A program made the position numbers and the translations under genes. From positions 62,001 to 126,000 of the forward strand of contig NZ_APHJ01000018.1 in assembly GCF_000403785.1 (NCBI RefSeq): 64,000 bases of DNA, in the 5' to 3' direction. Shown here piece by piece: positions 1 to 64,000 of the stretch. The stretch is from Gillisia sp. CAL575. GTDB lineage: Bacteria > Bacteroidota > Bacteroidia > Flavobacteriales > Flavobacteriaceae. How positions within the stretch are numbered: the first letter of the stretch is position 1; each line of letters starts with the position of its first letter. The notes beneath the pieces were generated by a model. It saw only the letters and a program-made list of their open reading frames with translations, ran no database searches and was not told where the DNA came from.

Positions 1-65
1 ATAAATCAAGTTTCCAAAATTGGAACATATTTTATAAATAAGTGTAAATTTTTTTATTAGGGCTC

Positions 66-93
66 TATTTTTAGAATTTAAATTCTAAAAATA
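66..93. terminator. 28-bp perfect A/T palindrome, possible bidirectional terminator
   Basis: A perfect palindrome with 14-bp arms centred between 79 and 80. Its core is TAGAATTTAAATTCTA, flanked by T-runs on the left and A-runs on the right. As RNA from either strand it would form a hairpin with a U-rich tail, as in a bidirectional terminator. It lies about 230 bp upstream of the exporter operon and may close a gene left of the window. The rest of 1-319 shows no gene, only A/T-rich sequence and the operator-like site at 234-251. Confidence 0.4.
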
Positions 94-233
94 AAAAATT
101 TCAATATCATTTTTTTTAATAAATTTATAATAATCAATGATTTACAAAATTCCTGTTTAAGTTTATTTCCTTTCTCCCCCATAATAATATCTATTTTTCC
201 CAATAGAAAGGTATATAGATTTTAGTTGAATTT

Positions 234-251
234 ACCGTCATTTATAAATGG
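234..251 (+). promoter_or_regulatory. 18-bp operator-like near-palindrome upstream of the exporter operon
   Basis: The sequence ACCGTCATTTATAAATGG contains the perfect 12-bp palindrome CATTTATAAATG (239-250). The same 18 bp occurs in inverted orientation at 5513-5530, upstream of the peptide gene. Each copy lies about 70-76 bp from the next start codon. Two related half sites precede rteC. The likeliest binder is the AraC-type regulator encoded at 3804-5522; this is inference from position and from the exact repetition. Confidence 0.6.
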
Positions 252-319
252 ATAGTTTGTTCGTCTACAGTTATCATTTTTCAAAATTAATTTAGTGTTC
301 TGACTTTCAATTATATAAT

Positions 320-2494
320 ATGTTTGGAGCTAAGAATTTTCCGGTTTATCGCCAGCTCGATCAGATGGACTGTGGTCCCACCTGCCTAAAAATAATTACA
401 GATTTTTATGGAGGAAATTATAATCTGAATTATCTAAGAGAAATATCTTGTCTTCAAAAAGGAGGTGTGTCTCTGGCAGGTCTTTCAAATGCCTTAAAAA
501 GAATAGGAATGGATTCTATAGGAATTAAGGCAACTGTTCAGGAGCTTCTTCATGAAGTGCCGCTCCCTGCAATCGCTCATTGGTCAAACAATCATTTTTT
601 GGTAGTTTACAGAACAGATAAAAGGAATGTTTTTGTATCTGATCCTGCTCTAGGATGTATGAAATACTCTCATGCTGAATTTCGGAATAGCTGGGTAGAA
701 GAAAATAATGAAGGCGTATTGCTCTTGGCTGAACCTAATCAAAATTTTTCTATACAAGATTTAGAAGATAACAAAGCACAGGGGTTAGGATTTCTAATTG
801 ATTATCTGAAACCATATAAAAAATATATCTACCAGATTTTTTTAGGATTGTTCATCGCTTCTGTTGTTCAGTTAATATTACCTTTTCTAACTCAAAGCAT
901 CGTCGATTACGGTATTAATTACGAGAATATTGATTTTATATCCCTCATCGTTATAGCACAGCTTTTTTTATTTCTTGTCAGATCTGCTTCAGGAATAATC
1001 AGGGATTGGATATTGTTACATATTGGAACTAAGGTTATAATCGCAATGATTTCCGATTACCTTGATAAAATTTTAAAACTTCCCATAGCGTTTTTCGATT
1101 CCAAAACTACTGGGGATTTTATGCAGCGCATTTATGATCATCAAAGAATAGAAGAATTTTTAAGTGGAGGATCACTGACGATTCTTTTTGATCTACTTAC
1201 AATTTTCATTTTTGCCATTATCCTGGGAATTTTTAATACTTCTATTTTTATGATTTTTATTACCGGAATCATTTTGTTTATGGGATGGTCATTGATATTT
1301 ATGAAGAAAAAGGAGGTGCTAGATCATCAGCTATTCGATTTAAACCGAAAAGACCAATCTTTATTCCTTCAAATAATATTAAGTGTGCTGGAAATCAAAC
1401 TAAATAATTCTGAGGAAAGAAGAAAATCTGAATGGAGAATCAACCAAGCCCAGCTTTTTGGGCTGCAATCAAGTATTTTGATAGTAGATCAGGCACAAAT
1501 TAATGGAGGTAAATTTATAAATGAATTTACGAGTATCCTTATAATATTCTGGTCAGCAAAGGCTGTAATAGCTGGAGAAATTAGCTTAGGAACTATGCTG
1601 GCGATTCAATTTATCGTGGGAAGTTTATATGTTCCAATTTCAAACAGCATGGATTTCCTTGTCGGGTACCAAAGAGCTAGACTTTCTTTAGATAGGTTAT
1701 CCGAAATTCATAATCAAGAACCTGAAGTTAAAAATGCTTATAGCGGATTTTATATGGATCCTGGTGACATAGTGTTTAAAAATGTAAGTTTTAAATTCAA
1801 TCCCATCAATTCAAGATCTATACTTCATAATATTTCTATAACTATAGCTCAAGGTAAAGTTACTGCCATTGTCGGTGCCAGTGGTTCGGGTAAAACAACA
1901 CTTCTGAAATTATTACTAAAACTTTATAACCCCATTGAAGGAAAAATTAGCATTGGCGATCAAAATCTTGAGAATATTAAAGCAGATAAATGGAGACAGG
2001 TTTGTGGCGCGGTATTACAAGATGGAATACTTTTCAATGATACCATAGAAAGAAACATTACGGAATCTAAATCCCAAGAGCCTGTCAACCAACACGAAAT
2101 TGATAAAGCAGTGAAACTGGCGAATTTGTCGGATTTCATTGATGAACTGCCTTTTAAATATCAGACTAAAATTGGGGAGCAAGGCCAGCTATTAAGCGGA
2201 GGAGAAAAGCAAAGATTACTTATTGCAAGAGCAATTTATAAGAATCCTGATTATCTGTTCTTCGATGAAGCAACGAGCTCCCTAGATGCGGAAAATGAAA
2301 AAGTAATTACTGAAAATTTAAATCAGTTTTATAAAAACAAAACTGTAGTCATAATAGCTCATCGATTGTCCACGGTAAAAAATGCGGATCAAATTCTAGT
2401 AATGCATAAAGGTAATGTAGTCGAAGAAGGTAATCATCAGGAACTGCTATCACGACAAGGTTTTTATTTCCAATTAATACAGAATCAACTTTAA
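320..2494 (+). CDS. Peptidase-containing ABC transporter (C39 bacteriocin-type exporter)
   Basis: A 724-residue inner-membrane exporter that trims and secretes double-glycine-leader peptides. The N-terminal C39 peptidase domain (about 1-150) has the catalytic Cys18 in DCGPTCL, with a later NHF histidine and VSDP aspartate. A six-helix permease follows (about 165-460), then the ATPase with Walker A GASGSGKTT near 520, signature LSGGEKQR near 625 and Walker B YLFFDEATSSLD near 645. All catalytic parts look intact. HlyD follows after 15 bp, then the AraC regulator. The matching substrate is the small peptide at 5606-5728. A toxin exporter and a signal-peptide exporter look alike at this level. 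Confidence 0.93.
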   Translation: MFGAKNFPVYRQLDQMDCGPTCLKIITDFYGGNYNLNYLREISCLQKGGVSLAGLSNALKRIGMDSIGIKATVQELLHEVPLPAIAHWSNNHFLVVYRTDKRNVFVSDPALGCMKYSHAEFRNSWVEENNEGVLLLAEPNQNFSIQDLEDNKAQGLGFLIDYLKPYKKYIYQIFLGLFIASVVQLILPFLTQSIVDYGINYENIDFISLIVIAQLFLFLVRSASGIIRDWILLHIGTKVIIAMISDYLDKILKLPIAFFDSKTTGDFMQRIYDHQRIEEFLSGGSLTILFDLLTIFIFAIILGIFNTSIFMIFITGIILFMGWSLIFMKKKEVLDHQLFDLNRKDQSLFLQIILSVLEIKLNNSEERRKSEWRINQAQLFGLQSSILIVDQAQINGGKFINEFTSILIIFWSAKAVIAGEISLGTMLAIQFIVGSLYVPISNSMDFLVGYQRARLSLDRLSEIHNQEPEVKNAYSGFYMDPGDIVFKNVSFKFNPINSRSILHNISITIAQGKVTAIVGASGSGKTTLLKLLLKLYNPIEGKISIGDQNLENIKADKWRQVCGAVLQDGILFNDTIERNITESKSQEPVNQHEIDKAVKLANLSDFIDELPFKYQTKIGEQGQLLSGGEKQRLLIARAIYKNPDYLFFDEATSSLDAENEKVITENLNQFYKNKTVVIIAHRLSTVKNADQILVMHKGNVVEEGNHQELLSRQGFYFQLIQNQL

Positions 2495-2509
2495 AATAAA
2501 TACTATAAA

Positions 2510-3793
2510 ATGTTTAATTCTAATAAAGTTAGAGAGCTTGATAAGGAGCCTGGATGGGTATTACGTAACGGAACTATCTTTATTTTTGTAATGTTAATTC
2601 TTGTACTCCTACTTGCTTCCTTCTTCCCGTTTAATGAAGTGGTTGAAGGAAATGTCATGATTACTTCAGATAACCCACCAGCACATATTAAAGCCAAAAA
2701 TGCCGGAAAGATTTTGGCAATTAATTATAAAGCTGGAGATACGGTTATAAAAGGAGCTATTTTAGGTGAACTAGAAAATAACGGAAAGAGAGAGGATATT
2801 CTTTATCTTAAAAATCAACTAAAGAGTTCCTTAGATGAAATTTACTCTCTTGAAGATTTATCAAAAACTTTTTCACCACAACTGCATTTAGGAAGCGATA
2901 TCCAATTGTATTATAATACTTTTTGGAATAATTATCAGCAATTGATATTAGATGAGTCTCTTCAGGATTTTAATATTTATGATGAACAAATCAAAGCAGA
3001 ATTAATCAATCAGAAAAATTCAATTCAGAACAAAAAAGAGGAATTAATTACTATGGAAAGAAATCTGGAGGTTTCTCAAAATAATTTTAGTAGATATAAG
3101 CAGTTGTTTCAAAAGGGTGTGATATCTCAACTGGATCTGGAAACAACAGAAAAAGAACTTTTAAGTGTACAACGGCAATTTCATTTATTAAAACAAGAAA
3201 TTAACCAGTTGAAGTTAGAAAATAGCGGATTTCAAAACAAACAAAAACTTACCACTCACAGTTCTATTAGGAATAAAAATAATTTAGAGATGGATTTAGA
3301 GCTATCCAGACAAAATTTACTTAATTCCATTACAGAATGGGAAGATAAATATCTTCTAAAAAGCCCTATTGAGGGACGAATTTCATTTTTCGAAGTTTGG
3401 GGAGAGTATCAGAATATTACCGAAGGGGAAAACATTTTCACGGTGGTTCCTTTAATTCAGCAAAACTTAATCGGGAAATGTGAAGTTCCATTACGAAATT
3501 CTGGTAAACTTAAAGCAGGCCAAAAGGTAAATTTGAAACTTGAAAATTATCCATATCGGGAATGGGGAATGGTAAGAGCGAAGGTGGGATCGATTTCTGA
3601 AGTACCTAAAACAGGTAAGAACCCTACATATATTGTTTATCTAGATATTGATCACCTTAAGACATCGTATGGTAAAAATTTGCAATTTCATCAAGAGTTG
3701 AAAGGTACTGCTGAAATCTTGCTTAATGAAGTAACAGTTATGGACCGAGTTTTTTTTCAATTTAGGCATTTATGGTCAAATCAGAAATTTTAA
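2510..3793 (+). CDS. HlyD-family membrane fusion protein
   Basis: A 427-residue periplasmic adaptor that links the upstream ABC exporter to an outer-membrane channel. It has a short cytosolic N-terminus, one membrane helix (about 20-40), a lipoyl/barrel-sandwich half motif (AKNAGKILAINYKAGDTV), a long coiled coil (about 90-270) rich in Gln, Leu and Glu, the second half motif (KSPIEGRISF) and a C-terminal beta barrel. The length is normal for the family. It starts 15 bp after the exporter and ends 10 bp before the regulator, so the three genes form one operon. No TolC-like gene is in the window, so a housekeeping one is presumably used. Confidence 0.92.
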   Translation: MFNSNKVRELDKEPGWVLRNGTIFIFVMLILVLLLASFFPFNEVVEGNVMITSDNPPAHIKAKNAGKILAINYKAGDTVIKGAILGELENNGKREDILYLKNQLKSSLDEIYSLEDLSKTFSPQLHLGSDIQLYYNTFWNNYQQLILDESLQDFNIYDEQIKAELINQKNSIQNKKEELITMERNLEVSQNNFSRYKQLFQKGVISQLDLETTEKELLSVQRQFHLLKQEINQLKLENSGFQNKQKLTTHSSIRNKNNLEMDLELSRQNLLNSITEWEDKYLLKSPIEGRISFFEVWGEYQNITEGENIFTVVPLIQQNLIGKCEVPLRNSGKLKAGQKVNLKLENYPYREWGMVRAKVGSISEVPKTGKNPTYIVYLDIDHLKTSYGKNLQFHQELKGTAEILLNEVTVMDRVFFQFRHLWSNQKF

Positions 3794-3803
3794 ATGATAA
3801 AGA

Positions 3804-5522
3804 ATGATCTTCTCTTCTCTAATACAATATTTTCGATTCCAGGTCTTGATCGGCCTAGCACTCGTATTTTGTGTAACTCAGATGGGATTTTCACAAACTA
3901 TAAATACTAAGTCACCTTCTGACTATTCGATTGCTACCTCTTATGAGCTACTACATATAATGGAAGAAGAGGCCACGGAAGCATCAAAATTTGACGAACT
4001 TCGAAATATAATCAGAATTCATGTAAACAAGTCAAAGAAAGAAAATAATCCTATAGAACTAGCAAGGGCATTCTATTATTTATTTTTTATTGAAAAGCCG
4101 CAGCTCGCATTAGCTTATGCAGATTCTATTATTTTAATTACAGAAAATAGTGATCATAAAAGTTATCCTACGCTAGGATACACCCTTAAAGCAAATTTGT
4201 TTTATGATCAGGGAAAATTCCAACCGGCACTTGATAATTTTTTAAAAGCCTATAATCTGGCATTAGAAAAAGAAAACAAAGAAGACCAAGGGGAAATATC
4301 ACTGGCAATCGCAGCAATTCGAAATATTAATGGTCAGCATTATGCCGCCGCCGATCTTTATAAACGGTCCCTAAGCTTACTAAAGCAGAATGATAATTTT
4401 CCTGATGCATATTATGAAGATTACTCTACCTTGTTATATAATCTTTCCCTTACTTATTTAAGATTATCACAAATAGACACTGCAAAATTTTATGTGCGAA
4501 AAGGTTTAAAACTGTCGCAATCTTTAAAAAAAACTGATGATTTCAGGGATTTCGTGCTTGTTGATGCCCAAATAAATTACTATCAGAAAGATTACCAAAA
4601 ATCAAAAGATAGCTTGTTGAAATATATTAATAAATTAGAGGGTACCGAGAGAGCAATTAAACTTTATTACCTAGGAAAAATTGAAAAATATTTAAAAAAT
4701 GATAAGCTTGCAATGGCTTATTTTAAAGAAATAGATTCTATCGTTTCACTAACTGGGGATCCTTTTGGAGAAGTTAAGGATGTTTATCAGCAGCTTATTA
4801 TCTATTCTGTTCTTGAGGATAACGAAAAAGAGCAAATTAAATATATAGAAAAATTGATTCATAATGATAGCATATTATCATCGGCTCAGGAAAATGTTAA
4901 TAATCAGGTCGTAATAGCATATGATATACCCGATCTTAAACGGCAAAAACTGAAAGCTGAAAAACAACTAGAAGCAAAAACTTTTTATATAATTGGATTC
5001 GCTGTTTTTGCAGGGATTGCTATTTTAATCGGTATTTACTTTTTCTTCCGTTCAAGAAACATAAGAAAAAGATTAAATATTTTAATGGAAGGTGTTGAAG
5101 TTCAGATATATGAACCGAAGCAAGTTACTGAACACCCATCTTCGGTACCGATAGAAATTAGAAAAGAGATCTTATCAAGACTTAATACCTTTGAAAATTC
5201 AGATCGATTTTTAAATAAAGATCTTGATTTGTCTATTCTATCCAATGATTTAGGCACTAACACAACATACCTTTCAACCATTATTAACCATTATAAAAAG
5301 GTGAATTTCCCCAATTACCTTAAGGATCTGAGAATAAGAGCAGCCATCACTCGTCTTAGTAACGATCCAGATTTACTAAAATACAACTATCAGGGATTGG
5401 CAGAAATTTTCGGATTTAAGACAGGAGAATCTTTTTCCAAAGCTTTTTATAAGAAAACCGGAGTTTCTCCTTCAATGTTTTTAAATGAACTAAAATCAAG
5501 GGAAACTAGTCGCCATTTATAA
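3804..5522 (+). CDS. Transmembrane TPR/AraC-type regulator, candidate peptide sensor
   Basis: A 572-residue one-component regulator. A signal sequence (about 1-30, ending GFSQ) is followed by a helical TPR-like region (about 60-380), one membrane helix (about 393-415, FYIIGFAVFAGIAILIGIYF) and a C-terminal AraC-type double helix-turn-helix (about 450-565, including YLSTIINHYKKVNFPNYLKDLR and FGFKTGESFSKAFYKKTG). This arrangement puts the TPR part in the periplasm and the DNA-binding part in the cytosol. It is the third gene of the exporter operon. Its stop codon lies inside the operator-like site 5513-5530. I infer that it senses the exported peptide, or a product of it, and binds the repeated palindrome. 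Confidence 0.85.
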   Translation: MIFSSLIQYFRFQVLIGLALVFCVTQMGFSQTINTKSPSDYSIATSYELLHIMEEEATEASKFDELRNIIRIHVNKSKKENNPIELARAFYYLFFIEKPQLALAYADSIILITENSDHKSYPTLGYTLKANLFYDQGKFQPALDNFLKAYNLALEKENKEDQGEISLAIAAIRNINGQHYAAADLYKRSLSLLKQNDNFPDAYYEDYSTLLYNLSLTYLRLSQIDTAKFYVRKGLKLSQSLKKTDDFRDFVLVDAQINYYQKDYQKSKDSLLKYINKLEGTERAIKLYYLGKIEKYLKNDKLAMAYFKEIDSIVSLTGDPFGEVKDVYQQLIIYSVLEDNEKEQIKYIEKLIHNDSILSSAQENVNNQVVIAYDIPDLKRQKLKAEKQLEAKTFYIIGFAVFAGIAILIGIYFFFRSRNIRKRLNILMEGVEVQIYEPKQVTEHPSSVPIEIRKEILSRLNTFENSDRFLNKDLDLSILSNDLGTNTTYLSTIINHYKKVNFPNYLKDLRIRAAITRLSNDPDLLKYNYQGLAEIFGFKTGESFSKAFYKKTGVSPSMFLNELKSRETSRHL

Positions 5523-5530
5523 ATGACGGT
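5513..5530 (-). promoter_or_regulatory. Second, inverted copy of the 18-bp operator-like site
   Basis: This is the exact reverse complement of the 18 bp at 234-251, read here as CCATTTATAAATGACGGT. It overlaps the stop codon of the AraC-type gene and lies 75 bp upstream of the peptide start. A weak promoter-like TTCATTTG (7 of 8 to TAnnTTTG) lies between site and gene. An exact 18-bp repeat at two promoters of one locus is unlikely by chance even in A/T-rich DNA. Confidence 0.6.
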
Positions 5531-5605
5531 TTAAATTTTTTGCTGAATGTGTTCATTTGTGATTACTTAGTGTATGTAAATTTTTATTAATCAAATACTT
5601 AAATC

Positions 5606-5728
5606 ATGAAAAAAGTACTAAAAGATTTCAAAGGAAGAGAACTGAAGAATTTGGATAAAATTCGAGGTGGGGGAGAGGATGGACCTATAGATAGGGACAA
5701 AATTAAAAGACCAAAGGCAGGAAGATAA
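5606..5728 (+). CDS. Small double-glycine leader peptide, likely exporter substrate
   Basis: A 40-residue gene too short for routine calling. The N-terminus is a typical C39 leader: MKK start, a basic/amphipathic stretch, then LKNLDKIRGG with conserved leader leucines and a Gly-Gly cleavage site. Cleavage after that GG would release an 18-residue peptide GEDGPIDRDKIKRPKAGR, hydrophilic with several charges, two prolines and no Cys. It has no Ser, Thr or Cys, so lanthionine rings are excluded. It sits alone behind an operator-like site and ahead of a strong terminator, as expected for a highly expressed short mRNA. It looks more like a pheromone or linear microcin than a membrane-active bacteriocin; the function is inferred. 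Confidence 0.75.
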   Translation: MKKVLKDFKGRELKNLDKIRGGGEDGPIDRDKIKRPKAGR

Positions 5729-5750
5729 ATTGAATTGTCTATGTATTCCT

Positions 5751-5787
5751 AAATTCCCGAGTCAAATTTAAGGTCTCGGGAATTTTT
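5751..5787 (+). terminator. Intrinsic terminator after the peptide gene
   Basis: A perfect 11-bp stem, AAATTCCCGAG (5751-5761) with CTCGGGAATTT (5775-5785), a 13-nt loop and a T-tract. It separates the peptide gene from the S9 peptidase 12 bp further on, so the peptidase is probably made by read-through at a lower level. Confidence 0.8.
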
Positions 5788-5798
5788 AAATTCTAATT

Positions 5799-7967
5799 AT
5801 GAAAAAATTCATTAAACTTTTTCTGACCAATTACCTGATTTTATTTCCAATAATTTGTTATTCTCAGGAAAAACAAATTAACCATTTTAAATATCCCAAT
5901 ATTAATGGGGAAATTAAACATGAGCTAAAATTTGGCGTAAAAGTTACAGATGATTTTTATAATCTAAACCATATTGAAAATGAGAAAGTAAAAGAGTGGT
6001 TTAAATTACAGGATTCTTTGGCAGAAGTATATTTTGATACCATTAAATCAATGCAGAAATACCTGAAAAGATTTAAACAACTTCAAAATTCTACTCAATC
6101 TAAAGTGAGTATGATTAGTGTAAATGAGGCTGGAAATTATTTCTACTTGAAAAAAGATGACAGTCTAGGAATGGAAAAATTGTTTTATAAAAAGAATCTA
6201 GATGCTGAGGAAATAGAATTATTCGATGCTAAACATTATGCTAATGGGGATAAAGAAATCAGTTACCTAAAACCTTCTTTCGACGGAAAAAAAATCGCCA
6301 TTGGATTTATTGAAAACAATGATTTTTCCAGTAAGATTAAAATATACGATTTGGAAGCAGGCAAATTCCTAAATGATGAAATAACAAATATAAATCCTGA
6401 TTTTGGCGGAATAGAATGGCTATCTGATAACTCTGGTTTTATCTATTTATATTTTCCTGAGGTTGACGCATCTAAGCCAGATTTTAAAAAAAAATCATTT
6501 TCTGTGCTACACAAACTAGGGGAGGACAATATAAATGCTAGTCCAATTTTTGGAGCTGATACAAATTTAGAAATTTCAGCAGATTTTTATCCTAAAGTAA
6601 AGATTGGCTCGAGCAAGGATAAGTATATTATTGGTTATGTAGCCAGTTCAGATGATTATTATGACAGTTTTATCGCTGAAATGAGTGATGTTATTAATGG
6701 AAAACCAGATTGGAAACCTTTTTTTAAAAAAGAGGATAAAATATACTACGATCAAGGCGAACTGCGTGGAGAAGAGTTTATTTTCCGCCAAGGAAAATTG
6801 AAGGGAAATAGCTTAGCAAAGATAAATATTTCAAATCCAGATTTTAATAATCCCAAAATTTTAGCAGAAGGAACCAAAGACGATCCAATTACGAATTTTG
6901 TATTAAATAGGGATCATATATTTTTCACAAGATCCTTGTACGGTGCAAATGTTTCCTTGTTTAAAATAAGTTCTGGGAATCAGCTTACCCAACTCGACCT
7001 TCCTTTTACGCCCGGCTATATTTCTTTTTTTGGAGAATCTCTTTCTCATAATACCGTGGGAGTAGGATTGGATGGCTGGACTTCGGATTATACTCGATAT
7101 TTAATAGATGAAAAAGGTAATTTTCAAAAAGAGGCACTTTCAACTGAAAGTGAATACCAAGACTTTGCAGATATTATTTCAGAACAGGTAATGGTCAGCT
7201 CGCATGACGGAATAGAAGTTCCTATGTCATTGGTATATAAGAAGGGGATTAAGAAGAATTCAGAAAATGAAGTCTTCATTTTTGTTTATGGAGCCTATGG
7301 TGAAAGCCTGAGTCCATTTTTCTCTCCTATTTTCTTAGACTGGGCGGCACAGGGTGGAATTCTGGCATTTCCGCATGTCAGAGGTGGAGGGGAGAAAGGA
7401 AAGGAGTGGCATGAACAAGGCATGAAAAATCTTAAATATAACTCATGGAAAGACCTTATAGCCTGTACGGAAGCTTTAATAGACATGAATCTTACTAAAG
7501 AAGGTTTGATTTCATTATATACAAACAGTGCGGGAGGTGTTACCGCGGCAATGGCAGTTAATGAAAGACCTGATCTTTATTCATCTTTTATTGCTGAAGT
7601 ACCCCGATTAAACCCTTTTGGTCTAGAATCTGCCAGTACTGCAAGCAGCACAAGTTATCTGGAATATGGAACTGTAAGGGACAGTGCAGAATATGTAGGA
7701 CTAATAAAAATGGATCCCTATTTAAATATTAAACCTAACATCCACTATCCAGCTACGCTTATAATGCCAAGCTACAATGATGATCGCATTCCTCTATGGG
7801 ATAACGGTAAATATATCGCCAAGCTCCAGAAATACAATACTACAAATTCACCCATTTTAATGGATATAGATTTTGATTCTGGGCACGAAACGTATGGTGA
7901 TTTTAATGAAACAATAAGACTATATAGTAAGATTTTTAGTTTTGCGAAATCCAATATGAAGAATTGA
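5799..7967 (+). CDS. Secreted prolyl oligopeptidase-family (S9) serine peptidase
   Basis: A 722-residue enzyme with a signal peptide (about 1-23, ending CYSQ), so it acts in the periplasm or outside. The N-terminal part carries the prolyl-oligopeptidase beta-propeller (about 40-430) and the C-terminal part an alpha/beta hydrolase. The nucleophile is Ser577 in TNSAGG; the first Gly usual in GGSNGG is Thr here. The aspartate lies in NDDRIP (661/662) and the histidine is His696 in SGHETYG. The triad therefore seems complete. It lies directly after the peptide gene. Since the predicted mature peptide has Gly-Pro and Arg-Pro bonds, this enzyme may trim or degrade it; S9 enzymes also cyclise peptides in some RiPP pathways. 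The link is by position only. Confidence 0.88.
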   Translation: MKKFIKLFLTNYLILFPIICYSQEKQINHFKYPNINGEIKHELKFGVKVTDDFYNLNHIENEKVKEWFKLQDSLAEVYFDTIKSMQKYLKRFKQLQNSTQSKVSMISVNEAGNYFYLKKDDSLGMEKLFYKKNLDAEEIELFDAKHYANGDKEISYLKPSFDGKKIAIGFIENNDFSSKIKIYDLEAGKFLNDEITNINPDFGGIEWLSDNSGFIYLYFPEVDASKPDFKKKSFSVLHKLGEDNINASPIFGADTNLEISADFYPKVKIGSSKDKYIIGYVASSDDYYDSFIAEMSDVINGKPDWKPFFKKEDKIYYDQGELRGEEFIFRQGKLKGNSLAKINISNPDFNNPKILAEGTKDDPITNFVLNRDHIFFTRSLYGANVSLFKISSGNQLTQLDLPFTPGYISFFGESLSHNTVGVGLDGWTSDYTRYLIDEKGNFQKEALSTESEYQDFADIISEQVMVSSHDGIEVPMSLVYKKGIKKNSENEVFIFVYGAYGESLSPFFSPIFLDWAAQGGILAFPHVRGGGEKGKEWHEQGMKNLKYNSWKDLIACTEALIDMNLTKEGLISLYTNSAGGVTAAMAVNERPDLYSSFIAEVPRLNPFGLESASTASSTSYLEYGTVRDSAEYVGLIKMDPYLNIKPNIHYPATLIMPSYNDDRIPLWDNGKYIAKLQKYNTTNSPILMDIDFDSGHETYGDFNETIRLYSKIFSFAKSNMKN

Positions 7968-8018
7968 AATTATCCTTTCGCAGTTAAACTTTAAATTCCT
8001 TTAAATTATTTTCCTATT

Positions 8019-8050
8019 CTTTATAAATGACCCTGTTCCTTTATAAATGG
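8019..8050 (+). promoter_or_regulatory. Tandem operator half sites upstream of rteC
   Basis: Two direct copies of CTTTATAAATG, at 8019-8029 and 8039-8049, are exactly 20 bp apart (two helical turns). Each shares TTTATAAATG with the palindrome found upstream of the exporter and peptide genes. Direct repeats two turns apart suit an AraC-type dimer. They end about 47 bp before the rteC start. Confidence 0.5.
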
Positions 8051-8096
8051 AACGCTTCTCAGTTTTCAGAACATAAGAAATAGACGGATATTTAAG

Positions 8097-8945
8097 ATGA
8101 CACTTCTTAATATCAATAAAATGGACTTTCTGATTACAAAAGAAGAACTAGAGGCTGAAATCTTGCGAATTGAGCAGACTTTTCTTAATAAATTATCGGC
8201 ATATAACAAGATTATTTCTTACTGCCGAGAGATTCTTGAATCTTACCGAAAAGAAATTCGTTTGAATGATTTTCAAGATATTGCATCAGAAATACTCTTT
8301 TTTAAAGAACAAAAATCGCTCCCTCTAACATATTTAATTTATTACGAAAATCGATTATCCATCGAATTGGAAATCCCATCCACTGGAGAAGCCTTTCGAC
8401 AAAAGTTCATTTTTAAATTGATCGAACGAATCAACAGATTTTTCTCTGCTCATAAAAACTTTCTTCAATATATGTCATTAGACCAAGAATATTTGGATGA
8501 ATTCTATTTCACACGCAGATATTCCTCTAAAAATCACATGATCAATTATAAGAATTATGAAAGGGATCCTTTATTTAGTACTTCACATGATTTACTTCTA
8601 AGCGAATTAAATTCCCATAAGTTCCTACTTCAATATTTGAATAAATTATCTATTCAAGTAAAGCAATCTTCTTCCCTAGTTTTAGAAGAACCTGTAAAAA
8701 TCAACTGGACAACATCTAAAGTGGCACTAACCGAACTAGTTTATGCTTTGCAACTTAGCGGCGCCATAAATAACGGAAACACAACTCTCAAAGAACTTTT
8801 TTTAATATTTGAGATACTGACCGGTTTAGATATGGGGGATTATCATCATACTTTTTTAAAATTAAGGGGACGTTCAGAACCTTTAAAATTCATCGAGAAA
8901 ATGAAAAATTCCATGTTGGAACATATGGCAGGACTCGATGCATAA
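8097..8945 (+). CDS. rteC: RteC-family regulator of conjugative transposon excision
   Basis: 282 residues. The C-terminal third carries the RteC signature: INWTTSKVALTELVYALQ, GAINNGNTTLKEL, LDMGDYHHTFLKLRGR and a final KFIEKMKN helix, a winged-helix DNA-binding region. In CTnDOT, RteC activates the excision operon by binding half sites upstream of xis2c. An internal Met at 8121 is an alternative start. Here it precedes an excisionase-like HTH gene by about 260 bp, and the gap holds two identical 16-bp repeats that may be its targets. There is no RteA/RteB pair nearby. Instead the gene follows the peptide module and shares its operator motif. Confidence 0.88.
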   Translation: MTLLNINKMDFLITKEELEAEILRIEQTFLNKLSAYNKIISYCREILESYRKEIRLNDFQDIASEILFFKEQKSLPLTYLIYYENRLSIELEIPSTGEAFRQKFIFKLIERINRFFSAHKNFLQYMSLDQEYLDEFYFTRRYSSKNHMINYKNYERDPLFSTSHDLLLSELNSHKFLLQYLNKLSIQVKQSSSLVLEEPVKINWTTSKVALTELVYALQLSGAINNGNTTLKELFLIFEILTGLDMGDYHHTFLKLRGRSEPLKFIEKMKNSMLEHMAGLDA

Positions 8946-8958
8946 ACAACCAAGATAC

Positions 8959-8974
8959 CACCAAGTTGGTCATT
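8959..8974 (+). repeat. 16-bp direct repeat, copy 1 (candidate RteC site)
   Basis: CACCAAGTTGGTCATT, identical to 9075-9090. It contains the inverted repeat ACCAA-G-TTGGT. It lies just after the rteC stop and upstream of the HTH gene at 9208. Confidence 0.6.
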
Positions 8975-9074
8975 TGGGAAAAATCTTAATCTGGGTAGGA
9001 AATACTACTCCAATCCGTAATATTTGATCCCATATATATTCGATTATACTATACATTCTTCCAAAAATAATTTT

Positions 9075-9090
9075 CACCAAGTTGGTCATT
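9075..9090 (+). repeat. 16-bp direct repeat, copy 2 (candidate RteC site)
   Basis: Identical to 8959-8974 and offset by 116 bp. This copy lies about 118 bp upstream of the HTH gene start. Binding by RteC is inferred from the CTnDOT precedent, not from matching that element's known site sequence. Confidence 0.6.
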
Positions 9091-9207
9091 CCTTGGCTAA
9101 ATTATCTTCTGACATCAAGCAATTTTGTAAATGAAAGTCAAACCAGAGCAATCCCATCGCTTTAAACCTTTTAACCTGCGGTGGGATTGTTTTTAAAACA
9201 TTTAATT

Positions 9208-9483
9208 ATGCCAACAACTATTATTACTACAGAAGATTTAATGGAGTTCAAAATGGAACTCCTTGAAGAAATCCAAAAACTACTCGAAAGGGAATCAGGA
9301 AATGTTTCTAAAAAATGGCTGAAATCTACAGAAGTCATGGAAATGTTGAAAATTAGTGCGGGAACACTTAATAATTTCCGGGCCAACGGTACACTGCCAT
9401 TTAGTAAGATAGGAGGGATCATTTATTACGATTCCGCTACTATTCAAAAAGTACTGGCAAATAATCTTGTGAAAAATAATTGA
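9208..9483 (+). CDS. Excisionase-like helix-turn-helix protein
   Basis: A 91-residue protein. A coiled-coil start (MEFKMELLEEIQKLLERE) leads into a MerR/excisionase-type helix-turn-helix: KWLKSTEVMEMLKISAGTLNNFRANGTLPFSKIGGIIYYD. This family (HTH_17-like) is very common beside rteC in Bacteroidetes ICEs and includes recombination directionality factors. I chose ATG 9208 over the upstream GTG at 9181, because the extra nine residues are not part of the usual family start. The next gene follows after 3 bp, so the two are cotranscribed. Confidence 0.8.
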   Translation: MPTTIITTEDLMEFKMELLEEIQKLLERESGNVSKKWLKSTEVMEMLKISAGTLNNFRANGTLPFSKIGGIIYYDSATIQKVLANNLVKNN

Positions 9484-9486
9484 GCT

Positions 9487-10134
9487 ATGAATTATATCAC
9501 ACATCTGAATGCTGTATTCCAGCAATTTTCAAAGGATCCAAGTCTTAATGCCACCCACATTAGTTTATATATGGCATTGTTCCAGTCTTGGAATATTCAT
9601 CGATTCAAAAAAACATTCTATATCCAAAGAGAAGAAATTATGAGAATGGGAAAAATTGGCTCCAATCCAACGTATCATCGCTGTTTGAATAAATTGCACG
9701 ATCAAAAATATATCCAATATCAGCCATCACATAATCCTTATAAAGGGAGCAGGGTGAGGATGCTCATTTTTGATACAAGTTCTAAACAAGCTTTAAACAA
9801 GTATGAAACAAGTAGTAAACAAGCATTAACCCCTTTAATAAACTATAATAAACAAAAAACAAACTTTAATAAAAGAGAGCTCCCGCAAAATGAAAATGAG
9901 GTTTTGGATCTTTTTAAAAATAAAAGTTGGTCTGCTAATGAAGGAAAAAAATTCTACAACCACTACAGCTCAATTGGATGGAAGCTTAGGAATGAAATCA
10001 AAATTATAGACTGGCATGCAACTGCTGAAAACTGGATGTTAAAAGCAAATGAATTTGAAAAGGCTCCGACAGCATTTCAAAAACGGGACAACCTGAAAAC
10101 AACTAAAAATAAGAACTATGGCGAACCCCTCTAG
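9487..10134 (+). CDS. ICE replication/regulation module protein with winged-helix-like N-terminus
   Basis: 215 residues. The N-terminal part (about 1-95: YITHLNAVFQQF..., HISLYMALFQSWN, REEIMRMGKIGSNPTYHRCLNKL) resembles the winged-helix start of Bacteroidetes mobile-element initiator or regulator proteins. The C-terminal part (about 135-200) contains WSANEGKKFYNHYSSIGW and DWHATAENWM, a segment also seen in phage and plasmid replication accessory proteins. It overlaps the ATPase gene by 17 bp, suggesting translational coupling. The exact role is unknown; replication or regulation of the excised element is my inference. Confidence 0.55.
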   Translation: MNYITHLNAVFQQFSKDPSLNATHISLYMALFQSWNIHRFKKTFYIQREEIMRMGKIGSNPTYHRCLNKLHDQKYIQYQPSHNPYKGSRVRMLIFDTSSKQALNKYETSSKQALTPLINYNKQKTNFNKRELPQNENEVLDLFKNKSWSANEGKKFYNHYSSIGWKLRNEIKIIDWHATAENWMLKANEFEKAPTAFQKRDNLKTTKNKNYGEPL

Positions 10135-10774
10135 TATTATAGAAGATGGAATTGAGTATTCCCTCGGGAATTTTGACGGAACTAAAATAGTCTATGACTT
10201 CCCAAAGATCCTGGTGTTTCTTGAAGCAAAAGGTAAAACCCTATTCGGCCAACATTTTAATATTTATGAAGAGGATAAAAATGTTTTATTCAAGCTATGT
10301 AATTATTTTATAAAGGATCAGAATTACTGCGAGAAATTTGAAATGGATCCTGAGAAAGGGATTTTGCTTTCTGGACCTGTGGGATGCGGCAAAACCAGCA
10401 TGATGAAACTTTTAAGGTATTTAGTTCCACATCAGCGTAATTATGTCGTAATGCCATGCAGGAATATCGTTTTTGCATTTAACCATCTGGGTTACAAAAC
10501 TATTGAAGATTACGGAGACAGTAGTTGTTTTTGTTTTGACGATATGGGTGTGGAGCCAATAGGAAGACATTACGGTAGAGATTGTAATGTGATTGGTGAA
10601 ATCCTGCTCTCACGGTATGAATTATTTCTTCAAACTAAATTAAAAACCCACGCTACCACTAATTTAAGTGCCCACGAACTCGAGGATTTATACGGTTTAC
10701 GGGTTAGGAGTAGAATGAAAAAAATGTTCAATCTAGTAGCCTTCGATGAAAAAATTAAAGACAAGAGAAAATAA
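10118..10774 (+). CDS. DnaC/IstB-like AAA+ ATPase
   Basis: 218 residues with Walker A GPVGCGKTS (about 88-96), Walker B CFCFDDMG and a later arginine-rich segment (YGLRVRSRMKKMFN), typical of DnaC/IstB-type helicase-loader ATPases. Genes of this kind follow the HTH/initiator pair in many Bacteroidetes ICEs and probably support replication of the excised circle. The start overlaps the previous gene by 17 bp. The next gene starts 1 bp after its stop, so 9208-11903 is one operon. Confidence 0.75.
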   Translation: MANPSSIIEDGIEYSLGNFDGTKIVYDFPKILVFLEAKGKTLFGQHFNIYEEDKNVLFKLCNYFIKDQNYCEKFEMDPEKGILLSGPVGCGKTSMMKLLRYLVPHQRNYVVMPCRNIVFAFNHLGYKTIEDYGDSSCFCFDDMGVEPIGRHYGRDCNVIGEILLSRYELFLQTKLKTHATTNLSAHELEDLYGLRVRSRMKKMFNLVAFDEKIKDKRK

Positions 10775-10775
10775 T

Positions 10776-11903
10776 ATGAAAATAGCCACATTTAATATTC
10801 AGAATTTATTCCATCGTGACAGAAGTTATTTGGTCAATCCCTATGATAAATATAGGAATGAGTGGCTTATAGAAATAGACTTTTTAATGGACAAACCTGT
10901 AAAGACAAATGGAGATAATGATCGTTTAAGAGAATTGATATTCATTCTAGGTATGGATAATAGTCTTCAATTACCATATGCAGTTCTAAGAAGAAAAGCT
11001 GGTTTTCTTTTTTTGAAAGGGATGAATTATTCAAAAGAGTTAAAAGCAGGGGAACTAACAGACTGGAATGGATGGATTGCACTTCAGAATTATCCATTAG
11101 AACATAGAGCCGTCGAAAATAAAGCTCGGGTAATCGCCGAAGTGAATCCAGATATTTTAATTCTTCAGGAAATCGAAGATCGTGCTTCTCTAACAGAATT
11201 TAACGAAGGGTTTCTGCCGAAATTTAATTGTAAACCCTTTGATTATACTTTCGTGGTGCAAGGAAATGATAAACGTGGTCAAGAAATAGGACTTCTTACT
11301 CGCAGTGGTATTGAGATTCTGTCGGTTCGGAGTCACAGCTATTATTATAAAATCAAGAGAGAATCTATTTTCAATAAGGATTTATTGGAGTATGAAATCC
11401 GTAGCGCTAAAGGAAATATTATATACATATTGGCTACTCATCTGCAGGAACAAACAGAAGATAAAGATATTTCTGATAATATAAGGGAAGAACAAACCAA
11501 GAGGATTGCTGAGGTTTATAAGCAATTATATGCTAAGGGTAAGAAACACATCGCAATTGTGGGTACATTAAATGCTGTTTCTTATTGTTATTCCCTTTCC
11601 CCACTACTTATCAAAACCAATTTAAAAGATATAACAAAACACCAAACCTTTCATGTGGATGTGGATAGAGGAGTAGGTGCCGGATATCATAGTCTTGGAG
11701 CGTATCGAATGGGAGTCAATATAAAGCAAAAAGATTATTTGTTATTATCGCCTGATCTTTTTAATACAGTACAAAGTAGCGGATTAAACAGGAAAGGAAT
11801 TTGGCCAGAAAAGCAACCTATGTGGTCTTACTTTCCAAGCATAAATAAAAAAAATCAAGCTGCTAGTGAACATCCTGCGATTTGGGGAATTTTAGATTTT
11901 TGA
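10776..11903 (+). CDS. Endonuclease/exonuclease/phosphatase-fold protein with altered active site
   Basis: 375 residues from ATG 10776, one base after the ATPase stop. An in-frame Met at 10746 lies inside that gene and is rejected. The EEP-fold landmarks are MKIATFNIQNLF at the N-terminus, ILILQEIED with the metal-binding Glu, GQEIGLLTRS, ILATHLQEQ, and SEHPAIWGILDF at the end. Two usual catalytic positions are changed: the GDFN loop reads GTLNAV (Asp to Thr) and the terminal SDH reads SEH. A phosphodiesterase or nuclease role may therefore be weakened or different. It ends the ICE operon 9208-11903. Confidence 0.75.
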   Translation: MKIATFNIQNLFHRDRSYLVNPYDKYRNEWLIEIDFLMDKPVKTNGDNDRLRELIFILGMDNSLQLPYAVLRRKAGFLFLKGMNYSKELKAGELTDWNGWIALQNYPLEHRAVENKARVIAEVNPDILILQEIEDRASLTEFNEGFLPKFNCKPFDYTFVVQGNDKRGQEIGLLTRSGIEILSVRSHSYYYKIKRESIFNKDLLEYEIRSAKGNIIYILATHLQEQTEDKDISDNIREEQTKRIAEVYKQLYAKGKKHIAIVGTLNAVSYCYSLSPLLIKTNLKDITKHQTFHVDVDRGVGAGYHSLGAYRMGVNIKQKDYLLLSPDLFNTVQSSGLNRKGIWPEKQPMWSYFPSINKKNQAASEHPAIWGILDF

Positions 11904-12121
11904 ACGAGTGGTAGTTTTGTAGTAATAATTCAACAATCAACGCAATTCATAACTCTTTAAATATTTTAACGAATAATCTTTAAGTCCTGTGAAAATTTTA
12001 TTAAATAATATTGAGATAAAGCAGTTTGTGATAATATTGTCATTATGAAATTAAATTTTATCTAAGGATCTCAAGATGAGATGTCTGTAATTAGTTTTAT
12101 AGAGTAATGAATAATTGTTTA

Positions 12122-12271
12122 ATGCTTAAAAAAATTAAAATGAAGAAGTTTTTCAGAATATTCACGGTAGTACAAGTTATTTATCAAGGTTATCAAATGT
12201 ATAAAGAGAAAAAGTCTAAAAAGAAACGTAATACGTATGTTCAGCAAACTGAGAATAATAGGATTAAATAA
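12122..12271 (+). CDS. Small basic protein
   Basis: A 49-codon frame, or 43 from the in-frame ATG at 12140, in an otherwise empty 543-bp gap (11904-12446). It has a hydrophobic/aromatic N-terminal helix (FFRIFTVVQVIYQGYQMY) followed by a very basic stretch (KEKKSKKKRN) and a polar tail. Both starts are preceded by an A-rich leader, as is usual in Bacteroidetes. A membrane-surface or nucleic-acid-associated microprotein is possible. No family is recognised, and it may be a chance frame. Confidence 0.35.
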   Translation: MLKKIKMKKFFRIFTVVQVIYQGYQMYKEKKSKKKRNTYVQQTENNRIK

Positions 12272-12446
12272 AAATTTTCATTTATAAATTTTATTCTAAA
12301 TATCCTTAGAGCGATAAAAACTATAAACAATTGATTCAACATCTCTTTGAACGTAGATTTATTAAACTAATCCTAATTAACAAATCATAAACTGTAGTAT
12401 CACTATGGTTCATATAAATTTACTTTTAACAATTAATAACTAGATT

Positions 12447-12905
12447 ATGGAAACCAACGAAAGAAATAAAGAAATGCAAGATTCTCTACAAGACCTATTA
12501 CAAAAGAATTATGATGCTGAAAAAGGCTTCAAACAAGTAATGGAGAAAGCAGAAAATTCTCAGTTGAAATCTTGGATGCAAAAACAAGCTACACAGCGTT
12601 CTCAATTTGCAAATGAAATTGATGGCGAGTTAAGAAAACTTAATGTAGAACCAAAAGAATCAGGTAGTACTGCAGGTTCTGCTCACAGAGTTTGGATTGA
12701 TGTAAAAACAGCATTAAGTTTTGACAAAGATGAATCTATATTGGAAGAGTGTATTCGTGGCGAAAAAGCTAGCGTTTCTGAATATGAAGAAACGTTAAAT
12801 AAGTCATTTTTCAGTCCAGGAGTAAAGTCTATGCTAACTGAGCAAAAAAACAAAGTTCAAAATTCTCTTTCCGCTGTTAAAAGGTTAGAAGATTTAGTAG
12901 ACTAA
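12447..12905 (+). CDS. PA2169-family (DUF2383) four-helix-bundle protein
   Basis: A 152-residue, highly charged helical protein: DSLQDLLQKNYDAEKGFKQVMEKAEN, WMQKQATQRSQFANEIDGELRKL, then SAHRVWIDVKTALS and ECIRGEKASVSEYEETL. This is the pattern of the PA2169/DUF2383 ferritin-like bundle family, whose function is unknown and which is often linked to stress responses. No signal peptide is present. A good intrinsic terminator follows at 12931. It precedes the photolyase and fits a stress cargo region. Confidence 0.8.
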   Translation: METNERNKEMQDSLQDLLQKNYDAEKGFKQVMEKAENSQLKSWMQKQATQRSQFANEIDGELRKLNVEPKESGSTAGSAHRVWIDVKTALSFDKDESILEECIRGEKASVSEYEETLNKSFFSPGVKSMLTEQKNKVQNSLSAVKRLEDLVD

Positions 12906-12930
12906 AAATTTTAAAAATAGTCCCTACACT

Positions 12931-12964
12931 AAAGCCTTCCCTAATTTTATTGGGAGGGCTTTTA
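12931..12964 (+). terminator. Intrinsic terminator of the DUF2383 gene
   Basis: The stem AAAGCCTTCCC (12931-12941) pairs with GGGAGGGCTTT (12952-12962), with one G-T wobble, a 10-nt loop and a T-tail, 25 bp after the stop codon. Confidence 0.8.
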
Positions 12965-13017
12965 TAATTTAAATGATTTATAGAAAAACGTAAACTTAAT
13001 TTAGAGTTAATCAGTCA

Positions 13018-13025
13018 AACCGGTT
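13018..13025. promoter_or_regulatory. Short palindrome upstream of the photolyase gene
   Basis: AACCGGTT lies 35 bp before the photolyase start, with GTTAA on its left (13006-13010) and TTAAC to its right (13024-13028). The arms are short and it may be fortuitous; recorded because the gene is expected to be light or stress controlled. Confidence 0.2.
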
Positions 13026-13060
13026 AACTAAGAATTTTATTGATTTAAATCCAAATTGAA

Positions 13061-14443
13061 ATGAAGATAGGACTTGTTTGGTTTAAAAATGATTTGAGGT
13101 TATTTGATAATGAAGCTTTGTGCAAAGCTATATCTAATTGTGATAAGCTAATTTTTTGCTATTGTGTTGAGGAATCTTTATTTCAAAAACTGGATTTAGG
13201 ATTTAGAAAAGCGGATATCAGTAGATTTAAATTTCTTGAAGATTCCGTACTTAATTTGCAATCGAATCTCGAGAAATTGTCTGGACATCTTTTAATAAGC
13301 ACAAAAAGTGCAAAAGAATTTATACCTCAAATAGTAAAGGAGCACAATATCACAGAAGTTTATGGAGAAATGGAATATGCTCCTGAAGAACTCATTCTTG
13401 TAGACAGTGTTCAAAAAAAGCTACCAAATGTTTCTTTCAATTTCTATTGGGGAAAAACCTTGTATCACATCGATGATATTCCTTTTACCATTTCAAATAT
13501 ACCTTTAACAAGCAAAGCATACAGGATTCCAACGTCAAACGAATCAGAGCCGAGAGTTCCATATTTAAGTCCTTCTTATTTAAACGCTGATACTAATATA
13601 ATGAGCACAGAATTTCCTTCTTATAGCTTGCTCGGATTTACGAAGGAAGAATATGAAATGGCTGAGACGTATGTTGAAGGTGGTGAAGATAATGGTCTAA
13701 AACGATTGTATCATTATACTTTTGAGACTGAATTACTAACGGGATATAGATGGACTAGAAATAGATCTTTAGGAATGGAATATAGTTCTAAATTTTCTCC
13801 GTATTTGGCACTTGGATGTATTTCTCCTAGGGAGATTTATCGAAATGTTCAGCACTATGAAACTGTAGTTAAAAAGAATCAAAGCACTTGGTGGATAATA
13901 TTTGAACTTGTATGGAGAGATTACTTCACATTTAAAGGAATGAAATTTGGAAATGAAATTTTTAAAACCAAAGGCTTTAAAAAGAAAGAACTTCTTTTCG
14001 AAAATAATATCAATTATTTCGAGAGGTGGTGTGAAGGAAATACTGGAATTCCATTTATAGATGCACATATGCGACAGCTAAATGAAACAGGATATATGAG
14101 TAATCGTGGTCGAGTTAATTGTTCTAGTTATCTTATACATGATTTAAAAATTGACTGGACTTGGGGCGCTGCATATTTTGAAAGCAAACTTATAGATTAT
14201 GACGTTAGTGCCAATTGGCTAAATTGGCACGTTCAAGCATATGAGATATATTATACAAATCCTGTAAATCAATCTAATAAATACAAATCACAAGAGTTTA
14301 TTAGGAAATGGATTCCAGAATTAAAGAATTATAACGATATGGAAATTTTAATACCTTGGGAATATGAGAATTCAGATTATCCTAAACCTATTGCGCTTTA
14401 CCAGAAATGGACAAGATCGATAAATCTGATTAAAAAGCTGTGA
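13061..14443 (+). CDS. DASH-type cryptochrome / deoxyribodipyrimidine photolyase
   Basis: 460 residues. The N-terminal Rossmann domain (MKIGLVWFKNDLRLFDNEAL) would bind an antenna cofactor and the C-terminal helical domain binds FAD (TGYRWTRNRSLGMEYSSKFSPYLALGCISPREIY, MSNRGRVNCSSYLIHDLKIDW, IDYDVSANWLNWH). The NRGRVNCSSYL region and the closing YKSQEFIRKWIPEL resemble the CRY-DASH group, which repairs cyclobutane dimers, mainly in single-stranded DNA. Length is normal. It is followed convergently by dnaE and forms part of a DNA-damage island with dinB, BLUF and SRAP genes. Confidence 0.9.
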   Translation: MKIGLVWFKNDLRLFDNEALCKAISNCDKLIFCYCVEESLFQKLDLGFRKADISRFKFLEDSVLNLQSNLEKLSGHLLISTKSAKEFIPQIVKEHNITEVYGEMEYAPEELILVDSVQKKLPNVSFNFYWGKTLYHIDDIPFTISNIPLTSKAYRIPTSNESEPRVPYLSPSYLNADTNIMSTEFPSYSLLGFTKEEYEMAETYVEGGEDNGLKRLYHYTFETELLTGYRWTRNRSLGMEYSSKFSPYLALGCISPREIYRNVQHYETVVKKNQSTWWIIFELVWRDYFTFKGMKFGNEIFKTKGFKKKELLFENNINYFERWCEGNTGIPFIDAHMRQLNETGYMSNRGRVNCSSYLIHDLKIDWTWGAAYFESKLIDYDVSANWLNWHVQAYEIYYTNPVNQSNKYKSQEFIRKWIPELKNYNDMEILIPWEYENSDYPKPIALYQKWTRSINLIKKL

Positions 14444-14479
14444 AAAGTATTTAAGATTTATTAATCTTAATAAGTATAT

Positions 14480-17467
14480 TTAAATAAGCTTTGCATTAGT
14501 ATCGGAATCTTTAAAACGTGGATCTTGAATCATTGGTAATCGCTCAATATAATCTACAATAATCGCCAAACATCCTAGATCATCTACTACTTTTCCTTTA
14601 ATAAAATAAACCCCGAGAGAACTGATATCATATTTCTCGGAGATTTGAGGAAAGTGAACCGTATCAAAAAATTCACCATCAATATCTAAGAAAGTTCCAA
14701 AGTGCATAAGACGTTTGTCTTTAGTTGGAGTGCCTTTAGCTGTAACCAAACTTCCACATATTGAAATCTGTCTATTTATATGAGATTTCAAATCTTTGGT
14801 TTGTAATGATTGGGGAAGATTGCAATCTATTAATTGAAATCTAGAATATAATGGAAATCCTATTAATTCTAGTTGATCATAAGCATCTATTGCCATTTCA
14901 GTAGAAATCCTTGGAATATCAAAGGTTACTTTATTTTGTTTGAACAATAATGGTTGTGGTGCTTTGGAAGCATTCTTTTCTAATTTTAAATGAGCTTCCC
15001 ACAGTAAATGATGTTTATCTAAACCTGTAAATCTAAAGGCATCTATCCTAATTAAAATGATTAATTGTTCGATTCCTAAATGTATTCTATTTACAAAATC
15101 ATCAAAATTCTCAAAATCACCATACATTCCCCTTTCATTTAAAATTTTTTCTGATGTTCTAAACTCAAGAGATTTTAGCATTCCTAATCCTAAATAAACG
15201 GTATCGCCCACAATCCAATTTCCGTGGTCACTTTTATTGATACACGGCGCTTCCACTTTCCCGCCTTGTAATCTAATTTCTTGAACATAAGTCTCCATAT
15301 TATAAAATCCACCGCCGTTATTTAAAACAGCGGTCATAAATTCTAATGGGAAGTATTTTTTGAGATAAAGAGATTGATAACTCTCTACAGCATAAGATGC
15401 AGAATGACCTTTGGCAAATGCATAACCTGCAAATGCTTTTATTTGATCCCATACTTCCATTGTTAGACTCTCACTATACCCCTTCTCTAGGCAATTACTT
15501 ATAAATTTCTTTTCAATTTGTTCAAATTGTCCTTTAGATTTTACTTTACCACGCATTCCTCTTCGAAGAATATCTGCTTCAGCTAATGAAAGCCCTGCAA
15601 ACTTGTGCGCTACTTTTAATACATCTTCTTGATACACCATTACTCCATAAGTATCATGAAGAACTTCTAACATCACTGGATGCGCTTCTTTTCTTTTTTC
15701 TGGTATTCTATGTCTAAGAATAAATTCATTTTTCATTCCACCGTTAGAAACTCCTGGTCTAATAATACTACTAGCCGCCACAAGATTTAGATAATCGTTG
15801 GTTTGAAGCTTCGTCATCAAAGTTCTCATGGCAGGTGACTCTACATAAAAAACTCCCATACAATCTCCTGTATTAAGTAATTTATTTATTTCTGAATCAT
15901 TTTTGAAAGCGTTTATATCTTCTATGTCTAAAACTTGTGCATCTGGTTGGTTGTAGCTAATAATTTCTAAGGTGTCCTTTATTTTTGAAAGACCTCGTTG
16001 TGCGAGAATATCAAATTTAAATATCCCTACCTCTTCAGCTATATTCATATCAAACTGAACCGTTTGAAAACCTTTAGGTGGCATAAAGGTACTGGTGTAA
16101 TAACTTATTGGCTTTTGCGTGATAATTATTCCACCAGAATGAACACTTAAGTAATTTGGAAAGCCATGGATATAATGTGCATATTTTTCAACTAATTTAA
16201 TGTAGTCGCTACTAGAGCTTTTATCTACTTTAAAACCTTTTAGATAGTTGTCGATCTCTAATTTTGGAACCCCAAATACTTTACTCAATTCCCGAATAAC
16301 GGCACGATATTGAAACGTTACATAGGTACCCATTAATGCGGTATTTTTGAATCGGGTAAAAATATAGTTTGTTATATCATCTCGATCCTTCCAGGAAAAG
16401 TCAATATCAAAGTCGGGAGGACTACTTCTATATACATTTATAAAACGTTCAAAATAAAGATCCAATTCTATAGGATCTACATTTGTAATCCCGATAATAT
16501 AGGCAACCACACTATTTGCACCACTACCCCGACCTATATAGGGATAATTTTTAGACCGTGCATATTCCAAAATATCATGATTGATTAAAAAATAGGACAC
16601 AAAATCCATGTCTTTAATCGCAGTAAGTTCTTTTTCTACTCGTTCATAGACTTCTAAACTAGGATTCTGGTAACGATCTTTAATTTTACTATAGCAGAGT
16701 TCTTCAAGAATTATATAATCTGAAGCTTTATCCTTTTCATAAATTATCTGATTTTGATTAACCCTGTGATCATTAAAGAAAAAATTGACTTTACAAGATT
16801 TCAATAACCTGTCTGTATTAAATAAAAGTTCCGGATATTCCTGATACTTAATCTTTAAAAGCTCTGGAGGTAAAATAACATCAAGCTTATTACCTTGTTC
16901 TGTCGTCGGGACTTTACTCAAAAGAGTGTTTAAATCTATTGCTCGCAGTAATCTATGAGCATTGAAATCTGATTGATTTCTAAAAGTTATAGTGTGTAGT
17001 ATCACTAATTTGTCTCTCATTTCGGCAAATGGAGAATAGGGTAGTTTATTTAATTCCCTAATTGAAATTCCAATATATTCATTTTCTCTGAATTGATAGG
17101 ACTTAAGCTCCATCGCCTTTTCGAAAGTATAAACACAGTAAACATTTTTAAGAGTTGGTGCTTCTGAAGGAAACAACAAGTTATTATGTAGATGATGCGA
17201 TATAAATTCATTTAATTCTTGGAACCCATCATTATTCTTTGCTAATAAAATATATAATTGATCTACTCCATTCCTAACATCCACTCCAATAACAGCATGA
17301 ATATTTTCTTCCTGAGCAATTTTAATGAAATTTAAGCATGCACTGGTACTATTTATATCAGTAAGAGCTAATTGCGTAACTCCATTTTCTTTAGCCAAAT
17401 TGAGAAGCTCACTATCAGAAAATGTTCCGTAGCGAAGAGAAAAATAAGAGTGACAATTTAAATACAT
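14480..17467 (-). CDS. Error-prone-type DNA polymerase III alpha subunit
   Basis: A 995-residue C-family polymerase. An N-terminal PHP domain (YLNCHSYFSLRYGTFSDSELLNLA) precedes the palm with the catalytic SSPPDFDIDFSW motif, the PYIGRGSGANSVVAYIIGITNVDP fingers motif, a helix-hairpin-helix region and a C-terminal OB fold (ISICGSLVTAKGTPT). It is shorter than a replicative DnaE (about 1150) and lies divergent from dinB, an arrangement known for damage-inducible mutagenic polymerases on Bacteroidetes elements. The role is probably translesion synthesis. The 71-bp divergent promoter contains two palindromes. DnaE2-like activity is inferred from size and partner. Confidence 0.85.
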   Translation of the reverse strand: MYLNCHSYFSLRYGTFSDSELLNLAKENGVTQLALTDINSTSACLNFIKIAQEENIHAVIGVDVRNGVDQLYILLAKNNDGFQELNEFISHHLHNNLLFPSEAPTLKNVYCVYTFEKAMELKSYQFRENEYIGISIRELNKLPYSPFAEMRDKLVILHTITFRNQSDFNAHRLLRAIDLNTLLSKVPTTEQGNKLDVILPPELLKIKYQEYPELLFNTDRLLKSCKVNFFFNDHRVNQNQIIYEKDKASDYIILEELCYSKIKDRYQNPSLEVYERVEKELTAIKDMDFVSYFLINHDILEYARSKNYPYIGRGSGANSVVAYIIGITNVDPIELDLYFERFINVYRSSPPDFDIDFSWKDRDDITNYIFTRFKNTALMGTYVTFQYRAVIRELSKVFGVPKLEIDNYLKGFKVDKSSSSDYIKLVEKYAHYIHGFPNYLSVHSGGIIITQKPISYYTSTFMPPKGFQTVQFDMNIAEEVGIFKFDILAQRGLSKIKDTLEIISYNQPDAQVLDIEDINAFKNDSEINKLLNTGDCMGVFYVESPAMRTLMTKLQTNDYLNLVAASSIIRPGVSNGGMKNEFILRHRIPEKRKEAHPVMLEVLHDTYGVMVYQEDVLKVAHKFAGLSLAEADILRRGMRGKVKSKGQFEQIEKKFISNCLEKGYSESLTMEVWDQIKAFAGYAFAKGHSASYAVESYQSLYLKKYFPLEFMTAVLNNGGGFYNMETYVQEIRLQGGKVEAPCINKSDHGNWIVGDTVYLGLGMLKSLEFRTSEKILNERGMYGDFENFDDFVNRIHLGIEQLIILIRIDAFRFTGLDKHHLLWEAHLKLEKNASKAPQPLLFKQNKVTFDIPRISTEMAIDAYDQLELIGFPLYSRFQLIDCNLPQSLQTKDLKSHINRQISICGSLVTAKGTPTKDKRLMHFGTFLDIDGEFFDTVHFPQISEKYDISSLGVYFIKGKVVDDLGCLAIIVDYIERLPMIQDPRFKDSDTNAKLI

Positions 17468-17485
17468 TGTTGATAATTAGAAATA

Positions 17486-17538
17486 CAAAACTAATTTAAA
17501 ATAAGGAATTATTCCATAAATTTGGATAAATTCCAAAT
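17486..17538. promoter_or_regulatory. Divergent dnaE/dinB promoter with two palindromes
   Basis: On the minus strand TAGTTTTG (17493-17486) and on the plus strand TAAATTTG (17517-17524) both fit the Bacteroidetes -7 element TAnnTTTG. Between and over them lie GGAATTATTCC (17505-17515) and ATTTGGA-N5-TCCAAAT (17520-17538, perfect 7-bp arms, abutting the dinB ATG). These are good candidates for damage-responsive repressor sites; the repressor is unknown. Confidence 0.55.
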
Positions 17539-18759
17539 ATGAATAAATCAATTATACATTTTGATCTTGATGCTTTTTTTGTTTCATGTGAAAGAAGAAT
17601 GGACAGCAGGCTTAACAATAGGCCAGTAATTATTGGAGGTACTGGAAACCGTGGAGTAGTAACTGCTGCTAGTTATGAAGCTAGAAAATTTGGTGTTCAC
17701 AGTGCAATGAATATGCGCATGGCTAAACAATTATGTCCAGAGGCTATTTATATAAGAGGTAATGGAAGTCTCTATGGTAAAATGTCGCAGGAGGTAACTA
17801 ATATCTTGATGCAAGAATTACCAATTGTAGAAAAATCTAGTGTCGATGAATTCTACGCAGATTTAACTGGAATGGATAAATTCTTTGGCTGTTATAAATT
17901 TGCTAAAGAATTGCGATCAAAAATTATTAGAGAAACTGGACTACCTATTTCATTTGGACTTTCCGTGAATAAAACCGTTTCAAAGGTTGCAACTGGGGAA
18001 GCAAAACCTAATAATCAAATAAATGTTGCTCATGGTTATGAGAAAACTTTTTTAGCTCCATTATCTATTAAGAAGATTCCAATGATTGGAGATAAGACAT
18101 ACAAGACATTCACTCTTCTTGGTATACAAGATGTAGGTTTAGTTCAAAAAATGCCAATTGAAAGATTGATTTCTGTATTTGGTAAAAATGGTAGAACTAT
18201 TTGGGAACGTTGCAATGGAATAGATGACAGCCCAATTAAACCCTTCCATGAAAGAAAATCTATTTCTAGCGAGCGTACTTATGGAATAGACACTTTTGAT
18301 CAGGTTATGATAAAAACGACAATTTTAGCCATGGCCGAGAATTTAGCATTTCAACTTAGACGAGGTAATAAATTAACCTCTACGATTATGGTTAAAGTTC
18401 GTTATTCGGATTTTCAAACTTATACAAAGCAAATTAGCATAAAACACACCTCTGCAGACCATATATTAATACCCGCCGTAACCGAATTGTTCGATAAATT
18501 ATATAATCGTAGAATTTTAATTAGGCTTGTAGGAGTGCGTTTTAGCGGTTTGGCTGATGGGCATTATCAAATTGATATGTTTGAAAACACAAAGAAAACC
18601 GTGAATTTATATACTGCCATGGATAACATCAGAAATAAATATGGTGATCATTTGGTTAGACGTGCAGCTACACTTGGAGAGGGATCTAAAACTATAGGGA
18701 ATCAAGGAAATCCTTTTGATGGTCGCCCACCAGTTTTATTAGCTCATAGGCACCGTTAA
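17539..18759 (+). CDS. dinB: Y-family DNA polymerase IV
   Basis: 406 residues. It has the palm motif IIHFDLDAFFVSCERR with catalytic Asp, the steric-gate region, RPVIIGGTGNRGVVTAASYEARKFGVHS, and the second catalytic motif SSVDEFYADLTG. Helix-hairpin-helix and little-finger domains follow (GIQDVGLVQKMPIERL, SSERTYGIDTFD). The length is ordinary for DinB. There is no clear C-terminal beta-clamp pentapeptide that I can assign. It is divergent from the error-prone dnaE and probably co-regulated with it for lesion bypass. It converges on the BLUF gene with an 8-bp gap. Confidence 0.93.
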   Translation: MNKSIIHFDLDAFFVSCERRMDSRLNNRPVIIGGTGNRGVVTAASYEARKFGVHSAMNMRMAKQLCPEAIYIRGNGSLYGKMSQEVTNILMQELPIVEKSSVDEFYADLTGMDKFFGCYKFAKELRSKIIRETGLPISFGLSVNKTVSKVATGEAKPNNQINVAHGYEKTFLAPLSIKKIPMIGDKTYKTFTLLGIQDVGLVQKMPIERLISVFGKNGRTIWERCNGIDDSPIKPFHERKSISSERTYGIDTFDQVMIKTTILAMAENLAFQLRRGNKLTSTIMVKVRYSDFQTYTKQISIKHTSADHILIPAVTELFDKLYNRRILIRLVGVRFSGLADGHYQIDMFENTKKTVNLYTAMDNIRNKYGDHLVRRAATLGEGSKTIGNQGNPFDGRPPVLLAHRHR

Positions 18760-18767
18760 TATTTTTA

Positions 18768-19178
18768 TTAATCCCAAATTATAAACGGATTTAATAATCG
18801 ACTTAATTTTTCAGATATTGAATCTCTTTTATTTAATTCAAGATACTTTCGGACCTTATCAAGCTGACTTGAAGTAGTTATAGCCTGAAATTGAGAAAAG
18901 TAATTTTGGAATACAGGTTTTGTTACGTTTCGTCTATAAACTTCGAAAACTTCAGAATGTCTCGAATCTATTAAAATTTTATTTTCATACAAATCCTCGA
19001 TATACTTTTCCTCGCCTTCTAATACCTGAAAGAAATTCCCTAGAGAGTGTAAAAGAATACCTCTAACATGATTTAATCTATTGTTTTCCTCAGTAAGTTT
19101 AAAAATCTCATTAATTTCCTCAATTGTCAAATTAGGATTTGCCTTACTTACATAACAAATAGTATGAGTTTGTTTCAA
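18768..19178 (-). CDS. BLUF-domain blue-light sensor
   Basis: 136 residues made almost entirely of one BLUF domain that binds FAD. The photocycle residues are present: Tyr9 in ICYVSK, Asn32/33 in ENNRLNHVRGILLH and Gln51 in GNFFQVLEG; IDSRHSEVFEVYRR completes the fold. A short helical tail (about 100-136) has no recognisable output domain, so it would signal through a partner protein. It lies 76 bp downstream of the SRAP gene on the same strand. Its place among photolyase and polymerase genes suggests light-dependent control of repair, which is inference. Confidence 0.9.
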   Translation of the reverse strand: MKQTHTICYVSKANPNLTIEEINEIFKLTEENNRLNHVRGILLHSLGNFFQVLEGEEKYIEDLYENKILIDSRHSEVFEVYRRNVTKPVFQNYFSQFQAITTSSQLDKVRKYLELNKRDSISEKLSRLLNPFIIWD

Positions 19179-19254
19179 AATTATATTAATTTAAATTAGT
19201 TGTTTGCATAATGAAATTATAAATAAATTAACTGGAACAAATTTAAAATTATTT

Positions 19255-19980
19255 TTAAAACAGTGTAGCCTTATCTATAGGTTCAATAATATATTCCTTA
19301 TTAGTATTTAATCCTCTCTTATATAAATCACGACTTACAGGATGAGCTGAAAATTCCTTGGAGGTAAATCCATTCTTCATTAGTTCTATAATATTCTCCT
19401 TACTCAATCCATCATTAAACCATTCGCTATAAAGTTCTTTAGCTAAAACTAAGGGCATTCGTTTTTTTACATTATGAACCTTTTCAAAAAAATCATTAGC
19501 AGCGGTAGTTAATATTGAACAAGTGTAAGAATCGGAGCTTTTATCAATTTCTGAATATATTCCCGCGAAAGCAAGAAGATCTTTTCCATCATCATATTCT
19601 TTGGATGGTATATAACAGAAGTTAGGGATTGAGACTCCTCCCTGTTTGTGAGGCTCAAAGAATCCATCTACTAAGATTATGCAACGTTTATTCAATGCGC
19701 TACCTTTAGATAATCCGCTAAATAGGGTTTCACTCTTAGTATTTAGTGTATTGTATTTCTTTCTGAAAGCCTCAATATTTTTGGTTCCCCAATCTGGAAC
19801 TAAGCCCCAAGATGCAGGATAGATTTTCTCTGCTTCATCCATTTTAATTATTTGCAAATTGGAATAACTGAAACCCGATTTATGAAAATACGGTTCATAT
19901 TCATCACTTATTTCAAAATCAGCTTTAAAATGTTTTTCAATTTGTTTAGCTTTTTTAGTGGAGGTTGTTTCGTAGCACAT
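19255..19980 (-). CDS. SRAP-family (YedK/HMCES-like) DNA-protein crosslinking protein
   Basis: 241 residues beginning MCYETT, so Cys2 becomes the N-terminal residue that crosslinks to abasic sites in single-stranded DNA. Other family marks are ASWGLVPDWG, NTKSETLF, KRCIILVDGFFEP, FAGIYSE, CSILTTAANDFFEKVHNVKKRMPLVL with the active-site His, and a closing VSRDLY. The protein shields abasic sites during replication. It fits the repair island with dnaE and dinB. A second paralogue lies at 41838-42455. A long inverted repeat lies just upstream (20010-20046). Confidence 0.92.
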   Translation of the reverse strand: MCYETTSTKKAKQIEKHFKADFEISDEYEPYFHKSGFSYSNLQIIKMDEAEKIYPASWGLVPDWGTKNIEAFRKKYNTLNTKSETLFSGLSKGSALNKRCIILVDGFFEPHKQGGVSIPNFCYIPSKEYDDGKDLLAFAGIYSEIDKSSDSYTCSILTTAANDFFEKVHNVKKRMPLVLAKELYSEWFNDGLSKENIIELMKNGFTSKEFSAHPVSRDLYKRGLNTNKEYIIEPIDKATLF

Positions 19981-20009
19981 AATTTATAAATTTAGATTTA
20001 TCACTTTTA

Positions 20010-20046
20010 AATATTCTAATAAATGAGTTTTCACTATTAGAATATT
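20010..20046. promoter_or_regulatory. 12-bp inverted repeat upstream of the SRAP gene
   Basis: AATATTCTAATA (20010-20021) and TATTAGAATATT (20035-20046) are perfect complements separated by 13 nt, about 30 bp upstream of the SRAP start and between it and the divergent small membrane gene. It could be an operator or a hairpin; there is no T-tract next to it. Confidence 0.4.
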
Positions 20047-20198
20047 AGGTTAACATATCTAGTCAACTAAAATAATAATTTGCAGCGCAACAAGTTGATA
20101 AATTACTAATAATCAAACGATAGTTAATGTTATACGAATTGTGATTTGTAGTAAATAAGAATAAAATAGCTTTAATTAAAATTAAAAAAATTGAAACT

Positions 20199-20456
20199 AT
20201 GACAAATTTAAAAAATGATCACACAGAAGGGGAAACAACCAAACAAATTGAAAAACAAACCTCTAAAATTCCATCCGGAGTATTTTTAGCGGCTGCTATA
20301 GCTTCTATGGGAGGATCTTTGACACTAAAGTTAATGAATCGAAGTAAAACGGCACTTTTTGTTGGACAATGGGCAGCACCATTCTTGCTTTTAGGGATTT
20401 ATAATAAGCTTGTAAAATTGGAAGGTCACGACAAAAAGGATCAGAATCCTTATTAA
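20199..20456 (+). CDS. Small membrane protein of unknown function
   Basis: 85 residues: a polar, charged N-terminus (about 1-27), then two hydrophobic segments (about 28-45, SGVFLAAAIASMGGSLTL, and about 52-68, ALFVGQWAAPFLLLGIY) and a short charged tail. Such two-helix proteins are common hypothetical proteins in flavobacteria and often sit near stress genes. No function can be assigned. It is transcribed away from the SRAP gene, with the 20010-20046 inverted repeat in the shared upstream region. Confidence 0.65.
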   Translation: MTNLKNDHTEGETTKQIEKQTSKIPSGVFLAAAIASMGGSLTLKLMNRSKTALFVGQWAAPFLLLGIYNKLVKLEGHDKKDQNPY

Positions 20457-20590
20457 ATGCAAGGAATTAGAAAATCTAAATCTTAGCTCAGCAATGTTTG
20501 AGTCAAGGAGGATCTTATTTGATCAATAAAGGCTACTAATCTGTAATAGTTAATAGCTTCAATTAAGGACGAGTCAGTTGCTCTTTTATA

Positions 20591-21105
20591 TCAATTGGTT
20601 AAATAGTATTCAACTTTTATCAATTCTATGGAGTTTATTTGTTCTAAATCTAACGAAGACTGTTTGTCATACGTTAAGATACAATCAGAATTAGCTTCAA
20701 GTTGATAGCAAGGAAATGAAGCATTAGAAGAGTAACTCCCAGTAAACTCTATTCCATCAATTTTAAGGGTCAATATTGGTATTCCTTTAATTACATAACC
20801 ATTATTGTTTTGGAGCTTAATCTCAAATTGTAATCTAGAGGTGTTGTTTCCAGTGTCAGGATTAAAATTAAAGTTTAAAATTTCATATGAGAAGTTATCT
20901 AATTTAGGTGGTGTGATTTGCACTGATGTTTCAGGTTCAGGAAAGTCACAGGGAACTTCTTGAGTGATATTATAACTGTACGATTGATTGTTTACAAAAT
21001 AGACTTGAGGTATAGATACAGTTTTTATACATTCATCATCACTTGAACCACAACCAGTAATCATAATAATGTTAACAATAATGTATAATTAATACTTTTT
21101 TTCAT
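20591..21105 (-). pseudogene. Lipoprotein gene with frameshifted signal peptide
   Basis: The body (157 codons from 21064) starts MITGCGSSDDE, a lipobox-like Gly-Cys with no signal peptide. A normal lipoprotein start, MKKSINYTLLLTLL, lies upstream from ATG 21105 but in another frame, ending at a TGA that overlaps the body's ATG. One extra base near 21065 would join them into a perfect lipoprotein signal peptide. So this is either a recent loss-of-export mutation or a sequencing error. The body is a Thr/Asn-rich beta-type domain with several Cys and has no recognised family. Cassette-like repeat A lies upstream. Confidence 0.6.
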
Positions 21106-21233
21106 ATTAGGAATTTAGAATTTTTATAAGCTTTATTTCATCAAACTTGTTTTTGTAAATTTTATTTGTTTTCAAACATTTTGCTCTTTATCTTCAGTTA
21201 GAATGTTCCATAAAAATCCACCATCTTAGATTA

Positions 21234-21356
21234 CAGCCAACGGTCTTGTTTAACGCAAGTGGCGTGGAGTAGGGATGCGTTCTTGTCGGCTTTGTTGTAT
21301 TTTACTTGGTTTCTAAAATAGCACTTTTCACCAATATGCGAGCTATTTGCTGTTTA
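21234..21356 (-). repeat. Cassette-like intergenic repeat, copy A
   Basis: Read on the minus strand, it runs from a CAGCAAATAGCTCGC block through GTGAAAAGTGCTATTTTAG, AAAGCCGACAAGAACGC and CCCTACTCCACG to CAAGACCGTTGGCTG. Copies B (52681-52796) and C (53384-53502) share the same blocks in the same order. It can fold: AAATAGC with GCTATTT, and AACGCA with TGCGTT inside GCCGAC with GTTGGC. It lies between two minus-strand genes and in their orientation. Confidence 0.65.
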
Positions 21357-21376
21357 CCTATGTTGTGTGGAGATAC

Positions 21377-22096
21377 TTAGTCAAATTGGTATTCCACGTA
21401 TAAAGTCGAATTTACAATTACGGTTCCTTTACTAATGTTAATCGATTGATTTTGTACCGAGGTTTCTGCTACTTCTACATTGGAAGCATCACTTGATTCA
21501 TAAGCTTGTGGTAGTGAAGCAGAAATTTCAATATTACCAATTTTGAGAATCTCTTTTTCTGATTCTGGAAGTTCCATTAATAATTTGTCTGCTAAAATAT
21601 TTGCTTTTTTCAATGCGTCTAAATACGCCTCATTCTTTAAACTATCAATCTTAGAATTTGAATAGGAAAGTCCGCCCAAATCTAGATTTCTATTCTCCAA
21701 AAGTTCAGAATAAATTTCATCTAATTTATTAATATCCCGAATAGTAATATACATCATTGTAGAACTACTATATCCCTGAAATACTCTTGTGTTTTTAGCC
21801 CAAGTATAACTTTTGTTCATATTTACTGAGGTCGTCAGAATATCATCTTTGTTGATTCCAAATGAGATTAGTTTACTGTTTAATTCATTAGATTTATCTA
21901 CAAGACATTTTTTTGAAAACTTAACAGAATTCTCAAGACAATTCAAATTAATATAAAACGTAGCATTATCAGGTAAAGTTTCTATTTCACCATGAGCCTT
22001 AATCATCATTGTTTTGAATTTTGATCTTTGAATAGGTGAATCACTCTGACAACCAAATAATAGAATTACGCTTAAAATTCCGAATATTGTTTTCAT
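21377..22096 (-). CDS. SIMPL-domain (DUF541) lipoprotein
   Basis: 239 residues from the Met at 22096 (MKTIFGILSVILLFGCQSD, a lipoprotein signal with Cys16). The earlier in-frame Met at 22144 would put 16 residues ahead of the signal peptide and is rejected. The mature part matches the SIMPL/DUF541 pattern: a conserved start with HGEIETLPDNATFYINL, a helical SNELNSKLISFGINKDDILTTSVNMNKSY segment, EAYLDALKKANILADKL, and a C-terminal strand VIVNSTLYVEYQF. The family is periplasmic or membrane-attached and its function is poorly defined. It precedes the repeat A and the frameshifted lipoprotein on the same strand. Confidence 0.8.
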   Translation of the reverse strand: MKTIFGILSVILLFGCQSDSPIQRSKFKTMMIKAHGEIETLPDNATFYINLNCLENSVKFSKKCLVDKSNELNSKLISFGINKDDILTTSVNMNKSYTWAKNTRVFQGYSSSTMMYITIRDINKLDEIYSELLENRNLDLGGLSYSNSKIDSLKNEAYLDALKKANILADKLLMELPESEKEILKIGNIEISASLPQAYESSDASNVEVAETSVQNQSINISKGTVIVNSTLYVEYQFD

Positions 22097-22161
22097 TTTC
22101 TTCTGTTGTATATTGACCTGTCCTGAAAGTTTGATTAAAAACATATAAACTTATCGAAAAA

Positions 22162-22181
22162 AATACTCATTTAGATGTATT
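22162..22181 (+). promoter_or_regulatory. AATAC-N10-GTATT motif, copy 1
   Basis: AATACTCATTTAGATGTATT, upstream of the decayed lipoprotein copy at 22255. It is identical to the motif at 23730-23749 upstream of the intact copy, and related to 26765-26784. Confidence 0.4.
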
Positions 22182-22254
22182 GTGCAGTGCTTTAATAAAT
22201 TATAATTTTAGTTAAGATAATAAAATAATAAATCATTACAAAAACAACAGAATT

Positions 22255-22774
22255 ATGAAAAAGTGGACTTATTAGTTTTTTATTGTATTGTAATATTCTG
22301 TACAATAATCATTTTTTCATTGAACATTTGTTCTGAAGAAGCAGTAATACAGTGGAAGTAATTAAAACTGAACCTATCGATTTAAGTGCTAAAAAAAGTC
22401 AATCAGCATCATATGAAATAATTTCTATTTCAGCGGCTGATACAGTACAGTCATTTAAGCAAAAATAAATGATATTGAATTAATCGTAGACTCTAATGGA
22501 AATAGTAACTCTTTCGTTTTACCAAACTTAAATAATGGTAAATACAATTTAAAATTTACTGTAAATGCTGAAAATTATTTTGTTCCAAGAACTGTTTCTT
22601 AATTGCCGACCATTATTTTAATGATATTCAAACTAGCATTAATCAGAATAATTATGAATCAAACTTACAAATCACCCAATTGGAGAAAAATATAACCAGT
22701 CCAAACAAATATACAAATCTCCAAAATGACGTTACTGAATACATCAAACTGTTCAATGATTATACAGCTTCATA
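22255..22774 (+). pseudogene. Decayed, truncated copy of the 23820 lipoprotein gene
   Basis: From ATG 22255 the DNA matches the first ~550 bp of the gene at 23820, including the stretch encoding the CTIIIFSLN signal, the LPNLNNGKY block and the QNDV block. It carries several stops (an early TAG after six codons), small deletions and frameshifts, and it ends abruptly near 22774. About 115 bp of upstream DNA (from 22139) is duplicated too. It is a dead tandem duplicate; nothing is seen between its end and 22983. Confidence 0.85.
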
Positions 22775-22983
22775 AAATAAAAGGACTTAAAATCTTCTAT
22801 TGATTTAAATTCTATATCCCTACCAACTTTTTTAATTGTTTAAATAGATGCCCTCCCTAGAAGGTATTAAGGATTCAATAGTTTCATAATTTTCCCTAAC
22901 CCTTATTTAAAAGAAACTTTATTAATTATTAATAATAGGTAACAACTTAATAATACTAATTATAACCCAATAAATTATTAATT

Positions 22984-23673
22984 ATGAGAACTACACTTAA
23001 ATTTTTACCATTAGCAATTATTATAATGGTATCAGGCATCGCTTTTTCACAAGATTCAATCTCTGTAGACAAGGTCGATATCGCTAAAGAAACTAAAGCA
23101 AATAGGATTAGACCATTCAGAATAGGCGCTAAACTGGGCTTCCCTAATTTGGTGGGCGGGAATATTGAGTATGTAACCCCACTTTTAAGAAATAAAATTG
23201 CGGCGAATGCAGATTATTCCTCTATAAATGGATCTTGGTTTTCGAGCGGGGATACCGCGAGTGATACCGATCTTAAATTTTCATATTTCGAAGGCGGTAT
23301 AAACTATTATATCTTTAAACCTGGTAAAGGTGTTTATACAGGGATCAACTATGGGAATTTAAAATTTAAAGGATCTGAACAGGATGTGCCTTCAGATATA
23401 GACGAAAATAAATCAGGAAAAGGGTTTTACGATTTTTCACATAGTGCAGTCAACCTAAAGTTAGGAGCCAAATTGGGAGGGTTAATTTATTTTCGCTCCG
23501 AAGTAGGATACTCCCTAAAGAAGTTCCCTACATCTATTGACAGAAGAGTGGATTTTAATGATGGCTCTTCAGAAATGCAAAAAATAGAATTTGATTCAGA
23601 AGAGTCCCCTGTGAACATATCTTCCTTAATTTCAGGACTTATTTTTAATATAGGTATGGGGTTTTCTTTTTGA
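22984..23673 (+). CDS. Outer-membrane beta-barrel-like protein
   Basis: 229 residues with a signal peptide (about 1-22, MRTTLKFLPLAIIIMVSGIAFSQ). The mature part has alternating hydrophobic strands: RIGAKLGFPNLVGGNIEYV, KFSYFEGGINYYIF, VYTGINYGNLKF, AVNLKLGAKLGGLIYFRSEVGYSL, and a final ISSLISGLIFNIGMGFSF ending in Phe, as outer-membrane barrels do. It is probably an 8-stranded barrel of the OMP_b-brl type. It interrupts the duplicated pair 22255/23820 and has its own upstream region. No specific function can be given. Confidence 0.7.
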   Translation: MRTTLKFLPLAIIIMVSGIAFSQDSISVDKVDIAKETKANRIRPFRIGAKLGFPNLVGGNIEYVTPLLRNKIAANADYSSINGSWFSSGDTASDTDLKFSYFEGGINYYIFKPGKGVYTGINYGNLKFKGSEQDVPSDIDENKSGKGFYDFSHSAVNLKLGAKLGGLIYFRSEVGYSLKKFPTSIDRRVDFNDGSSEMQKIEFDSEESPVNISSLISGLIFNIGMGFSF

Positions 23674-23729
23674 GAAGTATTTGACCCATGCTGAACGTTT
23701 GATAAAAAACATACAAGTTATCGAGAAAA

Positions 23730-23749
23730 AATACTCATTTAGATGTATT
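23730..23749 (+). promoter_or_regulatory. AATAC-N10-GTATT motif, copy 2
   Basis: Same 20 bp as at 22162-22181, 70 bp before the intact lipoprotein gene at 23820. It is part of the duplicated upstream block, so only the third, diverged copy (26765) is independent evidence. Confidence 0.4.
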
Positions 23750-23819
23750 GTGATGTGCATTAATAAATCATAATTTTCTTTAATATAAAAAATAATAATT
23801 CATTGCAAAAGCACTAATT

Positions 23820-25616
23820 ATGAAAAAAATATCCTCTTTAGTTTTTTATTGTATTGTTATATTCTGTACAATAATCATTTTTTCATTGAACAGTTGTTCT
23901 GAAGTAGAAGCAGTAGAAGCAGTAGAAGTAACCAAAATTGAACCCATAGGTTTAAGTGCAGAAAAAAGTCAATATGCACCTTACGAAATAGTAACCATTC
24001 CAGCGGCTGAAAATTTTTTTACAGTACAGTCATTTACAGCAAAAATAAATGATATGGAAATAGTGGTAGTCGTTTATGAAAATAGTGCCGCCTTCGTTTT
24101 ACCAAACTTGAATAATGGTAATTACAAGTTAGAGTTTACCCTAAATACTAAAAATTATTTTGTTCCAATGACTGTTTCTTCATTGCCTAATATATTAGGT
24201 GCCGACCAATATTTTAATGATGTTCAAACTAGCATTAATCAGAATATTAATGAAATAAACTTGCAAATCACCCAATTGGAACAAAATTCAACCAATCCAA
24301 ATGAATATACAAATCTTCAAAATGACGTTATTAAATACACCAAACTGTTCAATGATTATAAAGCTTTATACAATAATTTATCTGCAGTAGAGAAACAAGA
24401 GTTTGCTAAAAGTATGGCTGCAAACAAGAACATAATTGACGAATACAATGCTCTTACTGCGGCTTTAAATTCAAGTAACGCATTATTAAGAACTTCTCAA
24501 CCTGTTCAAGATTATGAAGCAGCGGTCGAACTGAGTGCAACACAGTTTATAAACAGCTTAGAATATACAGTTGCTCATGTTCCCATTATTTTAATCGGTG
24601 CAAAACTGGTAGCAACTCCAACTGGCATATCCAGTATTGGGGCAACAATAGCAACCGGTTTAGTTGTTACAAGCTTTATGTTTAACGTAATCGAAACGGC
24701 GTCCGCTGCAGTTACACTGACCAATAAGTCCTTAATACCCTATGAGTTTATAGCCCAAACTTCTCAAGACAACTTTAGCTCAGGCGTTGAAACTGTTACA
24801 ATTATTCAAGCAAAATATCGGTCATTAATGGCTTCTGACGGCAGCAATGCAGGAAATGGAAGTACTATAATTACAATTGTGGAGAAGTACAATTATTTTA
24901 AAGATCAATATAATGGCTTTATCAGTTATTTCCCTTCAGTCTTTAGACCGAGCAATGTGATGACGTCCTTAAAAAATTCATTCAACTCTACCACAAGGTC
25001 AATATTCAATAAATATGTTGGCATTTCCAATATAAGCAACCCCAATGTAACTTTACAGCAATTGAACCAACCTGATGGCAGCATCCTAGTTAAGGCCACT
25101 AGCACTGATGATAATGACCAAACCTTTACTTATGATGTTAATTATACCAATGGCAGCTTTACAATAGGCCTAGCAAAAAAAATGGATGCAATGGTGTTAT
25201 CATCAAATCCTTGTATTCGAGGTACAATGTCAGCACCTATAATTACAGACGTTCAATTGGACTGCTATACAAATTATGGGTTTGCTATTCTAGTTTCATT
25301 TACAGCAAATGGGACAGGTATTCTTCCCTATAGTGGGTATTTAAGTTGTGATCCAGCACAAACCTGTTATCCTGTTCGATTATACTTTTTAAATCCTGGA
25401 GCTACAGAGTATTCTATTGCAGTTAATTCATATAGTGCAAATCTTATATCGGGAAATATTAATTCCGGTATTGTAGCAATAACGATGGTAAATGATGTTT
25501 CTTGTATTAATGGGCAAAGTGCAGCGCAGGCATTTCACGATTTATATGGAAATGTTGAATTTAAAGTTGAGCTTATCAATCAATGCAATCAAAGATCTAA
25601 TCAAGTATCTTTTTAA
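23820..25616 (+). CDS. Large lipoprotein of unknown function
   Basis: 598 residues. A lipoprotein signal (FCTIIIFSLNSCSEVEA, Cys near 26) is followed by an EAVEAVEV repeat and a beta-rich domain (about 40-125), resembling an IPT-like or immunoglobulin-like surface domain. A helical, Asn/Gln-rich coiled region comes next (about 130-230), then a hydrophobic stretch (PIILIGAKLVATPTGISSIGATIATGLVVTS, about 252-285) that could enter a membrane, and a beta-rich C-terminus with paired Cys (PCIRG, DCYTN, SCDPAQTCYP, SCING, QCNQ). The layout of surface lipoprotein plus amphipathic middle is suggestive of a contact-dependent or host-surface protein, but I do not recognise the family. A decayed copy lies upstream. 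Confidence 0.65.
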   Translation: MKKISSLVFYCIVIFCTIIIFSLNSCSEVEAVEAVEVTKIEPIGLSAEKSQYAPYEIVTIPAAENFFTVQSFTAKINDMEIVVVVYENSAAFVLPNLNNGNYKLEFTLNTKNYFVPMTVSSLPNILGADQYFNDVQTSINQNINEINLQITQLEQNSTNPNEYTNLQNDVIKYTKLFNDYKALYNNLSAVEKQEFAKSMAANKNIIDEYNALTAALNSSNALLRTSQPVQDYEAAVELSATQFINSLEYTVAHVPIILIGAKLVATPTGISSIGATIATGLVVTSFMFNVIETASAAVTLTNKSLIPYEFIAQTSQDNFSSGVETVTIIQAKYRSLMASDGSNAGNGSTIITIVEKYNYFKDQYNGFISYFPSVFRPSNVMTSLKNSFNSTTRSIFNKYVGISNISNPNVTLQQLNQPDGSILVKATSTDDNDQTFTYDVNYTNGSFTIGLAKKMDAMVLSSNPCIRGTMSAPIITDVQLDCYTNYGFAILVSFTANGTGILPYSGYLSCDPAQTCYPVRLYFLNPGATEYSIAVNSYSANLISGNINSGIVAITMVNDVSCINGQSAAQAFHDLYGNVEFKVELINQCNQRSNQVSF

Positions 25617-25826
25617 AACCTTGGCAGTTGGACAATTAAAATCACCCCATAACAGGTGGTTGGTAAATAAAGGACGTTGATTATTTAAATGAAGTTTTGT
25701 GCTTCTTATTATATTACTTACTGCCCTACATTTTATACCTTTCAAATAAGCAAATTACATTGTTGTGGAAAAATATCGAAGTTCCCTATTCTTCAATTCA
25801 AATGATTCAGATTTTTACATTGATAT

Positions 25827-25949
25827 GATGTTCTAAAAGAAGCAGGACACCATTTAGTGAATATGCCCCTTGGAATAGGGCACATTACCCAAAAGAATAA
25901 TTTCGAAGTTTCGCCGTGGATTGAAGCTATTGTGAATGCGCGTAAATGA
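25827..25949 (+). pseudogene. C-terminal fragment of a lost gene
   Basis: A 40-codon open stretch ending in TGA and lacking a start. It includes AGHHLVNMPLGIGHITQKNN and VSPWIEAIVNARK, which read like real protein. Upstream DNA (25770-25826) continues in shifting frames. The family is not recognised. It is the only content of the gap 25617-25963. Confidence 0.35.
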
Positions 25950-25963
25950 TTAGAAAAAAAGTA

Positions 25964-25995
25964 ATATATTTATGATAAATACCTCATAAATATAT
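25964..25995. promoter_or_regulatory. Perfect 12-bp inverted repeat at the start of the LuxR-type gene
   Basis: ATATATTTATGA (25964-25975) and TCATAAATATAT (25984-25995) are perfect complements around an 8-nt loop, and the right arm runs into the ATG at 25994. This suits autorepression by the encoded regulator, or an mRNA hairpin hiding the start. Confidence 0.5.
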
Positions 25996-26755
25996 GGGCG
26001 ACGAAATCATTAAACTTCATTCAGTTTGGGAACAAACCCAGCAAACATCTAAAAAGGATACTTTTTTGCCTCAATTTAAATTTGAGGAATTAATAAATTC
26101 TATTATAAGTACCGGTCCATTTTATTACTATATAGTTGATTTTTATGATATGTCTTTATCAAATGTTAGCCAGTCTATTGGTGACATTCATAAATTAGAT
26201 CCAGATAGCGTTTCTTTTAATGATATTTTAAACACCATACATCCAGATGATATAGATTTTGTAATAAAAGCAGAAAAGGCAAGTTTTGATTTTATTTACG
26301 ATACTATAGGAAAGGACAAAATATTGAACTATAAAACGAGCTATTCGTTTAGAAGTAGAAGGAAAAGCGGGGAATATGCCATGCTAAATCACCAGGCTCT
26401 TATATTAACGATAGATGAGCTTGGAAGGTTTGGAAAATCACTTAACATCCATACCTGTATTGACCATTTGACTAAAAGTAACACCAATCAACTTTCTCTT
26501 ATTGGGCTCAACGGGCTTTCTTCCTATATGAATATTGAGGTTAACAAATCAATAAACACAACCGTTGAATTCTCAAAGAGGGAATTGGATGTGCTAAAAC
26601 TTATAGCTGAGGGCAATACCAATAATGAAATTGCCACCCAGCTTTTTATCAGCCCTCTCACCGTAAAAAAACACCGCACCAATATTTTAAACAAATCTAG
26701 TTGTAAAAACACTTCTCAATTGATTAGGGAAAGCATTCTTAAAGGTTTGATATAA
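25994..26755 (+). CDS. PAS-like/LuxR-type transcriptional regulator
   Basis: 253 residues. The N-terminal part (about 25-160) looks like a PAS sensor of the flavobacterial kind: FEELINSIISTGPFYYYIVDFYDMSLSNVS, LNTIHPDDIDFVIKAE, YSFRSRRKSGEYAMLNHQALIL. The C-terminal 62 residues are a LuxR/GerE helix-turn-helix: FSKRELDVLKLIAEGNTNNEIATQLFISPLTVKKHRTNIL. There is no receiver domain, so it senses through PAS or a bound ligand. It probably controls nearby accessory genes; AATAC-N10-GTATT motifs on both sides are candidate targets. Confidence 0.85.
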   Translation: MGDEIIKLHSVWEQTQQTSKKDTFLPQFKFEELINSIISTGPFYYYIVDFYDMSLSNVSQSIGDIHKLDPDSVSFNDILNTIHPDDIDFVIKAEKASFDFIYDTIGKDKILNYKTSYSFRSRRKSGEYAMLNHQALILTIDELGRFGKSLNIHTCIDHLTKSNTNQLSLIGLNGLSSYMNIEVNKSINTTVEFSKRELDVLKLIAEGNTNNEIATQLFISPLTVKKHRTNILNKSSCKNTSQLIRESILKGLI

Positions 26756-26764
26756 TTCATAAAG

Positions 26765-26784
26765 AATACTTATTTAGGGGTATT
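26765..26784 (+). promoter_or_regulatory. AATAC-N10-GTATT motif, copy 3
   Basis: AATACTTATTTAGGGGTATT, ten bases after the regulator's stop and upstream of the secreted-protein cluster. It keeps both arms and the central ATTTAG of the copies at 22162 and 23730. Confidence 0.4.
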
Positions 26785-26935
26785 GTTTTCTAATTAATAT
26801 TTTACTTCTTTTAATAAGAAACTAATTATAAAATTAAGGCTTCATGTTATTTAATAGCCTTTAACTTATTGATGGCGTTAATTTCATTTTATTGGAAATT
26901 CTAGGTAAAATTTATTTGAAATAAAAATTATTCCT

Positions 26936-27311
26936 ATGAAAACATTCTTCAAATTCCTTATTATACTCGCTTTTTCAATAAAGGATTTGGACAGGAAAAA
27001 AAAGATTCAGCTGATAGAAAAATTAGAACCTTTGTAATTGAATATAATTTTGTTAAGAACAAAGTAGTAAAAACTTATGATGTCTCAAAATGGTATGCAC
27101 ACCAAGTGGTTTAGATACCCACAAGCTTTGGTTGGTTTCTAAAAACGATGGGCAGTTATTTGGTTTACAATTAGAAATGACGAAAAAATAATTAGAAGTA
27201 AAAGCGGCAAGATTTAAGAAGGATAGAGAATTAGAATGTACTAAACCAGACAAAGCTGGAATTGAAGCACAGAAAAAAGCAGAAGAGAAATTGAAAAACA
27301 AAACAAACTAA
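26936..27311 (+). pseudogene. Broken gene for a small secreted protein
   Basis: From ATG 26936 a signal peptide begins (MKTFFKFLIILAFS) and continues in another frame as KGFGQEKKDS..., then FVIEYNFVKNKVVKTYDVSKWYAHQVV, a stop, and later LVSKNDGQLFGLQLEM and a Lys/Glu/Ala-rich end (AGIEAQKKAEEKLKNKTN). At least two frameshifts and two stops separate these blocks. The Lys/Ala-rich tail resembles the coiled region of the next gene, so they may be paralogues. Confidence 0.6.
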
Positions 27312-27323
27312 AACTCAGTAATT

Positions 27324-28265
27324 ATGAAATCAATTAAAGCACTATCAATGATGATTATACTATTAGTTGGCCCAATGGCTTTTGCACAATCGCATAATAT
27401 CACTGCTGGTAGCGCATGTAAGTACGCCAAAAACAGATGTACTAATATGGAAGGATGTCCACAGTGTGCCACTTGTACTACAGAAGACAAAAAAGAAAAA
27501 GAAGCTAAAGTTGCCGAAGTACAAAAACGCAATGAAAAAATCTGGGCAGAGGCAGCGGCTAAAAAAGAAGCTGAACAGAAAGCTTATGAAGCCAAACTTG
27601 CTTCAGAAGCTACAGAAAATAAACGAAAAGAGGAACAAGCATTAGCCGATAAAAAAGCTTCTGATGAATTGAGAGATAAATATCAGGATATAGCAAACAA
27701 AGGTATTGTTAAGTCAGATATTAAAGGCTCCCGTTCAACACTTGAATTAAAAAATATTGAAGGATTTGAAGATAGTAATCGTAAAGTGTATGGTTTTAAA
27801 TTGGAAGGCAAAGAAGTTGCTGTTTTCCCATTTATTGAAGATTTTAATTCAATTGTCAAAATTTTAAACACTAATTTTTTTGAAGTGAAAGTTTTAAAAA
27901 AAGAAGGTAATTATAACAATTCAGTGTATAAATATTCCATCATTATTGATCATTTAGGTAATAAAGTAGAAATTGATGGAAATAATAAATTTGTAAGGAT
28001 ACTACAGAATGATATCAAGAATAGCGTTATCCATGCCTACACTTCTAATAGTAGTTCTAAATACATAGGTGATATAATCAGTCTTTCTGCTAATTTTTAT
28101 GATTTTTACAACAATAATGAAGCGGCGATTGCATATATAAAAAAACCAAGATATTCTGGTGGAATTAGAACGAAATGTTCTATTCAAAACGTAAATAGAT
28201 ATACGTTAAATTACGATTTACAAAAACTAAATAAAGAAACTGGTTGGATAATAATCCCAGATTAA
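27324..28265 (+). CDS. Secreted protein with Cys cluster and coiled coil
   Basis: 313 residues with a signal peptide (about 1-21, ending AFAQ). A short Cys cluster follows (CKYAKNRCTNMEGCPQCATC: five Cys within about 20 residues, possibly metal-binding), then a highly charged coiled coil (about 53-115) and a mixed C-terminal domain (about 125-313) beginning VKSDIKGSRSTLELKNIEGF. No family is recognised. It heads a run of small plus-strand secreted-protein genes, several broken, in the accessory region before the transfer operon. Confidence 0.6.
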   Translation: MKSIKALSMMIILLVGPMAFAQSHNITAGSACKYAKNRCTNMEGCPQCATCTTEDKKEKEAKVAEVQKRNEKIWAEAAAKKEAEQKAYEAKLASEATENKRKEEQALADKKASDELRDKYQDIANKGIVKSDIKGSRSTLELKNIEGFEDSNRKVYGFKLEGKEVAVFPFIEDFNSIVKILNTNFFEVKVLKKEGNYNNSVYKYSIIIDHLGNKVEIDGNNKFVRILQNDIKNSVIHAYTSNSSSKYIGDIISLSANFYDFYNNNEAAIAYIKKPRYSGGIRTKCSIQNVNRYTLNYDLQKLNKETGWIIIPD

Positions 28266-28305
28266 ACTGTTTCAAATTATCAAGAAAAATTAAATATCAA
28301 CACTT

Positions 28306-28701
28306 ATGAAAATTCTTATCGTTATAGTCATTTTAATATTTGGGATAAATAGTTTTGGGCAAACAAACAAATTTGAAAAGCCAAGATACTTAAAACATGC
28401 TACATTACTTTGCCCAATAGATATTACAAAGTCATATAGCAAAGAAGGATTGATAGGAGGGAATGATGGTATATCTTTAAAAATACAAGAAGATTCAATT
28501 AAGATAAAAGTAATGGTTGCTGTAGATGGCATTAACAAAGAAATGTTTACTAAAAAATCAGTAAAAGACACTATTTTACTTAAAAATATTTTAATAGAAA
28601 AAGGTAATGCTTTTGCTATTATTCAAGAAATAGGCTCATTTAGTGTGATAAAATTTTGGAATTTAAAAGTATCACACGCAGAAAGTTTAATTGAAAGATA
28701 A
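28306..28701 (+). CDS. Small secreted protein of unknown function
   Basis: 131 residues. A signal peptide (about 1-19, MKILIVIVILIFGINSFGQ) is followed by a beta-strand-rich domain (LKHATLLCPIDITKSYSKEG, ISLKIQEDSIKIKVMVAVDG, FAIIQEIGSFSVIKFW). It starts 40 bp after the previous gene. The next 65 bp flow into the pseudogene at 28767, whose frame is open upstream of its Met, so the original gene boundary is disturbed. No family is recognised. Confidence 0.5.
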   Translation: MKILIVIVILIFGINSFGQTNKFEKPRYLKHATLLCPIDITKSYSKEGLIGGNDGISLKIQEDSIKIKVMVAVDGINKEMFTKKSVKDTILLKNILIEKGNAFAIIQEIGSFSVIKFWNLKVSHAESLIER

Positions 28702-28766
28702 AATCTTATAAAAACAATGACTCTTTAGAAAGAAATGAGTTAGAATTAGAAAAGAGTTTTGACAAA

Positions 28767-29324
28767 ATGAATATAGAAGGACTGACGGCTGTGATTGATG
28801 GTAAGGATTACGACTTATCTAAAACATATTATCTAGCACAAACCAAAACCCTTATAAACAATTCAACAGAATTTGAGAATAAAAATGGTTTATGGAGTAT
28901 AGGCCTTTTAGTTTTACCCATAAAATTAAGACCTTTTGCTACTGAAAGTGGTCAGTTTGATTTTACCAATGGATTCTCAGTTGGAACTACTTTTTCTTGG
29001 ACTGTCCATCATAATTGGAAAACTAATTTCACACATAGTTTTTAAATTTATGCTGGTATCAGCAGCTACAAAGCGGATGAGTCCAAAATAAAAGAAACGC
29101 GGGAAGACTATACGATTGCTGCTTTTTCTCCAGCTCTTGGTTGGATGTGGGAAAAAAACAATGTTCAACTTGGTATTTTAATGGGTATTGATTTCCCTTC
29201 TGGAAATTTACAACAAAAATGGGTGTATCGAATCAACCGTGGATTGGAATAGGAGTTGGTATAGCTATGTTTAAAATTAATAATGAAGAACAAACAAAAA
29301 ACGGTAAGAACGAATATATAGAAC
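28767..29324 (+). pseudogene. Interrupted outer-membrane-like protein gene
   Basis: The first frame (28767-29045, MNIEGLTAVIDGKDYDLSKTYYLAQTK...) stops at a TAA, then reads on in frame (YAGISSYKADESKIKETRED, FSPALGWMWEKNNVQLGILMGIDFPSG) to about 29215. There a frameshift leads to MGVSNQPWIGIGVGIAMFKINNE. Together these resemble the C-terminal strands of a beta-barrel protein. The frame is open upstream of 28767 without a start, so the N-terminus is lost too. Confidence 0.65.
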
Positions 29325-30422
29325 ATGAAAAAAACATTATTCCTTTCAACCCTTCTTTTGTGTTCTTTTATAAGTTTTGCACAAAAAGTTCCATTTGAAA
29401 AACTTGAAGAATTTTCAAAAAAAATAAGCAAGGCACAATTGGAAGTCAATGGTAAAACTTATAATGATGGCACATCCGACGTTGAAATTAGTTTTCCGGA
29501 ATCAAACTTTTCAGTAGCATTCAATAGTCAATTAGCTACAAATAGCGTTTATAAAAAAATAAACGGAAAAGAGCTTTTATATCTAAGTGAAAACTTCTCT
29601 ATGTCTAGATTAGTGGGAATAACGATAGAACTAATAGACAATGATGTAATTTTATATAAGTTGCATTTTGGTAAATTTTATGTAACCACCAAAATTTTTG
29701 ATAACGGCGAAGTAATCGATTCTACTTACCAAAACAATTTGATTGTCTATGCAAAATATAGTGGGGAAATAAGAAATTCAAACCTTTATAAAACTATTCA
29801 TCAACTAAGTATAGCACAACAAATAGATATGGGGTTGATAAAAAAAGAAAAGTTAGAAATTGAAAACAATGACTGGTTTAAAATGGAAAAGGAAGATTTT
29901 GTAAAAAAACATCCAGGTTCTATTAGAACGATGCAGGCAAAAGTAGATATTGCAAAAAAAGTAGAGAAAACCATTATGTTTATGGATAGTATTTCTAAAT
30001 CATTCAAAATAAAAATGGGCATGACAGAGGATGACTATAGACTGAAGAATACCGAAATAGCTGAAGAGCTATTTAGAAAGAAAAATATGTACACATCTGA
30101 TGGTGGAAGCTATAAATCTTATAATTCAAGGAAGAAATTTCCTCAAATCGAAACACTTGCGTTTAAAAATGAAAAACTTTCGGATTATTTCTATTATATG
30201 CAACTTAATACTATGACTGATAGGGTTAAAGAGTTCAACAGAATTGTTGATTATATCACAACAGAATTGTCTCCAAAATATTATAAAATTACAAAAGAAT
30301 ACAATGATGCATTTATTACACATCCTACCGATAAATGGACACTAGGGATTGATTATCGGCCAGATTTAGACGCATTTAGTTATGGGATTCTTTTAAGATT
30401 CCATTTTTTGGTAAAAGATTAA
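29325..30422 (+). CDS. Secreted protein of unknown function
   Basis: 365 residues with a signal peptide (about 1-20, MKKTLFLSTLLLCSFISFAQ). The mature protein is a beta-rich N-terminal half (KAQLEVNGKTYNDGTSDVEISFPE, LVGITIELIDNDVILYKLHFGKFYVTT) and a helical second half (KVDIAKKVEKTIMFMDSISKSFKI, DRVKEFNRIVDYITTELSPKYYKITKEY), closing with FSYGILLRFHFLV. No family is recognised. The start codon falls inside the decayed end of the preceding pseudogene, so gene order here has been rearranged. Confidence 0.55.
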   Translation: MKKTLFLSTLLLCSFISFAQKVPFEKLEEFSKKISKAQLEVNGKTYNDGTSDVEISFPESNFSVAFNSQLATNSVYKKINGKELLYLSENFSMSRLVGITIELIDNDVILYKLHFGKFYVTTKIFDNGEVIDSTYQNNLIVYAKYSGEIRNSNLYKTIHQLSIAQQIDMGLIKKEKLEIENNDWFKMEKEDFVKKHPGSIRTMQAKVDIAKKVEKTIMFMDSISKSFKIKMGMTEDDYRLKNTEIAEELFRKKNMYTSDGGSYKSYNSRKKFPQIETLAFKNEKLSDYFYYMQLNTMTDRVKEFNRIVDYITTELSPKYYKITKEYNDAFITHPTDKWTLGIDYRPDLDAFSYGILLRFHFLVKD

Positions 30423-30491
30423 ATTTAAACAAAAAAATAAGACAGTGTCGAGTTACAAAAAGTTAAATAGCATTAATCACAAAAAAAATAA

Positions 30492-30959
30492 ATGAAAAAC
30501 GTAACACTCCAATTAATTCTATTATTCTACTCTTTTAATTTAATAGGACAAAGTGTGAAAAACAATTCAATAATTTATATACAAGACTATTATTCCTCTT
30601 TCTCGACAGGCTATGATTTTGATGGCAAGGATATAGTACTTTCAAACAATTACAAAGCAATATTTTCCGGTTTCATCTTTACATTGACATTTGACACATT
30701 TGATGAACAAAAGAACCTTAATAACCAAACCATAACCATCAACCTAAAAGAAGTGATAAGTCTTGAGCCCAATGGCACAGACGTGGTTGAAATTTATGAT
30801 TTTGAAACACTCGTTATTCCGATTACAGGGAAATTGGCGTTTATAACAGCAGATGAATCTTACGACGTCAATATCTATTATGAAGTGGATGAAGATGTTG
30901 AGCAAACTAAGATTTATAAAGCCTTTGAAGATTTAATAAAATTAAAAAATAAGAATTAA
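30492..30959 (+). CDS. Small secreted protein of unknown function
   Basis: 155 residues: signal peptide (about 1-20, LILLFYSFNLIGQ), then a beta-rich acidic domain (SSFSTGYDFDGKDIVLSNNY, IFTLTFDTFDE, TITINLKEVISLEPNGTDVVEIYD) and an acidic end. It precedes the FISUMP gene by 17 bp and is probably cotranscribed with it. No family is recognised. Confidence 0.55.
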   Translation: MKNVTLQLILLFYSFNLIGQSVKNNSIIYIQDYYSSFSTGYDFDGKDIVLSNNYKAIFSGFIFTLTFDTFDEQKNLNNQTITINLKEVISLEPNGTDVVEIYDFETLVIPITGKLAFITADESYDVNIYYEVDEDVEQTKIYKAFEDLIKLKNKN

Positions 30960-30976
30960 CCTTTAAATTTAAAAAA

Positions 30977-31615
30977 ATGAGAAAAATCTTCTTAATGACA
31001 GGATTTGCAATTGCGCTAATATCTTGTACTAATACTCTTTTTTCGCAAACTTTTAAACAAATTAAAATCGGTGATCAAACCTGGATGGCTGAAAACCTAA
31101 ATGTGGACAAGTTCAGCAATGGTGATTTGATTCCTGAAGTCAAATCCAAGAAAGAATGGGAAAATGCTGGAATAAATGAACAACCCGCTTGGTGCTACTA
31201 CGAAAATGATTCAGAAAATGGCACCACCTATGGGAAATTGTATAATTGGTATGCAGTAAGCGACTCACGTGGCTTGGCACCTTCTGGCTGGCATATACCG
31301 AGTAATAAAGAGTGGACTCAATTAACTGACTATTTGGGAGGAGAAGATAAAGCAGGCACTAAAATGAAAAGCGAAAGTGGTTGGATGCATAAGGGCAAAG
31401 GAACGAATAAAAGCGGTTATCTAGGTCTGCCTGGCGGATGGCGCAACTATGGAAATTTCGATGGTATTGGTGAGTACGGTTACTGGTGGAGTTCTACGGA
31501 GAATACTAGTTGTTGCGCTTGGATCAGCTTCCTACAATACAGTAATGGTAGTGTTAACGGTAGTGGCAACTACAATAAGGATAAAGGGTTGTCTGTGCGC
31601 GCCCTTAGGGATTAA
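30977..31615 (+). CDS. FISUMP-domain protein, likely diversity-generating retroelement target
   Basis: 212 residues with a signal sequence (about 1-25, LISCTNTLFSQ; the Cys may be lipidated). The rest is one FISUMP domain with the usual landmarks: FKQIKIGDQTWMAENLNVDKF, TYGKLYNWYAV, LAPSGWHIPSNKEWTQL, GLPGGWRNYG, GYWWSSTE and a closing SVRALRD. FISUMP folds serve as displayed binding modules and are known targets of diversity-generating retroelements. Codons 176-200 are almost all NNC or NNT (see 31502-31576), as expected for adenine mutagenesis of AAY template codons. The broken avd gene follows directly. No template repeat or reverse transcriptase is in the window. Confidence 0.85.
   Translation: MRKIFLMTGFAIALISCTNTLFSQTFKQIKIGDQTWMAENLNVDKFSNGDLIPEVKSKKEWENAGINEQPAWCYYENDSENGTTYGKLYNWYAVSDSRGLAPSGWHIPSNKEWTQLTDYLGGEDKAGTKMKSESGWMHKGKGTNKSGYLGLPGGWRNYGNFDGIGEYGYWWSSTENTSCCAWISFLQYSNGSVNGSGNYNKDKGLSVRALRD
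31502..31576 (+). other. Variable-region signature in the FISUMP gene
   Basis: Of 25 codons here, 21 end in C or T and match what AAC or AAT becomes under A-to-N change: AGT TGT TGC, later ATC AGC TTC, then GGT, AGT, GTT, GGC, TAC. Unmutated AAC/AAT codons remain at five places. The neighbouring codons (TGG TGG AGT before; GGG TTG TCT GTG CGC after) do not show this bias. Position at the C-terminus just before the SVRALRD end is where FISUMP variable regions lie. Confidence 0.6.
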
Positions 31616-31621
31616 TACATT

Positions 31622-31905
31622 TGATAATTTATCGGTTTACAAAACAACATATGATGTATTGCTGATTATCTTCCGCTTTACAAATGGATTTGGAGGAATT
31701 CAAGTACATAGTGGGCGAAAATTTGAAAAATAGACCATAGAGTTGCAAACCTTATTTTATAGAGCGAATGCAAAACGTGATAAGCAATATGTATTGCAAG
31801 AAGCACGAGCACGTATTGAGGTTATATTACTGAGTATCCGCTTTAATGAGAGATATGAGGAGGTAAGCGTCAAAAAATTAGTAAAAATTTATAAAAACCC
31901 AGCCA
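31622..31905 (+). pseudogene. avd: Broken avd gene (retroelement accessory four-helix bundle)
   Basis: Three frames together rebuild an Avd protein: DNLSVYKTTYDVLLIIFRFTNGF, then EFKYIVGENLKN in the next frame, a short damaged stretch with TAG, then IELQTLFYRANAKRDKQYVL and ARARIEVILLSIRFNERYEEVSVKKLVKI. These match the Avd/S23-type order: a VYK..YDLLL helix, the EYKYTLGE..K motif and the YRAN helix. There is no start codon, and the C-terminal helix is replaced by unrelated sequence. Avd works with the retroelement reverse transcriptase, so this copy cannot do so. Confidence 0.75.
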
Positions 31906-31941
31906 CACATGCGATCGATTTACAACTATTTTATAAAAAAA

Positions 31942-32466
31942 ATGAAGCTCACAAAAGAAGAGAAAAAATTCTGGCAAAGGCATTTTCACATTGAAAAAGC
32001 AGAAGATATTCCCAAAGAATGGGGCACCTTCAAAAGGATAGATTCCGAAGAAGATGACGATTTCTTCTATTTTCTTAGCTTACGTGTTACTTCTATCTTG
32101 GAGATTCATCTAAAAGAAACACTGGTTACAGATGCAGGTATCAAACATATTAGCAAGTTCAAGGATTTAGAAATTCTGTATTTAAGAAACCATAAAAAAA
32201 TCACCAAAGAAAGCATTCCGTATTTTAATAAAATGGAATCTTTATTAAGCTTAAACATCACCAAAACAAAAATCACCCTTACCGATATATGTGAACTTTT
32301 AAACAATCAAAGTCTAAAAGAAGTGTTTTTGGATTCAGAAGACAAAGAAGAAAACATACTTGAAAAAGCATTTGAGTTAAAAGAACGTATGCCTAATTGC
32401 AATGTCTATCTGGATACTTCTTTTAATACCGATGTATTTGGCAATCCATTAAAACCTATTTTTTAA
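31942..32466 (+). CDS. Leucine-rich-repeat-like protein
   Basis: 174 residues from ATG 31942; the in-frame Met at 31909 would begin inside the avd remnant and is not favoured. The N-terminus is charged and helical (TKEEKKFWQRHFHIEKAEDIPKEW). The middle carries about three LRR-like units: LRVTSILEIHLKETLVTDAGIKHI, FKDLEILYLRNHKKITKESI and MESLLSLNITKTKITLTDI. There is no signal peptide, so it is cytosolic. It may be a protein-binding or immunity-type factor; no specific function is claimed. Confidence 0.6.
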   Translation: MKLTKEEKKFWQRHFHIEKAEDIPKEWGTFKRIDSEEDDDFFYFLSLRVTSILEIHLKETLVTDAGIKHISKFKDLEILYLRNHKKITKESIPYFNKMESLLSLNITKTKITLTDICELLNNQSLKEVFLDSEDKEENILEKAFELKERMPNCNVYLDTSFNTDVFGNPLKPIF

Positions 32467-32967
32467 TTTTCATAACTAATCATAATAAATATACAAAATC
32501 TTAATTTCTATAAAAAGGCACTCATTATCACGATGTTTTAATTTACAGTCAACATCCAGGCACAGGTGGATATTACAGTTTGAATGACGCCACTTTTAGG
32601 TTTTAATTTTATTGATTTATTTTTAGCTCCCGGTTGACTAACCAATCACCTTTCCCGAAATACCAATTATTCCAATTCTCATTTCTTCCTAAAAGTCCTC
32701 TTCATTTCCCTCACCAAAATCTTCAAAATATTACAAAGCATTCCAGCCAGAAGCACATATAATTCTTTCTTAATTCCAATGATTTAATCAAGATATTCAG
32801 TATTGAAAATGCCAGGGGTTTAAGTTGGGTTTTTCAGACACTTATTCTGATTCATCTCGATTGGACAAAAAACAAAGTTCTATCAAAATTACACCAACGT
32901 TTTGTATGCAATCGAATATACCATATTAATAAAAAACCCTTCAGGATAAATCAAGATTTCGTTTTAT
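32467..32967. other. Gene-free stretch
   Basis: About 500 bp between the LRR-like gene and the convergent amidase. All frames are closed by frequent stops and I see no strong hairpin, repeat or RNA gene. It is likely decayed DNA at the join between accessory cargo and the transfer region. Confidence 0.5.
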
Positions 32968-33627
32968 TTATCTAAAATCCAAACTTTCCCGAATAGCAAC
33001 TAATATAGAATAAGCAATTTGATTTATATTTTCTAGGTTACTCAACCATTTTTCCTCTTCCCAATTACTTAAAAATCCCAATTCTACCAACACCGATGGA
33101 TAAAATCCAATAGATTCCTGAAGTACCTGAAAATTGGAAAATTTGACACCCCTACTTTTTAATCCCAATTCTTTACTGAGTTCTTTTTGGATTTGGTAAG
33201 CAAATAGGATCGACTCTTTGGACTGCTGGGATCTGATGTTGGATACATAAGCTTCAAGTCCGTGGGCATTGGGATTATTGGAATGATTACAGTGCAACGA
33301 GATAAAGACATCGGCTTTTAAAGCTTTTGCAAGTTTAGTCCTGTCATTTAAAGAGATTAAGCTGTCTTTATATCTCGTGAGGTATATTTTAAATCCATTT
33401 TCTGGAGAAGACTTACTTATTTCTATCATCTTCCGGGCTATTTTCAATACCACTTCTTTTTCCTTATTTCCATTGATTCCAATTGCACCTGGGTCACTTC
33501 CTCCATGTCCGGGATCTACAACAATGGTAATTTGATCCTTTTCCACCGTCTGAGAGTAATTTTCAATTGGGAAAAAAGCTATAGTGCTTAAAAAAAAGAT
33601 GCTGAATATTGACTTCCTGAGTTCCAT
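32968..33627 (-). CDS. N-acetylmuramoyl-L-alanine amidase (Amidase_3)
   Basis: 219 residues with a signal peptide (about 1-25, ending ENYSQ). The zinc amidase motifs are complete: ITIVVDPGHGGSDPGAIG (first His), EKEVVLKIAR (Glu), ADVFISLHCNHSN (second His) and PSVLVELGFLSNWEEEKWL (catalytic Glu). It cleaves the amide bond between MurNAc and the stem peptide in the periplasm. It lies divergent from traE across a 193-bp region with a 22-bp palindrome, so it probably opens the wall locally for the conjugation channel. A resident cell-division amidase is the alternative. Confidence 0.9.
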   Translation of the reverse strand: MELRKSIFSIFFLSTIAFFPIENYSQTVEKDQITIVVDPGHGGSDPGAIGINGNKEKEVVLKIARKMIEISKSSPENGFKIYLTRYKDSLISLNDRTKLAKALKADVFISLHCNHSNNPNAHGLEAYVSNIRSQQSKESILFAYQIQKELSKELGLKSRGVKFSNFQVLQESIGFYPSVLVELGFLSNWEEEKWLSNLENINQIAYSILVAIRESLDFR

Positions 33628-33689
33628 AAATGATTCTTTGTTTCAACAAAATTCAAAGAATCAATCTATTTTTTAACAATCTTCCAAAG

Positions 33690-33711
33690 TTTAACATGAG
33701 CTCACGTTAAA
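33690..33711. promoter_or_regulatory. 22-bp near-perfect palindrome between amidase and traE
   Basis: Left arm TTTAACATGAG (33690-33700) and right arm CTCACGTTAAA (33701-33711) pair at 10 of 11 positions around a GAGCTC centre. It is midway in the divergent region, 63 bp from the amidase start and 110 bp from traE, so it is a candidate operator for the transfer genes. Confidence 0.5.
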
Positions 33712-33772
33712 GTTTGAACATTTAGCCCCATCCTTTCCTTTTCACAATAAATTTCATAAAAATTCATCATCA

Positions 33773-33791
33773 AGTGGTCTCATCAACCACT
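33773..33791 (+). promoter_or_regulatory. Small hairpin in the traE leader
   Basis: AGTGGT (33773-33778) and ACCACT (33786-33791) flank a 7-nt loop 30 bp before the traE start, followed by CTCTGCGAGAG with short complementary ends. It may be a leader structure or a protein site. Confidence 0.25.
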
Positions 33792-33820
33792 CTGCGAGAG
33801 CAGATCAAAAAACGTTCATT

Positions 33821-34108
33821 ATGAAAAAATCAATTTACCCAACACTTTTTTTATCTCTTTTTTCTATTCCACTTTTCGCACAAATTGGTGGAATAGAAAA
33901 TTCTGTATCGGATATTTCTGATACTGTTAGAACAATTTTCCCCATCCTTTTAGGAGTGATATTTCTTGTAGGATTCCTCTTTAATGCCGGTCATTTTTTT
34001 GGTGAAAACGCGGATCTAAAAAAAGGTATTACCAGGGTTTTAGTATTCGTGTTAATTGCAGGAGCAGTAGTGGGCATTTTCACCTACCTCATTTCAATCA
34101 CAGTATAA
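33821..34108 (+). CDS. traE: TraE, VirB2/TrbC-like pilin (DUF4134)
   Basis: 95 residues: signal peptide (about 1-21, ending LFAQ), a short polar linker, then two hydrophobic helices (about 40-58, IFPILLGVIFLVGFLFNAGHFF, and about 72-93, VLVFVLIAGAVVGIFTYLI), the build of VirB2/TrbC pilins. In Bacteroidetes conjugative transposons this DUF4134 protein is TraE, first of the main transfer operon, in the order seen here. It presumably assembles in the conjugation apparatus. TraF follows after 35 bp. Confidence 0.85.
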   Translation: MKKSIYPTLFLSLFSIPLFAQIGGIENSVSDISDTVRTIFPILLGVIFLVGFLFNAGHFFGENADLKKGITRVLVFVLIAGAVVGIFTYLISITV

Positions 34109-34143
34109 TCAAGCCTTGTAAAGCTTTTAATTATCAATACACT

Positions 34144-34428
34144 ATGAAGAAATTTGAAATTTATAAAAACATCAGGAAAAGAGCACTGATATGGGGCTTG
34201 CCCATTTCGCTCTTTGCGCTAATAATGCTTTCTATAGTGGGATCGCTGCTAATAGTTATTTTTTCATTCAGTCTTACTGTGATAGTCGGAATATTCATTT
34301 TTAATGCCGCATTGTATATCGCACTTACCAGAATTACGAATTCTCCTCAGCTATTTCATTATTCAAAGGTGTTTCCCGAGATCATCAGCAATAAGAAATC
34401 AAATTTTTTCAGTTATGAGCAGGATTAA
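34144..34428 (+). CDS. traF: TraF, VirB3-like protein (DUF4133)
   Basis: 94 residues with a basic start (KKFEIYKNIRKRALIWGLP) and two close membrane helices (about 18-65), as in VirB3/DUF4133 inner-membrane components. The end overlaps the traG start by 14 bp, as VirB3 and VirB4 genes are often coupled or fused. Function follows from family and order, with no catalytic motif expected. Confidence 0.82.
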   Translation: MKKFEIYKNIRKRALIWGLPISLFALIMLSIVGSLLIVIFSFSLTVIVGIFIFNAALYIALTRITNSPQLFHYSKVFPEIISNKKSNFFSYEQD

Positions 34429-36823
34429 TCTAACATCTCATCCACCTATAGCCAATATTCAGGAGAATATTGTATTTACCGGAAATGGTAATGTGGCTCT
34501 TTGCTATGAAATCAAATTACCGGAGATCCATTCTTTATCTGAAAAGGATTTTGAGGATCTGCATACTAGCTGGTTTCAGGCTTTAAAGTCTTTGCCTGTT
34601 GGTTCCATCGTTCATAAACAGGATGTCTATCAAAAAATGAAATATTCCTCTACAGACTTACCCAATACTACTTTTCTTGAAAAAGCTACCTATCAACATT
34701 TTAAGGGGCGGGATTATATTATACACGATTGTTACGTGTTTTTTATCTACACCAAGAACAGGGCTTTAAATAATTCAAAATTTGTAAATCCTTTTCGAAA
34801 TATCTTAAAGCAGATCCCTCAGCAGTTGGATGAGAACGTTCATAGTTTTATTGGAGCTGTAAGCGATTCGGTTTCCTATATAAATAATAGCCGTAAGCTT
34901 CAACTTTTACCACTTTCTTCCGAAAAAATCAAGGAAATCTGTAACACTTATTTCAACGGATTTAATCAGGATTTCGATGCTGATATTCTATTAGATAAAT
35001 CCCACATCCATATTGGAGAAAATTATTTTGATGTTCTGGCCGTGAATAGTGAGCTATGTTTTGGAGAAAACGTTCAAAGCAGTAAGACCAATGAACATTT
35101 TACCTCAGACGATTTCAAGTTTCACCAAGGATTTATAGACGGTCTCGGTCTTACTTTGAATGAGAACCATATTATAAACCAGCTTATTTATTTAGATGAT
35201 AAACAGAAATGGCGAAAACTTCTGGATAAGAAAATAGAAGAGCTTAGTAAAAGTTCCAATTTCGGATCGCAGAACAAAGTAGTGCTTAAAAAGATCCAGC
35301 AGATTCTGGAACAGATCAATGCTGATGACAGCTCACGCATAATTCGCGGACAATTAAATGTAATTTATTGGGCTGCGGAATCTAAAGAGCTCAAAAAAAT
35401 AGCCTCTAAGATAAAGACCGAATTCAAGGAACTCGATATCATTCCTTACTCACCGGGAGGGGAAGAGCGTAAGAATTATTTTCTGAATAGCTTTTTCTGC
35501 TTTTCCCCCAATTTTTCAAATGAAGATCTGTATGTAACCGATCTTAAACATGCACTCTGCCTGTTTATTAATAACACCAACTATAAATCGGATTTCACAG
35601 GGGTTATTTTCAATGATCGAGAGTTTAATATTCCTGTACTTAAAGATGTTTGGGATGAGAAGAAAAAACGGATTAAAGCAAGGAACTTTGCCATTTTCGC
35701 ACCCACGGGTGAAGGGAAATCTTTCCTAGCCAATAACATCCTCCGTCAGTATTTCGAAACCGGAGTGCGTTTAGTGATTATTGACCTTGGTGGTTCCTAT
35801 ACCAAATTTGCCAAATTATATCCTGGCCAATATACCATTCTACGTTATGAGAGCGGTAAAAATTTAGGAATAAATCCATTTTATATAAGTAGCCTGGATG
35901 ATTTGAGTCCGGAAAGGCTGGAAGATCTATCGGTCTTTATTTTTGAACTTTTTGCTTCAGATGTAAAAATTAGCCGAAGTCAATCGGTTTCCGCTAAAAA
36001 GATTCTGCTTCATTATTATCAGACTTTACCAAGCCAGCATTCCTTGGAGAGTTTTTATCGGTTTATAGAAAACAATCAGAAAACCCTGCTTACGGATCTA
36101 AGTATCCATTCAGATTATTTCAACATTCAAAACTTCCTGCACATCATGTCAGAATATGTGGGAGATGGTCTTTATAGTTTTCTTTTTGAAGCAGGAGAAG
36201 ATCAGACCTATAAAATTGAAGATAAACGGCTAATTGTTTTTGAACTGGATGAAGTAAAGGATAATAAAGAGGTCCTTTCTGTAATGCTGAAATTGATAAA
36301 ATCGGCCATTCAGCGTACCATCTGGAAAAATAGGGCAGAGAAGGGGATCATCCTTTTTGATGAGTTCGCGAAGCAACTGAAGTTCGAGAATGTATTGGAA
36401 AGCGTGGAATTCTACTATCAGGCAATCCGGAAGCAGAATGGGGCAATTGGTATTATCCTACAGTCCATCAACCAGCTTCCGAATAATTCCGTTTCAGCAA
36501 GCATCTTGGAAAACACTCAGGTGATCTACAGCCTTCATAATGAAAAAGGATATGATGAACTGCAGAAACGACTTAACCTCTCCAGTCATGATCTAAATCA
36601 ACTTAAGTCCATAAAAAACAACCTTACAGGCCCAAGAAAATACACCGAAATATTTATCAAGATAGGAAAGCAGAGCAATGTGTTCCGTCTGGAAGTTCCT
36701 AAAGAAGTTTATGCTGCCTACCTGACTGATGGTGTCGAAAATGAAGAAATAATGTCACTTTATGAAAAGCATCAGAATATGGAAAAAGCAATCACAGAAT
36801 TTATTAATCCAAAAATCAAGTAG
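34415..36823 (+). CDS. traG: TraG, VirB4-type conjugation ATPase
   Basis: 802 residues from ATG 34415, which overlaps the traF end by 14 bp. An in-frame Met at 34304 lies deep within traF and gives an unlikely N-terminus. The N-terminal domain (about 1-400) is the VirB4 membrane-associated part. The ATPase has Walker A APTGEGKSFLANNIL (about 430), VIIDLGGSYTKFAKL, and Walker B GIILFDEFAKQL (about 642), followed by the RKQNGAIGIILQSINQL sensor region. It energises substrate transfer and pilus assembly at the inner membrane. Length is typical for Bacteroidetes TraG. Confidence 0.93.
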   Translation: MSRINLTSHPPIANIQENIVFTGNGNVALCYEIKLPEIHSLSEKDFEDLHTSWFQALKSLPVGSIVHKQDVYQKMKYSSTDLPNTTFLEKATYQHFKGRDYIIHDCYVFFIYTKNRALNNSKFVNPFRNILKQIPQQLDENVHSFIGAVSDSVSYINNSRKLQLLPLSSEKIKEICNTYFNGFNQDFDADILLDKSHIHIGENYFDVLAVNSELCFGENVQSSKTNEHFTSDDFKFHQGFIDGLGLTLNENHIINQLIYLDDKQKWRKLLDKKIEELSKSSNFGSQNKVVLKKIQQILEQINADDSSRIIRGQLNVIYWAAESKELKKIASKIKTEFKELDIIPYSPGGEERKNYFLNSFFCFSPNFSNEDLYVTDLKHALCLFINNTNYKSDFTGVIFNDREFNIPVLKDVWDEKKKRIKARNFAIFAPTGEGKSFLANNILRQYFETGVRLVIIDLGGSYTKFAKLYPGQYTILRYESGKNLGINPFYISSLDDLSPERLEDLSVFIFELFASDVKISRSQSVSAKKILLHYYQTLPSQHSLESFYRFIENNQKTLLTDLSIHSDYFNIQNFLHIMSEYVGDGLYSFLFEAGEDQTYKIEDKRLIVFELDEVKDNKEVLSVMLKLIKSAIQRTIWKNRAEKGIILFDEFAKQLKFENVLESVEFYYQAIRKQNGAIGIILQSINQLPNNSVSASILENTQVIYSLHNEKGYDELQKRLNLSSHDLNQLKSIKNNLTGPRKYTEIFIKIGKQSNVFRLEVPKEVYAAYLTDGVENEEIMSLYEKHQNMEKAITEFINPKIK

Positions 36824-36824
36824 T

Positions 36825-37457
36825 ATGAAAATTTCACAGAAAATTCAAGAACACTTAAAGATTAAGAGTGTCGTGAGCAAAATTAAAATTAAGACCATTT
36901 TAGTCTTAATGACCATTGTCTTATTAATGCCTGGCCGTGCTGCGGCTCAGGGAATGCCAGTTTATGATAACACTAATTTTATAAGCCTGGCCAAATCGCT
37001 GATAGAATCGGCGAAACAGACATCGCAATTGCTTAAAACGGTAGATTTTCTAAAACAACAGAAGGAAAATCTGGAAAAAGTAAACAGCGTAATCAAGCAG
37101 TTGAAAGCTGTACGCGAGATCACAGAAAATAATCAGCGTCTTTTCAATGTAGTTCGGGATGACCTTCGGGAAATTCTCAACTCTCCGTATATCAAAGCCG
37201 AAGAAGTTACTCGAATCTCTGATTCGTTCAACGCCATCATCAACAACTCCCTGGAAGACCTGGATTTTATTGATGAAGTTCTTTCCAGCGACTATTTAAA
37301 AATGACCGATGCGGAACGAGCGATTATTCTTAAAGAAAAAGAACTCAGCTCGAAAGAGATGGTAGCGGAGATCAATCAAAAGATCTTAAGGTATCAGGAT
37401 ATAATTTCATTTAGGGAAATGCAGGACAAGATCAATAACAGGGAATCAAATTACTAA
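36825..37457 (+). CDS. traI: TraI-type conjugal transfer protein (DUF4141)
   Basis: 210 residues from ATG 36825, directly after the traG stop; an upstream in-frame Met lies within traG. A basic segment and signal-type helix (about 22-40, TILVLMTIVLLMPGRAAAQG) precede a helical, coiled mature part (SLAKSLIESAKQTSQLLKTVDFLKQQKENLEKVNSVI). This is the DUF4141 protein, resembling VirB5/TrbJ secreted coiled-coil components. It is probably periplasmic or pilus-tip associated. TraJ follows after 3 bp. The traH gene of CTnDOT has no counterpart here. Confidence 0.8.
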   Translation: MKISQKIQEHLKIKSVVSKIKIKTILVLMTIVLLMPGRAAAQGMPVYDNTNFISLAKSLIESAKQTSQLLKTVDFLKQQKENLEKVNSVIKQLKAVREITENNQRLFNVVRDDLREILNSPYIKAEEVTRISDSFNAIINNSLEDLDFIDEVLSSDYLKMTDAERAIILKEKELSSKEMVAEINQKILRYQDIISFREMQDKINNRESNY

Positions 37458-37460
37458 CCC

Positions 37461-38303
37461 ATGGCTGCAGTTATTTTTTTAGGAATCGGGCTCGAATATG
37501 TAGACGCTGTTTTTCAAACTATAAAAAGCAGTGATTTCTCCCAATATACCATTACAGGGATGAAAAGCCTTGGCGTACTATTTTTTCTGGTGAATATTCT
37601 AAAAAAATACAATGAAGGCATTGCGGAAAATTCAGGCTACACCTGGGGATTGAGTCCCGGGGAACTTGCTAAAAATTTTGCGGTTGTTCTGCTGGTCATT
37701 TTTTCAACCCAAGTGTTAGGAGTTTTTGACGGAATCTTGGTGGCTGTTGAATCTAATTATCGGGATACGGCACCCGCGCTCATCCCTCTGCAGCTTCAAG
37801 ATATAGATATTGAACAGGACGTAGGTGCACTGGAAGCTGCGAAGAAAGCAATGGCATTATTGTATGAAGCCCTAGTAACTCCATTATACCCGGTAAAGGT
37901 TATCTCTTTTGTTTTAGGGCTGTTTTTATGGGTTCTGGATCTTTTTATTTACCCGTTGTTTTTAGCGGAAAGGTATTTTTTACTAGGGATCATGCAAGCT
38001 TTTTTTCCTTTGGTGATCAGTCTCGCTGTTTTTGAAAAATTCCGCACGATGGCCTATAATTTTTTCAGACTGTATGCAGGGGTGTACATGCTTGTACCGG
38101 CATTTTTTCTGGTAAATATTTTCGTGAATACGCTTTATTCAGAGATCAACATTAATTTTTGGTCAAACCTTCTGGGCTCATCATCAGATAATAGTATTAT
38201 AAAAATCATTGTAGAAGCCGGCTCAATTGGTTTTATCGTATTTCTAAAATTCAAGCTTTATACCCGTGCAACTTCATTCACCCTTAAACTCTTTACATCT
38301 TAA
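37461..38303 (+). CDS. traJ: TraJ, VirB6/TrbL-like polytopic protein
   Basis: 280 residues with about six hydrophobic segments, including SLGVLFFLVNILKKY, FAVVLLVIFSTQVLGVFDGIL, VISFVLGLFLWVLDLFIYPLFL, GIMQAFFPLVISLAVF and YMLVPAFFLVNIFVNTLY. The family forms the inner-membrane channel part of the conjugation system. Its position between the DUF4141 gene and traK is the standard Bacteroidetes order. The sequence shows no truncation. Confidence 0.85.
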   Translation: MAAVIFLGIGLEYVDAVFQTIKSSDFSQYTITGMKSLGVLFFLVNILKKYNEGIAENSGYTWGLSPGELAKNFAVVLLVIFSTQVLGVFDGILVAVESNYRDTAPALIPLQLQDIDIEQDVGALEAAKKAMALLYEALVTPLYPVKVISFVLGLFLWVLDLFIYPLFLAERYFLLGIMQAFFPLVISLAVFEKFRTMAYNFFRLYAGVYMLVPAFFLVNIFVNTLYSEININFWSNLLGSSSDNSIIKIIVEAGSIGFIVFLKFKLYTRATSFTLKLFTS

Positions 38304-38322
38304 AAAGATTAATAACTAAGAA

Positions 38323-38937
38323 ATGAAAACACCTTATAAAAATATTTACTCGGTACTTAAAATCAATCGGTTCGTAGTGATCAGCGTTGTTCTGATGGCA
38401 TTTTTCTCCACCTCAATTTCTGCATGGATTGTTTTTCAAATAAATCAGGAGGCCTTAAATAATGCTTTTGCTATTAATTCCGACGGAGCTGTAATTCCTT
38501 TAAAATGGGTGAGTCAGAAAGAAAATCTGAAGGTGGAGGCACTGGCGCATCTGGAATTATTCCATCGCTATTTTTATGATATCGATGCTAGCAATTATGA
38601 ACGAAATCTTGAAAAAGCACTATGGCTTGGGAATAGTTCGGTAGATAATTTATACCGTCAGAAAAAGGCAGATGGCGTCTATAATCGTTTGCTTCAGTAT
38701 TCTTTGGTACAGAATGTTCTAAGCATAGAATCTGAAGTAGATCTGGAAGTGGAACCTTACCAATTCAGGACTACTACAGTTTTTGAAATCAATAGGGGTT
38801 CTATTGTGGATACTTATGAACTGGTTTCCACCGGAAACCTGATTAAAGTTGATAGGAACTTCCCAAATAATACCCACGGACTGCTAATCACAAATTATTT
38901 TGAAAACACTTTAAAAAAGATAACTAATGAAAATTGA
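38323..38937 (+). CDS. traK: TraK, VirB8-like protein
   Basis: 204 residues. A cytosolic start (MKTPYKNIYSVLKINRF) leads to one membrane helix (about 17-36, VVISVVLMAFFSTSISAWIVF) and a periplasmic domain with the VirB8-like arrangement: LAHLELFHRYFYDID, RNLEKALWLGNSSVDNLYRQ, and strands FRTTTVFEINRG and DTYELVSTGNLIKV. VirB8-type proteins nucleate assembly of the secretion core. It overlaps traM by 11 bp. Confidence 0.85.
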   Translation: MKTPYKNIYSVLKINRFVVISVVLMAFFSTSISAWIVFQINQEALNNAFAINSDGAVIPLKWVSQKENLKVEALAHLELFHRYFYDIDASNYERNLEKALWLGNSSVDNLYRQKKADGVYNRLLQYSLVQNVLSIESEVDLEVEPYQFRTTTVFEINRGSIVDTYELVSTGNLIKVDRNFPNNTHGLLITNYFENTLKKITNEN

Positions 38938-39856
38938 GAAAAACAAAATCGTATTCGGGAGTGTGCTGGCATTGATCCTCATATTCATCATATCATATTC
39001 TGTTATTGTGATGGGGGATGGGGATAGTGAGTCTGAAACCCTCGAACAAACTGAAGTTCCTGAATTGAAACAGGATCAGAAAGAATACAAATCTAAGCTG
39101 GATGCGGTCAATGCACTTAAGGAGGTAAGGGAAACCAACGCGCCAAGCATCTATGATGAAAAACTGATAGATTCGCTTGGTTTTTATGATCCTGATTTAA
39201 GGGAAAAGGAAAAAGAGCGGATTGTGGACAGCATCTATAATTCTGGACGGATTAATTATACTGAAAACCGCTATCGTAATAGTGTAACTGAAAAGGCCAA
39301 TTCTACTGAAGTAATTGTGGACACCTCATTTATTCAGAATAAAGAAAATAAGATTGCCAGCAAGGAAATCGGCCTGGAACATCAGTTGTTTTTTAGTTCA
39401 AATCCGCTGAAGAATACTACTGTAACCATCCCAAAATCTGAAGAATTTATTTATGCAAAAGTGGATGGGGAGCAAATGGTTATGGTGAATAGCCGATTGC
39501 GTATGAGGTTGGTAAAAGAAACAGTAATCGATGGATTGGCTATTAAAAAGAACAGTCTTATTTATGGGTTTATCCATTTTCAGCCCAACCGTGCGATCAT
39601 CGAAATTGAGAATATCAATCAGCATCCGGTAAAACTGAAAGCTTACGATCTTCAGGATGGAAGTGAGGGTATTTATATAGAGAACAGTTTTCGAGCAGAT
39701 GCCACTAGAGAAGTAATTGGCGATGTGGTGGATGATATTAATATTGCAGGAGTTCCGCAGGTAGGAGGGATCAAAAAGATTTTTCAGAGAAATAATAAAA
39801 ATATCAAAGTGACTATTACCAATAACTATAAGCTCATTTTAAAACAGGTTAATTAA
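38927..39856 (+). CDS. traM: TraM, VirB10-like protein
   Basis: 309 residues. The N-terminus has one membrane helix (about 9-29, VFGSVLALILIFIISYSVIVM) after a short basic segment. A long charged, Glu/Lys-rich linker spans about 30-150, and the C-terminal domain (about 165-309) holds AKVDGEQMVMVNSRLRMRLVKE and IKKNSLIYGFIHFQPNRAIIEIENI. This is the VirB10-like scaffold (TraM, conjugative transposon family) that bridges inner and outer membranes. It is followed by TraN after 27 bp. Confidence 0.87.
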   Translation: MKIEKNKIVFGSVLALILIFIISYSVIVMGDGDSESETLEQTEVPELKQDQKEYKSKLDAVNALKEVRETNAPSIYDEKLIDSLGFYDPDLREKEKERIVDSIYNSGRINYTENRYRNSVTEKANSTEVIVDTSFIQNKENKIASKEIGLEHQLFFSSNPLKNTTVTIPKSEEFIYAKVDGEQMVMVNSRLRMRLVKETVIDGLAIKKNSLIYGFIHFQPNRAIIEIENINQHPVKLKAYDLQDGSEGIYIENSFRADATREVIGDVVDDINIAGVPQVGGIKKIFQRNNKNIKVTITNNYKLILKQVN

Positions 39857-39883
39857 AACTTATAAAAACTAAATTTTTAAGAA

Positions 39884-40738
39884 ATGAAAAATGCAATTTT
39901 AATAATACTATTGGTTCTGTCCTCGCTCAAATTATACAGCCAGAGTCTAAAATTGGACACTATTTACGCTAATGATCATAAGAATGTAGCCTTATTTTTT
40001 CCTTCTCCTATTCAGCAAGGAATTACAGGTTCAGAAAATTTTGTTTTCACTTATAATCGGGAGAAAGAACAACATTTCGGATTGCTGCAGGCCACACCTG
40101 GAAGAGTAAGTAACTTGCTTGTAATCAGTGATTCAGGAGCTATTTTTTCGTATATTGTAAAGTATTCCAACGATCTTAAAAAACTGAATTATTTTATTGC
40201 TGCATCCAATAGTATAGGCAATGTTATTCCGGTTTCTGAAGATAATGAAGACATCAAGAAAGATGAAGGTTTGAAGGAGGATTCAGCTAAAAGCATATCC
40301 TATTCTAATGAAAATTATTTCAGGAAGTTTTGTTCTTATTTAATTGAAAAGAAGCAAGGTATTGGAAAGATTAAAAAGCGAAAAAATGATATTGTTCTAA
40401 GCTTAGAAAATATTGTATTCGAGAAGGAGCAATTGTTTTTTGTGCTAGAAATTCAAAATAGATCTACTATAGATTATGAAGTAAACTTTCTGGAACTATC
40501 GGTGCAAACTGAGAAGAATGGAAAAAGGAAATCTATGCAAAAACTGGTTCAAGAGCCATCCCTGAAATTTCAAATGCCTGAGATAATTAAGGAAGGTCAA
40601 TCTGCCAGATTTATTTATGTACTGCCAAAATTTTCTATTGCAGATGATAAAGTGGTTATGCTAGATCTCAACGAAAAAAATGGTGAACGAAATTTAAAAC
40701 TGAAAGTTAAACAGCGTTTTATAAATAGTCCTAATTAA
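39884..40738 (+). CDS. traN: TraN, VirB9-like protein (DUF4138)
   Basis: 284 residues with a signal peptide (about 1-19, ILLVLSSLKLYSQ). The N-terminal domain begins with LDTIYANDHKNVALFFPSPI, the usual start of DUF4138, and the C-terminal domain is a beta sandwich (VLSLENIVFEKEQLFFVLEIQNRSTIDYEVNFLELSV, then FIYVLPKFSIADDKVVMLDL). It corresponds to VirB9 in the outer-membrane core complex. The TraO to TraQ genes that follow in CTnDOT are not recognisable here; a small lipoprotein gene comes next. Confidence 0.85.
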   Translation: MKNAILIILLVLSSLKLYSQSLKLDTIYANDHKNVALFFPSPIQQGITGSENFVFTYNREKEQHFGLLQATPGRVSNLLVISDSGAIFSYIVKYSNDLKKLNYFIAASNSIGNVIPVSEDNEDIKKDEGLKEDSAKSISYSNENYFRKFCSYLIEKKQGIGKIKKRKNDIVLSLENIVFEKEQLFFVLEIQNRSTIDYEVNFLELSVQTEKNGKRKSMQKLVQEPSLKFQMPEIIKEGQSARFIYVLPKFSIADDKVVMLDLNEKNGERNLKLKVKQRFINSPN

Positions 40739-40746
40739 AACTTATC

Positions 40747-41109
40747 ATGAGAAATTCAATTTTTATTTTGATTCTGACCACTTTTATTTCCTGTGGGGAA
40801 TCTCAAATGAGCCCTGCTGAAACTGCTCAGACTGTGGTAGAAAGTTTTTACCAAAAGCAAAATTCAGACTTAAAGAAATACACTACTTCTGAAAGTTATG
40901 AATCTTTCCTAAATGTGCAAGAACTGTTTACTCAGGAGAATACTGTTAAAAAGTCAAATTTTAATCTGATTCGCGACAGCATTAATGGAAACAATGCGTG
41001 GGTAAAATTCACTACCGCTTATGAGGAAAAACCGGAGATCTTTAAACTTATTAAGGATGAAGGTATGTGGAAGGTTACAGAGAGTGGAGTTAGAGAAAAA
41101 ATGTTTTAG
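40747..41109 (+). CDS. Small lipoprotein (DUF4878-like)
   Basis: 120 residues with a lipoprotein signal (ILILTTFISCGES, Cys16). The mature part, AETAQTVVESFYQKQNSDLKKYTTSESYESFL followed by strands DSINGNNAWVKFTTAYEEK and LIKDEGMWKV, has the NTF2-like alpha+beta form of DUF4878 lipoproteins. It starts 8 bp after traN, so it belongs to the tra transcript and may be an exclusion or core lipoprotein; that is inference from position. Confidence 0.65.
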   Translation: MRNSIFILILTTFISCGESQMSPAETAQTVVESFYQKQNSDLKKYTTSESYESFLNVQELFTQENTVKKSNFNLIRDSINGNNAWVKFTTAYEEKPEIFKLIKDEGMWKVTESGVREKMF

Positions 41110-41213
41110 AATTTTTCTAGCTGAAACATTGTTTTTTTGAATATTAGGATCCTCTATTGTGGTATTTCCAGTGCAAGACTATTTTTACTAATTTAGAGTG
41201 TCCAATGATCCTT

Positions 41214-41615
41214 ATGAAAATCGTTCTAGCATTTATAATTCTTTTTTATACATCTTCTTTCTTGGGGCAGGATATCTATTATTCTCCAATGACAGAAAAT
41301 TTGGAATCTGGAGAAAAGTCAATTATAAATAGGACTATAACAATTGAACAGGAAACGATTCTAATTAAAACAGAGACTAACTTTGGATACGATCTTCAAA
41401 CTTTAAAAATTCTGAGCAAGGAGTTAAAACAGACAATTCCGCCCATAATGATATACAATTGTAGTTCTCCAGATGGGGTTTACCCAACGATTCTTTTTAT
41501 TCCACAACGAAAAGTCACCACTGAAATCCTAATTATTCAACCTTCTTTTACTGATGATTCTGATGATCATTTCAGATTTTATATTGATGCGGAAGAAAAA
41601 CCTTTTCAGCAATAA
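41214..41615 (+). CDS. Small secreted protein of unknown function
   Basis: 133 residues from the Met at 41214, chosen because it begins a signal peptide (MKIVLAFIILFYTSSFLGQ). In-frame Met codons at 41157 and 41205 would place charged and Cys-containing residues before it. The mature part is beta-rich (SIINRTITIEQETILIKTETNFGYDLQTLKIL, EILIIQPSFTDDSDDHFRFYIDAEE). No family is recognised. It is on the same strand as the tra operon and may be its last gene. Confidence 0.5.
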   Translation: MKIVLAFIILFYTSSFLGQDIYYSPMTENLESGEKSIINRTITIEQETILIKTETNFGYDLQTLKILSKELKQTIPPIMIYNCSSPDGVYPTILFIPQRKVTTEILIIQPSFTDDSDDHFRFYIDAEEKPFQQ

Positions 41616-41837
41616 AATTATTTTTAAGGGGAATGCATGAGGTGTAGATAAATTTAATATGGTTTGAGAGGAAAATTTTGAAACAATTCAACTTGAAATA
41701 GTGGTAGGAATTTAATATTTAGAATGGAATATATAAAATATTATATTTTTGGCTTTAGTTAGATTGATAAGTAATATTAGTACTCAATTAATTTATTTCG
41801 AAGATTGAATTAATAATGTGATTTAAGTATTTCAAAT

Positions 41838-42455
41838 TTAAACTTCTCTAGCTTCTAGATTAACATCATACGGAAAAGCAAAACTTCTAACTTCTTCGCC
41901 ACCTAACCATCTATTTCTATCTTTTTCTTTTAGCACTACGGGCATCCTTTTTTTGTTGTTATGTATCTTACTCATTAGTTCATTGGCTTCGGTTGTAACA
42001 ATAGAGTAGGAGTTTACAAGTTCATTGTTTGTGGGATTTTTCCAACTTGAATAAATTCCTGCAAATGCAAAAATTTCCTGATCTTTTCGTCTAATTAAAA
42101 ATTTCTGTTTTTCCTTACCGTTAGCATTAAGCCATTGCCATTCATAATAGGCATCTGCAATAATCAGGCAGCGGTTTCTTACTGACTCTCGGTAGGAAGG
42201 TTTCTCGGTAACTGTTTCAATTCTTGCGTTTAGAGTCATTTTTTTAATCTTATCATCCTTTGCCCAAAATGGAATTAAACCCCAATTATACAATTGGATT
42301 TCTCCTTGATTTTCATCTGTAATAACTGGGGTTTTAATAAACGTGAAAGCATTAATCTCACCCAAGGGGGAATAGGCTTCAGGCTCTATGAACCGAGCAT
42401 CAAATGATCTCTCAATGGCAGATAACTTAGAATTTAATTCTGTGCGATAACACAT
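41838..42455 (-). CDS. Second SRAP-family (YedK/HMCES-like) protein
   Basis: 205 residues from the Met at 42455, chosen because it gives MCYRTE and so the essential Cys2; the in-frame Met at 42485 would bury that Cys at position 12. Family marks are YNWGLIPFWAKDD, LNARIETVTEKPSYRESVRNRCLIIADAYYEWQW, FAGIYSSW, YSIVTTEANELMSKIHNNKKRMPVVL and a final motif. It crosslinks abasic sites in single-stranded DNA. It is clearly diverged from the 19255-19980 paralogue. In this position, between tra genes and the defence island, it may protect single-stranded DNA entering by conjugation. Confidence 0.9.
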   Translation of the reverse strand: MCYRTELNSKLSAIERSFDARFIEPEAYSPLGEINAFTFIKTPVITDENQGEIQLYNWGLIPFWAKDDKIKKMTLNARIETVTEKPSYRESVRNRCLIIADAYYEWQWLNANGKEKQKFLIRRKDQEIFAFAGIYSSWKNPTNNELVNSYSIVTTEANELMSKIHNNKKRMPVVLKEKDRNRWLGGEEVRSFAFPYDVNLEAREV

Positions 42456-42776
42456 ATTGAAATTTTTAACATACAATTTAATCAATTTTTGAATATGAAT
42501 AGAACCTTAAAACCTTCATGATCATAGAGAATGTAATTTTTTTTCCTTACCAAATATGACAATGTGCAGCCTTGAAAATACTTGAGAATCAGATGTCTAA
42601 ATTATATAATATGCGAAATCAATGAGAGGTTTTAATAAATTATTTTACAGAAACATCAATTAAGTAGATTCAGTATATGACTTTTATCCAATTTACTTTG
42701 CTCTGGTAAGTTGGGTTGATAATTCTTATTCTGTTTTTTAAAAATATCTCCCAAAAATTCATATTTTTAAGAACTC

Positions 42777-42823
42777 ATTAACAAGGTGTGAAACAAGAGC
42801 ATCCCTACAAGCTTCTTGTTAAT
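42777..42823. promoter_or_regulatory. 9-bp inverted repeat upstream of the type IIG gene
   Basis: ATTAACAAG (42777-42785) and CTTGTTAAT (42815-42823) are perfect complements around 29 nt, ending 21 bp before ATG 42845. It is a candidate control site for the restriction-modification gene. The gap upstream (42456-42776) shows nothing else. Confidence 0.35.
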
Positions 42824-42844
42824 AAAAATAACCCCCATTTCTGC

Positions 42845-45800
42845 ATGCAGACAGAACAGTCAATCAATTCAGGGAATACAAATATACTTAAGCCGCGTAA
42901 AGCACTTAACAAGGCATTTTTAAAGGTAAAGCCTAACCGATCACAGATCGAACGATTCAAAGAGAATCTTATTCAATTACTGGATAGGACTAATGATACC
43001 GAAAGTGAAGAATTCCACAAGAACTTAGTCACAGATTTTCTTAAGAAAACATACTACGAACCTGCTCATTTTATAAATACAAAAGGCCGAACAGATCTTG
43101 TTATCCATAATGGCAACAAAGCCAAGAGTAGCGTTGGTGTTATTATTGAAGCAAAAAAACCAACAAACAGGGCAGAGATGCTCAGCAAAGAAAAGTTAAA
43201 CGTAAAAGCTTTTCAGGAGTTGGTGTTGTATTATTTAAGGGAGCGAATATCACAGAAGAATCTTGAAGTAAAATATGTGGTCGCCACTAATATCAATGAG
43301 TGGTTTATTTTTGATGCCAATATTTTTGAAAAGGCCTTTGCACAAAACAAGCGGCTGGTAAGCCAGTTTATAGATTTTGAAGCTGGAAGACTAGCAGGAA
43401 AAACTACCGATTTTTTCTACAAAGAAATAGCCGAACCTTTTATTTCTGAAATGCAACACGAGGTGGAATTCACCTATTTTGATATCAGAAACTATGAAAA
43501 GCCCTTGCGGAACAATAACCCCAAGGATGATAATAAGCTAATCGCCCTTTTCAAACTTTTATCTCCCGAACATCTGCTAAAACTCCCATTTATCAATGAC
43601 AGTAACAGCCTTGATAAACGGTTTTATGGCGAATTGTTGCATATAATTGGCCTCACCGAAACCAAACAGGGCGGAAAGAAATTAATTGAACGCCATAAAG
43701 AAGGAAACCGTAATACCGGTTCTTTTCTGGAAAATGCCATTATCCAACTGGACAGCATGGATAAAATTGGGCAATTGCCGAATGCTTCTCAATTTGGTGA
43801 TTCCCACCAAGATCGGCTTTTTAATGTAGGCCTAGAGCTAAGCATTACTTGGCTAAACAGGATATTATTCCTTAAGCTGCTGGAAGCACAGTTGCTCACC
43901 TATCAGAAGGGAGATAAATCCTACGAATTTTTAAGCCTGGACAGGATCCATAATTACGATGATCTTAATAGTTTGTTCTTTCAGGTACTGGCGAGAAAAC
44001 ATTCTGAACGAAATGAAGATGTAAAAGTGCTTTTTGAAAAGGTACCATATCTCAACAGTTCCCTTTTTGAACCTACAGATATAGAACATGCAACCCTGTT
44101 TATTAGCAACCTTCGGGATGATAAAATGCTACCGATTTACAGTGGAACGGTTCTTAAGGACAAGAAAGGAAAGAAGCGCAGCGGCGAAATCAATGCGCTG
44201 GAATATTTGTTTAAATTCCTAAACTCCTACGATTTTAGCAGTGAAGGAGGGGAGAGCATCCAGGAAGATAACAAGACACTAATCAACGCCTCTGTACTAG
44301 GACTTATTTTTGAAAAGATTAATGGTTATAAAGACGGTTCTTTCTTTACGCCAGGGTTTATTACGATGTATATGTGCCGAGAGACCATCAGGAAAGCGGT
44401 GGTGCAAAAGTTCAATGAAACCAAAGGCTGGGCGTGTAAAGATCTGGAAGAATTGTATGATAATATAGAAGACCGTAAGGAAGCCAATGAGCTTATTAAT
44501 AGCCTGAAGATCTGTGATCCGGCTGTTGGCTCGGGCCATTTTTTGGTTTCTGCGCTCAATGAGATGATCGCAATTAAAAACGATCTGAATATTCTGCAGG
44601 ATCGCTCAGGAAGGCGTCTCAAGGAATACCAAGTGGAAGTGGTGAACGATGAACTTATTGTAACCGATGAAGATGGCGAGCTCTTTGAATACAATCCCTC
44701 CGGAAAAGAAAGCCAGCGAATACAAGAAGCACTTTTTCATGAAAAGCAGCAAATCATTGAAAACTGCCTTTTTGGGGTAGATATCAACCCGAATTCAGTT
44801 AAGATTTGCCGACTTCGATTGTGGATTGAATTGCTAAAGAACGCTTACTACAAGAACGAAACGGAGCTGGAAACGCTGCCGAATATAGATATCAACATCA
44901 AATGTGGGAATTCCCTTATCAGTCGCTTCGATCTGGATGCCGATTTAAGCAAGGCGCTGAAGGAGAGCAAATGGAGTATTGACAGTTACCGTGTGGCTGT
45001 AGACACCTACCGTAATGCCGAAAACAAGGAACAGAAGCGGGAGATGGAAAAGATCATTCATGACATCAAGAATGACTTTAGGAGCGAGATCTCCTCCAAC
45101 GATCCCAAGGTAAAACGCCTGCAAAAAGTTAAAGGGGAGTTATTCCTTTTGACCAACCAAACTCAGATGTTCGAGATGTCCAAGCGGGAAAAGGCCACTT
45201 GGAACAAAAAGCTGGAAAAACTCTCCAAAGACAGCAAAAAACTGGAAATCGAAATTCAGGAGATCAAGGATAACAAAATCTACGAAAACGCTTTTGAATG
45301 GCGCTTTGAGTTCCCGGAAGTACTGGATGATGCAGGGGATTATATTGGCTTTGATGTGGTGATTGGGAATCCGCCTTATATACGTCAGGAGGAATTAAAA
45401 GTAGTGAAGCCTTATCTTGAAATCATATATAAAACTTATTTAGGAACAGCTGATCTCTACGTTTATTTTGTGGAAAGAGGTCTTTCCGTACTTCGGAAAG
45501 GAGGGCAATTTATTTATATTCTTCCCAACAAATGGATGAGAGCTGGATATGGTTTGAATTTGCGCAAGTATCTTTTAAAATTTCAAATTGAAAAAATATT
45601 GAATTTTGGAGACCTTCCAGTTTTTGAAGAAGCAACTACTTATCCCTGTATATTAGAAGTTAATAAATCAACAGCAGATCATTATTTTCAAAGCGCAAAT
45701 ATAGAGACGCTTTCTTTTGAGAATGAATTAGGTCACTTTCTGATTGATAAGTTATTTCTAGTAGATAGTAGACTTCTCCAAAGCAATGGATGGAGCCTTA

Positions 45801-46630
45801 CTGATATAAAAGTGCAGAATCTCTTGAAAAAATTACGTAAGGAAGGAAAACCATTCGGAGCATATGTAAATGGAACTATTAATAGAGGAATCTTGACAGG
45901 ACTTAACGAAGCCTTTATTATCGATGAGCTAATTAAGGATAACCTAATAAAGGAAGACCCAAAATCTGCTGATATAATAAAACCTTTTTTAGCTGGACGA
46001 GATATTAAGAAATATCAAAAACCTAAAAGTAATAAGTATCTTATTCTTTTTAAAAACGGACAAACTCATAAACTGTTCGGGGAATTAAACGAAAATGCAG
46101 CTTTTCTTCAAATCAGTAAAGCATTTCCAGCTATTATGCAACACCTCGAAAAATTTGAAGATAAGGCCAAGAAACGTTCTGATAAAGGGAAATTTTGGTG
46201 GGAGCTAAGAGCTTGTGATTATTATGAAGAATTTGAAAAGAACAAACTGGTATGGCCCGAAACATCTCAAGACAACCAGTTCTGCTTAGTGCCTTCTGGT
46301 TTTTATTTGAATAAAACTTGCTTTTTTACTCCAATGTTTGATTCAGGATTAATGGGTGTTCTAAATTCTAGTGTTGCAAAATTCTATTTCGATTTTATTG
46401 TCTCAAAAATGAGAGGTGGATATTTTTCAATGTCAAAAGCGTATGTTGAAACCTTTCCAGTAGTTTACAACACCAACTTACATAAAGAAATAAGCTATAA
46501 AGTAAATCAATTGATCAAAAAAGAAGATGAAGAATTGGATGCCTTAAGGTTAAAAACTGAAATCGACCAGTTGGTTTACCAACTTTATGGTTTGACGGAG
46601 GAGGAAATCGAGATTATAGAAGCCAATTAG
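42845..46630 (+). CDS. Type IIG restriction-modification enzyme (Eco57I-like)
   Basis: 1261 residues from ATG 42845; an in-frame GTG at 42788 would add 19 residues and place the 42777-42823 inverted repeat inside the gene. The N-terminal nuclease domain has the PD-(D/E)XK pattern GRTDLVIHN...VIIEAKKP (about 65-105). The N6-adenine methylase part has motif I CDPAVGSGHFLVSALNEM (about 557), FGVDINPNSVKICRLRLWIEL and motif IV VIGNPPYIRQEEL (about 840). The C-terminal specificity domain runs from about 870. DNA up to about 45.4 kb is visibly less A/T-rich than 45.4-46.5 kb, suggesting a swapped specificity domain. The YobI-like ATPase follows after 3 bp. Confidence 0.9.
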   Translation: MQTEQSINSGNTNILKPRKALNKAFLKVKPNRSQIERFKENLIQLLDRTNDTESEEFHKNLVTDFLKKTYYEPAHFINTKGRTDLVIHNGNKAKSSVGVIIEAKKPTNRAEMLSKEKLNVKAFQELVLYYLRERISQKNLEVKYVVATNINEWFIFDANIFEKAFAQNKRLVSQFIDFEAGRLAGKTTDFFYKEIAEPFISEMQHEVEFTYFDIRNYEKPLRNNNPKDDNKLIALFKLLSPEHLLKLPFINDSNSLDKRFYGELLHIIGLTETKQGGKKLIERHKEGNRNTGSFLENAIIQLDSMDKIGQLPNASQFGDSHQDRLFNVGLELSITWLNRILFLKLLEAQLLTYQKGDKSYEFLSLDRIHNYDDLNSLFFQVLARKHSERNEDVKVLFEKVPYLNSSLFEPTDIEHATLFISNLRDDKMLPIYSGTVLKDKKGKKRSGEINALEYLFKFLNSYDFSSEGGESIQEDNKTLINASVLGLIFEKINGYKDGSFFTPGFITMYMCRETIRKAVVQKFNETKGWACKDLEELYDNIEDRKEANELINSLKICDPAVGSGHFLVSALNEMIAIKNDLNILQDRSGRRLKEYQVEVVNDELIVTDEDGELFEYNPSGKESQRIQEALFHEKQQIIENCLFGVDINPNSVKICRLRLWIELLKNAYYKNETELETLPNIDINIKCGNSLISRFDLDADLSKALKESKWSIDSYRVAVDTYRNAENKEQKREMEKIIHDIKNDFRSEISSNDPKVKRLQKVKGELFLLTNQTQMFEMSKREKATWNKKLEKLSKDSKKLEIEIQEIKDNKIYENAFEWRFEFPEVLDDAGDYIGFDVVIGNPPYIRQEELKVVKPYLEIIYKTYLGTADLYVYFVERGLSVLRKGGQFIYILPNKWMRAGYGLNLRKYLLKFQIEKILNFGDLPVFEEATTYPCILEVNKSTADHYFQSANIETLSFENELGHFLIDKLFLVDSRLLQSNGWSLTDIKVQNLLKKLRKEGKPFGAYVNGTINRGILTGLNEAFIIDELIKDNLIKEDPKSADIIKPFLAGRDIKKYQKPKSNKYLILFKNGQTHKLFGELNENAAFLQISKAFPAIMQHLEKFEDKAKKRSDKGKFWWELRACDYYEEFEKNKLVWPETSQDNQFCLVPSGFYLNKTCFFTPMFDSGLMGVLNSSVAKFYFDFIVSKMRGGYFSMSKAYVETFPVVYNTNLHKEISYKVNQLIKKEDEELDALRLKTEIDQLVYQLYGLTEEEIEIIEAN

Positions 46631-46633
46631 AAT

Positions 46634-49600
46634 ATGAAGAATACCAAAATCAAACTCCTAAAAAAAATCATTAAATCATGTCAAGCAATGATTGATTCAT
46701 TGACTAAAACGAGTAAATCTTCAAGATTCAAATCTCTTGCTCCAACAGTAGAAATTGACAATCCTAAAATTTATCATGAGGCTCTGGATTGGGCTCTGAG
46801 TAATAGGAAAAATGAAGACATTAAAAATATCGCCATAACCGGATATTACGGTTCAGGAAAAAGTAGTGTTATTAAAAATTTTATTGCACACTATAATCAT
46901 AAATTTAATTTCCTTTCTCTATCTCTTGCCACTTTTAAAGATTTTGACACAACCGATGTTACTAAAGATACTATAAAGGAGATTGAAGAAAGTATTTTGC
47001 AACAAATTTTTTATAATGTAAGGGATAATAAAATCCCAAATTCTCGGTTCAGCAAAATACCGGAAAACTTAACTTTTCAATATCTCCTATTTGCAATACC
47101 AATAGTTTTTTTCGTGCTATCATTATCCTTATTCTTTTTCAAGGAAATCAACACTTCCTTAGGATGGGAATTGACAAATAAACAAATCTCTAATAGTTTT
47201 GTAATTTCAGGTATAACAGTAATTCTTCTTATCCTTTGGAGACTTAAAAGTCTTACTTTAAATAAATTGAGCGTAAAAAATTTAGAGGTTGATTTGGCTA
47301 AAAAAAATGATGATTTATCAGTGCTCAATAAATATATAGATGAAATAATCTATTTTTTTAAAAAAACGAAATATCAAGTTGTCATTATAGAAGATATTGA
47401 TCGATTTGAGACTACTGAAATTTTCACGAAGCTTCGAGAGATTAATCTTATTCTCAACAACTCTGAAATCACGAAGAGTTTACATATTGTGTTTATATAT
47501 GCCATAAAAGATGATCAGTTTAAGAATAAAAAAGATCGAACCAAATTTTTTGATTTCATTTTACCTATTATTCCGGTTGTTAATGTGAATAATTCTATAG
47601 ACAAGTTGCTTAAAATAAAAAAAGATCATCATTTGGAGGTGAGCAACACATTAATTAACGAGTTAGCAATTTACATTGATGATATGCGGCTCTTACTTAA
47701 CATATTTAATGAATTTTTAATATATGATTCCAAGATTCCAGATGTGAGTCGAGATAAGATATTGGCTGTTATTATTTACAAAAATCTTTTGCCAGATGAT
47801 TTTGCACTTCTATCCCAAAATCAGGGGTTATTGCACGCTCTTTTTGAAAAGAAAGTAGAAATAATAGCTGATTTTGGGAAAGAATTGGAAAAGGAAATTT
47901 TAGAATTAAGAAGTGAAGTTGAGAAAATTGAAAAACATTTTCTTGTAGATTTAAAAGAACTTCGTTCTATTTATCTATTGCATTTTGTCGAAAGTCTTGA
48001 AAGTAATCCTAATCTTAGTTTTAAGTCATTTTGGCTTGGACATCGAAATTTATCGATTGTTGAAATGAAGACAGAAGAAAATTTTGATGCACTGATTCAT
48101 AATCGGGTAAAATATGTTTTTCAGAATCACGGAGCACGAGATTTTCCAATCAGATTTGAAGAAATAGAAAAAAAAGTTGATTCGTTAAGGTCGTATAAGG
48201 AACGTGAGTCGTTAATTTCCAGTAGGTCCAATAACCAAATTTCAATTAATAGAAATAAAATTTCCGCACTTAAAACTAAAATATCAGAAGTTAACAAAGC
48301 CAATTTAAGTGAGGTAATCACGGAGAAAATAATTGATAATACCCTCATAAATTATCTCACTTCTATTTCTCAAAAAGAAACAGTAAAAGGGGAGCTTGAA
48401 AAAATAGTAAATCAAAAAGGAGGGCTTTTAAAATCTTTGGTAACTAATGGATTTATTGATGAAGACTACTTTACATACATATCAATCTTCTATGAAGAAA
48501 GGATTACGAGAAATGATTTTAAATTTATTCAAGATGTAAAAAATTCCAAAAATCTGGAATTTGATATAAAGCTTGATAAAATCGTAGGTGTTATTGGATT
48601 TCTCAATCAGCGAAATTTGGAATCAAAACATGTTTATAATAAAGATTTAACAGATTTTTTATTGATTCAGAATGGATATAAAGCTGAAAAAGATTTATTA
48701 TTTAATTCAATTGCTAAATGTGAGGAAGCCGCTTTAAATTATATCATTTATTTTATTTCTAATTCGGTTAATCTGAAAATATTCATCCAAGAAATATCAC
48801 ATCGTAATATATTACTATGGGACGAATTTCTGACTTTTGGTGCCAAAACAGAAGATCAAGAAGAGTTATTATATGAGTTGCTTCTTAAATATGCAGATTT
48901 ACCAATACTTCATGAGATGATCGAAAAATCCCACTTTAAAGCACAAATAATAAGTGATGATAATTTCTTAAATAGGATTGAAAACCAAGACAGATTACAA
49001 AAGATATTAAAAGGATCTGAAATAAAACTGGCAAACATTAATTTCCAAGGGACCAATAATGAAATGCTAGATTTTATTTATGATAACAATCATTACGCAT
49101 TTACCCAATCAATGCTTGTAGGGTTACATGAAAACAGAACTAAAAGTAAGGGAGAAAATTTTTTAAAATGCCCTTATTCTATTATTTCAAAAGATCCCCT
49201 ATTAAGTAAGATGCACCAATATGTTCAAGACAACTTGGATAAATATGTTAGTTCTATAACTTTGAAAACTCCACAGAATGAAGTGGAGGATGAGCAATAT
49301 TATTTGATACTTCTTAATTCTGCGTCCATTACTTTTGATAATAAAGTAAGTTTAATACAAAAGCAAATCACAAAAATTTCCAAGGTTTCAGAAGTTGAAA
49401 ATTTTGAACTTGTAAAGCTTTTGTTCAATGAACAAAAGTTGCTACCTAGCTGGATTAATTTGGATTATTTTGTTCACAAATTCTTCGAATCTAAGACACC
49501 CATAGAGTTGCCAGAACTTATAATAAATTACTTGAATATAAGGGAAGTTGCTGAAGCCCTGGGTAAACAAACATTAACGGAAGAAAACCTTCTTGTTGAA

Positions 49601-50302
49601 AATTTAGAAGTTCTTATATTAAATAGTTCTAAAATAAATAATGAACAATATGATCTCCTAATTAGAAAATTCCTAAAATATGATAATCTTGTTTTAGAAA
49701 ACATTGAAGAGGAGAAAATTAAAATTCTAATTGACCAAGGTCTTCTTTTATTATCGGAAGATAATTTAAATGAACTGCGGAAGGAAGCTCCATCTTTAGT
49801 TATTGTACTATTGGAAAAATTTTCATTTGATTTTTTAAATGATCCAGACAAATACAAAATTAACACAAGAGAATTAAAACAGGTTTTAACTACTTCCAAA
49901 TTCAGCAGTTCTGAAAAAGCGGAACTATTTAAATTTCAAGAATCTTCAAACTTTAATAATGATCTTCAGTTGCTTCAAATTATAGCTAGCCTACTTATAG
50001 ATGAGAAGGAATTTTATGTGCCGACTGAAATTATTTTTCTACTTCTTGATGTTCAGTTGAAAATTGATCGTTCCATCAAACTTTTTAACCGAATTTCTGG
50101 TAAATTATCTAAGGAACAAATGCAATCTTATCTGAGCAATATGAAAAGTCCTTTTAAGGAGTTGGCTGATAGTTCCTCAAGACCATCAATCCCTAAAGAT
50201 CGAGACACAACAATTTTATTGGAAACTCTAGAGAGGGAAGGGATTATTAGTTCTAAGAAATCTGATGGTAAAAAGTATCGTATATATAAACATGGTAAAT
50301 AG
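46634..50302 (+). CDS. YobI-like membrane P-loop ATPase
   Basis: 1222 residues. The start (SLAPTVEIDNPKIYHEALDWALSNRKNEDIKNIAITGYYGSGKSSVIKNF) matches the YobI-type P-loop NTPase family, with Walker A near 69-77 and Walker B VVIIEDIDRF near 250. Two membrane helices (about 152-170 and 188-206) are inserted between them, as in KAP-type NTPases. The remainder (about 400-1222) is a long helical region rich in Leu, Ile, Asn and Lys, resembling a sensor or scaffold solenoid. It begins 3 bp after the type IIG stop, so both are one operon. The role is unknown; anti-phage defence is inferred from the partner and from the NACHT gene downstream. Confidence 0.8.
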   Translation: MKNTKIKLLKKIIKSCQAMIDSLTKTSKSSRFKSLAPTVEIDNPKIYHEALDWALSNRKNEDIKNIAITGYYGSGKSSVIKNFIAHYNHKFNFLSLSLATFKDFDTTDVTKDTIKEIEESILQQIFYNVRDNKIPNSRFSKIPENLTFQYLLFAIPIVFFVLSLSLFFFKEINTSLGWELTNKQISNSFVISGITVILLILWRLKSLTLNKLSVKNLEVDLAKKNDDLSVLNKYIDEIIYFFKKTKYQVVIIEDIDRFETTEIFTKLREINLILNNSEITKSLHIVFIYAIKDDQFKNKKDRTKFFDFILPIIPVVNVNNSIDKLLKIKKDHHLEVSNTLINELAIYIDDMRLLLNIFNEFLIYDSKIPDVSRDKILAVIIYKNLLPDDFALLSQNQGLLHALFEKKVEIIADFGKELEKEILELRSEVEKIEKHFLVDLKELRSIYLLHFVESLESNPNLSFKSFWLGHRNLSIVEMKTEENFDALIHNRVKYVFQNHGARDFPIRFEEIEKKVDSLRSYKERESLISSRSNNQISINRNKISALKTKISEVNKANLSEVITEKIIDNTLINYLTSISQKETVKGELEKIVNQKGGLLKSLVTNGFIDEDYFTYISIFYEERITRNDFKFIQDVKNSKNLEFDIKLDKIVGVIGFLNQRNLESKHVYNKDLTDFLLIQNGYKAEKDLLFNSIAKCEEAALNYIIYFISNSVNLKIFIQEISHRNILLWDEFLTFGAKTEDQEELLYELLLKYADLPILHEMIEKSHFKAQIISDDNFLNRIENQDRLQKILKGSEIKLANINFQGTNNEMLDFIYDNNHYAFTQSMLVGLHENRTKSKGENFLKCPYSIISKDPLLSKMHQYVQDNLDKYVSSITLKTPQNEVEDEQYYLILLNSASITFDNKVSLIQKQITKISKVSEVENFELVKLLFNEQKLLPSWINLDYFVHKFFESKTPIELPELIINYLNIREVAEALGKQTLTEENLLVENLEVLILNSSKINNEQYDLLIRKFLKYDNLVLENIEEEKIKILIDQGLLLLSEDNLNELRKEAPSLVIVLLEKFSFDFLNDPDKYKINTRELKQVLTTSKFSSSEKAELFKFQESSNFNNDLQLLQIIASLLIDEKEFYVPTEIIFLLLDVQLKIDRSIKLFNRISGKLSKEQMQSYLSNMKSPFKELADSSSRPSIPKDRDTTILLETLEREGIISSKKSDGKKYRIYKHGK

Positions 50303-50359
50303 ATTGAATGTATCATTATCAATTTAAAGTCCGATGTCTAGATCCCAAAATCTCGCCCA

Positions 50360-50419
50360 CTTGTTTATCGGCTTTATGGTTTAACGGAGGAGGAAATTTC
50401 CATAGTTGAAAGTTCTTAG
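50360..50419 (+). pseudogene. Leftover 3' end of a second type IIG gene
   Basis: The last 20 codons read LVYRLYGLTEEEISIVESS then stop, matching the end of the upstream enzyme, LVYQLYGLTEEEIEIIEAN then stop (46571-46630), at both protein and DNA level. Nothing upstream of it continues the homology, because the YobI-like gene stands there. It is a recombination scar. The remainder of the 50303-50634 gap shows no gene. Confidence 0.85.
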
Positions 50420-50634
50420 AAAAATGGAGTTTTATTGGCGATTCATGATTTCTTAAAAAATTAGAGACAATGGATAAATTGGGATTGTTGAGAGTGTATG
50501 ATGTAGGATAGATTCTAATTTCAGAATAGAAAGAATTTTAAAAATATTCTTATCCCTGAACAAGTTGAGTTTGTGAAATAAAATAGATAAAGTATAACGA
50601 GTTGTACTCAATACCTCAAATTTTTATATAAAAA

Positions 50635-52650
50635 ATGGATGAAATAATTCAAGAAAGTGCAGAACAATTTGGGAAATTAATTTTTGAAATTTCAAAATCG
50701 TTCGGAGGTGATGTCAAAGATTTAATCAATAAGAAGGTTAAGAATAATAGTAACTATTTCCATAGTATATCTACAAAATATTTGATAAATTTTTTTAATA
50801 GATATGGTCATATTCAAGTTTTAGGAATGAGTAAACCAATGCATTTAAACAACGTATTTATTGATATTGAAATGTTAGATTCCAATGGAAACGATAGATA
50901 TGCATCCATAATCAAGTTAATGGAGTCCTTTAAGGAAAGTCTTGAAACCAATAGGAGTTTACAAGTCATTGAAGAAAATAAATCTGATGGGATTAAAACT
51001 GTGGAAAGAGAAAATAGGCTAATGGTTTTAGGTGCTCCAGGCGGCGGAAAGTCTACATATTTAAAGAAAATTGGTTTTGAAAGTCTTAAAGGGCAAAACA
51101 AGGCTTTGAAAAATTTCCTCCCAGTATTAATAGAACTTAAAAATATTGATAATGAAAATGATCTATATCAATTGATATTAAATGAACTCGATATAGCTAA
51201 TTTCCCAAACCCACCCGAGTTTCTTGAAAAGAGTTTGAAAGAGGGAAAATTACTTTTGCTATTTGACGGTTTGGATGAAATTCCACAAGATCTAGAAGCA
51301 AAAACGTTAAATGAAATTCGTGACTTTAGCGACAAATATTCTCGCAACAAATTTGTTGTTTCTTGCAGAATAGCAGCCTATAAGGGAGGCTTAAACAATT
51401 TTACCAATATTGAAATTGCCAATTTTGATAGAAAACAAATTGAGAATTTTATTAAAAAATGGTTTAAAGAGAAAAGTAAAGAAAATAGAGATTTTAAAGA
51501 TATCTCAGATGAATGTTGGAAAAAACTTTCAAGTCCGGACATGCATGCTACAATGGAACTAGCTCAATCGCCTCTAATGCTAACCCTGTTGTGTCTAGTC
51601 TATAATTATCAACAGGATTTTCCTTCCAATCGGTCATTATTATATAAAGAAGCTATTGATGTTCAATTAAAAGAATGGAATGCTTCTAAAAGGATTCATA
51701 ATAATCCTATTTATAAAGACATGACTTTACCGTTCGAAGAATTATTACTCTCTCATATTGCTTACAATTATTATATAAAAGAGGAATATTTTTTTAACAA
51801 GATTGATTTGTCTCAGTTTATATCAGAATTTATGAGTAATAACTTAAATGCTCCAAAATATTTAGATGGTTCCGACATATTAAAAGCCATTTCAATTCAA
51901 CAAGGTATATTATTAGAGAGAGCCAAAAATATATATTCTTTCTCTCATTTAACTTTTCAAGAATATTTTGTAGCTAAATATATTGACGATTATAGATTAT
52001 TAGATGATGTAATGAAAAAGCATTTGGGTAATTCTAAATGGAGAGAAATTTTTATTCTTTTATCTGGTATTATGAAAACTGGTTCAGATAAGTTGTTAAA
52101 TGCAGTTTCTGAAAGGTCAAAAGTTTTAATAAAAGAGGAAGACACTTTTATTAAAACTATAAACTTAATAGACAATGATTATGAACGACCTCTAAAAAAT
52201 AAATTTACAGATTTATTTCTAGTTCTAGTATTCTGTTCTAATATTGATAAATATAAAGGCACAAAGATGCTTATTGGCATAATAAGCAATATTGATAATG
52301 AGCTTGGAAGAATTATTGACTTCTCATGGATTATTGAAAAGAAAGTTGATATAAAACATCACCTAAGTTTATATATTGAACTTTTAGATAAACTGGAAAT
52401 AGAAAGTAAAATATGCAAGTACATTAATCTCGTTTTAAAAAGATATCAGAAAGATAATTCTGTTGATATTACTAACGAAACTTTAAAATTGTTAAATATA
52501 GAATTTTTGGATTTTGAACAGTCTTCCACCCAGAACATTTTAGACTATTTCAAAACATTAAATTTTCTTATACATTGTAAAAAAGCTTCTATACTTGTTA
52601 CCAAAGATAATTGGAGAACAATCGAAAATGAACTTTTAAGAATTAGTTAA
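50635..52650 (+). CDS. NACHT-domain NTPase, likely anti-phage NLR-like protein
   Basis: 671 residues. The N-terminal part (about 1-120) is helical (ESAEQFGKLIFEISKSFGGDVKDLINKKV). The NACHT ATPase has Walker A RLMVLGAPGGGKSTYLKKI (about 133-141), Walker B KLLLLFDGLDEIPQD (about 206-215), FVVSCRIAAYKGGL, and the winged-helix part ending FSHLTFQEYFVAKYI. A helical C-terminal region (about 470-671) has no clear repeats. Bacterial NACHT proteins of this size sense phage infection and trigger protective responses. It has its own upstream region, 330 bp from the YobI-like gene. Repeat B lies just downstream. Confidence 0.88.
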   Translation: MDEIIQESAEQFGKLIFEISKSFGGDVKDLINKKVKNNSNYFHSISTKYLINFFNRYGHIQVLGMSKPMHLNNVFIDIEMLDSNGNDRYASIIKLMESFKESLETNRSLQVIEENKSDGIKTVERENRLMVLGAPGGGKSTYLKKIGFESLKGQNKALKNFLPVLIELKNIDNENDLYQLILNELDIANFPNPPEFLEKSLKEGKLLLLFDGLDEIPQDLEAKTLNEIRDFSDKYSRNKFVVSCRIAAYKGGLNNFTNIEIANFDRKQIENFIKKWFKEKSKENRDFKDISDECWKKLSSPDMHATMELAQSPLMLTLLCLVYNYQQDFPSNRSLLYKEAIDVQLKEWNASKRIHNNPIYKDMTLPFEELLLSHIAYNYYIKEEYFFNKIDLSQFISEFMSNNLNAPKYLDGSDILKAISIQQGILLERAKNIYSFSHLTFQEYFVAKYIDDYRLLDDVMKKHLGNSKWREIFILLSGIMKTGSDKLLNAVSERSKVLIKEEDTFIKTINLIDNDYERPLKNKFTDLFLVLVFCSNIDKYKGTKMLIGIISNIDNELGRIIDFSWIIEKKVDIKHHLSLYIELLDKLEIESKICKYINLVLKRYQKDNSVDITNETLKLLNIEFLDFEQSSTQNILDYFKTLNFLIHCKKASILVTKDNWRTIENELLRIS

Positions 52651-52680
52651 AATAACTCCTATAAAGATTACAGCGGTTAA

Positions 52681-52796
52681 GCGCAAATAGCCTGCGTTCC
52701 AGTGAAAAGTGATATTTTAGACACCAATTAAAAAACAAAAAAGCCGATAAGATATCCGTCTCTACATCACATTTCTTGTATTAAAGGTCTTTACGT
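52681..52796 (+). repeat. Cassette-like intergenic repeat, copy B
   Basis: It shares GCAAATAGC, AGTGAAAAGTGATATTTTAGA, AAAAAGCCGATAAGA, GTCTCTAC and TTCTTG with copies A and C in the same order, and is the most worn of the three. It lies 31 bp after the NACHT stop and before the lipoprotein gene, in the orientation of both. Confidence 0.6.
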
Positions 52797-52862
52797 TTAA
52801 GCGGATTAATTAGACTTGAACTATTTTAAGGAATGTATCGATTTAAACGAAAATCTATTTCT

Positions 52863-53315
52863 ATGAAATTTATAACGTGTTTTATAATATTGCTTCTTTT
52901 TTCGTGTAATGATCATCAAAAAGAGGATGAAAAATTAAAGGTAAATGACGTATTGATTTCCGGCGATTCAACTCAAATAGATAATCCTATAAAAACCAAA
53001 AAGGAAATTGCGGAGAAATATGCTAATCAACGATTTCGCAAAGTTACAGTTGAAAAAATAGCATCGAATAAATTCCGTTTTCAAGGAGAAGCTCAAATTT
53101 TTGAAGCAAATTTTAATTGGGTGATAGAAGATGGTCATTATGAATTAAAAAAAGGTTACGAAATGACAGATGCTGGCGCGCCTGAATGGGGTAAATTTGA
53201 CTTTACAATTGAAGCTCACAAAAAAAGAGATAACTCAACTTTAAATATTGTACTGTTTGAAATTAGCGCAAAAGATGGAAGTCGTCAATATGAATTGCAA
53301 ATACCTTTGAAATAA
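52863..53315 (+). CDS. Small lipoprotein between two cassette-like repeats
   Basis: 150 residues from the Met at 52863, which begins a lipoprotein signal (MKFITCFIILLLFSCNDH, Cys15); the in-frame Met at 52833 would add ten mostly basic residues ahead of it. The mature protein has a charged start and a beta-rich domain (FRKVTVEKIASNKFRFQGEAQIFEANFNWVIEDGHYELKKGYEM, APEWGKFDFTIEAHKKRDNS, STLNIVLFEISAKDGS) that resembles an immunoglobulin-like or Gmad2-like spore-germination fold, a guess. Repeat B lies before it and repeat C after it, as in a mobile gene cassette. Confidence 0.6.
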   Translation: MKFITCFIILLLFSCNDHQKEDEKLKVNDVLISGDSTQIDNPIKTKKEIAEKYANQRFRKVTVEKIASNKFRFQGEAQIFEANFNWVIEDGHYELKKGYEMTDAGAPEWGKFDFTIEAHKKRDNSTLNIVLFEISAKDGSRQYELQIPLK

Positions 53316-53383
53316 TTAAGCAAACGGCAGCTATAATAGAAACATAAACCTAGAAGGTTAAGTCAGCCCATAACTAGGGTTCC

Positions 53384-53502
53384 CAGCAAATAGCTCACAC
53401 AAGAATTTAAGGCGATTTTTTAGAGACTAGGTAACAAAACAATAAAGCCGACAAGAACGTGTCTCTACTCCAAGCTAATTTCCTTGACCAAGTCTGTTAC
53501 CA
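53384..53502 (+). repeat. Cassette-like intergenic repeat, copy C
   Basis: It contains CCAGCAAATAGCTCACAC, ATTTTTTAGAGACTAGGTAA, ATAAAGCCGACAAGAACGT, GTCTCTACTCCA and CTTGACCAAGTCTGTTACC, aligned with copy A over its full length. It starts 68 bp after the lipoprotein stop and ends 12 bp before the next, broken lipoprotein gene. Confidence 0.65.
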
Positions 53503-53514
53503 AAAATTATAAAA

Positions 53515-53868
53515 ATGACAATCAAACATAGAGGAATAATTCTATCCACATTCCTGGGATTTTCAAGTTGTTGCGATCCAGATTTGACGAGTTCCTATAG
53601 TCTTAATGATTTTTAAAAATCTTGGTTCCTTTCAATGACTTTACAGATTTAAGTTATAAAAATGAGTTGGGACAAAGAGGAATTTACTACGCAACCTAGA
53701 ACTTTTAAAATCAGAAAAGATAGCCCTGGTCCAGAAAGTTGTCAATATAGCGAATATGAAACCCTCAATAATTATATTCAATTTAAAAACCCTGGAGTGT
53801 CTTCGAATATGCGTACCATTTGTTTAATTTTAAGAAGCATAATGAAGAGTCAATATATTACTCTCTAA
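53515..53868 (+). pseudogene. Broken lipoprotein gene after repeat C
   Basis: ATG 53515 begins a lipoprotein-like signal (MTIKHRGIILSTFLGFSSCC) that stops after 33 codons. A second open stretch (53662-53868, MSWDKEEFTTQPRTFKIRKD, then GPESCQYSEYETLNNYIQFK) probably continues the original gene after lesions, and its last part may shift frame again (HLFNFKKHNEESIYYSL). Its end overlaps the convergent gene by 11 bp. No family is recognised. Confidence 0.45.
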
Positions 53869-55093
53869 TTTCAATTTTCACTTTTCCATTAATTGGATTA
53901 TTATTTAAATCAATACCGCTATATACTCCAAATACTTCATTTTCAAAATTCATTAAATAATACATTTTAATATACATACTAATCTTCTGCAAATATGATA
54001 CACCATTAACTTCAAAATCTAAATATACATTTTGCCCTCGATTAATTAATTTTACAATATCGTTTTCAATTATTAAATTGAGATTATTACTCAAGATCTT
54101 ATAATTATGTGGATCAATAGAAAGCTCTAAAGAATATAGCTTCTTCTCACCGTTATCATAAAATGAAAAATAATAATTTCCTGATAATTTAGAAAATAAT
54201 GATGCATAAGGGCTTTTATTAGAGATTTTGGAAGAATGGTTTGGAACATGACTTTCAACTATAATTCTCTCTCTTCTCAATTCTTGTGTAAGTAAGGGAT
54301 CTACATAACGGGTAGCAAATTCACTTTCCATAGCTTTTTTATCAGCAAACTTCTCGAGAATCATTTTTCCGGCTATCGCTCTATTATATTTATCAAAACC
54401 TGAATAAGTACCAATTAAATAATTTCGTTCGGCTGGGGTTGATTTTCCAATAAAAAAAGTAAAATTAGCGCCTTCCTTTTTAGTGTTATTTGCAATATAT
54501 TTAGTGTGAATAAACATAAAATCTTCACTTATTTTAATAACACCGTAGAAAATATATTCAGACTTAACGTCTTTTTCATCAAAATAAACAAACCTTAATT
54601 CTACATTACTCCAATTGTTGTATATAATTAATTTTCCCTTGGTCATCTTTTGATCTTCCCCAAAGTAATATGCACAATAATAATAGTCTTCATTAGAGTG
54701 TGAAGCTTGAATTAAAGAAAACTGCTTTTCCAATTCTAATTTATCAAGTACTTCATTCTCCAAAAATGATTCTACACTATCATATCCTAAATAGCTGAAA
54801 AATAATTGCTTATACTCTCTATTCAATTTAATTATAGGACTGCCCTGTTTTAATTCTCGATTTTTGTTATATAAATACTTTCCGTTTACATATCCAATGC
54901 TTAATTCCTCAAATTCACTTTTTAAATTTGGTTTGATCTCATTATAACTTCCAAATCCGAATAACTGAGAATCGTTAATGGTCTTTGTATTGTATTTTGC
55001 CTTGAACTTATTGATAATTGCTATTACTAATTTATCAAAGCAATGTTTTGTAAGAGATAGTTGTTCAGAAATCAACAATTTATCATTTTCCAT
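53858..55093 (-). CDS. Unknown protein with two similar C-terminal beta units
   Basis: 411 residues from the Met at 55093 (MENDKLLISEQLSLTKHCFDKLV); the Met at 55132 is an alternative start. The N-terminal third is helical with an HTH-like look (FDKLVIAIINKFKAKYN, FGFGSYNEIKPNL, YKQLFFSYLGYDSVESFLENEV). Two beta-rich units follow, each ending in a near-repeat: YLIGTYSGFDKYNRAIAGKMILE (about 233-255) and EVFGVYSGIDLNNNPINGKVKIE (about 387-409). No signal peptide, so it is cytosolic. I do not recognise the family. It lies at the edge of the defence island, opposite to its neighbours, and may be a defence or regulatory protein. Confidence 0.65.
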   Translation of the reverse strand: MENDKLLISEQLSLTKHCFDKLVIAIINKFKAKYNTKTINDSQLFGFGSYNEIKPNLKSEFEELSIGYVNGKYLYNKNRELKQGSPIIKLNREYKQLFFSYLGYDSVESFLENEVLDKLELEKQFSLIQASHSNEDYYYCAYYFGEDQKMTKGKLIIYNNWSNVELRFVYFDEKDVKSEYIFYGVIKISEDFMFIHTKYIANNTKKEGANFTFFIGKSTPAERNYLIGTYSGFDKYNRAIAGKMILEKFADKKAMESEFATRYVDPLLTQELRRERIIVESHVPNHSSKISNKSPYASLFSKLSGNYYFSFYDNGEKKLYSLELSIDPHNYKILSNNLNLIIENDIVKLINRGQNVYLDFEVNGVSYLQKISMYIKMYYLMNFENEVFGVYSGIDLNNNPINGKVKIEIRE

Positions 55094-55206
55094 TATTTTC
55101 TCAATTTTGAAATTGGAATTATAAAAATACAATTTAGTATTTGGAAATAAGTATAACAGGAATACATCTTCCTATATTTCTAAAATATTAACTAATACCG
55201 TATAAA

Positions 55207-57561
55207 ATGATCAAAAAATTTACTCTTGTATTGTTACTTATTCCTGCAATCATGCTAGGACAGAAAACTGTTAATGGGAATGTTAAATCAATTGATTACC
55301 CTTTACCGGGAGCAACTGTTAGTGTAAAGGGATCAAATCAAGGAACTGTTACAAATTTTAATGGAAACTTTGAATTATCAGTTTCAGAAGAGGCAACTAC
55401 ATTGATTATCACTTTTTTAGGTTATTCTACTAAAGAAATTCAACTTACTTCAGCAACAAATTATCAAATTACTCTAGAAGCAGATTCACAACAACTTAGC
55501 GAGGTTACAGTACAAGGATTTTCTGGAGTTATCGGCCAGGCAAGGCGTAGAGCAGAGTCTGTTCAAACTACACCAGAATCTGTAGTTACTTTAACATCCA
55601 AGGAAATTGAAACAAAAGGAATTACGAATGTTGATACTTTTGCTGATCAAATCCCTAATGTTAATTTTACCACCTCCCAAGGGGTAGGTAATAACTTTAT
55701 TACTGTAAGAGGAATCTCCCATATTAGAAATGGAGAATCTCCAGTAGCTTTTGTAATAGACGGGGTAACTTTACCAGACGCAAATTTGCTTAATCAAGAA
55801 TTATTTGATCTCGCATTAATTGAAATAGTAAAAGGGCCTCAGGGAGCTTTATATGGCAAAAACGCCATAGCAGGCGCAATCAATATTGTAACCAACCAGC
55901 CAACAAATAAGTTTAGTAATAAAGTAGCAGTGGGTTATGCTAGTGGAAATTTATTTAAATCACAACTTTCTTCAACTGGACCAATTGTTAAAGATAAGTT
56001 GTTCTATCGAGTATCAGGTTCATATAAAAAAGGAGACGGAGTTATAGATAACGAATTTTTAAATAAGCCAGTAGATTATATTGAGGATCTAACACTTAGA
56101 GGGCAATTAAAAGCAAGTTTATCCAATAACATGTCAGCTACTCTTACTGGTCAAATAATGGACACAGAAGGTGGTGCTGTATATTACGCAAGTGGGATTA
56201 CATCTCCAAATTTTGCTCCAGATGACTTTGATAATCAGGCAATTGTTGCAGATCAATTTGGAAAATCTACTTTAAAAGGTTCTTATGGAAATTTAAAATT
56301 GGATTTTAATTTCGAAAAAACCGAACTAACCTCTTCTACTACCTATAATAAAAGTGATAGAAATCATGTAGGAGATTTAGATTTTTCATCTAATGATATT
56401 CTTAGACAGAATCAAGATAGTGATTCAGAAACTTTTAATCAAGAAATCAAATTAAGTTCCACAAATAAATCGAATAGTAAAATTTCCTGGGATTTAGGAA
56501 CTTTCTATCAAAACACAGAAAAATTATTATATACAGAGGCAACTGCAGATTTTGGTTTTTTCGCTCCTCCATTTGCACCTACCGGAACACAATCTGATTT
56601 TGCAACTTCAGACTTTACAAATACCTATTCAACTATAGCAGCATTTGGATTTATAGATTATAAGGTAACAGATAAGTTTACAGTTTCTGCCGGACTTAGA
56701 TATGATAATGATAATATAAAACAAGATAATAGAACTCTTGGTACTAACTCTAGTAAAACAGACTCTCAATTACAACCAAAATTGTCTTTGTCTTTACAAG
56801 CAACAGAGAATACACTAATTTATGCAAATTATGGAAGAGGGTATAGAAGTGGTGGATTTAATCAAGACAATACGGTGCGTTTTAATAAAGATTATGAGGC
56901 TGAAATAACTGACAATTATGAAATTGGAATAAAAAATAGTTTATGGAATGATCGTATAATTTTTAACCTTGCCACTTATTATATAGATTTTGAAAACCAA
57001 CAACAATATGCTTTATTAATAGATGGTGGACAAGGTAATATCTTGATTGGTAACTTTAATTTTCCAAAAAGTAAATCATATGGGCTTGAATTAGATCTTA
57101 AGTTAAGAACATCAAACTACTTAGATATTCTTGCCAGCTATGGGCTTAGTAAATCTATTATTGTTGAAGGAACTTCAACTTATAGTGTAGGTACTAATGA
57201 AACTTTTAGTGTAGATGATAAAAACACACCTCTAATTCCGCAAAACAGTTTTAATGTAGCATTAGAGTCTAATTTTGATCTTACAGAGAAAGTAGTTTTT
57301 AATGGAAATGTTTCTTTAAAAGGAACTGGAAAGATTTATTGGCATGAAGATAATGAAGCAGTTTCCTCTTCATATAACTTGTTAAATGCCAGACTAGGAT
57401 TAACATTTAGTGATTTGTCTATCAATGTATTTGGGAATAATATTTTAGATCAAGAATACATAACAGAATATTTTGGACAAAACTTTTCTAATGGAAGTGG
57501 AGATCTAACATGGAAAGGGCAGCCTGCTACTTTTGGCGTAGACCTTAGTTATAAGTTCTAA
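55207..57561 (+). CDS. TonB-dependent receptor with carboxypeptidase-like N-terminal domain
   Basis: 784 residues. A signal peptide (about 1-19, MLGQ) is followed by a CarboxypepD_reg-like domain (about 20-100, GNVKSIDYPLPGATVSVKGSNQGTVTNFNGNFELSV). Next comes the plug (ESVVTLTSKEIETKGITNVDTFADQIPNVNF, VIDGVTLPDANLLNQELFDLALIEIVKGPQGALYGKNAIAGAINIVT) and a 22-strand barrel ending in Phe (DLSYKF). It imports a substrate across the outer membrane using TonB energy. The length is right for a non-SusC receptor. Its neighbours suggest hydantoin or a related cyclic compound, or a chelated nutrient, as the substrate. Confidence 0.92.
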   Translation: MIKKFTLVLLLIPAIMLGQKTVNGNVKSIDYPLPGATVSVKGSNQGTVTNFNGNFELSVSEEATTLIITFLGYSTKEIQLTSATNYQITLEADSQQLSEVTVQGFSGVIGQARRRAESVQTTPESVVTLTSKEIETKGITNVDTFADQIPNVNFTTSQGVGNNFITVRGISHIRNGESPVAFVIDGVTLPDANLLNQELFDLALIEIVKGPQGALYGKNAIAGAINIVTNQPTNKFSNKVAVGYASGNLFKSQLSSTGPIVKDKLFYRVSGSYKKGDGVIDNEFLNKPVDYIEDLTLRGQLKASLSNNMSATLTGQIMDTEGGAVYYASGITSPNFAPDDFDNQAIVADQFGKSTLKGSYGNLKLDFNFEKTELTSSTTYNKSDRNHVGDLDFSSNDILRQNQDSDSETFNQEIKLSSTNKSNSKISWDLGTFYQNTEKLLYTEATADFGFFAPPFAPTGTQSDFATSDFTNTYSTIAAFGFIDYKVTDKFTVSAGLRYDNDNIKQDNRTLGTNSSKTDSQLQPKLSLSLQATENTLIYANYGRGYRSGGFNQDNTVRFNKDYEAEITDNYEIGIKNSLWNDRIIFNLATYYIDFENQQQYALLIDGGQGNILIGNFNFPKSKSYGLELDLKLRTSNYLDILASYGLSKSIIVEGTSTYSVGTNETFSVDDKNTPLIPQNSFNVALESNFDLTEKVVFNGNVSLKGTGKIYWHEDNEAVSSSYNLLNARLGLTFSDLSINVFGNNILDQEYITEYFGQNFSNGSGDLTWKGQPATFGVDLSYKF

Positions 57562-57742
57562 AAACAATATTGTCCGGTTAAAATTGGAGATCACTTCCCT
57601 CATAGAACCTGATAACAATGATTCTAAATATAGAAAAACTGAGTTTTTATATTTATCTGAAATCATTTTAATCCCTTACTAAGGGTTTAATTCCGAGGCC
57701 TTGCCTCAAGTTTTAAGAGTATTTTATTTCCTACCTCGTAGG

Positions 57743-57760
57743 CCTGCCCATTCGGGCGGG
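57743..57760 (+). terminator. GC-rich hairpin after the TonB receptor gene
   Basis: CCTGCCC (57743-57749), ATTC loop, GGGCGGG (57754-57760) form a stem with one T-G wobble, followed by TTT and another GC-rich run. It stands out strongly from the surrounding A/T-rich DNA and looks like an intergenic palindromic repeat unit or terminator. The rest of 57562-57854 shows nothing else. Confidence 0.4.
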
Positions 57761-57854
57761 TTTGCCCGGAGGTTCTGGATTTAAATTTCAAATAATATTA
57801 TGCCATTAATTTTATTAGTGACATTCTTAAACCTTAATCAATAAATAAAATATT

Positions 57855-59912
57855 ATGAGAGTCGCAACAGATATTGGTGGAACTTTCACAGACCTAGTAT
57901 GTCTTGAATTTAACAAAGAGTCCGGCAAACCAATAGGTGTAAAAGTTTCTAAAACTGACACTACACCATTAAATTTTGAAAAAGGAATTTTAAATGCTAT
58001 TGCAAAAAGCAATCTTAATTTAAGTGAAGTCGATTTCTTCGCACACGGTACAACGGTAGTTATTAATGCGCTAACAGAAAGAAAAGGCGCTAAGACTGCA
58101 CTAATTACCACTAAAGGTTTTAGAGATGTGTTAGAAATTGCCAGATGCAATCGTCCTGACTTATTTAATTTCAACTTTGTGAAACAACCTCCCTTTGTTC
58201 CAAGGTATTTGCGTTTTGAGATTGAAGAACGAATGAATTACAAAGGCGAAATCGTTACAGAATTAAATACAGATAATCTGGAAGAAATAGTTCAATTATG
58301 CAAAGAAGAAAAAGTGGAAGCTTTGGCCATTTGTTTATTACATGCCTACAAAAATCCTGAACATGAAATACTTCTGATTCAAAAAATAAAACATTTACTT
58401 CCTTTTATTGAAATAATTGCATCTCATGAAGTAACCAGAGAATGGCGTGAATATGAACGCACAAGCACTACGGTTTTATCCAGTTATGTATTGCCAATAG
58501 CCAAAAATTATTTGAACAAATTAGAAGAAAAATTGCAATTTAATGGCCTTAAGAATTTGCCTTACATCATGCAGTCCAATGGTGGAATTACAACCATAAA
58601 TGATGTAAAAGCAAATCCTATTACCATGGTAGAATCAGGACCTGCAAGTGGCGTTTTTGGCGCAATTGCTTTAGGTAAGGTAATTAACAGGAAAAATTTA
58701 ATTGTTTTGGATATTGGAGGCACCACTGCTAAGTGTGCTTTAGTAGAAAATGGGCAGGTGAAAATTACAACTAATTACAAAATTGACCATTCAAAAACAA
58801 AAGCGGGATACCCAATTCAAACTCCCGTAATTGATATTGTTGAAATTGGTAATGGAGGTGGAAGTATTGCCTGGGTTGATGCTGGAGGAAAAATGCACGT
58901 AGGACCAAAAAGTGCCGGCGCCAAGCCTGGACCTGCTGCTTATGGAAGAGGAGGAGAAAACTTAACTACAACAGATGCTAATATTATTTTGGGGCGTATT
59001 CACCCAGATTACTTTTTAGGTGGAGAATTAAAACCTGATTATAATAGTATTGAAGAAGCTTCAAAGTCACTTTGCACAACATTAAAGGCGTCTAAAGAAG
59101 AAATTGCCAAAGGAATTATTAGGGTGGCAAATGCCAATATGACAAATGCTTTAAAATTAATTTCAATTAATAAAGGTCACGATCCTAGAGATTTTTCTAT
59201 GGTTGTAATAGGCGGCGGCGGTGGAATGCACGGTGCAGATCTGGCCAGAGAACTTCAGGTTACTGAATTAATTGTTCCTTATAATGCTGGAGTGTTTTCA
59301 GCTTTTGGAATGTTAATGTCAGATCTAAGAAGAGATCTAATTAGAACCAATGTTGTTGCTTTAATCGATAAAAATAAAGATACCATTCAAAATATATTTT
59401 TAGAGATGCAAGCTGATGCAATAGAAAAATATAAAACAGATGGTTTTAAAGAAAACCTAATCAAGTTCACGTATTATACAGATTTGCGTTATGCAGGACA
59501 AGAACATTATGTAAAAGTTGAATTGCCAAATTTTTCTAAAGACACGCAATTAGATGAAATTATAAATAATTTTCATAAAGCACACAAAAAACAGTATTCA
59601 TTTGATCTAGATGCTCAAGTAGAATTAGTTAATTTCCATTTAGTGGCTGAAGTTGAAGTAGATAAACCTGGTTTTCCAAAATTGGTAGTTACAGGAAAAC
59701 ATTTAGATGAAGCAATCATCGGGTACCAGGAAGTAGATTTTGACGATCTAGGAAAGCATAAAACAGCCTATTACAATAGGGAATTACTGGAGCCTGAAAT
59801 GCTTATCTATGGACCTGCTGTTATCGCCGAAAATGCAACTACTACCCTAGTGACTCCAGTTCAAAAATTGACAGTTGATATTTATGGAAATCTAATAATA
59901 ACATTGAAGTAA
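57855..59912 (+). CDS. hyuA: Hydantoinase/oxoprolinase A-type subunit
   Basis: 685 residues. The N-terminal Hydant_A_N domain starts MRVATDIGGTFTDLVCLEFN, a phosphate-binding loop, with FFAHGTTVVINALTERKGAKTALITTKGFRDVLEIARCNRPDLFN. The central ASKHA ATPase domain has MVESGPASGVFGAIALG and NLIVLDIGGTTAKCALVENG, then VIGGGGGMHGADLARELQVTELIVPYNAGVFSAFGML. The family hydrolyses hydantoins or 5-oxoproline with ATP, or forms acetone carboxylase; substrate cannot be read from sequence. It overlaps nothing and is 1 bp from hyuB. A racemase and an NCS1 permease in the same operon favour hydantoin. Confidence 0.92.
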   Translation: MRVATDIGGTFTDLVCLEFNKESGKPIGVKVSKTDTTPLNFEKGILNAIAKSNLNLSEVDFFAHGTTVVINALTERKGAKTALITTKGFRDVLEIARCNRPDLFNFNFVKQPPFVPRYLRFEIEERMNYKGEIVTELNTDNLEEIVQLCKEEKVEALAICLLHAYKNPEHEILLIQKIKHLLPFIEIIASHEVTREWREYERTSTTVLSSYVLPIAKNYLNKLEEKLQFNGLKNLPYIMQSNGGITTINDVKANPITMVESGPASGVFGAIALGKVINRKNLIVLDIGGTTAKCALVENGQVKITTNYKIDHSKTKAGYPIQTPVIDIVEIGNGGGSIAWVDAGGKMHVGPKSAGAKPGPAAYGRGGENLTTTDANIILGRIHPDYFLGGELKPDYNSIEEASKSLCTTLKASKEEIAKGIIRVANANMTNALKLISINKGHDPRDFSMVVIGGGGGMHGADLARELQVTELIVPYNAGVFSAFGMLMSDLRRDLIRTNVVALIDKNKDTIQNIFLEMQADAIEKYKTDGFKENLIKFTYYTDLRYAGQEHYVKVELPNFSKDTQLDEIINNFHKAHKKQYSFDLDAQVELVNFHLVAEVEVDKPGFPKLVVTGKHLDEAIIGYQEVDFDDLGKHKTAYYNRELLEPEMLIYGPAVIAENATTTLVTPVQKLTVDIYGNLIITLK

Positions 59913-59913
59913 A

Positions 59914-61581
59914 ATGGAAAAATTCACATTAGAAATTATACAAGATGCATTAATTGCAGCCGGTGATGAAATGTTTGAAACATTACAGCGCACCAGCATG
60001 AGCCCAATTATATATGAATCCTTAGATTATGCAGTAGGAATCACTAACAACAAAGGTGAGTTATTAGCCCAAGGAAATGGGATAACTGCATTCTTAGCAT
60101 CATTAGATTCTGTTGTAGGAAGCACTCTAGAAAAATATTCAGGAGAATTTTCACTTCAAGAAGGTGATGTTGTTATTGCAAATACTCCTTATGCTGGCGG
60201 AGGAACACATCTCTCGGATGTTTCTGTTATTTATCCCGTATTTTACAAAGGAGAATTAATTGCTTTTACCGTAAACAAAGCGCATTGGACAGAGTTAGGT
60301 GGAACTTTCCCAGGATCTGTTTCCACAGTAGCTACTGAAATTTTTCAAGAAGGAATGCATTTTCCATTTATAAAAATAAAAAGTAAAGGGGAACTCAATC
60401 AGGCCATTGTAGATATGATTAAAGTAAATGTACGCTTGCCAGACAGTACATTGGGAGATTTATTTGCTGGGATTGCAGCTGCTGAAGTAGGTGCAAAAAG
60501 AATTGTAAGTATTGTTGAAAAATATGGGTTGGAAACTTATAAAAAATCTGGTGTTTTATTTTTAGATTACGGTGAACGCATGAGTTTGGAAGCACTAGAA
60601 ACTATACCCAATGGAATATATGAAGGGGTTTCTGCGATAGAGGATAACGGTTTTGATGAAGGCCCATTTGCTCTTAAAGCAAAAATTTCAATTACAGATA
60701 CCTCGTTTATTGTAGACTTTAATGGTTCTCATCCTCAAGTTAAAGGTGCCGTAAACTTATCGTTTAATGGATTGGTCACGGGTTGTCGTACTATTTTTAA
60801 AGCTATTACCACACCTCAAACGGAAGCAAATGGTGGAGCTTTTAGGCCTATGGAAGTGCTATGCAAACCGGGAACTATTGTGAGTGCAGAATCTCCTGCA
60901 GCGGTATCCATTTATTATGAAACCATGATTACCGCAATGGATCTTATATGGAAAATATTAGCGCCATTGGTGCCTGATAAATTACCCGCAGGACATTTAC
61001 GTTCGGTTTGTGCTACATTTATTTCGGGAATACATCCAGACACAAATCAATTTTATATACAGGCAGAACCTTTAGCAGGAGGTTGGGGAGCTTCCAATAC
61101 TCACGATGGTAATAGAGGTCAACTTTCATGTGGAAGTGGCGAATCTTACAACATTCCAGTTGAAATTAGAGAAATGCGTTATGGTATTCAAGTGGAACAG
61201 TATGCATTTCACAATGAAGGTGGAGGTTATGGAGAGTTCCAAGGAGGAAATGGTCAATATGTTGACTATAAGATCTTATCTGATGGCGCGTATTTAACAG
61301 CTGCTTTTTTAGGAGCAGAAACCAAAACATGGGGAATGAATGGTGGTAAAGACGGTTCCTATAATTACTTTAAAATTCTTCGAAAAAATGGCGAAAAAGA
61401 ACGCCATAGTTTAGGTACAAATATTTATTTAGAAAAAGGAGATATTGTACGATGTGTTACCGCTACAGGTGGAGGTTATGGAAAACCTGAAAATCGCTCT
61501 AAAGAGCAGATTTTACTAGATGTAAAAAACGGATATATCTCGAAAAAAGAGGCAAAAGAATTTTATAAGGTAAACCTTTAA
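59914..61581 (+). CDS. hyuB: Hydantoinase/oxoprolinase B-type subunit
   Basis: 555 residues of the HyuB family: FTLEIIQDALIAAGDEMFETLQRTSMSPIIYESLDYAVGITNNKGELLAQG, GDVVIANTPYAGGGTHLSDVSVIYPVF, AHWTELGGTFPGSVS, RLPDSTLGDLFAGIAAAEVGAKR, and the glycine-rich end GGGYGEFQGGNGQYVDYKIL and TATGGGYGKPENR. It pairs with HyuA in an ATP-dependent amidohydrolase. It begins 1 bp after hyuA and the racemase follows after 3 bp, so translation is coupled. The length is normal. Confidence 0.92.
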   Translation: MEKFTLEIIQDALIAAGDEMFETLQRTSMSPIIYESLDYAVGITNNKGELLAQGNGITAFLASLDSVVGSTLEKYSGEFSLQEGDVVIANTPYAGGGTHLSDVSVIYPVFYKGELIAFTVNKAHWTELGGTFPGSVSTVATEIFQEGMHFPFIKIKSKGELNQAIVDMIKVNVRLPDSTLGDLFAGIAAAEVGAKRIVSIVEKYGLETYKKSGVLFLDYGERMSLEALETIPNGIYEGVSAIEDNGFDEGPFALKAKISITDTSFIVDFNGSHPQVKGAVNLSFNGLVTGCRTIFKAITTPQTEANGGAFRPMEVLCKPGTIVSAESPAAVSIYYETMITAMDLIWKILAPLVPDKLPAGHLRSVCATFISGIHPDTNQFYIQAEPLAGGWGASNTHDGNRGQLSCGSGESYNIPVEIREMRYGIQVEQYAFHNEGGGYGEFQGGNGQYVDYKILSDGAYLTAAFLGAETKTWGMNGGKDGSYNYFKILRKNGEKERHSLGTNIYLEKGDIVRCVTATGGGYGKPENRSKEQILLDVKNGYISKKEAKEFYKVNL

Positions 61582-61584
61582 AAA

Positions 61585-62381
61585 ATGACCGATCAAATAA
61601 AAGTTATGTATTTAAATCCTATTGGTTTTAGCCAATACGATTCCTTTTTTGCTGAAATGATCAAGGAAAATAAATTTCCAAATACAGAGGTTCATGTTAC
61701 TTCATTTACATCTTCAGTTGGTTTAATGGATAACCTAGAATACAGAACTTTTAATATGTTAATGGCAACCGACTTGATAAAGGCAACTAGACAAGCATCA
61801 AAAGAAGGTTTTGATGCTTTGATCATCGGTTGTTTTTACGACCCTTTTTTAATAGATGCCAGAGAAATTTCAGGTGGTATGGTTGTTATAGGTCCGTGCC
61901 AATCTTCAATTGAAATTGCATTAAAACTTTCGAATAGGTTTTCAGTAATAATTGGTCAAAAAAAATGGGAGCATGAGATGCATGCTTCCGTTAATGAATA
62001 TGGTTACAGTGATTTTTTATCATCATTTAGAAATGTTGGTATGTCTGTTTCTGAATTTCAAAAAGATCACTTAGAAACAGAAAGCAAATTAATGAATGCC
62101 GCTAAATTAGCTATTGAGGAAGATCATGCCGAGTCCATAATACTTGGCTGTACATTAGAGTTTAATTTTACAAAAAGATACAGGAAAAATTGAAGGTTCC
62201 GGTTATAGACCCATCACTAGCCGCATTAAAACAAGCGGAACAAGCAGCTCTTTTAAGTAAACAATGCGGGTGGAAACCTTCAAGAAAATGGAGTTGTGAA
62301 GCCCCAAAAGAAAGTGAATTAAATTGTTTTGGATTGTTCCACGATGAATATAAATTTGGGAATCGTATTATTATAAAATAA
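61585..62381 (+). pseudogene. Asp/Glu/hydantoin racemase gene with a frameshift
   Basis: Residues 1-195 read as a normal racemase with both catalytic cysteines, in DALIIGCFYDPFLIDA and ESIILGCTLEFN. After LEFNF the frame ends TKRYRKN at a TGA (62193). The other frame (from 62190) continues with LKVPVIDPSLAALKQAEQAALLSKQCGWKPSRKWSCE to 62381. One missing base near 62165-62170 explains both: with an added T the joint would read FNFYKKIQEKLKVPV. The C-terminal helix that completes the fold is thus lost. It may be a true pseudogene or an assembly error. It overlaps the cupin start by 1 bp. Confidence 0.8.
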
Positions 62382-62710
62382 TGGAAATAAAGAAAATCGT
62401 TTTTCCATCACCGATGGAAAATTACAACAAACAACTTTTTAAGATAAAAGAGGAAGGCTTAGATATTGAATTTGGAACGGTATTCTTGCAAAAAGGAACT
62501 CGTATTCCTGAAAAAGGCTTCTCAAAACATGAGCAACTGGAACTATCCATAATTCAACAAGGAAAAATTGAAATGCTTAATGAAGATGGTAGTATAAAAG
62601 GATATTTAAATTCTGGTGATGTGGTGCATATTAAAGCTTTAGAAGCACAAGCAGGTAATATTTTGGAAGACACTAAAATTATTTATGTGCTTTGTAAGAT
62701 AAATAAATAG
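62381..62710 (+). CDS. Small cupin-domain protein
   Basis: 109 residues with a single cupin barrel: LDIEFGTVFLQKGTRIPEKGFSKHEQLELSIIQQGKIEMLNEDG, then GYLNSGDVVHIKALEAQAGNIL. The first cupin motif has a reduced His set (SKHEQLE). Such proteins are ligand-binding or small isomerase-type partners. The start overlaps the racemase stop by 1 bp, so it is translated with the operon. It probably acts on or senses the pathway intermediate; the role is not established. Confidence 0.8.
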   Translation: MEIKKIVFPSPMENYNKQLFKIKEEGLDIEFGTVFLQKGTRIPEKGFSKHEQLELSIIQQGKIEMLNEDGSIKGYLNSGDVVHIKALEAQAGNILEDTKIIYVLCKINK

Positions 62711-62753
62711 CGTTTCTTAAGAGCACAGAAATGGTAATTGAAGATTTTAATTG

Positions 62754-62778
62754 TCACATTGAGCCTGTCGAAATGTGA
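62754..62778. repeat. REP-like palindromic repeat
   Basis: TCACATT (62754-62760) and AATGTGA (62772-62778) flank GAGCCTGTCGA. Elements of this kind, with CACATTGAGCCTGTCGAAATG, recur in flavobacterial intergenic DNA. It lies between the cupin and the permease. Confidence 0.5.
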
Positions 62779-62868
62779 GCGTAAACTAATTACCTTAAAT
62801 TACGTTAATGGAAGTGAAATTGACGTATGATGGTTCTTAGTAACCAGATAATCAGCAAAAAAAATAGT

Positions 62869-64000
62869 ATGCAAAATAACGAAAACAATACAAAATGGTT
62901 TAGCCTCGCTGGAATTTGGTTTGGCGGCATTGTAAGTGTTCCAGCATTATTAATTGGAAGTACGCTTATAGCTTCTTTAAGTTTTTACACTTCTCTTTTA
63001 GCAGGGCTGGTTGGATTTAGCTTTGTAGTGTTTTTTATGGCATTATTAAGTATTGCCTCTGTAGAAAAAAGAAAATCTACGGTTTCATTAGCCTCAAGCA
63101 GTTTTGGTAAAACCGGAGCAAATATAATTGTAGGACTCATCATAGGAATGTCCACATTGGCATGGTTTGGAATACAAAGCAATATAGCCGGCGCTTCTTT
63201 TTCAAAAATAATCTTAGAAAGCACAGATGTTGATATTCCTTCCTGGATTTCTTCGGTATTTTGGGGAATTATAATGGTTCTTACTGCCGTTTTCGGATTT
63301 AAATATCTGAAATGGCTAAATTATATAGCGGTTCCGGCGATAGTTTTACTGCTCATTTATGGTCTTGTTATTACATTTCAAAACCATAGCTTCTTGGAAA
63401 TAAGCAATTACAAACCAAAAGAAAGTATTTCCTTACTAAAAGCTATTGGTCTAACCATCGGATTTATTTCTGTTGGGGGCGTGATTTCTCCCGATTATAA
63501 TCGGTTTGCTGCTTCTAAAAAGGATGCTATTTTAGGCTCAATTTTTGGAATTATCCCATCTGCAACCTTATTGCTCGCAATTGGAGCAATCTTGGCCATA
63601 ACTCAAAACACTTATGATATTGTTGAGATCTTTTCGTCATTGGGTTTTCCCTTTTTCGCTTTAACTATTTTAATATTAGCTACCTGGACATCTAATGTGA
63701 TGAATATTTATTCTTCGGGTTTGGCATTTACTAATTTGTTAAATCTTAATGAATCATATCGATCAAAAGTCACCCTTGTAGCTGGGATGGCTGGTATTAC
63801 ACTTGCAGCACTGGGTATTATAAATCATTTTATAGATTTTATAAGCCTTATTACAATAACAATTACTCCCATTGCAGGCGTAATTATATCCGATTATTTT
63901 ATATCCAAAACCTATTCGGAAACTGAGAAAAAATTTAATTTTAAAGGTGTTATCTCTTGGGGTTTTGGAGTTGCGGTGATGCTAATTATGAGCTCCGAAA
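62869..64000 (+). CDS. NCS1-family nucleobase/hydantoin permease (partial)
   Basis: The frame is open from ATG 62869 to the window end, 377 codons, so the C-terminus is missing. At least ten hydrophobic segments are seen. The landmarks are SLAGIWFGGIVSVPALLIGS in the first helices, LAWFGIQSNIAG, YLKWLNYIAVPAIVLLL and SVGGVISPDYNRFAASKKDA, followed by FISLITITITPIAGVIISDYF. This is the cytosine/purine permease (NCS1, CodB-like) family, which includes the hydantoin transporter Mhp1. It lies last in a hydantoinase gene run and probably brings the same substrate across the inner membrane; the substrate is not provable from sequence. Confidence 0.88.
   Translation, partial: MQNNENNTKWFSLAGIWFGGIVSVPALLIGSTLIASLSFYTSLLAGLVGFSFVVFFMALLSIASVEKRKSTVSLASSSFGKTGANIIVGLIIGMSTLAWFGIQSNIAGASFSKIILESTDVDIPSWISSVFWGIIMVLTAVFGFKYLKWLNYIAVPAIVLLLIYGLVITFQNHSFLEISNYKPKESISLLKAIGLTIGFISVGGVISPDYNRFAASKKDAILGSIFGIIPSATLLLAIGAILAITQNTYDIVEIFSSLGFPFFALTILILATWTSNVMNIYSSGLAFTNLLNLNESYRSKVTLVAGMAGITLAALGIINHFIDFISLITITITPIAGVIISDYFISKTYSETEKKFNFKGVISWGFGVAVMLIMSSE

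Follow-up and report, generated by a model that had tools for sequence, protein, structure and literature searches.

Two exact copies of an 18-nucleotide word lie ahead of two genes in Gillisia sp. CAL575, and related words precede a nearby rteC gene. The question is whether these words are operators of a single regulon, which protein would bind them, and what a peptide export module has to do with a gene of a mobile element. The window that we analysed is a 64,000-nucleotide stretch of contig NZ_APHJ01000018.1, in which the following genes and features make up the module and its surroundings.

320-2494, + strand: peptidase-containing ABC exporter, with C39 peptidase, ABC membrane part and ATPase (PF03412 at 1.5e-32, PF00664, PF00005)
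2510-3793, + strand: HlyD-type adaptor (PF13437 at 5.6e-11; TIGR01843 under its cut-off)
3804-5522, + strand: regulator with a signal-peptide-like start, a TPR-like part, a hydrophobic helix and a C-terminal AraC HTH
5606-5728, + strand: double-glycine leader peptide of 40 aa; relatives encode homologues in the same position
5751-5785, + strand: terminator-like hairpin between the peptide and peptidase genes, possibly a read-through attenuator
5799-7967, + strand: S9 prolyl-oligopeptidase (PF00326 at 1.9e-38, PF02897 at 6.4e-25)
8121-8945, + strand: rteC (PF09357 at 1.9e-52), annotatable from 8097
9208-9483, + strand: gene of a small HTH_17 protein (PF12728 at 1.7e-08)

The exporter, adaptor and regulator genes are separated by 15 and 10 nt and probably constitute one operon. 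In the exporter the C39 peptidase is fused to the ABC transporter, as in C39 peptide exporters. RteC (PF09357) occurs together with Bacteroidota tra genes to the right of the module, of which TraG is matched over its cut-off and TraK, TraM and TraN below theirs, both being features of a CTnDOT-type ICE. Homology with a Gillisia relative (L012, Gillisia hiemivivida) starts near window position 107 and the sequence farther left looks chromosomal (gene names judged by eye), which puts the module at the element's left end. A tyrosine integrase lies directly upstream of the module in L012 and L013, and integrases also adjoin it in L061, L064, L076 and L066, the last being cut by the end of the region. 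None was seen beside the module in the window; two PF13102 matches are found elsewhere on its contig (C17:168504 and C17:169921). The start of rteC is probably 8121 rather than 8097, because a 1-nt indel falls between these ATGs in G. hiemivivida; the ATG at 8121 is in frame in the window and in L011, L012 and L013. The HTH_17 gene at 9208-9483 is a candidate excisionase-like target of RteC.

The sequence-only reading of this locus had located the 18-mer at 234-251 (+) and again at 5513-5530 (-), and a search of the window finds it at exactly these positions. The similar distance to the next gene that was claimed amounts to 68 and 75 nt from the 18-mer to the next ATG, and the two TTTATAAATG words reported ahead of rteC are indeed present at 8020-8029 and 8040-8049 (+) with a spacing of exactly 20 bp. 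Weight had also been given to the inverted orientation of the two exact copies. The copies are real, but their orientation has no special meaning, since the predicted functional unit is itself a palindrome of about 22 bp, approximately GTCGYCATTTATAAATGRCGAC. The predicted operators are as follows.

234-251, + strand: operator 1, the 18-mer with its palindromic core CATTTATAAATG at 239-250, in the promoter of the exporter operon
5513-5530, - strand: operator 2, core at 5514-5525, overlapping the regulator stop codon, in the promoter of the peptide gene
8018-8029, + strand: operator 3a, the distal rteC box, TCTTTATAAATG
8038-8049, + strand: operator 3b, the proximal rteC box, CCTTTATAAATG, 20 bp after operator 3a

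The two rteC boxes are imperfect, with two and one mismatches, respectively. Measured from the start of the core, the ATG is 81 and 92 nt away for operators 1 and 2 and, with the start at 8121, 83 nt away for the proximal rteC box.

With up to three mismatches allowed, the 18-mer has three matches in the window versus 0.09 expected by shuffling. For TTTATAAATG there are ten window matches versus 1.29 expected, two palindromic copies being counted twice. Further copies of TTTATAAATG in the window are situated at 1514, 12279, 16435 and 60365. In the complete 3.64-Mb genome (G000; 3,644,987 bases in 53 contigs) the exact 18-mer occurs twice, both times in the window. Scanning the genome with mismatches did not bring up many unrelated occurrences, the outcome that the sequence-only reading had named as fatal to a regulon: there is no match with one mismatch, two have two and six have three, which is about the level of a reversed-pattern control (seven matches), and all eight inexact matches fall in reading frames of 171-788 aa. 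One of these, at 43586-43603 with two mismatches, was dropped as a site as it sits in a large reading frame, and the seven others were discarded for their location in reading frames as well.

The boxes ahead of rteC track the AraC gene. They are present, with at most two mismatches within 330 bp, at 14 of the 16 rteC genes that lie beside this AraC gene versus two of the 51 that do not (Fisher 1.4e-10), while two or more boxes are found at 12 of 16 and 0 of 51, respectively (Fisher 3e-10). Leaving out the near-identical loci L011-L013, 11 of 13 AraC-linked rteC genes have boxes (Fisher 7.6e-9). For this count the duplicates L162 (of L070) and L158 (of L110) were removed, and L156, L161 and L163 were dropped for having no rteC in reach. 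The AraC-less set consists of 30 loci, each the best rteC match of its genome, and 21 chosen from the same list; no AraC match is obtained even at E 1e-5 in the flanks of these 51 genes, which extend at least 5.1 kb upstream in 29 of the 30, 492 bases in L189 (genome G084) and about 3 to 4 kb in the other 21. Genomes G110 and G225 carry both kinds of rteC and have boxes only at the AraC-linked one. The boxes stand in tandem 20 bp apart in the window, L011, L012, L013, L061 and L063 and 21 bp apart in L062 and L067. Wider pairs are seen in L066 (31 bp), L070 (65 bp) and L064 and L076 (96 bp), and a single box in L065 and L157, that of L157 being imperfect. The 330-bp scan detects no box ahead of rteC in L075 and L155.

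The operator also persists at the other two promoters in relatives. Close relatives, with 94-97% identical AraC proteins, contain the exact 18-mer twice (L012 and L013) or once (L011, whose contig starts 55 bases ahead of the exporter gene). In the diverged relatives the AraC protein is 32-55% identical overall: about 50% in L061, L062, L063, L064, L075 and L076, 36-38% in L065, L066 and L067, and 32% in L070. In nine of these ten loci the peptide gene is preceded by the palindrome, intact or altered at one or two letters; the exception, L061, lacks a peptide gene at this place. Its core starts 88-99 nt from the peptide ATG in all 11 loci measured, L156 and the window included. The peptide operator mostly overlaps the stop codon of the regulator gene, and the distance to the peptide gene is kept where it does not (L065, L067 and L076). 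In L070 both outer letters of the palindrome are altered together (AATTTATAAATT). L155, with an AraC protein that is only 25% identical, has a perfect 20-bp palindrome, TGCCATTTTATAAAATGGCA, the inner core of which lies 102 nt before the peptide ATG. In L073 and L074, where AraC, peptide and S9 genes are present, the operator was not found before the peptide gene.

At the exporter, counting loci where this gene leads the operon and the upstream region is covered, a box is present in seven of eight (the window, L012, L013, L062, L064, L075 and L076), and L063 has no clear one. The boxes of L062, L064, L075 and L076 contain one or two mismatches and are positioned at about -80 to -82 in L062, L064 and L076 and at -111 in L075. 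In L065, L066 and L067 the exporter is downstream in the peptide operon and has no box of its own.

At the level of genomes, the regulator gene is found in seven of 16 Gillisia genomes (E 1e-60), and six of these seven contain the exact 18-mer. The seventh (G405) has, where its AraC gene ends, a form with two mismatches, and none of the nine Gillisia genomes that lack the AraC gene contains an exact copy. An extended palindrome pattern with at most one mismatch matches 18 of 397 Flavobacteriaceae genomes, versus one for the reversed control. Inspection of one 3-kb locus from each of the 18 places six beside the regulator, eight in open frames and four in neither situation. Twelve of the 18 inspected loci thus show no AraC alongside, which counts against the tie between the palindrome and AraC. 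Among them, L088 and L089 have an exact palindrome outside reading frames that by eye looks like a GC-ended hairpin. The same pattern misses G212, G217 and G225, which have AraC together with core forms in which the outer letters are changed.

A natural exchange in G. hiemivivida bears on the choice between AraC and RteC. At the nucleotide level L012 is 93% identical to the window up to position 10,539, has no match up to 11,365 and is 87% identical thereafter. The stretch lost in L012 comprises rteC from about codon 75 and the region behind it. Its RteC is 44% identical overall, and AraC (94%) and the rteC boxes are retained. Since boxes and AraC are kept while most of rteC is swapped, the boxes belong with AraC, and the sites that follow the gene belong with RteC. 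The latter sites are, in the window:

8959-8974, + strand: candidate RteC site 1, CACCAAGTTGGTCATT
9075-9090, + strand: candidate RteC site 2, the same word CACCAAGTTGGTCATT, 116 bp on; absent from L012

Words of this kind, repeated directly or inverted, are 115-126 bp apart in most of the loci that have them and vary by rteC clade: GCCCASTGGGC in L062, GCCARYTGGC in L061 and L063, and CGTAACTMCGA in L075. In L065 and L066 the word is ACCTTATTAGG, with copies 137-138 bp apart. No paired word is seen behind rteC in L012, L064, L067, L076 and L157.

The distance from operator to promoter is the same at all three window promoters. The Bacteroidota -7 consensus is TAnnTTTG, and the elements resembling it are as follows.

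288-295, + strand: -7-like element TAATTTAG, 37 bp past the core of operator 1
5563-5570, + strand: -7-like element TTACTTAG, 37 bp past the core of operator 2
8087-8094, + strand: -7-like element GATATTTA, 37 bp past the proximal rteC box

At identical spacing GATATTTA is also found in L061, L062, L063 and L067. The equal spacing in the window had been seen by eye before a test was designed, in which TAnnTTT[GA] was scored relative to the operator core, set by hand, or, at promoters with two boxes, to the proximal one. For 26 promoters, seven near-identical copies being left out, the mean score at offset 37 is 4.73 versus 2.51 over all offsets (z 5.3), and TAnnTT is found there in 11 of 26, compared with four at the next best offset. 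With spacers that are at least 60% alike removed, 21 promoters remain and offset 37 is again the best (4.57; second 3.33); none of 3000 shuffles by pairs of neighbouring bases reaches this score at any offset. TAnnTT is present at offset 37 in eight of these 21 (next best four), and spacer identity averages 32%. Such a fixed geometry fits an activator positioned just upstream of the promoter, and a repressor less well.

Two other accounts of the repeated words can be measured against these results. Another protein, either a host factor or RteC itself, might bind the boxes, with AraC linked by chance, and some boxes do lie near rteC. Boxes are missing, however, at 49 of the 51 AraC-less rteC genes, were retained where most of rteC was exchanged and also stand at peptide and exporter promoters away from rteC. 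We consider such a binder quite improbable, RteC in particular being made unlikely by the G. hiemivivida exchange and the AraC-less rteC loci. The two 18-mers could alternatively be the inverted ends of a mobile or invertible unit of 5.3 kb, as they bracket the exporter-adaptor-regulator operon in exact inverted copy. This account is hardly credible: the homology with L012 extends beyond the first copy to about window position 107, and it was rejected on the grounds of the additional boxes ahead of rteC, the altered gene order of L065-L067, where boxes go with promoters and not with unit ends, and the fixed 37-bp spacing. The proposal of the sequence-only reading that three promoters form one regulon is strongly supported by the persistence of the sites, the linkage to AraC, the rteC exchange and the 37-bp spacing, and from these we infer direct binding by the AraC protein. 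At the level of the DNA, the comparisons establish an operator, its presence at three promoters, linkage to AraC rather than RteC, and a fixed geometry. A regulon in which the AraC protein would act as the activator is in our view very probable.

The regulator itself carries the C-terminal helix-turn-helix of the AraC/XylS family, with PF12833 matching residues 479-560 at 36.7 bits (cut-off 33.6), while its TPR_12 match of 28.1 bits is below the cut-off of 30.1. Hydropathy reveals an N-terminal hydrophobic, signal-peptide-like segment and, near residues 389-418, another hydrophobic stretch. From this arrangement the repeats are predicted to be periplasmic and the DNA-binding part cytoplasmic. 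A structural model is all-helical with a mean pLDDT of 56.7, but was built from only four near-identical sequences and was given no weight. A fold search with it returns generic TPR proteins, RapF ranking 9 and 43 among the 50 matches listed. In a sequence search of the PDB one chain is hit over residues 468-562, 6swi, which is named a response regulator.

The peptide encoded behind the regulator has no match to a Pfam or NCBIfam model. It belongs to a set of 14 aligned members of 37-50 aa, chosen for carrying a conserved core or a recognisable variant of it, in which the leader ends in GG and cleavage is predicted. The predicted mature peptide of the window is GEDGPIDRDKIKRPKAGR, 18 residues that are short, hydrophilic and charged. 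In most of the 14 members the mature core is close to [PVA]-I-D-R-D-K-[IV]-[KR]; by eye, IDRDK is the most conserved stretch and the leaders diverge more between clades. In the window peptide the nonapeptide IDRDKIKRP is flanked by prolines. GG-ended candidates behind distant AraC genes in L035 and L036 were left out for want of the core, as were small frames in L033, L038 and L068 that are unlike GG leaders.

Tblastn finds an S9 gene in each of the 17 peptide loci with the core that were compared (the window, L011-L013, L062-L067, L070, L073-L076, L155 and L156). The window product shows PF02897 and PF00326 with S577 in YTNSAGGV, DDRIP and GHETYG, as expected of the beta-propeller and the catalytic domain, with its Ser, Asp and His, of an S9 prolyl-oligopeptidase, and its start is signal-peptide-like by eye. 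The hairpin after the peptide gene has a folding energy of -16.5 kcal/mol in the 75 nt past the stop versus -9.2 (sd 3.0) for shuffled sequence. A clear hairpin is present in eight of 12 other loci (L012, L064, L075, L076, L156, L065, L070 and L074), a weaker one in L066 and none in L062, L063 and L067. It would lead to the production of more peptide than peptidase.

Taken together, these parts suggest the following mechanism. The TPR-like/transmembrane/AraC regulator (gene at 3804-5522) would have as its operator the palindrome CATTTATAAATG and the flanks of this palindrome. Bound there, just upstream of the promoter, it would activate its own exporter-adaptor-regulator operon in a positive feedback, the GG-leader peptide gene together with the following S9 peptidase gene, and rteC. 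RteC may in turn act on its own, separate sites behind rteC and switch on the excision genes. The peptide would be cleaved after GG and exported through the C39 ABC transporter and the HlyD adaptor, and the exported S9 peptidase would trim or destroy it. The TPR-like domain could sense the peptide in the periplasm, its state being relayed through a single membrane helix to the AraC domain in the cytoplasm, and the element would thereby tie its excision to the density or state of peptide-making neighbours. We lean slightly towards the peptide being the ligand of the AraC regulator. For the full scheme, ICE quorum sensing in which a GG-leader IDRDK pheromone matured by the S9 peptidase is read by a periplasmic TPR-like/AraC protein that controls rteC, excision and transfer, we regard the chances as evenly balanced. 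An 18-residue hydrophilic peptide would need to enter the periplasm from outside, which counts against peptide sensing.

A C39 exporter with a GG-leader peptide is the usual anatomy of a bacteriocin locus, and both are present here. The peptide might therefore be antibacterial, with the operator co-ordinating its production in an autoinducing manner and rteC recruited for joint induction. Against this stand the lack of any modification or immunity family among the Pfam hits to the window genes, the short, hydrophilic and charged mature part with IDRDK as its most conserved stretch, which suits a ligand, and the exported S9 peptidase in every core-bearing locus compared. We judge a bacteriocin unlikely. 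A little more weight may be given to a regulator that answers some other envelope or nutrient cue, the peptide then serving not as the inducer but as an output or, like Phr peptides, as a brake. L061 and L157, which have AraC and rteC, lack a peptide gene behind AraC and an exporter or S9 gene within 17 kb, and their regulator may answer another cue or the peptide of others. Moreover, 110 of the 397 family genomes contain related regulator proteins (E 1e-20), and in many of the loci inspected the regulator is not followed by a peptide gene. The operator-bearing loci, however, keep the peptide gene directly after that of the regulator, with the regulator's operator ahead of it, and overall we find another cue rather unlikely.

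With the peptide-sensing scheme as the working model, the module can be set beside known systems. In CTnDOT, as a passage of PMC1976400 describes, rteC is switched on by RteB on tetracycline, the RteA/RteB circuit leading to rteC and then to the excision genes. The present element resembles it in having RteC, the probable gate to excision and transfer, and Bacteroidota tra genes (TraG, TraK, TraM and TraN), but here the rteC operators track a TPR-like/AraC membrane regulator that is accompanied by a peptide, an exporter and a peptidase. Peptide pheromone receptors of the RRNPP family include Rap/Phr control of ICEBs1, and a sensor predicted to be TPR-like, a small peptide predicted to be secreted and the proposed control of a mobile element would be shared with them. 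RRNPP receptors are described as cytoplasmic in PMC9765709 (see also the review PMC6540685). Whereas they use re-imported peptides, the protein analysed here has a predicted signal segment, a membrane helix and a C-terminal AraC domain, and would fall outside a class defined by a cytoplasmic receptor with an RRNPP-type output.

The C39 ABC exporter and precursor peptide are common to C39/GG-leader systems, but here the six genes match no modifying-enzyme family of Pfam, and there is a fixed partnership with S9 and AraC genes, mostly with rteC, and a defined operator. For Bacteroidales RiPP clusters, PMC10352776 mentions TPR-like genes in two clusters, with possible pheromone roles. AraC/XylS proteins share with the regulator the HTH_18 domain and the tandem sites, spaced by about two helical turns, that precede the rteC promoter in several loci; the palindromic operator of about 22 bp and the sensor part, predicted to be periplasmic and TPR-like, are different. 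The parts come from known families; what looks new is the way they are combined, together with the operator. No description of a peptide/AraC system controlling rteC was found in open-licence papers.

An operator at three promoters that tracks AraC beside an exported peptide suggests an element that times its excision and movement by a peptide signal. If a one-component TPR-like/AraC protein in the membrane senses the peptide, the architecture of this sensor would be new. We know of no peptide quorum-sensing system established in Bacteroidota. By linking a peptide export module to rteC, the operator makes it possible to test directly if these elements respond to neighbours by moving. Operator and 37-bp rule together should make the targets of the regulator predictable in other Flavobacteriaceae. 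Beyond the family, a search of 395 order-level genomes at E 1e-75 retrieves the regulator only from its own genome and the known G257, and a search of plasmids yields three records, matched in the C-terminal part only.

Two identical copies of a word in the interval between rteC and the HTH_17 gene constitute a putative operator for RteC, a candidate assignment that is made because a repeated word is found at a similar place in several relatives, where its sequence is different and varies with the rteC clade. In the window, the features considered here are

5751-5785, terminator-like hairpin in the interval between the peptide gene and the S9 gene
8959-8974 and 9075-9090, candidate RteC operator CACCAAGTTGGTCATT, two identical copies between rteC and the HTH_17 gene
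13061-19980, gene block with a DASH-type cryptochrome, a DnaE-like polymerase and DNA polymerase IV

In Gillisia hiemivivida a recombinational swap (L012:10540-11365) has replaced the greater part of rteC together with the stretch that follows the gene, and the upstream boxes are retained. Several relatives also carry a terminator-like hairpin at a comparable position between the peptide and S9 genes, although its sequence is not the same.

The peptide gene of locus L155 (genome G080), a distant system with an AraC protein only 25% identical to that of the window, is preceded by the perfect 20 bp palindrome TGCCATTTTATAAAATGGCA, which is predicted to be a variant operator. Loci L061 and L157 contain the regulator–rteC pair, and the peptide, peptidase and exporter were not found in the stretch examined; in L061 the regulator gene is itself preceded by a box, with a −7-like element 37 bp from it. 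Locus L068 (genome G077) has seven consecutive matches to the TPR-AraC regulator. The reading frame of the exporter is interrupted in L076 (genome G406), where it is split between two open frames.

In the gene block, the cryptochrome and the two polymerases are followed by a short protein resembling, we presume, a BLUF sensor and by what we take to be an SRAP-like protein.
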